Assembly: GCA_026389715.1 (NCBI GenBank)
Contig: JAPLHK010000094.1
Location: 21,129 to 55,169 of the forward strand
Origin: Chloroflexota bacterium
Lineage (GTDB): Bacteria; Chloroflexota; Dehalococcoidia; GIF9; UBA5629
DNA length: 34,041 nt
Reading direction: 5' to 3'
In this document: positions 1 to 34,041 of the stretch, one piece after another
Layout of the letters: each line of letters opens with the position of its first letter
Position numbering within the stretch: position 1 is the stretch's first letter
Program-made: the position numbers and the translations under genes
Notes under the pieces: generated by a model
Told to the model about the DNA's origin: nothing
What the model saw: only the letters and a program-made list of their open reading frames with translations
Database searches by the model: none

Positions 1-1904
1 GGCACACGACTGAAAAATGGCCATACCACCGCTCCCTGGCTGCTGTTAAAAAGTCGCTGGAATGCGCAATGGAAGCAGGTTTCGACCTGCTGCATATCGA
101 CCCCACGGTTGACCGCGAACTACAGCCCGGCCGGGAGCTCGACGTAAACACCATCATTGAGAGGACCGTCCTGCTGATAAAAAGCTGCGAGGCTTACCGT
201 ACAAAAAAGGGGCTGCCCATTATCGCCTATGAGGTTGGAACTGAGGAGGTCCACGGCGGGCTGGCCAACGAGGATATGTTCAATGCTTTCCTCGCAGGAC
301 TGCGCAAAAGGATGAACGAGGAAGGGTTGGCCGATGCCTGGCCATGTCTTATCGTCGGCAAGGTTGGCACTGACCTGGATACTACCATGTTCAGCCCGCA
401 GATAGCAGCGGAGCTTTATAAAACCGCCAGCCGCTACGGCATGGTGCTCAAGGGGCACTATACCGACAACGTGGAAAACCCTGCCGCCTACCCGGCCAGC
501 AAAATGGGCGGCGCTAACGTAGGCCCCGAGTTTACCGAGGTTGAATGTGATGCCCTTTTTGAACTGGAATCAATGGAATCAGCACTGTTGAAAGAAGCGG
601 CTACCAGCTCTTCCCATTTCAGGGAAACCCTGATGGATGCGGTAATCCGCTCCGGGCGCTGGGAAAAATGGCGCCACCCCGATGAGATGGGGAAATCATT
701 CAGCGAACTCTCAGTCGAGAGGCAAAGCTGGCTGCTCAAGACCGGGGCGCGTTATATCTGGACGGACCGTGCGGTGCTGGCAGCCCGCCAGCGGCTTTAC
801 GCGAATGTGAAAAAGGACGGCTTTGACCCCCACGGGTTCGTAGTCGGCCGCATCAGGCAACAGATATTGAAATATTGCCGGGCTTTCAATTTATACAGCA
901 CCATCCCCACACTCGAGGCCGAGTTCGAACGGCGCAGGAAATTGCCCTTTTGGGGAGAAGGACAGGTGCTGGCTGCGGGGGAGATGATAGTGGAGTTGAT
1001 GCGTCCCGCAGCCGGTCAACCGCTTGACGTCACGGGAGAATTTAAAGGTCCTTACCCCAGCGGCGCGCCGGCCAATTTTGCCGATGCCTCCGCCAGGATA
1101 GGCAAACGCACCGGTTTCGTCGGCTCAACCGGCCAGGACAGCTTCGGACAACTGCTGCGCGACAGGTTTAAACGTGACCATATAGATAGCAAGTTAATTG
1201 CTTCCGTAAAAAGAAAAACAACCGGCTGTGCTTTCGTTGCCTACGATAAACAAGGAGGCCGCAAATTCATCTTCCATATTGCCGGCACAGCCTCAGACAG
1301 GCTGCCACCGCCTGCCCGGGCTGCCCGCTATGCCGGATCGTTCCGCCACCTGCACCTGATGGGCTGCTCGCTGGCGGTCAGCCGCTTAATGCGCGAAACC
1401 TGCATAGCCATGGCCCAGGCTGTAAAAAAGGCAGGAGGCAGTGTCAGCCTGGACCCCAACCTCAGGCCAGAACTGCTTTCGGCCGAGGAATGCCGGGGCA
1501 TCCTGCTCCCCGTGGTCAGGCTATCGGATATCGTGCTGCCTAGCAGCGGGGAGGCCAGCCTGCTGGTACATGAAGCGGACAGCGAGAAAGCCTGCCTCCG
1601 GCTTTTAGAGATGGGCGTGAAAGTGGTCGTGCTCAAGCTGGGCGAAAGCGGCTGCCGCGTATTTTCCGCGGACCGCGCCATCGATGTTCCCGGCTTTAAA
1701 GTTAAGGCTGTTGACCCCACGGGAGCGGGGGACTGCTTCGATGCCGGGTTTATCAGCGGCTATATTGATAACCTGACGCTGTACGATACTGCACGCTTGG
1801 CCAACGCCATGGGCGCGCTGGCCACCTCGCGCATGGGCCCTATGGAAGGCGCGTTTAGCCTGCGAGAGGTATTGGCCTTTATGAAAGAGCAGGAACAATA
1901 TTGA
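1..1904 (+). CDS. GatZ/KbaZ-like domain fused to PfkB sugar kinase (5' partial)
   Basis: The reading frame is open to the window edge: codons from nt 3 read HTTEKWPYHRSLAAVKKSLE before the ATG at nt 69, so the ORF-track start is internal and the gene is truncated by the window. Counting from that ATG, residues 1-295 resemble the class II tagatose-bisphosphate aldolase non-catalytic subunit family (GatZ/KbaZ), with LHIDPT and GGANVGPEF blocks. From about residue 298 a complete PfkB kinase follows (AAGEMIVEL start, GSTGQDSFG, and the signature DPTGAGDCFDAG at 549-560 carrying the catalytic Asp). In the known family GatZ stabilises the catalytic aldolase GatY/KbaY, which is not in the window. 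The likely role is phosphorylation of a sugar or sugar acid, with the first domain binding a ketose phosphate; that role is inference. It is followed by kdgK-like and eda genes on the same strand. The fusion is unusual. Confidence 0.8.
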   Translation, partial: HTTEKWPYHRSLAAVKKSLECAMEAGFDLLHIDPTVDRELQPGRELDVNTIIERTVLLIKSCEAYRTKKGLPIIAYEVGTEEVHGGLANEDMFNAFLAGLRKRMNEEGLADAWPCLIVGKVGTDLDTTMFSPQIAAELYKTASRYGMVLKGHYTDNVENPAAYPASKMGGANVGPEFTEVECDALFELESMESALLKEAATSSSHFRETLMDAVIRSGRWEKWRHPDEMGKSFSELSVERQSWLLKTGARYIWTDRAVLAARQRLYANVKKDGFDPHGFVVGRIRQQILKYCRAFNLYSTIPTLEAEFERRRKLPFWGEGQVLAAGEMIVELMRPAAGQPLDVTGEFKGPYPSGAPANFADASARIGKRTGFVGSTGQDSFGQLLRDRFKRDHIDSKLIASVKRKTTGCAFVAYDKQGGRKFIFHIAGTASDRLPPPARAARYAGSFRHLHLMGCSLAVSRLMRETCIAMAQAVKKAGGSVSLDPNLRPELLSAEECRGILLPVVRLSDIVLPSSGEASLLVHEADSEKACLRLLEMGVKVVVLKLGESGCRVFSADRAIDVPGFKVKAVDPTGAGDCFDAGFISGYIDNLTLYDTARLANAMGALATSRMGPMEGAFSLREVLAFMKEQEQY

Positions 1905-1921
1905 CTTACAGGAGATGGTAA

Positions 1922-1966
1922 ATGGAAAAGGTTAAGGGAGAACGCCTCCTGGCAAAGAGGTCATAA
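1922..1966 (+). CDS. Possible 14-codon leader peptide before kdgK-like gene
   Basis: The gap between the fusion gene and the kinase contains ATG GAA AAG ... TCA TAA encoding MEKVKGERLLAKRS. It is preceded at good spacing by CAGGAG. It stops 5 nt before the kinase ATG, and its own AGAGG lies in the right region to serve the kinase. It could be a translationally coupled leader or simply a chance ORF in a 67-nt spacer. I do not recognise the peptide. Confidence 0.2.
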   Translation: MEKVKGERLLAKRS

Positions 1967-1971
1967 CAGCT

Positions 1972-2967
1972 ATGAAACAAAAGAAATACGATTTGGTAAC
2001 CTTCGGCGAGGCCATGGTCCGTCTTTCCCCACCCCACTTTCAGCGACTTGAGCAGGCCAATAATCTCGACATCCAGGTGGGAGGCGGTGAATTCAATGTG
2101 GCAGTGGCCGCCTCCAGGCTGGGTCTTAAATGCGCCTGGGTATCAGCGCTGCCCGATAATCCTCTCGGGCGCATGGCACGCAATAAAGCGGCTGAGCAAG
2201 GCATGGATATCTCCCACGTTATTATGCGCCCCAAAGGCCGCCAGGGATTGTATTTCCTGGAGTTCGGCGCCTCCCCGCGGGCAAGCCAGGTGCTCTATGA
2301 CCGCAGCAACTCGTCCATCAGCCTGATTCAACCAACGGATGTCAAGTGGGATAATGTATTAAGCTACTCTGGTGCATTCCACGTCAGCGGTATTACTCCG
2401 GCCCTGAGCAAGTCTGCTGCTGACACAACATTGACAGCGTTGCAAGCTGCAAAAAGAAACGGCTGTGTTGTCAGCTATGATTTAAACTATCGGGCCAAAC
2501 TATGGTCCACTGCCGAGGCACAAAGGTGCCAGACGCCTCTGATGAAGTACGTTGACATTCTCATCACCACTGAGGAAGACACGGACCGGATATTTGGCCT
2601 AAAGGGGAAAAACTTCGATGAAACAGCACGCCGATTGGCGGAAAGCTTCGGTTTCAAAATCGTCGCTATAACCCTGAGGGGTGACCTTTCGGTATGGCGG
2701 AACACCTGGACGGCCATTGCAGCCTCCGGCGGCAAAATTTACCGCGACCGTACCTACGAGGTAGAGATAGTAGACCGGGTAGGCGCCGGCGACTCTTTCG
2801 CAGCCGGTTTCTTATACGGCTATCTGACCTCTGGAATCAAGAAAGGCCTGCAATTCGGCAATGCCGCGGCCGCTCTCAAACATACTATCCCGGGAGACCT
2901 GAACTGGAGCACGCTGCAGGAAGTGACGGCAGTGGTTGGGGGTTCAGGACTGCGCATAGTGAGATAA
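1972..2967 (+). CDS. kdgK: PfkB-family sugar kinase, probably 2-keto-3-deoxygluconate kinase
   Basis: This is a 331-residue ribokinase/PfkB protein of normal length. The N-terminus FGEAMVRLSP, the substrate-binding GGGEFNVAVAASRLG and the C-terminal signature DRVGAGDSFAAG (from residue 268, catalytic base Asp274) are all present. KDG kinases phosphorylate 2-keto-3-deoxygluconate with ATP to give KDPG, the substrate of the aldolase encoded 4 nt downstream. That tight pairing is the main reason for preferring KDG kinase over fructokinase or another PfkB activity. The upstream ribosome binding site is only moderate (AGAGG, 11 nt before ATG), so translation may be coupled to upstream reading. Kinase assignment is secure; the substrate is inferred from context. 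Confidence 0.82.
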   Translation: MKQKKYDLVTFGEAMVRLSPPHFQRLEQANNLDIQVGGGEFNVAVAASRLGLKCAWVSALPDNPLGRMARNKAAEQGMDISHVIMRPKGRQGLYFLEFGASPRASQVLYDRSNSSISLIQPTDVKWDNVLSYSGAFHVSGITPALSKSAADTTLTALQAAKRNGCVVSYDLNYRAKLWSTAEAQRCQTPLMKYVDILITTEEDTDRIFGLKGKNFDETARRLAESFGFKIVAITLRGDLSVWRNTWTAIAASGGKIYRDRTYEVEIVDRVGAGDSFAAGFLYGYLTSGIKKGLQFGNAAAALKHTIPGDLNWSTLQEVTAVVGGSGLRIVR

Positions 2968-2971
2968 GACC

Positions 2972-3673
2972 ATGCCTGATATTGCCGATACGCTTAAAAT
3001 AATCGAAGATTGCGGCCTGGTAGCTGTCATCAGGGCAGGCAGCGCTGAACAGGCCGTGCATATCGCCCTTGCTGTAGCAGCGGGAGGCGTACTGCCCATT
3101 GAGATAACCATGACCGTACCTGGCGCCATAGACGTTATCAGGCAAGCAGCTAAAAAACTGCCGGGCGATATCCTGCTGGGAGCCGGCACGGTACTCGACG
3201 TCAGCACCGCTGTCATGGCAATCAGAGCCGGGGCCGAATTCATCGTAAGCCCATCACTGGAACCCGATATCCTCAAAGTATGCAGGAAAATGGGCAAGGT
3301 TGCCATACCAGGTGTTTTCACCCCAACTGAAATCGTTGCTGCCATCCGCGCCGGCGCAGACATAATCAAGCTATTCCCGGCCTCAATCGGGGGACCTGAC
3401 CTGATCAAAGATCTGCGCGGGCCTTTCCCTGAACTTAAACTGATGCCAACCGGCGGCGTAACACTTGAAAACGCCGGAGATTTTATCCGGGCCGGGGCGG
3501 CGGCGGTAGCCGTGGGTGGTAACCTTGTGAATAAGCAGGCTCTAGCGCAGGGAGATTACGCAACCATAACCGAAACCGCCCGTAAATTTACTGCCGCCAT
3601 TTTGGAAGCCCGGAGACTGACGCCCGGTTTAAATCTGACGGCCCAGACGGATCAGGCGGGCAATTCCGGATAA
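2972..3673 (+). CDS. eda: KDPG/KHG aldolase
   Basis: A class I (Schiff-base) aldolase of 233 residues, slightly longer than the usual ~210. Family motifs are clear: VAVIRAGSAEQA at the start, catalytic Glu44 in IEITMTVPGA, GAGTVLD at 70-76, and the Schiff-base Lys133 in IIKLFPAS, followed by MPTGGV for phosphate binding. It cleaves 2-keto-3-deoxy-6-phosphogluconate (or the galactonate or hydroxyglutarate analogue) to pyruvate and an aldehyde, completing an Entner-Doudoroff-type route with the kinase just upstream (4-nt spacing, almost certainly cotranscribed). Its last 22 nt overlap tail-to-tail with the convergent LarA-like gene, and no terminator hairpin separates them. Confidence 0.93.
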   Translation: MPDIADTLKIIEDCGLVAVIRAGSAEQAVHIALAVAAGGVLPIEITMTVPGAIDVIRQAAKKLPGDILLGAGTVLDVSTAVMAIRAGAEFIVSPSLEPDILKVCRKMGKVAIPGVFTPTEIVAAIRAGADIIKLFPASIGGPDLIKDLRGPFPELKLMPTGGVTLENAGDFIRAGAAAVAVGGNLVNKQALAQGDYATITETARKFTAAILEARRLTPGLNLTAQTDQAGNSG

Positions 3674-4974
3674 ATCGCCCCACCCTGGGGGAAAATAATT
3701 ACTTTCGCCTTCGGGTAAATCGCGGCTGCTGTCTTTAACGCCTCGTCGAAATCGCTGAAGAACTGTACACCCGGCAGCATCCCTCGAACCTGGCCGGCGA
3801 TAGTGGGGGCATAGATAAACATCCTGTTCCGCAGCAACGCCCTCAGCATAAAGTAGGTCGAGAAGCGTTCCTCAGGCGAAACTCCCGGCGTCGATATACG
3901 TGAAACCAGCATCCCCAACAACCAGACGATGGGTTTCCAGATAAACGCCGGCAGGCCGGAGAGCCTGAGGTGGGGCACCTTCATATTGCCCAATCCCTCC
4001 TCGCATTTGAGGGCGGCGATAATCACCCCGCCCGGCCTGGCTGAAAACAGCACGTTGGCGGCCGCTTTGATACCCTGCCTGAGATCGATATCCATGGGGA
4101 ACGAGTCAGTGATGACCACATCGGCCTGGGCCGGTATCTTAACTCGGAAAACCTGCCTGGCCAAAATAACTCCCTTCCGGTGAGCACCGATGGGGTCACC
4201 GGCCACAATTCCCACTACCTGCATGCCAGCATTCAGAACCGTGTTAACAATGAAAGTATCACCCTTTAGCATTCCGGCGGCCTGCTCTAAATCAGAGCGC
4301 ATGGGGTTGCTGTCAGGGTCCGTGCCCAAAAGGAAGAAGTACCTGGGATCGGCGCAGATGGCATGGTTACGTGATATGCTTTCCACCCCAGCTACCCCGG
4401 GCAAGATGTTTTTGAGCCCTCCGCCGAAACCGGCATGCGGGTGGGGTTCTATCGTACCTATCAACACGCGAAAATCAGCTTCAGCCACCGTCCTGTTTAT
4501 GTAAACAGGAGTCCCTCTATCTGTTTTGCCTAAGTAAACCATCCGTGCGCCGTCGCGGCAGTCATGGCTCTCCCATTTAACCCTTGCCAGCGCTTCTTTG
4601 CCCACTTTCTTCCCCATGTCATCCAGTTCCATTACCCGGTGCAGGCCTGGAGCGGCAACTAATGTTATATCTTCGCGGTTAACGCCAGCGCTCTCAAGAG
4701 TATCCAGTATCTTGCCGACCAGCAGGTGGGCAGGGGTGGGCCTCGATACGTCATCCACCACGATGGCCACCTTCTTCTTCCCCCTTGCGGCCACATCAAG
4801 GGGCTGGCTGCCGGTTGGCTGAGAAAGCGCTTTTTCCAGAGCCTCAGAGACTTGCGCAACCGGAGTCAATGAGGCCGGGGTAAACCTGCCCATCAATTCC
4901 CAGCCTTCGGGAAGGCTAAAGGCCAGCAAATCCGCCGCACCCCACGGTATTTTTTGCAAATTCGTATCCGACAT
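3652..4974 (-). CDS. LarA/DUF2088 family protein (lactate racemase-like, possible sugar-acid epimerase)
   Basis: A 440-residue member of the nickel-pincer (NPN cofactor) LarA superfamily. The C-terminal half of the cofactor site is intact: EPHPHAGFGGGLKNILPG supplies His178 and Lys188, matching LarA His174 and Lys184, and ISRNHA supplies His204, matching LarA His200. In the N-terminal motif the usual DHTRP reads DVSRP (75-79), so the position of the first catalytic His (LarA His108) is Val76 by my alignment. LarA enzymes racemise 2-hydroxy acids by hydride transfer; some homologues act on sugar acids such as gluconate, which would fit this neighbourhood. It is the last gene of the minus-strand sugar-acid operon. 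No larB, larC or larE cofactor genes are in the window. The family is sure, the reaction is not. Confidence 0.8.
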   Translation of the reverse strand: MSDTNLQKIPWGAADLLAFSLPEGWELMGRFTPASLTPVAQVSEALEKALSQPTGSQPLDVAARGKKKVAIVVDDVSRPTPAHLLVGKILDTLESAGVNREDITLVAAPGLHRVMELDDMGKKVGKEALARVKWESHDCRDGARMVYLGKTDRGTPVYINRTVAEADFRVLIGTIEPHPHAGFGGGLKNILPGVAGVESISRNHAICADPRYFFLLGTDPDSNPMRSDLEQAAGMLKGDTFIVNTVLNAGMQVVGIVAGDPIGAHRKGVILARQVFRVKIPAQADVVITDSFPMDIDLRQGIKAAANVLFSARPGGVIIAALKCEEGLGNMKVPHLRLSGLPAFIWKPIVWLLGMLVSRISTPGVSPEERFSTYFMLRALLRNRMFIYAPTIAGQVRGMLPGVQFFSDFDEALKTAAAIYPKAKVIIFPQGGAIYPELPA

Positions 4975-4990
4975 GGTTTACCTGTCCCGA

Positions 4991-5677
4991 CTAAATTACG
5001 CAGGTTGACCCGGGCTCCAGCACTGCCAGCTTCGCCGACAATTTGATTGACCTCAGTGTTTTGGAATCGAGCACCTTGCCTTTTACCTGGTAGTGCACCG
5101 GCACCACAACTTTCGGTTTTAACTCCTCAGCGAACCTGATGACATCCAGAATCTCCATACCATCCTTACCTATGAAGGGATAGTTGGAACAGGCAACCTG
5201 CAAGAAAGCAACATCAATCTCAATGCCGGTCAGGGCTTTCCTGATAAGTGGGGTATAACGCGTATCGCCACAGAAATAAAAGGTCTGTTCCCCATTGACC
5301 ACAAACCCGATGGCATCCGGGGCGAAGGGATGATCCGCAGGCACAGCCAGTATTTTCAGTCCTTTGTATTCACAGGATTCTCCGGGCAGAAGAGCTTTCA
5401 GATTCTTCAGTCCACGTTTTCTCGCTCTTTCCACGGCTTTTTTCGAGCCGATTATCTCGCTGCCCAGCCTGGCTGCCAGCTTGATAGCAGGGTCCGACCA
5501 GTGGTCGATGTGATTATGAGAGACCAGCATCAAATCCAGGTTATCTATTTTTTCAGGATCCATGGACACCGGCACCGCCCTGATAAACTCGAATTGACCC
5601 CACCAGGGATCAGTCATCATACTGATACCGGACATACGAATAAGCAATGTGCTCTGGCCGATTAAACTGACTTCCAT
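4991..5677 (-). CDS. Metallo-beta-lactamase-fold hydrolase (UlaG/UPF0173-like)
   Basis: A 228-residue cytoplasmic MBL-fold protein without a signal peptide. It begins MEVSLIGQSTLLIRMSG, the typical first strands of UlaG-type proteins, and carries the metal motif SHNHIDHW (His54, His56, Asp58, His59), a further PADHPF His115, CGDTRYTP (Asp138) and a C-terminal PVHYQ His. UlaG opens L-ascorbate-6-phosphate lactone, so a lactonase acting on a sugar lactone made by the neighbouring dehydrogenases is an attractive role, but that is inference. A good ribosome binding site (GAGG, 8 nt before ATG) supports the start. It lies 10 nt downstream of the alcohol dehydrogenase gene and 16 nt upstream of the LarA-like gene, so all three are very likely cotranscribed. 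Confidence 0.8.
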   Translation of the reverse strand: MEVSLIGQSTLLIRMSGISMMTDPWWGQFEFIRAVPVSMDPEKIDNLDLMLVSHNHIDHWSDPAIKLAARLGSEIIGSKKAVERARKRGLKNLKALLPGESCEYKGLKILAVPADHPFAPDAIGFVVNGEQTFYFCGDTRYTPLIRKALTGIEIDVAFLQVACSNYPFIGKDGMEILDVIRFAEELKPKVVVPVHYQVKGKVLDSKTLRSIKLSAKLAVLEPGSTCVI

Positions 5678-5687
5678 GCTTTATACC

Positions 5688-6827
5688 TCACGGTGTTATT
5701 ATAGCCTTCATATAAACGTCCGACAGCAGTGCCTCGCCGGCCTGTTCAATTTTATAGCTATGCGTAACTATTTTTTCCAGTGGAATGCCCCTTTTCATGG
5801 CAAGCTCCATCAACTTCAGCGCATTATCGAACGACTGGGGAGGGCACGACCACTGCCCGACCAGGATAACGTCTTTAAAGCAGAGGTGCATAAAAGGATT
5901 TATCGTAGTAGTGCCTGTATCAAGGAAATTACCCAGCTCAACGAACGTACCGCCGCGGCGCAGCATGCTTAGCCCCTGCGGTACAGCATGAGGAGATCCG
6001 GTACAGTCCACCACCATGTCCGGGCCGACCTCGCCCGGCGTAAGAGAAAGCACATAAAACGCACGCTCATCCGCATCCGGCATTTCTTCGATGTTGACGA
6101 TATGGTCAAAGACACCCAATTCTCCAGCCAGTCCTAATCTCTCCTTTATGCCTCCCACAAGTATCACGCGATAAGCGCCTGCCAGCCGCGCGGTAATCCC
6201 GGCTGCCATGCCAATCGGCCCGGAACCAAGGATAACCGCAGTATCTCCCGGTCCAAACCCCTCTTTGAGAACGGGATAGGGCATCATACCCTTGCGAACG
6301 CCGATAGTGGCTGCAAATATGTCGGTGAGCACAGCCACTTTATCCGGCATATCATCCGGGATTTTATATACCCATACTCCGGGCAGCAAGTAGCAGTACT
6401 CAGCATAACCGCCGAAAAGATGCGGCGGATCGGCCGCGCACATGTTCTGGCCATACCCTTTGGCATTAGGACAGAGCGTGGCCGCGTGATTGGACGGCAG
6501 GAAGCGGCAATACCAGCACTCCCCGCAGGGGATTCCTGCATACCAGGTCACACGGTCACCGACCTTGATCTCTCCACCCTGCACGGCCATTTTCCTTTTA
6601 GCTTCGTCACCTATCTCTTCGATGATGCCGAGGTTTTCATGGCCGAGTATCAAAGGACGTTTCACAAAAAGCGGAGCGGGCGGCAGGCCGTGAAAAAGGT
6701 GCTTATCCGTGCCGCAAATGCCGCACATCTTCATCTTTACCAGTGCACTATCTTTAGTAGGAAACGATTGCACCTCAATTTTTTCGAACTCCGTCATAAC
6801 GGCGGCTTTTACTTTATCTGCGGGCAT
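5688..6827 (-). CDS. Zinc-dependent medium-chain alcohol/polyol dehydrogenase
   Basis: A 379-residue MDR-family enzyme. Catalytic zinc ligands are Cys38 in ICGTD and the GHE motif at 62-64. The structural zinc lobe is complete (Cys101, Cys104, Cys107, Cys119 in CGECWYC...LCP), and the dinucleotide fold shows GSGPIGMAAG. Relatives include threonine, sorbitol and galactitol dehydrogenases, which oxidise a secondary alcohol with NAD(P). A small insertion after GHENLGIIEEIG (AKRKMAVQGGEI) lengthens the catalytic domain slightly. The start is supported by GAGGAGG 9 nt upstream. In this operon it probably oxidises the sugar or sugar acid before dehydration; the exact substrate cannot be read from sequence. 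Confidence 0.87.
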   Translation of the reverse strand: MPADKVKAAVMTEFEKIEVQSFPTKDSALVKMKMCGICGTDKHLFHGLPPAPLFVKRPLILGHENLGIIEEIGDEAKRKMAVQGGEIKVGDRVTWYAGIPCGECWYCRFLPSNHAATLCPNAKGYGQNMCAADPPHLFGGYAEYCYLLPGVWVYKIPDDMPDKVAVLTDIFAATIGVRKGMMPYPVLKEGFGPGDTAVILGSGPIGMAAGITARLAGAYRVILVGGIKERLGLAGELGVFDHIVNIEEMPDADERAFYVLSLTPGEVGPDMVVDCTGSPHAVPQGLSMLRRGGTFVELGNFLDTGTTTINPFMHLCFKDVILVGQWSCPPQSFDNALKLMELAMKRGIPLEKIVTHSYKIEQAGEALLSDVYMKAIITP

Positions 6828-6857
6828 GGATATTAACCTCCTCTGCTATAAATCCTG

Positions 6858-7823
6858 TTACGTATTGGACTTTTTCTTCATCTGGTACTCATAGGCTGCA
6901 ACGGAAGACTGAATGTCGTCTTTGGCCGGCTTCCAGCCCAGCATATCTTTGGCTCGCGAATTGTCAAAGACATAGTCGCGCAGTGCTATTTCCAGATGCT
7001 GGGGTTCTATCGGAGAAACATGCAAAGCAGCTAATACTGCGACTATCGCCCGCGCCACTGCGGCATTTATGATTATGAATTTGGGCGGCTTCCCTGCATG
7101 TTTATAGAGGGCTTCCGCCATAGCTTTTAAAGTCGGAACGTTATCACTGCCAAGGTTCATTATCGCGCCTTTTGACCGTGGATTTTCCAGGGCAAGGAAA
7201 AATGCGTTTGAAACGTCATCAACGTCTACCATCTGCAACCTGGTACTGCCGCCGCCGGGCAGCAGTGTGGCCTTTCCCAGCGAAATCCCCTCCATCTGTG
7301 AGACAAGGAAGGGCTCGTTTTGACCCGGACCGTTGATAGTGGGCGGCCGGAAGACCGTAATGTCCAGGCCCCTTGCTAAATAATCCCGGCAAAGATTCTC
7401 GCTTTCAACTTTATCCCTGCCGTACTGGCAGACCGGTGCAATGGGCGCTGCCTCTGTGCAGGGAACGGGTACAGCTATTCCGTAAACCTCCACAGAAGAA
7501 GTATAAATGAACTTCTTTACCCCGCTCTCCAGTGCGGCCGCCAGCGCATTCTCAGTGCCGCGAACATTCACATCGTGCATCCGCTTCTCGTCCCGCTCGA
7601 ACTGTGCCAGTGCAGCGGCCAGGTGAAATACCGCCCGGCAACCGGCCGTGGCCTGTTTAACTGTGTTGAGATCCGTAACATCACCTATATATTCCCTGAA
7701 GGCAGCATCGCTTATTCCGGAACCTGTGATATCCAACCCGGCAACCTCATGCCCTCTTTCTATGGCAGCCCTGACCATATTCCGGCCGAGGTATCCCGAG
7801 CTCCCCGTTATAAGTATTTTCAT
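6858..7823 (-). CDS. Extended SDR, NAD-dependent epimerase/dehydratase family
   Basis: An extended short-chain dehydrogenase of 321 residues with MKILITGSSGYLGRN (NAD-binding GxxGxxG), DVTDLN, FHLAA, and the catalytic set Ser in YTSSVEVYG and YGRDK (YxxxK). The track start (TTG at 7829) is rejected. AAAAGGAG at 7830-7837 abuts that TTG with no spacing but sits 6 nt before the ATG at 7823. Family members act on nucleotide sugars, 3-beta-hydroxysteroids or sugar acids (uronate dehydrogenase is one). With a sugar-acid dehydratase and transporter in the same operon, sugar or uronate oxidation or epimerisation is the likeliest role. It lies 30 nt upstream of the alcohol dehydrogenase gene. Confidence 0.85.
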   Translation of the reverse strand: MKILITGSSGYLGRNMVRAAIERGHEVAGLDITGSGISDAAFREYIGDVTDLNTVKQATAGCRAVFHLAAALAQFERDEKRMHDVNVRGTENALAAALESGVKKFIYTSSVEVYGIAVPVPCTEAAPIAPVCQYGRDKVESENLCRDYLARGLDITVFRPPTINGPGQNEPFLVSQMEGISLGKATLLPGGGSTRLQMVDVDDVSNAFFLALENPRSKGAIMNLGSDNVPTLKAMAEALYKHAGKPPKFIIINAAVARAIVAVLAALHVSPIEPQHLEIALRDYVFDNSRAKDMLGWKPAKDDIQSSVAAYEYQMKKKSNT

Positions 7824-7893
7824 ATGCAACTCCTTTTGCGTCGATGCAACACTACGAATTTGTAAACAGGTAGCTTATATCCGGGAAATGGTC

Positions 7894-9192
7894 TCAGGCT
7901 TCAACTTCAAGTTGAACCTTCTCAACCTTGTTGAAATCACGCACATAGAAAAAGGATGCGGCAAAAAATAGCCCTGCTGAAACAACAAGAAATATAGGAA
8001 GCGTCAGCATGGCCGTCTGAAGATTCGAAGCGTCTGAAATCGAACCTATCACGATGGGCCCCAGTGAGCCACCCAGCAGGTTCATACACAGCACTGCAAT
8101 GGCGTAGGACATGCCCCGCAGACCGGGATGTACCACTTCCTGTACCACGGCCAAACCGGCCGGCGCAAAGGTAGTGATCATTACTCCCATAACAATAAGT
8201 ACTGCGTACTGCGCATCGCCGGTTAAGGAGAATGCGGCGAATACCAGCAATGCGGAAATGAGTGTGGTTATGGCGGCAAAGAGCGGGCGGGAGTTCAGCT
8301 TTTTCTTTACCCAGCTGTCCGAAAGGAACCCGCCTATAAAGAAACCCACCATGGAGAGTACCAGCACCAGGCTGGCCCTCAGGCTGGCCTGGTCCTGCGG
8401 CATGCCGCTTATGCGGTGAAAATAGCTGGGGAGCCAGGTAGATATCGCCGTGACTACAAAGATCACACCTGCAAAACCAAGGTAGGTGAGTATCAGAGTC
8501 GGCGTGCCCAGGAATTCTTTTGCCACGTCCTTCGGCTTCATCCTGAACTTGGAAGCCGCTTCAGTGCCGGACCCGGCAACCGTTTTCTCCAGGGGCACCG
8601 ACTTATAGTCCTTGGCAAAGAAGAAAAGGATGGCCGCGATCAAGCCGGGTATGGCAACTATACCGAAGGCGTGCCGCCATCCCAGGTTTACAGCTATGAT
8701 ACCGCCGAGCGCCACACCGATCGCCATGCCCAGCGGCTGCGCCGCATTCCAGATGCCGAATATCCGCGCCCGCTTTTCAAGGGGATAAAGCCAGGAAAGC
8801 ATGGCTGCGCCCGCCGGGCCATAGCCGGCTTCACCGACTCCGATGATCGTCCTGGTGGTGAGCAGTTGCCTGAAATTGAGAACGAAGGCGCCGGCAAACG
8901 AAGCTAAGCTCCAGATAATCGAGAGGATGCCTATACTTTTCTTACGGCTCCAGCGGTCGACCAAAATCGACGCAGGTAAAACGCAGATAACGGCGGCCCA
9001 GTAAAACATTGAGATCAACATACCGCACTCAAAATCGGAAATACCCCAGTCCTTCTGGATATAGGGGAAAAGCGAGGAGATCACCATTCTGTCCGCCTGA
9101 TCACACAGCATCAATATGAATAGAAGAATGAATATATAGTTCCTCTGGCCGTTGGTCACCGTTTGTTCAGTCGCGACTTTATTGTTGTCCAT
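7894..9192 (-). CDS. MFS transporter, probable sugar-acid/organic anion permease
   Basis: A 432-residue integral membrane protein with about twelve hydrophobic segments in two halves of six. The loop 2-3 signature VDRWSRKKS is the MFS G-x3-D-R-x-(R/K)-(R/K)-type motif, and helix 4-5 carries GVGEAGYGPAGAAML, as in the Spinster-like and anion-cation symporter groups. A charged, hydrophilic central loop (residues ~200-225, KSVPLEKT...SKFRMKPKDV) separates the halves. Placed inside a sugar-acid operon between the dehydratase and an SDR gene, it most likely imports the substrate by proton or sodium symport; that is inferred from context. The ribosome binding site (GAGAGG region) is present before ATG 9192. 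Confidence 0.85.
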   Translation of the reverse strand: MDNNKVATEQTVTNGQRNYIFILLFILMLCDQADRMVISSLFPYIQKDWGISDFECGMLISMFYWAAVICVLPASILVDRWSRKKSIGILSIIWSLASFAGAFVLNFRQLLTTRTIIGVGEAGYGPAGAAMLSWLYPLEKRARIFGIWNAAQPLGMAIGVALGGIIAVNLGWRHAFGIVAIPGLIAAILFFFAKDYKSVPLEKTVAGSGTEAASKFRMKPKDVAKEFLGTPTLILTYLGFAGVIFVVTAISTWLPSYFHRISGMPQDQASLRASLVLVLSMVGFFIGGFLSDSWVKKKLNSRPLFAAITTLISALLVFAAFSLTGDAQYAVLIVMGVMITTFAPAGLAVVQEVVHPGLRGMSYAIAVLCMNLLGGSLGPIVIGSISDASNLQTAMLTLPIFLVVSAGLFFAASFFYVRDFNKVEKVQLEVEA

Positions 9193-9268
9193 TTAGTAAA
9201 CCTACCTCTCTCTTCGGATTATTACTATTGTTACCGGCATATCACAGATTGGGTCTATAACCTTTCGT

Positions 9269-9297
9269 AAGCTATGAATAGTGTCATTTTATGTCAA
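9269..9297 (-). promoter_or_regulatory. Weak promoter-like pair upstream of MFS gene
   Basis: A perfect TTGACA (9292-9297, minus strand) is followed after 17 nt by TAGCTT (9269-9274), a poor -10 with 3 of 6 matches. It lies in the 109-nt gap between the dehydratase stop and the transporter start, the largest gap in this operon, so an internal promoter is possible but weakly supported. Confidence 0.2.
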
Positions 9298-9301
9298 CTA
9301 C

Positions 9302-10930
9302 TCAGTTGTCAGCTACCGTTACCACGCAGCCCTTATCAGCTTCCGAAACCATTGCCGCATATTTCCTGAGGTGTCCGCTCAACTTCCTTTGCGGCGGCTT
9401 CCAGGCAGCTTTACGGGCGTCCATATCTTTCTTCGGCACATCCAGGTCGAGCCTGCGGTTGGGGATATCTATTTTAATCATGTCGCCTTCTTTAACCAGG
9501 GCCAGCGGGCCGCCGCTGTAAGCCTCGGGTGTAACATGCCCGATAGCCGGGCCACGGCTGAAGCCAGAAAAGCGCCCGTCGGTGACCAGCGCCACCGATT
9601 CCGCCAGGCCAAGCTGGAATAGCAGTTCGGTTACGGTCAGCAACTCGCGCATGCCCGGACCACCCTTCGGGCCTTCATAGCGGATAACGATAACCTCGCC
9701 GGCTTTGAATCCCTTTTCCATGGCGACCTCTATAGCCTCCTCCTCACTGTTGAAGACGCGCGCTGGACCTGAGAAGGCCAGCATATTTTCAGGCACGCCG
9801 CTGCTTTTTACGACAGCCCCCGTGGGCGCCAGGCTTCCGTTCAGGATTGCCAGGCCGCCTTCCTTATGATAGGGATTATCGAGGTTGCGTATCACATCGT
9901 CGTCCGAGCAGATGACGGCCTTGTTGTTCTCGCGCAGCGATTTGCCGGTGACCGTCATGGCATCATATTTCAGCAAACTTTCAAGTTTGTTCAATAAGGC
10001 CGGTAAACCGCCCGCTTTGTACACATCAAGCAGGAAGTAATTGCCCGATGGATATACCCCCAGCATATGCGGAACCTGCCGCGACACACGGTCAAAATCG
10101 GCCAGACTCAGCTTGATATTCAATTCACTCGCCAGGGCCAGCAGGTGTATGGTGGTGTTAGTCGAGCAACCCGCAGCGGCGACAGTTACCAGCGCATTAT
10201 GAAAAGCGTCGGCGGTGAGTATATCCGACGGCCTTATATTTTCGTTGACCAATTCAACAACCCTTTTGCCGCTCTCCTTGGCCATGATATGTTTCATGTG
10301 ATGCACGGCATGGGTCACCGCGCTGTTGGGCAGGGAAAGCCCCATGGCCTCAACCAGGAACTGCATGGAGTTGGCTGTCCCCATCCCGCTGCAGGCGCCG
10401 GGACCCGGGCAGCTTATCATGGAGACTATCTGCGGCGTATCTTTTGGCGCAAAAGCATCGAAAGGCAGCATGGGGCCGCCTGTAACGAAAATGCAGGGTA
10501 AATTCAACCTGGCCGCCGCGATAAGCTGGGCCGGCACTATTTTGTCGCACCCCGACAGGAATACCAGTCCGTCCAGGCAATGCGAAAGCGTCATGGTCTC
10601 GATAGCATCAGCGATGATATCGCGCATGGGCAGTATATACTTCATGCCCGGCAGCCCGTTGGAGTAACCGTCGCAGGGCGCAACCGTATTAAATTCCAGG
10701 GGGATACCCCCACCCATCAGCACTCCATCTTTGACAGACCTGGCTACATCCCTCAGATGCAGATGCCCGGGTAATAATTCGTTCCAGGAATTCACAATGC
10801 CGATCAGCGGCTTCTGCTCGAGGTCAGCGGATGTAACGCCACAGGCCTCGACCAGGGCTTTTCTGACAATAGCCGTGAACAGCTTATCCGTATACTTCAG
10901 CAGGTTTTTGCTTTCGGGTTTTCTTACCAT
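9302..10930 (-). CDS. IlvD/Edd-family dehydratase (sugar-acid or dihydroxy-acid dehydratase)
   Basis: A 542-residue Fe-S dehydratase. Recognisable blocks are IVNSWNELLPGHLHL, GMKYILPMRDIIADAIE, LSGCDKIVPA (Cys128), CPGPGACSGMGTANSM (Cys180) and, near the C-terminus, RYEGPKGGPGMRE and GRFSGFSRGPAIGHV. The family includes dihydroxy-acid dehydratase and the gluconate, arabinonate, xylonate and phosphogluconate dehydratases. The first cluster region reads PGH as in E. coli IlvD rather than TPC as in [2Fe-2S] sugar-acid dehydratases, while Cys86 (APCDGYSNG) replaces a usual Asp. With KDG kinase and KDPG aldolase nearby, dehydration of an aldonate to a 2-keto-3-deoxy acid is more likely than branched-chain amino acid synthesis, since no other ilv gene is present. 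It lies 12 nt after the RraA-like gene. Confidence 0.85.
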   Translation of the reverse strand: MVRKPESKNLLKYTDKLFTAIVRKALVEACGVTSADLEQKPLIGIVNSWNELLPGHLHLRDVARSVKDGVLMGGGIPLEFNTVAPCDGYSNGLPGMKYILPMRDIIADAIETMTLSHCLDGLVFLSGCDKIVPAQLIAAARLNLPCIFVTGGPMLPFDAFAPKDTPQIVSMISCPGPGACSGMGTANSMQFLVEAMGLSLPNSAVTHAVHHMKHIMAKESGKRVVELVNENIRPSDILTADAFHNALVTVAAAGCSTNTTIHLLALASELNIKLSLADFDRVSRQVPHMLGVYPSGNYFLLDVYKAGGLPALLNKLESLLKYDAMTVTGKSLRENNKAVICSDDDVIRNLDNPYHKEGGLAILNGSLAPTGAVVKSSGVPENMLAFSGPARVFNSEEEAIEVAMEKGFKAGEVIVIRYEGPKGGPGMRELLTVTELLFQLGLAESVALVTDGRFSGFSRGPAIGHVTPEAYSGGPLALVKEGDMIKIDIPNRRLDLDVPKKDMDARKAAWKPPQRKLSGHLRKYAAMVSEADKGCVVTVADN

Positions 10931-10942
10931 GTCTTTATTACC

Positions 10943-11647
10943 TCACAGTTTCCCGTATTTCTTATAAACATCCAGCAGGGACATGCCGTTGCGTATCTCC
11001 TGGCGCGACCTGCGCTCGGCCGCCACGATCTCCTCCGCTTTAACAACGACTTCCTCAAGATCGACGTCCTGCACCGGTATGACAACTACACCATCCCTGT
11101 CGGCAAAGATGATATCACCAGGTTTAACGGTAACACCGCCGCAATAGATAGGGCTGCCTACTCCCACCAGGTCGGTCCGGCCGATCGAGTCGGTTGGTAT
11201 ATTTCCTCTTGCCCAGACGGGGAACCCGATTTCCAGAGTACGCCGGATATCGCGGACAGGGCCATCGACAACCGCCGCCTTAACCCCGCCGACATACTTT
11301 GAGGTGGTGGCCATCAGCTCCCCAAAAGCGCCTGCTCCCCAGAAGCCGTTGGTACTGACCGCGATCACCTGTCCCTTCTGCATACTCCCAAAAACGGCTG
11401 ACAGCGCCTGCGCAACAAAAGCAGGATCGTATTCTGCAAGTTTGGTTGACTTCCTCGTCCTGGCCTCCTCGATGGTATAAGCAGGTCCGGCCACTACTGC
11501 ATCCGTGATAATAGACACAAACCCGGACTCCATGCTCTGGTGCATAAACCCCATATCATCCAGGACATCTGCTGCTGCAGGAGTATAGGTTTTTTCCAAC
11601 CTCCCGCAAAAAAGCAACACCTCTTCATGATTGTATTGGTTCGGCAT
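10943..11647 (-). CDS. RraA-like / HMG-type aldolase family protein
   Basis: A 234-residue protein of the RraA / 4-hydroxy-4-methyl-2-oxoglutarate aldolase superfamily (formerly 'dimethylmenaquinone methyltransferase'). The divalent-metal site motif is intact: GGVKAAVVDGPVRD with the Arg-Asp pair, then FPVWARG and VKPGDIIFADRDGVVVIP. Such proteins act as class II pyruvate aldolases or oxaloacetate decarboxylases. As the first gene of the sugar-acid operon, an aldolase or decarboxylase working on a keto acid is plausible. The start is ambiguous: GTG 11650 and ATG 11647 are adjacent and share GGAGG, at 6 and 9 nt respectively; I prefer the ATG. Confidence 0.8.
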   Translation of the reverse strand: MPNQYNHEEVLLFCGRLEKTYTPAAADVLDDMGFMHQSMESGFVSIITDAVVAGPAYTIEEARTRKSTKLAEYDPAFVAQALSAVFGSMQKGQVIAVSTNGFWGAGAFGELMATTSKYVGGVKAAVVDGPVRDIRRTLEIGFPVWARGNIPTDSIGRTDLVGVGSPIYCGGVTVKPGDIIFADRDGVVVIPVQDVDLEEVVVKAEEIVAAERRSRQEIRNGMSLLDVYKKYGKL

Positions 11648-11685
11648 CACCCGCTACCTCCGGTACGTTTTTATATCATAACCCT

Positions 11686-11714
11686 CATATAATAAAGCCA
11701 TTGTAACATGACAA
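11686..11714 (-). promoter_or_regulatory. Candidate promoter of the sugar-acid operon
   Basis: On the minus strand TTGTCA (11709-11714) is followed by a 17-nt spacer and TATATG (11686-11691). The predicted start would be about 30 nt before the RraA-like gene. The region is AT-rich compared with its surroundings. No operator palindrome was obvious. Confidence 0.4.
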
Positions 11715-11723
11715 ATCAAGGCA

Positions 11724-11749
11724 GCGGGCGCACTCGAAAGTGCGCCCGC
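11724..11749 (-). terminator. Perfect 11-bp hairpin after ligase copy 1
   Basis: GCGGGCGCACT, loop TTCG, AGTGCGCCCGC on the minus strand: a perfect 11-bp GC-rich stem 28 nt beyond the ligase stop codon. It is the natural end of the ligase array, but there is no U-tract after it, so it may be a non-canonical terminator or a 3'-end stabiliser. Confidence 0.5.
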
Positions 11750-11777
11750 GCCCTTATCTTAACTGTAAACTGCTAAC

Positions 11778-13475
11778 CTATTTGTCGGCCTTACCCTTCG
11801 CCAGGTGCTCTTCCTGCAGCACACGCCGCAACACCTTGCCCACCATGGTCTTGGGCAGGGCATCGCGGAACTCCACGTGTTTGGGTATTTTATAGGCGGT
11901 CAGCTTATCGCGGCAAAAGACCTGGATCTCTTCAACGGTGCACTGTTGTTCCGTCCTCAATACTACCCAGGCCTTGACGGCCTCGCCCTGTGCGGCGTCG
12001 GGCACACCGGCTACACCCACCTCAAGCACCGCCGGGTGCTGTGAGATGATCTCCTCTATCTCGACGGGGAAGACCTGATGGCCGCTGGGCTTGATTAGGT
12101 CCTTTTTGCGCGAGGTGATGAAGAGGTAGCCGTCCTCGTCCAGGTAGCCGATATCACCCGTATACAGCCAGCCGTCGCGCAGCATCTCGGCTGTAGCTTC
12201 GGGACGATTCCAGTAGCCCTGCATGATGTGCGGCCCGCTGGCTATGATCTCGCCGGCCTCTCCAGCTTTCATCTCCTGCTTACCGGTCTCGATATCGACA
12301 ATTTTGATTACCGTATCGGGGGTAGGCATGCCCACGGCGCCTTCCTTCCATTTGCCCAGGAAAGGTCCCATGGCCAGCACGCCCGATTCAGTCAGGCCGT
12401 AGGCCTCAACGATTTTGCCGCCGGTGACCGCCTCCCACTGCCGCTTGGTTTCGGGCAGAAGGGGCGCGGCCGCCGCCACGGAGGATTTCATGGTCTTGAA
12501 ATCGATCTTGCCCGATTTTACCTCCGGCCTGTTCATCAACCCGATGAAGATTGCCGAGATAGCCGGAAAGAAGGCGGGCTTTACCTTTTTTATGGTAGCC
12601 AGCACATCCGGCACCTCGCGGGGGTTGGCTATCAATGCAGTCGGGTAGCGGCCGGCGATGGCGGTGGACAGCAGTATCACATTACCGTACACATGGAAGA
12701 AGGGCATCAATAGAACGAGCGTATCCACCCAGTCTGTGGCCAGAGGCTTCGACCAGCAGTGTATCTGCCGCCCGTTCATAAATATGGACTCGTGGCTGAG
12801 CATGACGCCCTTGGGAGTGCCGGTGGTGCCGCCGCTGAAGAGCAGCAGGCCGGTATCCTTGCCGGTTACCTTAATATCAGGTTTCCTGTCACCCGCGTGT
12901 TTTTTCATCAGGTCCTGTAGCCAGATATCGTTACCCTGCACCCTACCCAGGTATTGTCCAAGCTTCTTTTCCATCAGCAGTGTGAACATGAATTTCATAA
13001 ATGGCGCCAGGTATTCCTTGATGCTGGTAGCGATAAGCAGCCGCAGGCTGGTGCGTGGCTGTATCTTCTTCACCACATCATAGTATGCGGTAAGCACTAT
13101 CGCCACTTCCGCGCCACATTCTTTGAGCGCAAACTCCAGTTCGCCTTCACTGTAAAGCGGATTGATAGGTACGGAGATGGCCCCGGCCTTCCAGATAGCG
13201 AGTTGACCGATGACTACATTCGGGCAATTCGGCAGGAGCATGGCTACCCTGTCACCCTTCTTTACACCAACTGCCACCAAACCAGCGGCGAGCACATCGC
13301 TCAGGTGGTCTATCTCCTTGTAAGACATCCACCTGCCCTTGAACCAGATCATGTGATGTCCAGGCTTCTCTTTTGCCACATCAGCCACATCCTCGAATAG
13401 TGTCTTATCGCGATAAGGCACAAGCGTGTGCGGAACACCTGGATCGTAATGTTTAAACCACGGATAATCTGCCAA
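11778..13475 (-). CDS. AMP-dependent acyl-CoA ligase, array copy 1
   Basis: A 565-residue ANL-superfamily ligase that would activate a carboxylic acid through an acyl-adenylate to the CoA thioester. The ATP-binding P-loop is LLFSGGTTGTPKG (211-223). Downstream are EAYGLTESG, GWLYTGDIGYLDEDG, the hinge SRKKDLIKPSG and the catalytic Lys in PKTMVGKVLRR near the C-terminus. A hydrophobic stretch FMKFMFTLLMEKK (~159-171) may allow membrane contact, as in long-chain acyl-CoA synthetases. The start codon is TTG, chosen because CAGGAGG lies 6 nt upstream and the MADYPWFKHYD N-terminus matches the other copies. It is the last gene of the array. Chain length or aromatic specificity cannot be read. Confidence 0.9.
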   Translation of the reverse strand: MADYPWFKHYDPGVPHTLVPYRDKTLFEDVADVAKEKPGHHMIWFKGRWMSYKEIDHLSDVLAAGLVAVGVKKGDRVAMLLPNCPNVVIGQLAIWKAGAISVPINPLYSEGELEFALKECGAEVAIVLTAYYDVVKKIQPRTSLRLLIATSIKEYLAPFMKFMFTLLMEKKLGQYLGRVQGNDIWLQDLMKKHAGDRKPDIKVTGKDTGLLLFSGGTTGTPKGVMLSHESIFMNGRQIHCWSKPLATDWVDTLVLLMPFFHVYGNVILLSTAIAGRYPTALIANPREVPDVLATIKKVKPAFFPAISAIFIGLMNRPEVKSGKIDFKTMKSSVAAAAPLLPETKRQWEAVTGGKIVEAYGLTESGVLAMGPFLGKWKEGAVGMPTPDTVIKIVDIETGKQEMKAGEAGEIIASGPHIMQGYWNRPEATAEMLRDGWLYTGDIGYLDEDGYLFITSRKKDLIKPSGHQVFPVEIEEIISQHPAVLEVGVAGVPDAAQGEAVKAWVVLRTEQQCTVEEIQVFCRDKLTAYKIPKHVEFRDALPKTMVGKVLRRVLQEEHLAKGKADK

Positions 13476-13511
13476 GTCAAACCTCCTGATTTGGTATCAT
13501 AATATCTTGAC

Positions 13512-13576
13512 GTCATTGCGAGGCGCCGCGGCAATCTCATTATCGCAGTAGATTGCTTCGCTTCGCTCGCAATGAC
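13512..13576. repeat. 65-bp palindromic dispersed repeat (MITE/REP-like), copy A
   Basis: The two ends are imperfect inverted repeats: GTCATTGCGAGGCGCCGCGGCAATCT on the left, and on the right the complement of GTCATTGCGAGCGAAGCGAAGCAATCT. A related half-element lies at 30403-30438. It starts 4 nt beyond the stop of ligase copy 2 and may act as a transcript-end hairpin there. Similar GTCATTGCGAG...CAATCT palindromes occur as dispersed repeats in several bacterial groups. Confidence 0.7.
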
Positions 13577-13579
13577 ATG

Positions 13580-15241
13580 TTAACCCTTCTTTTTAGCTTT
13601 CTCCTCTTCCTGCAGCACGCGGCGCAGTATCTTGCCTACCAGCGTCTTAGGTAACGCCTCCCTGAATTCGATAAACTTAGGCACCTTGTAAGCTGTCAGC
13701 TTATCTTTACAGTAATTTTGCAGGTCTTCTTCAGTAACCTTCTCTCCCGGCCGCACTATGACCCAGGCCTTGACTGCCTCAACCTGTTTTTGGTCCGGTA
13801 TCCCCGCCACACATGCCTCAACCACGGCGGGGTGGGTGGCCAGCACTTCCTCCACCTCCTTGGGCCAGACCTGGTGGCCGCTGGGCTTGATCAGGTCCTT
13901 CTTGCGCGATGTCAGGTAGAGGTATCCATCCTTATCCATGTAGCCGATGTCCCCGGTATAGAGCCAGCCATCCTTTAACATCTCGGCCGTCCCCTTAGGG
14001 TTGTTCCAGTAGCCCTGCATGACCTGAGGGCCTTTGCCGACCACCTCGCCCTCCTCACCGTAAGGCAGGTCTTTATCCGGGTCAGCCGCATCGACAAACT
14101 TAATTATCACATCGGGCAGGGGCAGTCCGACGGCGCCCTCCTTCCATTGCCCTTTCATCGGGCCAATAGTAAAAACCACGGTGGACTCTGTCATACCATA
14201 GGCCTCAAGTATAGGCGCGCCGGTCATGGTCTCCCATCTCTGTTTGGTTTCAGCCATCAGCGGGATGGCACCGGAGATACAATATTTCAAACAGCTAAAA
14301 TCCACCTTGCCCGCCTTCACCTCGGGACGCTCCATCAGGCTTATGAACAACGTCGGTACGCTGGGCATCGAAGCCGGCCGGACCTTATTGATTGTGTAAA
14401 TTACATCATCAAGGTCCCGCGGATTGGCCACAATGGCCAGCGGGCTGCGCATGCCGATTGAGCTACAGATAACACCGTTAAAACCGTAGGCATGGAACAT
14501 GGGCATAAGTGCCATGGTATAGTCATTGTGTGACATCATGCCCTGCTTGTTCCACTCGATGCTCTGCAAGCCAACCGCCAGCATGTTCCTGAAAGACAGC
14601 ATCGCACCCTTGGGCGCCCCGGTGGTGCCGCCGCTGAACAGGATCAGGGCAGTATCCTCTCCGCTGCGCTTGACCTTGGGCGCAAGGTCCTTGGCATGCT
14701 TTGCCATCATTTCATCCATCCACATATCGCCCTTTTCCAGTTGCATGGTATGTGGTTTCTTGGCCTCGGGCAGCATGTAATCTTCCAGTGACGTGGCGAT
14801 AACCAGGCGCAGCTTGGTACGGGGTTGCACCTTCTTTACACTGGCATAAAGCAGGTCCCAGACAACGATGACCTCGGCATCCACCGTAGACAGCGTATGC
14901 ACAAGCTCATCCTCGTTGTACAGGGGATTAAGCGGCACATAGATGCCGCCGGCTTTCATGGCGCCGAATGCGGCGATGAGCTGCTGCGGGGTGTTCAGCA
15001 GCATGCTGGCCACACGGTCTCCCGGTTTGACCCCGTTGGCAATCAACGCCGCGGCCAGGACTTCAAAAAGTCTACTGGCCTCCCGGTAGGGAAAATACCT
15101 GTCCTTGAAGTACATGAAAGTATGTTCGGGCATCTCTTGCGTTGTCTGGGCAATAACATCCAGCAATGTGATTTTCGGGTATGGCTCCAGTGAATGTGGT
15201 ACACCGGCATCATAGGATTTGTACCATGGATAATCCGCCAT
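13580..15241 (-). CDS. AMP-dependent acyl-CoA ligase, array copy 2
   Basis: A 553-residue ligase with P-loop LILFSGGTTGAPKG (199-212), EAYGMTEST, GWLYTGDIGYMDKDG, SRKKDLIKPSGHQVWP and C-terminal KTLVGKILRR. It is the most divergent intact copy in the array. It lacks the hydrophobic 'FTLxxEKKxG' segment that the others carry after the IATS block, having instead SLEDYMLPEAKKPHTMQ, and it has Trp at WDLLYASVKK. These differences suggest different substrate size or membrane association. The ATG start is well supported by GAGGAGG 7 nt upstream. It is the likely parent of the remnant at 15292-15559, which shares its YKSYD-GVPHS N-terminus. Confidence 0.9.
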   Translation of the reverse strand: MADYPWYKSYDAGVPHSLEPYPKITLLDVIAQTTQEMPEHTFMYFKDRYFPYREASRLFEVLAAALIANGVKPGDRVASMLLNTPQQLIAAFGAMKAGGIYVPLNPLYNEDELVHTLSTVDAEVIVVWDLLYASVKKVQPRTKLRLVIATSLEDYMLPEAKKPHTMQLEKGDMWMDEMMAKHAKDLAPKVKRSGEDTALILFSGGTTGAPKGAMLSFRNMLAVGLQSIEWNKQGMMSHNDYTMALMPMFHAYGFNGVICSSIGMRSPLAIVANPRDLDDVIYTINKVRPASMPSVPTLFISLMERPEVKAGKVDFSCLKYCISGAIPLMAETKQRWETMTGAPILEAYGMTESTVVFTIGPMKGQWKEGAVGLPLPDVIIKFVDAADPDKDLPYGEEGEVVGKGPQVMQGYWNNPKGTAEMLKDGWLYTGDIGYMDKDGYLYLTSRKKDLIKPSGHQVWPKEVEEVLATHPAVVEACVAGIPDQKQVEAVKAWVIVRPGEKVTEEDLQNYCKDKLTAYKVPKFIEFREALPKTLVGKILRRVLQEEEKAKKKG

Positions 15242-15291
15242 TTGTCTGCCTCCTCACAAATTTTTTATACACTATATTAATATATTCGGCT

Positions 15292-15559
15292 TTATTTTTC
15301 CTGTTTGCCTTTCTCCTCTTCCTGCAGGACTCTGCGTAGCACCTTGCCCACGAACGTTTTGGGCAAATCCTTGCGGAATTCGATAAACCTGGGGACTTAA
15401 TAACCGGTCAGCTTCTCCCGGCAGAATTTCTGCAGCTCCCCGGGGCTAACGGTTTGTCCTCCCTTCAGTACAATCCAGGCCTTGACAGCTTCCATCTGCC
15501 TGGGATCGGCTATGCGGCACACCCGGGTCATAGCTTTTGTACCATAGATAGTCGGTCAT
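15292..15559 (-). pseudogene. Remnant of an acyl-CoA ligase (internal deletion, frameshift, nonsense)
   Basis: A start with AAGGA opens MTDYLWYKSYDPGVPHS, the family N-terminus. Then the sequence jumps directly, in another frame, to the family C-terminus: ADPRQMEAVKAWIVLKGG...REKLTGY, stop, VPRFIEFRKDLPKTFVGKVLRRVLQEEEK. Roughly 450 codons are missing. The two halves are out of frame (start codon at 15559, terminal TAA at 15294-15292), and the usual Lys codon in 'AYKVP' has become TAA. It is a dead copy between ligase copies 2 and 3. No ORF-track entry covers it. Confidence 0.85.
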
Positions 15560-15573
15560 TTCAGTGTCCTTAC

Positions 15574-15605
15574 AGCCGCCGCCTGCCAGTCAGCAGGCGG
15601 CGGCT
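15574..15605 (-). terminator. Perfect 13-bp GC-rich hairpin after ligase copy 3
   Basis: AGCCGCCGCCTGC, 6-nt loop, GCAGGCGGCGGCT: a perfect 13-bp stem 37 nt beyond the stop of copy 3 and just upstream of the remnant's start. No U-tract follows, so termination is not certain. Confidence 0.5.
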
Positions 15606-15642
15606 ACTTGATTCAGTCAGCCTTTGAGATCTTATGCAATTA

Positions 15643-17369
15643 TTATTTCTTGGCCTTTTCTTCCTCAACCAGGACACGGCGCAGCACCTTGCCCACCATG
15701 GTCTTGGGCAATTCACTGCGAAATTCGATGAATTTGGGTATCTTGTAGGCCACGAGCTTATCCTTACACCAGGCCTGAATATCTTCCGGTGTGATCTTTT
15801 TGCCTGATTCCATTACCACCCAGGCCTTGACAGCTTCTCCCTGCTTGGCATCCGGGATACCGGCCACGCAAACCTCGGCCACATCCGGGTGGGAACTGAT
15901 AGCCTCCTCCACCTCACGCGGCCATACCTGGAAGCCGCTGGGCTTGATGAGGTCTTTCTTACGCGAGGTAATGAAAAGGTAACCGTCCTCGTCCAGGTAT
16001 CCGATGTCACCCGTATACAGCCAGCCGTCCCTGAGCATATCGGCAGTTTCCTCGGGCTTGTTCCAATAGCCGACCATAAGCTGGGGCGCTTTGACGACGA
16101 TTTCCAATAGCCGACCATAAGCTTGGGCGCTTTGACGACGATCTCGCCCTCTTTGCCGGCCGGCAGATCGCCTTCACCTGTCTCGATATCTCCGATCCTG
16201 ACGACGACATCCGGAAGCGGCATGCCGGTGGAACCTTCCTTCCACTTGCCCAGGTACGGTGTGACGCAGGAAGCCATGGTAGTCTCGGTAAGAGCATAGC
16301 CTTCCACGATTCGGCCGCCGGTTAATGCCTCGAAGCGTTTCTTGGTGTCAGCCAGCAGGGGCGCCGCACCCGAGACACAGAACTTCATCGACTTGAAATC
16401 TATTTTCCCGGCTTTGACCCACGGGTGCTCAAGCAGCCCTATGTACAGGGCAGGCACCGCGGGGAAAAAGGTGGGTCTGTCGTGTTGAATGGTCTTAAGC
16501 AGGTCTTCGCGGTCGCGCGGGTTCGGCACCAACGACATGGCCACGTGGCCTACAACCGCTGTACTCATGACTCCGAAAGTTGAGTATGAATGAAACAGCG
16601 GCAGGAGAGTCATAATTATATCCTTGTAACTCTCTATTAAGGTGCCAAACCAGGCCATATACTGCAGCCCCGTGACAACCTGGGAATGGTGTGTGCCGAT
16701 TACGCCCTTGGGCGTCCCTGTCGTGCCGCCGCTGAACAGGATCAGCGCATAATCAGACGGCAGTACCTTTAAATCAGGCCTTTTGGCCCCGGCCTTTTGC
16801 TTTATCAAATCAAGCATCCAGTAATCGCCTTTTGCAAGCTCGATGTAGTGTCCTTCCTTCTTTTCCTTAACCAGTGTAAACAGCACATTGAGCACTGGCG
16901 GAAGGTAGTCTTTGATACTGGTGGCAATTACCAGCTTGACCTTGGTGCGAGGCTGCAGCTTCTTAAACTGATTGTAGAACATAGTCATTACGACCACTGT
17001 TTCGGCGCCACAGTCGTTGAGCGCGTGTTCCATCTCAGCATCAGTATACATAGGGTTCACGTGGACCAGTATGGCTCCCGCTTTCCAGACGCCCCAGCGG
17101 CAGATAATAGCCTGTGGTATATTCGGCATTATCAGCGCCACACGGTCTCCCTTCTTTACTCCCTTCTCCACCAGCGCCGCAGCGAATTCATCGCTCCACT
17201 TCTGCACTTCAGCATAGGAAATCTTGCGATTTTTAAAATAAAGCATGGGGTAGTCAGGATGTTCTTTGGTCGATTCATCAACATAATCGATGAGCGTCTT
17301 CTGCGGGTAGGGTTCCAGTGTCTTTGGGACTCCGGGATCGTAATTCTTTAACCATCGGTATTCTGCCAT
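15643..17369 (-). pseudogene. AMP-dependent acyl-CoA ligase, array copy 3, frameshifted by a 41-bp duplication
   Basis: The track shows this gene as two overlapping ORFs. The first (from ATG 17369, GGAGG 7 nt upstream) has the N-terminal domain, LILFSGGTTGTPKG and EGYALTETT, then goes out of frame after EGEIVVKAPKLMVGYW. The second resumes as EIVVKAPQLMVGYWNKPEETADM and carries the C-terminal domain to KTMVGKVLRR. The cause is an exact-length tandem repeat of 41 bp at 16061-16142. Deleting one copy gives a single 561-residue ORF, the normal size for this family. It is closest to copy 4, with nearly identical stretches such as RPRTKVKLVIATSIKDYLPP-type blocks. It is either a recent pseudogene or a functional gene with an assembly error. 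Confidence 0.85.
16061..16142. repeat. 41-bp direct tandem duplication inside ligase copy 3
   Basis: Two adjacent 41-nt units, each beginning TTCCAATAGCCGACCATAAG, at 16061-16101 and 16102-16142. They differ at one position (AGCTGGGG against AGCTTGGG), which changes Gln to Lys in the encoded peptide. As 41 is not a multiple of three, the reading frame is broken. Confidence 0.95.
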
Positions 17370-17408
17370 GCAACAACCTCCAAGCGATTTTATTTTACGA
17401 TGGAATCG

Positions 17409-17417
17409 ATTATACCA
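17409..17417 (-). promoter_or_regulatory. Extended -10 promoter element before ligase copy 3
   Basis: The minus strand reads TGGTATAAT, a consensus TGn-extended -10, about 40 nt upstream of the copy 3 ATG. No good -35 is visible because the 17420-17449 hairpin occupies that place. It could be an internal promoter of the array. Confidence 0.4.
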
Positions 17418-17419
17418 TA

Positions 17420-17449
17420 CTGCCCCCGGCCAATCAGGACCGGGGGCAG
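17420..17449 (-). terminator. Perfect 10-bp hairpin after ligase copy 4
   Basis: CTGCCCCCGG, 10-nt loop, CCGGGGGCAG, placed 16 nt beyond the stop codon of copy 4. There is no U-tract; an extended -10 element follows directly on the minus strand. Confidence 0.5.
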
Positions 17450-17465
17450 CTTACTACCGGTTATC

Positions 17466-19157
17466 CTATTTTTTGTTTTTAGCTGTCTCTTCTTCCTGCA
17501 GCACTCTTCTCAATACTTTGCCAACCATGGTCTTGGGCAGATCGCTACGGAATTCCACATACTTGGGTATCTTATAGGCTACTAATTTCTCCTTGCACCA
17601 GGCCTGAATCTCCTCGGCTGTGGCCGTTTTGCCGGCCTCCAGCACAATCCAGGCTTTGACTGCCTCGCCCTGCTTGGCATCGGGTATGCCCGCCACGCTG
17701 ACCTCGGCGACCGCCGGATGACTACTGATAACCTCTTCGACCTCCCTTGGCCAAACCTGGAAGCCGCTGGGCTTGATAAGGTCCTTCTTGCGGGAAGTGA
17801 TGAACAGGTAGCCATCGTCATCCATGTAACCCACGTCGCCTGTATAGAGCCAACCATCCCGCAGCATCTCTTTGGTCTCCTCCGGTCTATTCCAGTAGCC
17901 TACCATAAGCTGCGGGGCCTGGAAGATGATCTCTCCTTCTTTGCCGGCAGGCATTTCACCTTCGCCGGTCTGAATATCGCCGATGCGGATAATGACGTCG
18001 GGCAGCGGCATACCCACCGAGCCCTGCTTCCACTGACCCCGGTAAGGGGTGCAGGTGCAGGCCATGGTGGTCTCGGTAAGCCCGTAGCCCTCCACGATGC
18101 GCCCACCGGTGATGTCTTCGAACCTCTTCTTGGTTTCATACAACAGTGGCGCCGCGCCCGAGTTGCAGCATTTCATTGAGCTGAAATCAACCTTGCCTGC
18201 CTTGACTGCCGGGTGCTCCAGAAGCGCGATAAACATTGCCGGAACCGCCGGGAAATAGGTAGGTTTATCGTGCTGAATCGTGGCAATGACATCGTCCCGG
18301 TCACGCGGGTTGGGCACCAGCGACATCGCACTATGGCCGATGATAGCCGTGCACATCACGGCGTAGGTCGCGAATGAATGGAACAGCGGTAAAACAAGCA
18401 TCATCACGTCCTTGTAGGGCTCGGCGATCTCGCCAAACCACCTGTTGAACTGCAAGCCGGTGATGACCTGTGAATGGTGGCTCCCCACCACACCCTTGGG
18501 AGTGCCGGTAGTGCCGCCGGAGAAAAGTATCAGCGCGTTATCGCCGGGCAGGACCTTAACATCGGGCCGTTTGGCCCCTGCTTTCTCTTTTATAAGATCC
18601 GTCAGCCAAAAATCACCGGCCTGCAATACGATGCGATGACCCTCTTTCTTCTCCATGGCCAATGTGAAGAGCACCTTGAGCACCGGCGGGAGATAGTCCT
18701 TGATACTTGTGGCGATTACCAGCTTAACCTTGGTACGCGGTTGCAGTTTCTTAAACTGGTTGTAAAACATGGTCATAACAACCACCGTTTCTGCGCCGCA
18801 GTCGTTGAGCGCATGCTCCATTTCCGCCTCAGTGTACATCGGGTTCATATGCACCAGGATAGCGCCGACCTTCCAGGCGCCCCAACGGCAAATGATAGCC
18901 TGCGGTATATTCGGCATGATCAGCGCCACGCGGTCGCCCTTCTTTACACCTTTGGCTGCCAGCGCCGCGGCGAACTCATCGCTCAACTTCTGGATCTCGG
19001 CATAGGACATCTTCCTCTTCTTGAAAAGCACCATGGGGTAATCGGGGTGCTCCTTGACAGCCTCATCAACGTAGTCTACCAGGGTCTTCTGCGGATAGGG
19101 CTCCAGGGTCTTGGGAACGCCTTTGTCATAGTTATTTAACCACCTTTTGTCAGACAA
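17466..19157 (-). CDS. AMP-dependent acyl-CoA ligase, array copy 4
   Basis: A 563-residue ligase when read from TTG 19157. I prefer this to the track's ATG 19196 because TAGGAGG lies 7 nt before the TTG, and the resulting N-terminus (SDKRWLNNYDKGVPKTLEPYP) lines up with the other copies, whereas the extra 13 residues have no counterpart or ribosome binding site. Motifs: LILFSGGTTGTPKGVVGSHHS, EGYGLTETT, GWLYTGDVGYMDDDG, SRKKDLIKPSGFQVWP, KTMVGKVLRR. It is nearly identical to copy 3 over long stretches (PQAIICRWG, MEHALNDCGAETVVVM), so these two are recent duplicates. Confidence 0.9.
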   Translation of the reverse strand: MSDKRWLNNYDKGVPKTLEPYPQKTLVDYVDEAVKEHPDYPMVLFKKRKMSYAEIQKLSDEFAAALAAKGVKKGDRVALIMPNIPQAIICRWGAWKVGAILVHMNPMYTEAEMEHALNDCGAETVVVMTMFYNQFKKLQPRTKVKLVIATSIKDYLPPVLKVLFTLAMEKKEGHRIVLQAGDFWLTDLIKEKAGAKRPDVKVLPGDNALILFSGGTTGTPKGVVGSHHSQVITGLQFNRWFGEIAEPYKDVMMLVLPLFHSFATYAVMCTAIIGHSAMSLVPNPRDRDDVIATIQHDKPTYFPAVPAMFIALLEHPAVKAGKVDFSSMKCCNSGAAPLLYETKKRFEDITGGRIVEGYGLTETTMACTCTPYRGQWKQGSVGMPLPDVIIRIGDIQTGEGEMPAGKEGEIIFQAPQLMVGYWNRPEETKEMLRDGWLYTGDVGYMDDDGYLFITSRKKDLIKPSGFQVWPREVEEVISSHPAVAEVSVAGIPDAKQGEAVKAWIVLEAGKTATAEEIQAWCKEKLVAYKIPKYVEFRSDLPKTMVGKVLRRVLQEEETAKNKK

Positions 19158-19220
19158 GTTAAAACCTCCTAATGATTTGATTTTATCGTCAAGCATTATA
19201 CGCCTAACTAACCCATTGGC

Positions 19221-20927
19221 TCACGGTTTGGCAGCCGCCTTTTGCTTAGCCAGCTCTTCCTCTACAAGCACCCGTTTCAATATTTTACCCACCAGGGTCT
19301 TGGGTAATTCCGCCCTGAATTCAACATGCTTGGGCACCTTGTAGGCCGTCAGCTTCTCTCTGCAATGCAACTGAATTTCCTCGGCGGTAGCCGTTTCCCC
19401 CTGGCGCAGCACCACCCAGGCCTTGACTGCCTCGACCTGGTATGGATCAGGTATTCCTGCCACTCCAACCTCGGAAACCTTGGGATGCATGCTTATTACC
19501 TCTTCAACTTCCCTCGGCCAGACCTGGAAGCCGCCGGGCTTGATCAGCTCCTTTTTACGTGAGGTGATAAACAGGCAACCCTCATCATTCAGGTAGCCGA
19601 CATCCCCTGTATGCAGCCAGCCGCTGCGTATCATATCGGCGGTGGCCTCAGGCCTGTTCCAGTAGCCCTGCATCATCTGCGGGCACTGAGCAATTATCTC
19701 GCCCTCCTGGCCGGCAGGCATATCCTTCTCACCGGTTTCAACATCAACGATACGCAGTATAACATCCGGCAGAGGCACCCCAGCCGAACCCGGGGTCCAT
19801 TTACCCTCCACCGGTCCCAGCGTGATGGCAGCTGTAACCTCCGTCATACCGTACCCCTCAATAAGCTTGCCGCCAGTCAGTTCCTCAAAGCGCCGCTTGG
19901 TTTCGGGCAGCAATGGGGCCGCTGAGGCCACGCAAAGCTTCATCGATTTAAAATCGACTTTGCCCGCCTTTACCGCCGGGTGCTCCAGCAGTGCAATAAA
20001 AAGCGTCGGCACGGCCGGGAAGTAAGCCGGCCTGACGGTCTTGATTGTCTTTACCAGGTCATCACGGTCGCGCGGGTTGGGCACCACGGCCAGCGGGTTG
20101 TGCCCCATGATAGAAGTGCCCATCACGCCGGCAAAGCCGTAAACATGGAATAGCGGCATGATCATCATCACCACATCATCCCACTCGGTCAATACACTAT
20201 CGTTCCACACCTTGAGCTGCCAGGCCTCGGCTATCAGGCATTTGTGCGTGAGGATAACGCCCTTGGGCACGCCCGTAGTGCCGCCGCTGAAAAGCAGCAA
20301 CGCCACGTCGCCCGGCAACGGCTTATTGACGGGCGCGGCATGCCCGGCATGCTTGAGCATAAGGTCGGCTAAGTAAACATCATTCTGTGTAAGCTTTATG
20401 CGGTGACCTTCTTTTTTCTCCTTTAGCAATGTGAACATCAAGGCCAGGAAGGACGGCAGGTATTCCTTGATATTGACAGCTATCACCAGGCGCAGGCTGG
20501 TGCGCTCCTGTATCTTCTTCACCGTGGCATAGAAGGGTGTCAGCACCACCGCCACCTCCGCGCTGCATTCTTTCAACACATGTTCCAGCTCATACTCAGT
20601 GTACACGGGGTTGAGCGGCACGGGGATGGCTCCCGCTTTCCAGGCGCCGAACGACGCGATGAAACCCTGAGGGCAATTGGGCAGGAGGATGGCTACACGG
20701 TCTCCTTTCTTCACGCCGTTAGCCTGCAGAGCTGCCGCGAATACATTAAATAGCCTGACCATTTCACCATAAGTAACTGTATTTCCCTTGAAGAACAGGA
20801 AAGGATGGCCGGGCTTCTGCTTTGCGGCATCTTCCACGACGTCTAAAAATGTCACTGCAGGATACGGTTCCAGGGTATGCGGAACCCCTTTATCGTAGCT
20901 TTTAAACCACGGGTAATCAATGGCCAT
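19221..20927 (-). CDS. AMP-dependent acyl-CoA ligase, array copy 5
   Basis: A 568-residue ligase with LLLFSGGTTGVPKGVILTH, EGYGMTEVT, GWLHTGDVGYLNDEG, hinge SRKKELIKPGGFQVWP and KTLVGKILKR. Departures from its neighbours are LHTGD for LYTGD and PGG for PSG at the hinge. It retains the hydrophobic FLALMFTLLKEKKEG segment after the IAVNIKEYLPS block. The ATG start is backed by GGGGAGG 7 nt upstream. The gap to copy 4 is 63 nt with no hairpin, unlike the ends of copies 1-4, so copies 6, 5 and 4 are probably read through on one transcript. Confidence 0.9.
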   Translation of the reverse strand: MAIDYPWFKSYDKGVPHTLEPYPAVTFLDVVEDAAKQKPGHPFLFFKGNTVTYGEMVRLFNVFAAALQANGVKKGDRVAILLPNCPQGFIASFGAWKAGAIPVPLNPVYTEYELEHVLKECSAEVAVVLTPFYATVKKIQERTSLRLVIAVNIKEYLPSFLALMFTLLKEKKEGHRIKLTQNDVYLADLMLKHAGHAAPVNKPLPGDVALLLFSGGTTGVPKGVILTHKCLIAEAWQLKVWNDSVLTEWDDVVMMIMPLFHVYGFAGVMGTSIMGHNPLAVVPNPRDRDDLVKTIKTVRPAYFPAVPTLFIALLEHPAVKAGKVDFKSMKLCVASAAPLLPETKRRFEELTGGKLIEGYGMTEVTAAITLGPVEGKWTPGSAGVPLPDVILRIVDVETGEKDMPAGQEGEIIAQCPQMMQGYWNRPEATADMIRSGWLHTGDVGYLNDEGCLFITSRKKELIKPGGFQVWPREVEEVISMHPKVSEVGVAGIPDPYQVEAVKAWVVLRQGETATAEEIQLHCREKLTAYKVPKHVEFRAELPKTLVGKILKRVLVEEELAKQKAAAKP

Positions 20928-21002
20928 TATTCAGCCTCCCCAGATATTTTATAGTCATCAGCAATGGATATCAGTTTAATACCACCTTCAGTTAAACGCC
21001 GC

Positions 21003-22703
21003 TTACTTCTTATCGTCAGTATCCCCGGCCTTTTCCTCCTCAAGTAAAACACGCCTGAGTATTTTGCCTATCTGCGTCTTGGGCAGCGCGTCGCGGAACT
21101 CTATCCGGCGCGGTACCTTGTAGGCCGCCAGCTTGGCCTTGCAGTGCTCCTTCAATTCATCGGCGCTGCAGGTCATGCCTGCGTTTAAGACTACCCAGGC
21201 CTTTACGGATTCGCCCTGATACTGGTCGGGTACGCCGGCCACGCCTGCCTCCATGACAGCAGGATGCTCATGTAAAACTTCCTCGATCTCGCGCGGCCAA
21301 ACCTGGAACCCGCTGGTCTTGATGATCTCCTTCTTGCGGCTATGCAGGAAGAGGTTCCCATCTTCGTCCAAATAACCGATATCGCCTGAATACAGCCAGC
21401 CGTCCCGCATCATGTCCGCGGTTTCCTGCGGCTGGTTCCAGTATTCTTTCATCAGGTTGGGCGCCTGGAAGCATATCTCGCCAAGCTGACCGGGCTTCAT
21501 GCTGCCCCGGCCGGTCTCGGCATCGGCAATCCTTATCACCACATCCGGCAGCGGCATGCCGACCGAGCCTTCCTTGTTGGCGCCAATTACGGGGTTAACC
21601 GTAGCAGCCTGCATGCACTCGGTCATGGTGTAACCTTCCAGCAGCCTTCCGCCAGTCATACTTTCAAAGCGTTTCCTGGTCTCCGCCATCAGCGGGGCAG
21701 CGCCCACGATGCAGAGCTTCATGCTCTCCAGCGTGACCTTGCCCGATGTCACCAGCGGGTGGTTCATAATGCCGATGTAGAAAGTCGGCACGCCCGGCAT
21801 GAAGGTCGGCTTATATTTCTTTATGCTCTTGACCACGTCCGTGAGGTCGCGCGGGTTGGGTATAATGACACATGAGGAGTGGTTAACCATGGCTGTGCCC
21901 ATGGCGCCCACACAGCCAAATACGTGGAAAAGCGGCATGGTCAGCGCCACTTTATCTTCCCATTGCTCAAGCACCGGGCTCAGCCAGGCACAGATCTGCA
22001 TGGCCGTCATAACCAGCGCCTGGTGAGTCCCCACAGCTCCTTTAGGCGTCCCTGTCGTTCCCCCACTGAAGAGGATGACTGCCGGGTCCGAGGGTTTCAC
22101 CTCAATGGCCGGTCGCCTGGCATTCCTGTACTTCTTAAGTACATCCTGGAACCACGCGTCGCCATGTTTAAGGCCGATGCGGTAGCCCTCCTTTTTCTCC
22201 CTGGCCAGCGTGAAAAGCAAGCGCAGGGGCTGAGGCAGGTATTCCTTGATATTGGTGGCGATAACAAATTTGACCCTGGTCTTGCCCTGGATATTCTTAA
22301 CGGCGTTATAGAACGGGTTAAGGACGATCACCGCCCGGGCATCGACCTCGTTCAAAGCGTGTTCGATCTCATGTTCAGTGTAAAGCGGGTTGACCGGGAC
22401 GGCTATGGCGCCCGCTTTCCAGATTGCCTGGAAACCAAGTATCATCTGGGGACAATTGGGCAAAAGCATAGCCACACGTTCGCCTTTCTGCACGCCCATG
22501 GCAACCAGCGCAGTGGCCAGCGCATTGCTCTGGCGGATAAAGTCCGCATATAGCACTTTGGAACCCTTGAAATACAACATGGCGCGGTAGGGTTTAGCTT
22601 TGGCGGATTCATCGACGATCTCGATCATCGTCTTTTGCGGGTAAGGTTGAAGCGTCAGGGGCACGCCCTTATCGTAATTCTTCAACCACGGATAGTCCGT
22701 CAT
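21003..22703 (-). CDS. AMP-dependent acyl-CoA ligase, array copy 6 (promoter-proximal)
   Basis: A 566-residue ligase, first gene of the array transcript. Motifs: VILFSGGTTGTPKGAVGTH, EGYTMTECM, GWLYSGDIGYLDEDG, SRKKEIIKTSGFQVWP, KTQIGKILRR. It differs from the others by Ser for Thr in LYSGD and by KTSG for KPSG, with Cys after TE in the A5 motif (TECM), so its acyl pocket probably differs. The N-terminus MTDYPWLKNYDKGVP fits the family. The ribosome binding site before the ATG is weak (GAGCAG-like), but no better start exists. The promoter at 22782-22809 lies about 80 nt upstream. Confidence 0.9.
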   Translation of the reverse strand: MTDYPWLKNYDKGVPLTLQPYPQKTMIEIVDESAKAKPYRAMLYFKGSKVLYADFIRQSNALATALVAMGVQKGERVAMLLPNCPQMILGFQAIWKAGAIAVPVNPLYTEHEIEHALNEVDARAVIVLNPFYNAVKNIQGKTRVKFVIATNIKEYLPQPLRLLFTLAREKKEGYRIGLKHGDAWFQDVLKKYRNARRPAIEVKPSDPAVILFSGGTTGTPKGAVGTHQALVMTAMQICAWLSPVLEQWEDKVALTMPLFHVFGCVGAMGTAMVNHSSCVIIPNPRDLTDVVKSIKKYKPTFMPGVPTFYIGIMNHPLVTSGKVTLESMKLCIVGAAPLMAETRKRFESMTGGRLLEGYTMTECMQAATVNPVIGANKEGSVGMPLPDVVIRIADAETGRGSMKPGQLGEICFQAPNLMKEYWNQPQETADMMRDGWLYSGDIGYLDEDGNLFLHSRKKEIIKTSGFQVWPREIEEVLHEHPAVMEAGVAGVPDQYQGESVKAWVVLNAGMTCSADELKEHCKAKLAAYKVPRRIEFRDALPKTQIGKILRRVLLEEEKAGDTDDKK

Positions 22704-22781
22704 TAGTCTGCTCGAGCCTGCTCAGGCAACACGGTATTGCGCCCGATTTTTGGGTATTTCAATCGTTGATTGATTGGTCAA

Positions 22782-22809
22782 ATTGTATCACAGTGACTCG
22801 TAAAGTCAA
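22782..22809 (-). promoter_or_regulatory. Sigma70-type promoter of the acyl-CoA ligase array
   Basis: Minus strand TTGACT (22804-22809), a 16-nt spacer, and TACAAT (22782-22787): five of six matches in each box. The TSS would be about 70 nt before the copy 6 start codon. The leader is AT-rich with TCAATCAATC repeats (TTGATTGATTGG on the plus strand) that could hold an operator, for example for a TetR-type regulator, though none is encoded here. Confidence 0.6.
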
Positions 22810-22835
22810 GTTGCCCTGCCACCGCGGTCACAGCT

Positions 22836-23903
22836 TCATTTTATTCGTAAATCACCCTGCCCCGTCAGAGCCTGCCGCCGCAGTTGCCCGCAGGCCGCCT
22901 CAATCCCCTCCCCGCGCTGCTCCCTCTGTGTCACAGTGATACCGGCCTCTTCCAGCACGCGGCGGAAGTTAGTCACGCGAAACGTTTCAGGCGGATAGAA
23001 ACCACTGCCGCTGACCTTATTAAACGGTATGAGGTTTACGTGGCAGTTCAACCCCTGCAACAGCACGGCCAGCTTGGCGGCATCGGCCTGCCCGTCGTTG
23101 ACCCCTTTCAACAAACAGTATTCGAAAGTTACGCGCCGCCCTGTTTCCCTGAAATAGTGCTTGCAGGCATCGGCTATCTCCTGGAGCGTGTAGCGCGTCA
23201 TGCCGGGCACCAGCTTCCTGCGCAGGGCATCATCGGCCGCGTGCAACGAGACCGCCAAAGTCAACTGCAGGTCCTCGCCGGCCAGCCTGTAAATGCCGGG
23301 CACATAGCCGATGGTGCTCACGGTGATGTTGCGCATGCCGATGGCTAACTCGCCGTTGATCAGGTGCACTGCCGCCAGCGTCGCGTCATAATTGAGGAGC
23401 GGTTCGCCCATGCCCATAAAGACCACGTGGCTGACCCTGCCGTCCGCTGCCAGCAGCTTCCCTTTTATAGCAGCCTCACCGACAGTCATCACCTGGTCAA
23501 CTATTTCCCCGGCCGACAGGTTGCGCTTAAACCCTCCCGTGCCGGTTGCGCAGAAAGCGCAGCCGATGGGACAGCCTACCTGGGTGGATACGCAGCAGGA
23601 GAAGCGGCCTGCATAGGGCATTCCCACCGTCTCCACCAGTTCCCCATAGACGGGTTGTAAGAGCAGCTTGAAGGTGCCGTCCTTTGACTTGCTGATCTTT
23701 TTTACCTTGGAGCGGCCTATCTGATAGCCCTCTTCCAGCTTCGCCTTGAAGGCAACAGGCAAAGTGGCCATCCCGCTTATCTCGCGGCAACCCTGCCGGT
23801 ATAGCCAGTCGGCGACCTGCTTACCGCGGAACTCCTTTTCACCCAGCTCTTTAGCCAGCAGCTTCAATTTAACTGTGGACATGCCCAGCAGTAGCTTTTT
23901 CAT
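22836..23903 (-). CDS. rlmN: 23S rRNA (adenine-C2) methyltransferase RlmN
   Basis: A 355-residue radical-SAM methyltransferase for A2503 of 23S rRNA and A37 of tRNA. The [4Fe-4S] motif CPIGCAFC is present (about residues 111-118 from the ATG), together with FSCCVSTQVG, MGMGEPLLNYD, the SAM-binding VSLHAADD and the C-terminal AACGQLRR that holds the methyl-carrying Cys. The track start (TTG 23924) has no ribosome binding site; ATG 23903 is better placed, with GGGGA 10 nt upstream. It is a housekeeping gene, apparently monocistronic, lying between the ligase promoter and a divergently read structured RNA. Confidence 0.95.
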   Translation of the reverse strand: MKKLLLGMSTVKLKLLAKELGEKEFRGKQVADWLYRQGCREISGMATLPVAFKAKLEEGYQIGRSKVKKISKSKDGTFKLLLQPVYGELVETVGMPYAGRFSCCVSTQVGCPIGCAFCATGTGGFKRNLSAGEIVDQVMTVGEAAIKGKLLAADGRVSHVVFMGMGEPLLNYDATLAAVHLINGELAIGMRNITVSTIGYVPGIYRLAGEDLQLTLAVSLHAADDALRRKLVPGMTRYTLQEIADACKHYFRETGRRVTFEYCLLKGVNDGQADAAKLAVLLQGLNCHVNLIPFNKVSGSGFYPPETFRVTNFRRVLEEAGITVTQREQRGEGIEAACGQLRRQALTGQGDLRIK

Positions 23904-23969
23904 TTTCTTAGTTTCCCCGACCAATTATGTATTAGTGGCGGGCAGACTGCAAGCATTAACACATTCGGT

Positions 23970-23998
23970 TTGACCGCCCTGTTTTTTAGGAGTAGCAT
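23970..23998 (+). promoter_or_regulatory. Candidate promoter of the structured RNA
   Basis: TTGACC (23970-23975), 17-nt spacer, TAGCAT (23993-23998) on the plus strand; start expected near 24005. If real, a 15-codon ORF whose ATG is at 23997 (behind AGGAG) cannot be translated from this transcript. Confidence 0.4.
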
Positions 23999-24043
23999 GA
24001 AATTGAGGGTAATAAACAAGACTAACCCTCGCGGAGGTGGTTA

Positions 24044-24121
24044 ATGGTCAAAAAACAGGCCATGTTAGTTGAATGGCACTTTCCTTGGTCACGCTCTCAC
24101 CTGCGCGAGGAGCAGAGGTAA
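24044..24121 (+). CDS. Possible 25-residue peptide inside the structured RNA
   Basis: GGAGG, 6 nt, ATG opens MVKKQAMLVEWHFPWSRSHL, ending REEQR and TAA. The ribosome binding site and spacing are good. The stop codon lies inside the 5' strand of the GGTAAGCTC helix, so a terminating ribosome would open that helix, as in attenuator leaders. A chance ORF cannot be excluded; the peptide resembles nothing I know. Confidence 0.3.
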   Translation: MVKKQAMLVEWHFPWSRSHLREEQR

Positions 24122-24265
24122 GCTCCCCGGGTGCAGGCATTGAGAGCAGGTAAAACTCCCGAGCTCTCCGGTACGTAGCAAAAGAGCTGCGGAATAAGGG
24201 ACATAGCAGATAAATCGGGCTTACCTGAATGGGAGAGTAGGGAGGAAAATGGATCCGAAAGATCT

Positions 24266-24300
24266 AAGGGGCTTCGCGGCGCGAAGCCCCTTTATTTATT
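24266..24300 (+). terminator. Intrinsic terminator of the structured RNA
   Basis: AAGGGGCTTCGC, loop GGC, GCGAAGCCCCTT, followed by TATTTATT on the plus strand. It is a 12-bp stem with a T-rich tail, the best intrinsic terminator in the window. On the minus strand (after the activase) the tail has no T-run, so it is oriented for plus-strand transcription. Confidence 0.85.
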
Positions 24301-24316
24301 CCGATTTCGCCGTCAT

Positions 24317-25273
24317 TTAATACCCGGCGGTGGCATCCAATCCTTTAGCCTTGAATATCCCGATTATCCCGCTCAGGCGCTCTTCAGTTAGAGGCGTGCG
24401 CCCGCTCAACTGGTAGGCCCTGCCCAGCGACTGGTACTTGGCCCTGCCCCACTCGTGGTAGCCCAGCAGTGATACTTTCTCGGCCTTCATGCCCTGCAGC
24501 CTTCCGGCCAATTCCTGCATATAACGGTCACTGTCGTTGTAGCCAGGGATGACGGGCACTCTTATCCAGATCCTGGACATATTGGCCGCCATTAACTTCT
24601 CCAAATTGGAGAGGATAAGCTTATTGTCGGTTCCGGTGCCGTCGCGGTGCTCCTCACTGTCGATATGCTTTACATCGAAAAGCACCAGGTCTGTATATGC
24701 CAGCGCTTTCTCCAATGTTTCCCAGGGTACCTGTCCGCAGGTGTCCAGCGCTGTTCTGAAACCGCGCTCTTTGAGATTGCGGAGTAACTCCAGGGCAAAA
24801 TCGGCCTGTAGCAAAGGTTCGCCGCCCGACAGTGTGACGCCTCCTCCCGAGTTGCGGTAGAAGAGTTCATCCTTTGAGCATTCCTCAATCACTTCATCCA
24901 CGGTCATCTGCCGGCCGGCCAGCTCAAGTACGTCCTCCCAGCAGGCTTCGACGCATTTCAGGCAGAGGTCACATTTAACCCTGTCTAAACGCAGACCGCT
25001 GGCAGCCAGGGATAGCGCGCCCGGCGCACATACCTTGATGCAGCGGCCGCAGCCATTGCAGCGGGTTTCCCTGACCATCAACTCCGCAAAGGTATTAATC
25101 GATTCCGGGTTTGAGCACCACTTACAGCGCAGGGGGCAACCCTTGAAAAAGACCGTGCTCCTGATGCCGGGCCCGTCATGTATGCTGTAGCGCTGGATAT
25201 TGAAGACCACGCCTTTATTACCGGCGCTGCCCTTCTCCCCGCTGCCTGCAGACTCTCTGGAGTCTAAAAGCAC
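24317..25273 (-). CDS. Glycyl radical enzyme activase (radical SAM, PflA-like)
   Basis: A 318-residue activating enzyme that abstracts a hydrogen from the glycyl radical enzyme. The radical-SAM cluster motif is CPLRCKWC (Cys46, Cys50, Cys53) after YSIHDGPGIRSTVFFKG. It is followed by a two-[4Fe-4S] ferredoxin insertion (Cys72/75/78/82 and Cys101/104/107/111), the arrangement of activases for non-PFL glycyl radical enzymes, and by GGVTLSGGEPLLQ for SAM binding. The start is GTG within the last codons of the glycyl radical enzyme gene (10-bp overlap), with AGGA 8 nt upstream; this implies translational coupling. The N-terminal 20 residues (SRESAGSGEKGSAGNK) are low-complexity, so a later start is possible. 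Confidence 0.92.
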   Translation of the reverse strand: MLLDSRESAGSGEKGSAGNKGVVFNIQRYSIHDGPGIRSTVFFKGCPLRCKWCSNPESINTFAELMVRETRCNGCGRCIKVCAPGALSLAASGLRLDRVKCDLCLKCVEACWEDVLELAGRQMTVDEVIEECSKDELFYRNSGGGVTLSGGEPLLQADFALELLRNLKERGFRTALDTCGQVPWETLEKALAYTDLVLFDVKHIDSEEHRDGTGTDNKLILSNLEKLMAANMSRIWIRVPVIPGYNDSDRYMQELAGRLQGMKAEKVSLLGYHEWGRAKYQSLGRAYQLSGRTPLTEERLSGIIGIFKAKGLDATAGY

Positions 25274-27660
25274 TGCGGCGTCCTGGCTATTATCGAGTCC
25301 TGGATATTGCGGTCCAGGTCGATAAAGTAGGCAGCGAAGCCGGCCACCCTGACCATCAGTGTGGGGTACTTTTCAGGATGCTCCTGCGCATCCTCCAGCG
25401 TCTCCCTGTTTACAGTGGAGAACTGAATATGGTGTATGCCCATATCGGCAAATGTCTTAAGGTACTGCGCGAAGACCCCGGCATTATGCCCCACCAAAAA
25501 CTGCGGCATGAAGCTCTGGTTGAAGAGGTGGTTCCAGCTTATCAGCGGGTCCACCTTGGCCACGGAGCGCAGCACTGCGGTCGGACCCTTCTTGTCGCGC
25601 CCGGCCATGGGCGAGATAGTCCCATCGTTGAAGGGGTCGCCCAGCATCCGGCCGTCCGCGGTCGCGCCGCAGACCCTGCCAAAGCTCCACCAGGCAGTCG
25701 CAGCCGTCCCGTCAACATGCACCGAGGTGCCCCAGTTGGTCTTGCACTTAGCGGTCTCCTCCTCGATGCGTCGAGCTACGTCACGGGAGGTCAGATCGGC
25801 ATAATCGTCATCATTGCCAAACTTGGGAGCGCGCAGGCACATCTGCCTTATCTCCTCGAAGCCTTTCCAGTTGTTTTTGAGCGCATCCACGAGTTGCTTC
25901 ATGGTAACCTTCTTATCGTCGAAAACCACCTTTTTGACCGCGGTCAGCGAATCCGCCACAGTGTTGAGGCCGAAAAGCGTCACATCGCGATAATCGGGCA
26001 TATAGTTCCAATCTCGCACGTCCTGCGCCCTGCTGATGCAGTCGTCAATGACCGAGGACAGGAAGGGACGAGGCGCCCACTCTTTATAGAGGGCGTCGGC
26101 GATGTTGGCGATGCGCACCAGCCGGTGTATGACCAGCCGGTAGTTCTCCATGGTGGCATCGAAAAGTTCATCCATCGAGGTTATTTTCTCGGGATCAAGC
26201 ACCTTATTGCCCGCCTTCTTGTAGATAGCCAGCGGGTCGATGCCCAGCGCCTGGTTGAGACAGAGGGGAGCGGGCACGCCGCTAGCCCAGGCGGAAATAT
26301 GGCTGAAGTTCTTGCCCGGTATGGTGGGCACCATACAGTTATTGATGGAGTAGTTGCGCGCATCCTCGAGCGGGGTGCCCAGGTTGACCAGCCTCAACAC
26401 CACGACCTTGTCATTGAATATGGCCGGCTGTGGCATGCCTGACGCCAGGCATTCAATGGCCTTGTCCACCAGCTTCGGGGGTATGCCATCATGCCAGCGC
26501 AGGGCCAGCGGCGGGACGATGGCGCGCACGGTCATGGTAGCATCGAGTATGATAAAGCTCATCTCGTTGGTTACATCACTGCCTTTAGAATCGACGCCGC
26601 CGATCGTCACGGTCTGGAAACCCAGCGCGCCTCCGCCAAAGCCGGACCAGATAGGCGCATGCAAGAAGCCTGTCTCCTGAAATTTCACAAAGAGGAACTC
26701 CACCAGCTCCTGGGCAGATTCGCGGGTAGTTTTGCCGGCGGCCAAATCTTTCTCATAGAAGGGGTTGAAGACAACATCGAATCTTATACCGGAGCCTACC
26801 TGCGGCATCTCCAGGAAATTCACCACCAGATGGATGAACCAGTATGACTGGATCGCCTCGTGTAGTGTACGCGCGGGTTCCTCGGGCACGCGGTCGCAGA
26901 CATCAGCAATATTCTCGAGTTCCACCTTGCGCAGCACCTCTTTCTCGGATTTGGCCAGACTGCGCGCCAGTGCCGCATACCGCTTGGACCACCTGCTGAC
27001 GGCCTCCAGCGTGATGATAGCGCCCTGCAGGAAATCCTTCTTTTTTACGAAATCAATGCCGTTGATAGTCTCTGCCATATATTCTTCATCGAGCTTTTTG
27101 AGGCGCTCCCTGGCTTCCTCCAGGACGCCTTTCAGCCCGATGGACAGTATCTTATCGTAGTTGGGCGTGGCCGACTCCCAGTTGAATATCCAGAATTGCT
27201 CGGCAAGCTCCTTTGTCAGGTACTTCTTGGCCATGTGGTGAATGGAGCGGTCGCCCCAGTATTCACCTATCTCCTTGAGTTCCTTCCTGCCCTCATCGGT
27301 GAGCATGCTGGCGTAAACCTGGCCGGGGGCGGTTTCCCTGGCTATCCACTTCCAGGCAAGCTCGGGATAGAAGGGTACGGAATCGCTGTTGGACGCGTAG
27401 TTGCCCACGATCATTTCGTCCGGCCGGATATAAATTGTCATGTTATCGAGAAGGTGCGCCAGCGCCCGTGCGCGGCGCAGAGAAATGGGCTGCCCCTCGG
27501 TCTGTTTATAGGATTGGGTTACCAACCTAGCACGCTCCAGGTCCAGCGACCAGATAAAGCCCGGCCTGGTTGCCCTGGCATCAGCACTGAGCGCCTCAAG
27601 TGCCACCTGCTGCGCCTTGATAGGCGTCTTCACCATTAACTCCTGCGTTCTGGTTGTCAT
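25264..27660 (-). CDS. Glycyl radical enzyme of the PFL family, substrate unknown
   Basis: A 798-residue glycyl radical enzyme. The radical site is RVAGF with Gly774, and the preceding GATADGRMLGDPFNDGTISP (665-684) is the family's conserved loop. The thiyl Cys is Cys442 in NYSINNCMVPTIPG. Diol dehydratases, choline TMA-lyase and hydroxyphenylacetate decarboxylase have GCVE there; this protein has NCMV and so lacks the Glu two residues on, and PFL's CC pair is also absent. No small subunits of the benzylsuccinate synthase or hydroxyphenylacetate decarboxylase type are encoded nearby. Candidate reactions are C-C or C-X bond cleavage, or fumarate-type addition, but I cannot choose. TTAGGAGG 6 nt before the ATG gives strong translation. 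It sits between the CrtI-ferredoxin fusion (38 nt upstream) and its activase. Confidence 0.92.
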   Translation of the reverse strand: MTTRTQELMVKTPIKAQQVALEALSADARATRPGFIWSLDLERARLVTQSYKQTEGQPISLRRARALAHLLDNMTIYIRPDEMIVGNYASNSDSVPFYPELAWKWIARETAPGQVYASMLTDEGRKELKEIGEYWGDRSIHHMAKKYLTKELAEQFWIFNWESATPNYDKILSIGLKGVLEEARERLKKLDEEYMAETINGIDFVKKKDFLQGAIITLEAVSRWSKRYAALARSLAKSEKEVLRKVELENIADVCDRVPEEPARTLHEAIQSYWFIHLVVNFLEMPQVGSGIRFDVVFNPFYEKDLAAGKTTRESAQELVEFLFVKFQETGFLHAPIWSGFGGGALGFQTVTIGGVDSKGSDVTNEMSFIILDATMTVRAIVPPLALRWHDGIPPKLVDKAIECLASGMPQPAIFNDKVVVLRLVNLGTPLEDARNYSINNCMVPTIPGKNFSHISAWASGVPAPLCLNQALGIDPLAIYKKAGNKVLDPEKITSMDELFDATMENYRLVIHRLVRIANIADALYKEWAPRPFLSSVIDDCISRAQDVRDWNYMPDYRDVTLFGLNTVADSLTAVKKVVFDDKKVTMKQLVDALKNNWKGFEEIRQMCLRAPKFGNDDDYADLTSRDVARRIEEETAKCKTNWGTSVHVDGTAATAWWSFGRVCGATADGRMLGDPFNDGTISPMAGRDKKGPTAVLRSVAKVDPLISWNHLFNQSFMPQFLVGHNAGVFAQYLKTFADMGIHHIQFSTVNRETLEDAQEHPEKYPTLMVRVAGFAAYFIDLDRNIQDSIIARTPQCF

Positions 27661-27698
27661 ATTAAGCCTCCTAAATTAGACCTCTATCATTAACTGTA

Positions 27699-30344
27699 TC
27701 ACACCCTGATGGACAGGTCATCCAGCGGGTAGCTCATACAGGGATGGATATAGCCGAATTTTTGGTCGGCCTGGCGGTAATGCACGCGGGCCGGGGCAAA
27801 GACCTTACCAGATATCAGCCTGGTGCGGCAGGCCGTGCATTCTCCCGACCGGCATACGGCGGGGACCACGATGCCGGCACGTTCAAGCGAGTTCATCAGC
27901 GGCTCACCGGCTTTAGCCTTGACCTTCTTCCCGCTCCTAACCTCGGTAATCACGAACTCCTTTGAGGCCTGTATACCCGGCCAGGCCGGGTCTTTAGTAA
28001 CATCCTGAGGCGGACCGTAGGCCTCCTGTTTCCGGCGCCTGGCCGGTACGCCCAGCTTGACCAACGCTGCTCCGCAAAGCTCGTACATCAGAGCCGGGCC
28101 GCAGGTAAACACCGTCTTGCCCCTGAGATCTCCTGACAGCGAGAATATGACCTTGTCATCAAGTAAGCCTGTGGCTCCTTTCCAGCCGGATGGAGGCTCA
28201 CTTATCACGTAATCAACTTTTATATTCTTGTGCTTGCCTGCAAGCTGCTGTAATTCTTTATCAAAGATTATGTCGTCCGGCGTGCGGCTGCCGTAAATGA
28301 GGTGGATATTCAATTTGGACTTTTTCTCCACCATTTCACGGATGATGGACATGAAAGGCGCGGCGCCGCTGCCGCCGGCCAAAAAGACGAGGTCGGTAGA
28401 ATCGATCAGAGGCTCATAGTAGAAATAGCCGCTGGGGCCAGTCGATTCGAAGCTGTCGCCCACCTTGACCTTATCGAGCAGGTAGGACGATACAAATCCA
28501 CCCCCTACCCTGCGTACTGTAATATCATAGTAAGACTTGCCGGGCGCCGAGGAGATGCTATAGGGACGCGAGGTCTTCACGCCACCGATATCCACAAAAA
28601 GGTTGATGTATTGCCCGGCGCGGAACCATGGTAGCTTGCCGTCTTTTGATTCCAGCCTGAAGGTCTTGGCGCTGGCCGTTTCTTTAATGATCTCTTTAAC
28701 TTTCAGCTTCAGCCTACGCGGGTGAATCGCGGCAACAGCCTTTTCCTGCGGGGTAATGGTGTCCTTGAGCTCCCCTGGCTTTACCTTCTGCTTTTCCAGT
28801 GTATCCTTGATGCCGGGTATCACCTCGGTATCCCAGGAGCCCTTCTCCATGTCCTTCAGCACCTCGCGTGAAGCCATGGCACCTGTGGCAATGCAGGTCT
28901 CAAAGCCGCCGCCGATATTCACCCAAGCGTTGGCAAAGTAAAGACCTTCCAACGGGCCCCTCATGGGCATATGCAGAAAACCCGTGCCGGTAAAGTTCTC
29001 GTCGAACCCGATGATGCTGCCGCGCGGGTTTCCCGTGTAGCGCATGTTGGTCAGCGGCGTGGCTATCTCGATCACCTCGATATGGTCCCTCAAGCCGGGG
29101 GCCGCCTTTTCCGCCAACTTAAGTGAATTTTGGGCCATCCTATTCTTGGCCTCAACATATTCCGATGGGGATAGTTTCAACCAGTGATCGTCGTAGGCAA
29201 TCTGGGTAACTACCACCGAGGCCGTTCCTTTGGGCGATACGGTTGGGTCGACCACATTGTATGCCACCACTAGGTTGAAATCCGGCCCGACATGGACCGA
29301 GTGAAGCCCCTGCTCGTACTGCATGTCCAGGTCATAACTTGTGTTAACAAAATTCTCGTGGACGTTCAGCCCGACCTCCTGGCACGCGCAATCCAGGCCC
29401 AGGTATATGTTGAAGGTGCTGGCGCCGCCGGTCCAGCCACCCAAACGGTTGAGGTACCAGCCCGGCATGTTATCCCGGCCGATCAGTTCAAGCGCAGTGG
29501 TGACGGGGTTGGCGCTGCAGACGACGTGCTGAGTGGCTATCTCGGTGCCGTCCTCGGTCAGCACACCGCGCACTTTGCCGTCTTTAACTAAAATCTTCTT
29601 TGCGCCGTTGCTGAACCAGGCCTCGCCTCCGTAGGATTCCATGGTAGCTATGAACGCCTGCGAAAGGTTCTGCGAGGTCCCCCTGACATGGGCCGCACCG
29701 AACCTGATGTAGCTGACCAGCGTGATGGCATACATAAGGAATGCTACCTTTGAAGGGGGCTGTGCCAAATAGCCCCAGAGCTGGCCTATGACGGCGCGTG
29801 CCTTCTCATCTGAGACCATGGGGTTGAGGACCTCGGAGAGCGTCTTACCGAAGTAGGCCATCAGTTCGGGGTACTCGGAAGAGTTCTGCATCACGGCTTT
29901 CATACCTACCCGCTGGGCTTTCATGGCCTGGCGGGCAAATTCGAAAATGGTCTGCGTAAACTTCTTTATGCCGTCAGCCTCCCTGGGAAACTGGTTGCAG
30001 AGAGCGTCCTCGTAGTTCTGCCTGCCAATGGGCACCTCAATAGTAAAGTCAGGGAAGATGCTGCGGTAAAAGTCTGGGATATGCAGGATGTCTACCCTGT
30101 CCGAAACGCCGCTATCATGCAATATCTTCCAGACGGACCCCTTGTCTGTTTCGGTCCCATACCCGGAAAGCTGGTGCAGGGCTATCTCGAATTCGAAACG
30201 ACCCCTGAGGAACGAGGTGGCATAGCCGCCCGGCACGTTATGTTTCTCCAGGACAACCACCTTTTTACCGGCCTTGGCCAGGTAGGTTGCCGCGGATAAT
30301 CCACCCAATCCCGCCCCTACGACAACGGCATCAAAGTCCTTCAC
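27699..30344 (-). CDS. CrtI-like FAD oxidoreductase fused to FNR module and 2Fe-2S ferredoxin
   Basis: An 881-residue three-module flavoprotein. Residues 1-~500 are a phytoene desaturase/retinol saturase-type enzyme: dinucleotide fold VVVGAGLGGLSAATYLAKAG, HNVPGGYATSF, and the C-terminal FAD-binding YFANAWVNIGGGFE. After a linker (~500-545), residues 546-760 form a ferredoxin-NAD(P)H reductase (RPYSISSAPG flavin motif, GGSGAAPFMS and TCGP nucleotide sites). Residues 795-881 are a plant-type ferredoxin with Cys831, Cys836, Cys839 and Cys869. The fusion would feed NAD(P)H electrons through the 2Fe-2S centre to the CrtI flavin, suggesting a self-sufficient double-bond reductase (saturase), or the reverse flow. 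The start is GTG with AAGGAGG 9 nt upstream. It is the first gene of the operon with the glycyl radical enzyme and activase. Confidence 0.85.
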   Translation of the reverse strand: MKDFDAVVVGAGLGGLSAATYLAKAGKKVVVLEKHNVPGGYATSFLRGRFEFEIALHQLSGYGTETDKGSVWKILHDSGVSDRVDILHIPDFYRSIFPDFTIEVPIGRQNYEDALCNQFPREADGIKKFTQTIFEFARQAMKAQRVGMKAVMQNSSEYPELMAYFGKTLSEVLNPMVSDEKARAVIGQLWGYLAQPPSKVAFLMYAITLVSYIRFGAAHVRGTSQNLSQAFIATMESYGGEAWFSNGAKKILVKDGKVRGVLTEDGTEIATQHVVCSANPVTTALELIGRDNMPGWYLNRLGGWTGGASTFNIYLGLDCACQEVGLNVHENFVNTSYDLDMQYEQGLHSVHVGPDFNLVVAYNVVDPTVSPKGTASVVVTQIAYDDHWLKLSPSEYVEAKNRMAQNSLKLAEKAAPGLRDHIEVIEIATPLTNMRYTGNPRGSIIGFDENFTGTGFLHMPMRGPLEGLYFANAWVNIGGGFETCIATGAMASREVLKDMEKGSWDTEVIPGIKDTLEKQKVKPGELKDTITPQEKAVAAIHPRRLKLKVKEIIKETASAKTFRLESKDGKLPWFRAGQYINLFVDIGGVKTSRPYSISSAPGKSYYDITVRRVGGGFVSSYLLDKVKVGDSFESTGPSGYFYYEPLIDSTDLVFLAGGSGAAPFMSIIREMVEKKSKLNIHLIYGSRTPDDIIFDKELQQLAGKHKNIKVDYVISEPPSGWKGATGLLDDKVIFSLSGDLRGKTVFTCGPALMYELCGAALVKLGVPARRRKQEAYGPPQDVTKDPAWPGIQASKEFVITEVRSGKKVKAKAGEPLMNSLERAGIVVPAVCRSGECTACRTRLISGKVFAPARVHYRQADQKFGYIHPCMSYPLDDLSIRV

Positions 30345-30379
30345 CTTTTGTAACCTCCTTATTCATGTGTAAGATATTT

Positions 30380-30385
30380 ATTATA
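30380..30385 (-). promoter_or_regulatory. -10 element for the fusion-GRE-activase operon
   Basis: A perfect TATAAT on the minus strand (GGATATAATAAAT), about 36 nt before the GTG start. No convincing -35 is seen; the region 17 nt upstream lies at the edge of the palindromic repeat, so an activator may be required. Confidence 0.4.
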
Positions 30386-30402
30386 TCCAAATTGCGACGC
30401 AC

Positions 30403-30438
30403 AGATTGCCGCGGCCACTGCGGCGGCCTCGCAATGAC
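30403..30438. repeat. Dispersed palindromic repeat, copy B (half element)
   Basis: On the minus strand GTCATTGCGAGGCCGCCGCAGTGGCCGCGGCAATCT. Both termini match copy A at 13512 (GTCATTGCGAGG... and ...GCGGCAATCT), with a self-complementary GGCCGC-rich centre. It fills the gap between the crotonase gene's stop and the next operon's promoter. Confidence 0.6.
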
Positions 30439-30445
30439 AGTATGC

Positions 30446-31186
30446 TCAGCGTCCCTTGAACTGCGGTAAGCGTTTATTGCGGAAAGAGTCCAGCCCTTCC
30501 CGGAAATCCTCGCTGCCCATCAGGAACTTCTGCGCATAAGTCTCGAAGTAAAGCTGCTGTTCAAGGGTATTGATCAGGCCGTTTTGCACAGCGCGTTTAA
30601 TTTGCTTGAGCGCCAGCGGCGGGCCCTGTACTATCCTGTTGGCCAGCGCTTCGGCCTCCTCCATCAGCTTCTCATGCGGCACAACCCGGTTTACCATGCC
30701 GATACGCTCGGCTTCGCGTGCATCGATGGAATCGCCGGTGTACATGTATTCGTAGCAGCGCCCGGTGCCCAGCAGCCGCGGCATCAGGAAGGTACATCCG
30801 CAGTCCGGTATCAGACCCCGCATCACGAAAGCCAGGTTAAAGATCGCTCTTTCGGAGGCGATGCGTATATCAGAGAGCAGGGCGAGGGATACACCACCAC
30901 CCGCCGCCACACCGTTGACGGCAGCGATGACCTCAAGTGTTTCCTGGAGCTTTCCCTCCTCCGCTGCCTGGTTAAAGAGCACTATATCGGCACCGGTGCA
31001 GAAGCCCTTGCCCGCGCCGGTGATGATAAGGGCTCGAACCTCATCATCCTCCTGTATCTCGCGAAAGATACGCGGCATCAGTTCGTTGCTTATCTCCGCC
31101 GTCAGGGCGTTCAGCCTTTGCGGCCGGTTCATGGTCAGGATGGCAACGCGGTTTTTTTTCTCAAGTATCAGGCCTTCATATTCCAT
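30446..31186 (-). CDS. Enoyl-CoA hydratase/isomerase family protein (PaaG-like crotonase)
   Basis: A 246-residue crotonase-fold protein acting on an acyl-CoA. The oxyanion-hole segments GFCTGAD (61-67) and AAVNGVAAGGG (88-98) are present. The block FVMRGLIPDCGCTFLMPRLLG (Asp128) resembles the PaaG-type isomerase group, where an Asp replaces the hydratase Glu pair; Glu146 (GRCYEYMYTG) fits the other acidic position. Between GAD and VNG there are only about 24 residues, 15 or so fewer than usual, and the customary 'KPVIAAVNG' lacks its Lys-Pro, which points to an in-frame deletion of the helix before the active site. AAGGA 7 nt upstream supports the ATG. It probably belongs to a transcript with the NMO and ligase genes upstream. 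Confidence 0.85.
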   Translation of the reverse strand: MEYEGLILEKKNRVAILTMNRPQRLNALTAEISNELMPRIFREIQEDDEVRALIITGAGKGFCTGADIVLFNQAAEEGKLQETLEVIAAVNGVAAGGGVSLALLSDIRIASERAIFNLAFVMRGLIPDCGCTFLMPRLLGTGRCYEYMYTGDSIDAREAERIGMVNRVVPHEKLMEEAEALANRIVQGPPLALKQIKRAVQNGLINTLEQQLYFETYAQKFLMGSEDFREGLDSFRNKRLPQFKGR

Positions 31187-31242
31187 ACGGTTATCCTTGT
31201 CATATTACTCAATCTGACATGACCGGGGTTGGTTGCCCGCCC

Positions 31243-32385
31243 TCAGGCCTTTATGGTCAACCCGGCGGGGAACTTCTCCCCCAGTATCTTTACGGCTCCG
31301 CCGATAATGTCGTCCATGACTTCCTGTGTGCTCCTGACCTTCTTGATCAGCCCGGTAACCTGTCCGGCGAACATGGGGAAGTACTCCGTCTCGCCCTTTT
31401 CCATCATGCCCTGCACCAGATCTGCCATCAGCATGCTCTGCAATGGCATGGGCAACGTCTTAAGCCCCGATTTCTCCCAGGCCTCATCAAGTTTGTTCTT
31501 AAAAGCGCGCGTGGTCTTGCCGCTGTAAATCCGGGTTATCTGTTCCGCTTCCTCGTCCGAATCGATCAGCTTGCGGTAATAGGCGTCAATAGTCGCCCTA
31601 TTTAGCATGCCGAGCTCGACGAAGTCCACGAAGCATTCATGGGTGGCCAGAAAAGCGGTCCCGCACCAGGCGCCGATAGCCCCCAGTGCCAGCGCAGCTA
31701 CCAGGCCACGTCCGTCAGCTATCCCGCCGGCAGCCACCACAGGGGTGGGGGCAACGGCGTCGACAACCTGCGGGACAAGCGCGAAGGTGCCGATCCTGCC
31801 TGTATGTCCGCCAGCGTCATGTCCCTGGGCAATGATGATATCCGCACCCATCTTTTTAAGCTTGACCGAGTTGCGCACGTTGCCGCACAAAGACACGATC
31901 TTGATGCCGGCCTCGTGCGCCTCGGGGATGAGCCAGTCCGGTGTGCCGAGGCCGAGTGCAAAGAAAGGCACCTTCTCCTCTTTGACCACCTGGAACTGGC
32001 TGCGGCCGAACTCCTCAGAGATGGGCCATTCTTTCATACGGGCACCCTCCACCCCGAAATCCCTGGCCATCTTTTGAACAAATGCGGTATGCTCGGGAGG
32101 TATATATTCTTTTATCTTGCCCAGGTCGAAGTCTTTCGGAATGGCCGCGGGGAGCAGGATATCCACGCCGAAAGGCTTGTCTGTCAGTTCACGCGTTTTG
32201 CGTATCCAGGACCGCAATTCGTCGGGCCACAGGAAAGTGGCGCCCAGCATCCCCAGTCCTCCGGCATTGGAGACGGCTGCCGTGAGCGTGTAGCCACCTG
32301 CCGTGCCCATGCCGGCCAGCATCACCGGATACTCGGCACCGAGCATATCGCACAGCGCGGTGCGGAAGACAGGGCGTTTATTCAT
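31243..32385 (-). CDS. Nitronate monooxygenase / 2-nitropropane dioxygenase family flavoprotein
   Basis: A 380-residue TIM-barrel FMN protein. Motifs: YPVMLAGMGTAGG at the N-terminus, SNAGGLGMLGA, IIAQGHDAGGHTGR (187-197, with the family's His), and the phosphate-binding VVAAGGIADGRGLVAALALGA. Such enzymes oxidise nitronates, but relatives include the FabK enoyl-ACP reductase and many uncharacterised flavin enzymes near acyl-CoA genes in anaerobes, where an oxygenase makes little sense. Beside a crotonase and an acyl-CoA ligase, an enoyl-CoA or quinone reductase-type role is equally possible. AAGGAG 4 nt before the ATG confirms the start. It is 15 nt downstream of the ligase stop. Confidence 0.85.
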   Translation of the reverse strand: MNKRPVFRTALCDMLGAEYPVMLAGMGTAGGYTLTAAVSNAGGLGMLGATFLWPDELRSWIRKTRELTDKPFGVDILLPAAIPKDFDLGKIKEYIPPEHTAFVQKMARDFGVEGARMKEWPISEEFGRSQFQVVKEEKVPFFALGLGTPDWLIPEAHEAGIKIVSLCGNVRNSVKLKKMGADIIIAQGHDAGGHTGRIGTFALVPQVVDAVAPTPVVAAGGIADGRGLVAALALGAIGAWCGTAFLATHECFVDFVELGMLNRATIDAYYRKLIDSDEEAEQITRIYSGKTTRAFKNKLDEAWEKSGLKTLPMPLQSMLMADLVQGMMEKGETEYFPMFAGQVTGLIKKVRSTQEVMDDIIGGAVKILGEKFPAGLTIKA

Positions 32386-32400
32386 TTCTCTCCTTAATGG

Positions 32401-34041
32401 CTATTTGAACTTACCGCTTAATATGGTTCTGATCTCCCTCTTGAGAATCTTCCCCACTGCGCTGGTGGGTAGCTGGTCGAAGAATTCTATGGTCTTGGGC
32501 ACCTTGTAGGGGGCAACCTTGCCCTTAAGGTACTCGATTATCCTGGCTTTCTCGGCGTCGCTTTTCTCTATGCCGGGCTTGAGAATGATGGCCGAGGCAA
32601 CTATCTCGGTCCCCGGCCTGTCGGGATTATGTATTCCCACAGTGGCACACATATCCACGTCCGGGTGCTCGCAGATTACATCATCCAATTCGCGGGTAAA
32701 CACCTTGAACCCCGAGACGTTGACCATGTCCTTTATCCGATCCACAATGGTTACGAACCCCTCATCATCCATCTTGCCCACGTCGCCCGTGTAGAACCAG
32801 CCGTTCCGCAGCGCGTTGGCCGTCTCGTCCGGTTTTCTGAAATAGCCCTTGGTGAATACCTGCGGCCCCCTCACAGCTATCTCGCCCGGCTCATTGAATG
32901 GCACTGGTTCACCGGTTGCGGGGTCAATGATTTTTATATCGGTATCGGGGAAGGGTATACCCACCGCACCCGGTATCTTCTTGCCATAGCGGGGATTGGC
33001 CGTTATGATCGGGCTGGTCTCGGTCAGGCCGTACACTTCCACCAGCTTGTTCTCACCTACAATTTTCTCAAAATCCTTGATATATTCGGGAGGGAACGGG
33101 GCGGCGCCGCTGGCGAAATACTGGACGTCGCTGAAATCATAGGCTTTGAAGCCCGGCTGTTTGATCAGCTCCAGGTAAACCGTCGGGACGTTGCCGATAA
33201 TACTCGGCCGGTGCTTCTTCATGGCCTTGATGATAAATTGCTGATCGCGCGGGTTGGGCACCGCGACCTGTGTGTTGGCCTTGGCAAATAGCGCCATGCA
33301 TATCACAAGTCCGGCAATATGAAATAGCGGGAACGCCGTCATACCGACCAACTCACCCATCGGGGCATCTAACCAGGTGTTTATCTGGAACATCTGTGAG
33401 GTCATGTTGCGGTGCGTCAGTTCCGCGCCCTTGGGCAGGCCGGTGGTACCGCCGGTGTACTGCATCACGCAGGTATCATCCATACTTACTTTTTCCGATA
33501 CAGGGTCGGCGGGCAGGCTCTTCATGACCTGCTTGAAATCGTATATTTCTATTCCCGGTATAGGCAGCACCTTGCCTGTGGGGATCTTCTTCAGCATTTT
33601 CCCCATGGTGGCCAGCACCGGGGAGAGGTAATCGGCGATGCCCGTAAATACAATGGCCTTAAGCTCCGTGCCTCCGATGCTCTTGATAATTCGCGGGTAA
33701 AGCGCATCGAGGGTCACCAGCACCTTGGCACCGGAATCCTTGAGCTGGTGGTTGAGCTCGTCAGCAGTGAGCAGCGGGCTGACGCCGGTGAGCACACAGC
33801 CTGCCTTCTGTATGCCGACCAGGCCGATGTAATAAGCAGGTAGATTGGGAAGGTTTATACCTACTGTATCGCCTTTCTTCAGACCGATCTTCTTGAGCAG
33901 GTTGGCGAAGCGGTTGGACATCTCGTCCATCTGCTTGAAAGTGAAGGGGGTGCCCATGTAGTACAGCGCCACGCGGTTGGGAAATCCCTTAAAGGCCGGC
34001 TCAATAGCCTCCCAGAACGTTTTATCTGGGTATTGCAGGTT
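32401..34041 (-). CDS. Acyl-CoA ligase of a separate subfamily (5' partial)
   Basis: An AMP-dependent ligase cut by the right window edge. The track start (GTG 33972) is internal, because the frame stays open to 34041 and encodes NLQYPDKTFWEAIEPAFKGF, an ordinary ligase N-terminal region. P-loop MQYTGGTTGLPKGAELTH, VYGLTETSP, GWFYTGDVGKMDDEGF, hinge DRIKDMVNVSGFKVF and C-terminal Lys in SAVGKILKREIR are all present. DRIKDM-VSG and YTGG place it in the FadD/long-chain group, apart from the SRKKD-type ligases of the 11.8-22.7 kb array, so it is not a recent duplicate of them. It is followed closely by the NMO-family gene, probably in one operon with the crotonase gene. Confidence 0.9.
   Translation of the reverse strand, partial: NLQYPDKTFWEAIEPAFKGFPNRVALYYMGTPFTFKQMDEMSNRFANLLKKIGLKKGDTVGINLPNLPAYYIGLVGIQKAGCVLTGVSPLLTADELNHQLKDSGAKVLVTLDALYPRIIKSIGGTELKAIVFTGIADYLSPVLATMGKMLKKIPTGKVLPIPGIEIYDFKQVMKSLPADPVSEKVSMDDTCVMQYTGGTTGLPKGAELTHRNMTSQMFQINTWLDAPMGELVGMTAFPLFHIAGLVICMALFAKANTQVAVPNPRDQQFIIKAMKKHRPSIIGNVPTVYLELIKQPGFKAYDFSDVQYFASGAAPFPPEYIKDFEKIVGENKLVEVYGLTETSPIITANPRYGKKIPGAVGIPFPDTDIKIIDPATGEPVPFNEPGEIAVRGPQVFTKGYFRKPDETANALRNGWFYTGDVGKMDDEGFVTIVDRIKDMVNVSGFKVFTRELDDVICEHPDVDMCATVGIHNPDRPGTEIVASAIILKPGIEKSDAEKARIIEYLKGKVAPYKVPKTIEFFDQLPTSAVGKILKREIRTILSGKFK

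Follow-up and report, generated by a model that had tools for sequence, protein, structure and literature searches.

A CrtI-type oxidoreductase fused to its own reductase and ferredoxin in Dehalococcoidia, a candidate NAD(P)H-dependent saturase encoded next to a glycyl radical enzyme

Which reaction is served by a CrtI-type flavoprotein that carries its own reductase and ferredoxin on the same polypeptide? To our knowledge, the CrtI superfamily consists mainly of oxidases, quinone-linked desaturases and isomerases, and the electron donor of its reductive members (e.g., retinol saturase) is an open question. Such a protein is encoded on contig JAPLHK010000094.1 of an uncultured Dehalococcoidia bacterium (Chloroflexota, GIF9, UBA5629; assembly GCA_026389715.1), of which a stretch of 34,041 nt, here called the window, was analysed. 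A sequence-only reading had described a single ORF of 881 residues that combines a CrtI FAD domain with an FNR module and a four-Cys 2Fe-2S ferredoxin, and this description was borne out by Pfam domains and motifs on the minus strand (Table 1). The ORF starts with GTG and matches NAD_binding_8/Amino_oxidase at residues 8–496 (3.1e-19), FAD_binding_6 at 545–643 (2.3e-13), NAD_binding_1 at 654–755 (1e-20) and Fer2 at 803–873 (2.4e-8). Intact motifs are the FAD motif GAGLGG of the CrtI half (at residue 10), RPYS (593), GGSGAAP (657) and CGP (748), together with the four ferredoxin cysteines in the spacing C831-x4-C836-x2-C839-x29-C869. About 13 full or partial copies with 62–87% identity were found in related genomes, and since these MAGs were assembled independently, the fusion is no assembly accident. 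For the whole protein, AlphaFold2 yielded a mean pLDDT of 90.5 and a pTM of 0.91 from a 54-row alignment, a confident prediction also for the way in which the three modules pack against each other. No match spanning both halves was present among the 50 best Foldseek matches (top query-normalised TM 0.49).

Table 1. Features of the CrtI-FNR-ferredoxin gene set and their positions in the window.
Feature	Position	Strand	Basis
Acyl-CoA ligase (AMP-binding), head of gene set; open frame extends to window edge	32401..33972	minus	Pfam
NMO/FabK-like FMN protein, recurrent in cluster	31243..32385	minus	PF03060 2.6e-63
Crotonase-fold protein, PaaG/isomerase-like	30446..31186	minus	Pfam/profile matches, residue comparison
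CrtI-FNR-ferredoxin fusion (P0001), 881 aa	27699..30344	minus	ORF, profile matches, AF2 model
CrtI-type FAD oxidoreductase domain, residues 1-502	28839..30344	minus	Pfam 8-496; TIGR02730/TIGR02734 full-length, below cut-off; Foldseek
His57 in signature RGRFEFExxLH	30174..30176	minus	Present in nearly all family rows
FNR module (FAD_binding_6 + NAD_binding_1), residues 541-770	28035..28724	minus	Pfam, profile and solved-structure matches
Plant-type [2Fe-2S] ferredoxin module, residues 796-881, C831/C836/C839/C869	27702..27959	minus	Fer2 match, motif
Glycyl radical enzyme (GRE), 798 aa	25264..27660	minus	PF02901 1.2e-162, PF01228 1.6e-26
GRE activase, radical SAM, PFLE_PFLC subfamily	24317..25273	minus	TIGR02494 352 bits vs cut-off 174

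The nearest solved relatives of the first half are the CrtI-type desaturases 4rep (gamma-carotene desaturase; Foldseek TMt 0.85) and 4dgk (CrtI; 0.72), which support a CrtI fold. Fold and FAD-binding motif are common to these enzymes, CrtISO and the fusion, whereas the carotenoid enzymes stand alone without an FNR-ferredoxin part and the fusion has no carotenoid context. The best CrtI-type profile was TIGR02730 (carotenoid isomerase) with 129 bits against a cut-off of 587, and TIGR02734 (crtI_fam) reached 121 bits against 238, so both curated cut-offs for CrtISO and CrtI were missed. Fold and TIGR02734 similarity would suit a phytoene desaturase of a carotenoid pathway. However, phytoene/squalene synthase (PF00494) was absent from all nine Dehalococcoidia and seven of eight other genomes searched, with control genomes positive, which makes a carotenoid role unlikely. 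The missed TIGR02734 cut-off and the catabolic neighbours also speak against it, and we discount a phytoene desaturase almost entirely.

The second half has the architecture of PaaE/GbcB-type reductases, i.e., FAD_binding_6 and NAD_binding_1 followed by a C-terminal plant-type Fer2, and in profile searches it came closest to GbcB, the PRK10684 NADH oxidoreductase and PaaE, all of them reductases that hand on electrons from NAD(P)H to a partner. Its nearest solved relatives are NADH-cytochrome b5 reductase, dioxygenase-reductase flavoproteins and plant-type ferredoxins; the Foldseek matches include phthalate dioxygenase reductase (2pia) and the self-sufficient P450s 6kbh and 6laa. Reductases of the PaaE/GbcB/HmpX type share domain order and motifs with the C-terminal 350 residues of the fusion, but serve separate oxygenases or other partners, whereas their counterpart here is tied to a CrtI domain. 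The P450s of the CYP116B type (6kbh, 6laa) likewise join a catalytic domain to a phthalate-reductase-like FNR and a ferredoxin; they are heme monooxygenases which need O2, whereas the catalytic domain of the fusion is a flavin domain and its host is probably an anaerobe.

Within the genus of the window the gene set runs from the acyl-CoA ligase through the NMO/FabK-like protein and the crotonase to the fusion, followed by GRE and activase, and the ligase is retained in the loci L031–L035, L043 and L044. The crotonase-fold protein carries in GLIPDCG an Asp which we take to be of the PaaG type and lacks the Glu pair which we take as the hydratase mark; the Dehalococcoidia crotonase is therefore probably a double-bond isomerase. 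The window copy is short, in frame, of about 20 residues present in its closest orthologues just before VIAAVNG. The intergenic region between crotonase and fusion (30345–30445) contains a palindrome-like element of the type CATTGCGAG...GGCAATCTG. In three genomes (G009, G019, G028) GRE and activase are encoded a few kb upstream, and genes for SCP2 proteins, an iron-dependent alcohol dehydrogenase (Fe-ADH) and AOR follow the fusion. The Asgard loci L036, L104–L106 and L112, whose neighbour clusters each take their name from a single scanned member, contain varying sets of SCP2, Fe-ADH, AOR, crotonases, thiolases with ChsH2-type partners, BKACE and acyl-CoA ligase. The gene context is catabolic and CoA-linked, composed of acyl-CoA ligase, PaaG-like isomerase and NMO, to which the relatives add SCP2, Fe-ADH, AOR and thiolases with ChsH2 partners.

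Because the isomerase-like crotonase is the steadiest neighbour of the fusion and TIGR02730 its top CrtI-type profile, the CrtI half might act as a redox-neutral, CrtISO-like isomerase that shifts double bonds or converts them between cis and trans, with FNR and ferredoxin just keeping its flavin reduced. We regard this as decidedly unlikely. To equip each protein molecule with a stoichiometric NAD(P)H chain would be costly if needed for priming only, both isomerase and CrtI profile scores fall far under their cut-offs, and the genomes checked for phytoene synthase show no carotenoid synthesis.

Elsewhere in the window, six tandem acyl-CoA ligase genes with 45–78% mutual identity lie on the minus strand at 11778–22703, downstream of RlmN. 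The ligase heading the CrtI gene set is the seventh in the window and more distant from these six. One array ligase (15643–17369) is split over two overlapping frames, with the AMP-binding domain at 15813–17369 and the C-terminal domain at 15643–16107, which is a frameshift or an assembly error. An apparent sugar-acid catabolism region (69–11650) encodes PfkB/GatZ-like, PfkB, KDPG aldolase, LarA-like, MBL, Zn-ADH, epimerase, MFS, IlvD/EDD dehydratase and RraA-like aldolase proteins.

A survey of genomes for the same fusion, as the sequence-only reading had proposed, revealed it to be conserved in one family, whereas the pairing of its two halves proved not to be unique. The fusion was found in 12 of 30 genomes of one Dehalococcoidia family, and among 149 related genomes the full form is confined to this family, to which the window belongs; close records that bear a name are MAGs of Dehalococcoidia or Chloroflexi. 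Neither 400 Chloroflexota genomes nor 343 genomes of the class yielded a full-length fusion outside the family, although a miss is possible with the few candidates scored per genome. The Chloroflexota beyond the family gave CrtI-only matches at 27–35% identity and one reductase-only match. Unfused pairs are widespread in Asgard archaea, where 58 of 196 genomes had a match at an E-value of at most 1e-45. Many of these matches are adjacent separate genes for a CrtI protein (~500–525 aa) and an FNR-ferredoxin (~365–415 aa), and several such pairs lie in the same frame, parted by a single stop codon. Some Asgard loci (L097, L099, L100, L102) have two or three consecutive CrtI-family genes, and a reductase gene is not always present. 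Within the Lactobacillales the pair is rare (2 of 199 genomes; Levilactobacillus loci L038 and L039), and a plasmid copy in Ligilactobacillus (Lactobacillaceae) has a reductase of 276 aa, apparently too short for a ferredoxin. The Levilactobacillus pair is divergent from a gene for a GntR/FadR_C-type regulator, whose weak FadR_C matches (6e-5, just below cut-off, and 8e-6) hint at fatty-acid sensing.

Trees of the CrtI and the FNR-ferredoxin halves agree in their main groups, the Dehalococcoidia clade and the Asgard groups, and in each tree Levilactobacillus nests with one and the same Asgard group. Owing to this agreement the two halves appear to have travelled together, by inheritance as well as by transfer, the pairing thus being old, and the same groups in both trees indicate that CrtI and FNR-ferredoxin work together. 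The separate pair probably came first and was fused later and locally; a split of an older fusion into separate genes is the less likely alternative.

In which direction would the electrons flow? The redox couples of C=C/C-C are near 0 V or above and that of NAD(P)+/NAD(P)H is at -0.32 V. A chain ending in NAD(P) favours reduction by roughly 0.3–0.4 V, i.e., C=C reduction by NAD(P)H releases much energy, and the opposite reaction would have to be driven strongly uphill. The suggestion of a self-sufficient saturase or desaturase therefore holds for the electron chain on one polypeptide, but its two options are not symmetrical. Lactobacilli are, as far as we know, fermenters with no known hydrocarbon oxidation, and a pair next to a FadR_C-type regulator in such organisms fits the reduction of an unsaturated lipid. 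Based on the GbcB/PRK10684/PaaE-like reductase, the downhill reduction of C=C, the FadR_C-like regulator and the absence of phytoene synthase, we favour a CrtI-superfamily ene-reductase (saturase) that is self-sufficient, depends on NAD(P)H and serves the catabolism of lipids or isoprenoids, and judge the chances of this reading to be about even. The intact FAD, FNR and [2Fe-2S] motifs, the whole-chain model, the agreement of the two trees and the catabolic, CoA-linked neighbours speak for it as well. NAD(P)H would reduce the FAD of the FNR module, from which the tethered [2Fe-2S] ferredoxin would take up single electrons and hand them on to the CrtI-bound flavin, which in turn would reduce a C=C bond in a hydrophobic substrate, either a lipid or an isoprenoid acid. 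The adjacent acyl-CoA ligase and PaaG-like isomerase suggest that the substrate is probably a CoA thioester. Electron-flow direction, substrate class and role are all inferred; the enzyme may open unsaturated skeletons to beta-oxidation, act as an electron sink, or both. The weak FadR_C matches and the short plasmid-borne reductase count against a saturase. Nothing relevant to a link with fatty-acid biohydrogenation was found in the open-licence PMC literature searched.

The assumption that no described pathway combines these elements was only partly upheld. A CrtI-FNR-ferredoxin protein, characterised or otherwise, was not described in the open-licence PMC literature searched, but an analogue made of separate proteins is known. 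As the CrtI half also keeps its FAD motif, neither of the two findings that were to refute the sequence-only reading came up. By its parts list, the closest characterised analogue is the limonene dehydrogenase CtmAB of Castellaniella defragrans with the ferredoxin CtmE and the reductase CtmF (PMC4109377), a precedent for a CrtI-type flavoprotein joined to a 2Fe-2S ferredoxin chain. Both systems bring together a CrtI/COG1233-type flavoprotein, a 2Fe-2S ferredoxin and an NADH:ferredoxin oxidoreductase, and CtmAB likewise serves an oxygen-independent route, a terpene pathway continued by alcohol/aldehyde dehydrogenases, CoA ligase and beta-oxidation (PMC4109377). The Ctm proteins are separate, with two CrtI-like subunits and an oxidative hydroxylation, whereas the fusion is one chain with one CrtI domain; its reductase is of the PaaE/GbcB type, with CtmF set beside it by description and not by fold. 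The delta24 sterol desaturase of Sterolibacterium denitrificans, a relative of limonene dehydrogenase with a flavin-linking His near its N-terminus, differs from the fusion as an alpha/beta enzyme without iron-sulfur cluster or attached reductase, and was found by its authors to have no similarity to phytoene desaturases (PMC11061730).

That this nearest analogue works oxidatively (PMC4109377) is an argument against a saturase. The fusion might accordingly hydroxylate allylic methyl groups with water or desaturate isoprenoids, with electrons leaving through ferredoxin and FNR to NAD(P)+, a reading we consider fairly unlikely. Besides the shared parts list, with mutants in ctmA, ctmB and ctmE failing on limonene (PMC4109377), Fe-ADH, AOR and CoA ligase downstream in the relatives would suit a sequence from alcohol over aldehyde and acid to CoA ester. 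Furthermore, His57 seems to lie in the region of the flavin-linking His of CtmAB and the delta24 desaturase, as judged against the published covalent-flavin motif G-F-L/R-x-N/S-T/L-H-A (PMC11061730) and not against the CtmAB sequence. This motif is matched in part only (RGRFEFEIALHQ); the surroundings of His57 often read [AS]-L-H-A/E/Q and the GF part differs. The gene set of the window contains one CrtI domain, as opposed to the two different CrtI-like subunits of the limonene dehydrogenase/delta24 subfamily, of which CtmA/CtmB is a heterodimer. Electron transfer to NAD(P)+ would run strongly uphill, and limonene dehydrogenase requires an acceptor of positive potential and may fail in highly reduced settings (PMC12583861).

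The remaining element of the gene set is the GRE, whose gene begins 38 nt downstream of the fusion and is overlapped by the activase gene by 10 nt. The superfamily marks are present, with Cys442 in NNCMVP and the radical Gly774 in RVAGFAAYF. Pyruvate formate-lyases are marked by a Cys-Cys pair in the active site; here a single Cys442 is preceded by Asn. The C-V-E class (dehydratase/lyase/decarboxylase) was discarded, since NNCMVP lacks the Glu found two residues behind the Cys in GCVEP of the aligned glycerol dehydratase. In fumarate-adding X-succinate synthases, fumarate is bound by an Arg that follows the Cys at a distance of 15 residues (BSS C493/R508, MASS C477/R492; PMC12358834), and the GRE carries Ala at the position given by residue count (457), which also excluded this assignment. 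As far as tested, the GRE would represent an uncharacterised class that fits no known class among those compared. Its structure model (mean pLDDT 62, 9-row alignment) was set aside. Among the matches listed from a plasmid collection there was no labelled benzylsuccinate synthase, only other glycyl radical proteins such as CutC, HypD and PFL.

The expectation of a joint pathway of GRE and fusion was supported for the Dehalococcoidia family and did not extend to most of the unfused pairs. In the 30 family genomes, GRE (at least 70% identity) and fusion co-occur with 2 × 2 counts of 11/1/1/17 (Fisher p = 2.5e-6, a guide only because the genomes are related), and in both exceptions the gene present sits at a contig end. 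The closest Asgard GREs (61–68%) occur in three genomes in which the CrtI family is present as well (p about 0.025), not adjacent in the loci read, and in two Asgard loci a GRE of 44% identity lies next to a CrtI gene. A different GRE of 988 aa (27% identical) with its activase is divergent from a CrtI/FNR-ferredoxin pair in a further Asgard locus (L108:3957–9996). Since unfused pairs in Asgard archaea and Lactobacillaceae mostly have no GRE beside them, the GRE is a part-time partner, which within the Dehalococcoidia family probably acts in the same pathway as the fusion. GRE activases require one-electron donors, and the adjacency and strong co-occurrence of GRE, activase and fusion could mean that the FNR-ferredoxin part chiefly feeds low-potential electrons to the radical-SAM activase. 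This is very improbable, because most Asgard loci and Levilactobacillus have the pair without a neighbouring GRE, a second Dehalococcoidia fusion copy (L044) has none beside it, and the conserved CrtI half would be left unexplained.

With a saturase as the preferred reading, we tentatively propose, at somewhat less than even chances, a new enzyme system common to Asgard archaea and bacteria. It would consist of a CrtI-type ene-reductase with a dedicated NAD(P)H-FNR-[2Fe-2S] chain, in Dehalococcoidia as one protein, and in combination with a GRE from an uncharacterised class may open an anaerobic route for the degradation or hydrogenation of unsaturated lipids or isoprenoids. With the NAD(P)H chain naturally built into one polypeptide, both the electron donor and the direction of the reaction can be tested directly. 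The gene set, with a GRE that by its active site belongs to none of the known classes compared, suggests that sediment Dehalococcoidia and Asgard archaea have in common an anaerobic pathway for lipids or isoprenoids which is still unmapped.
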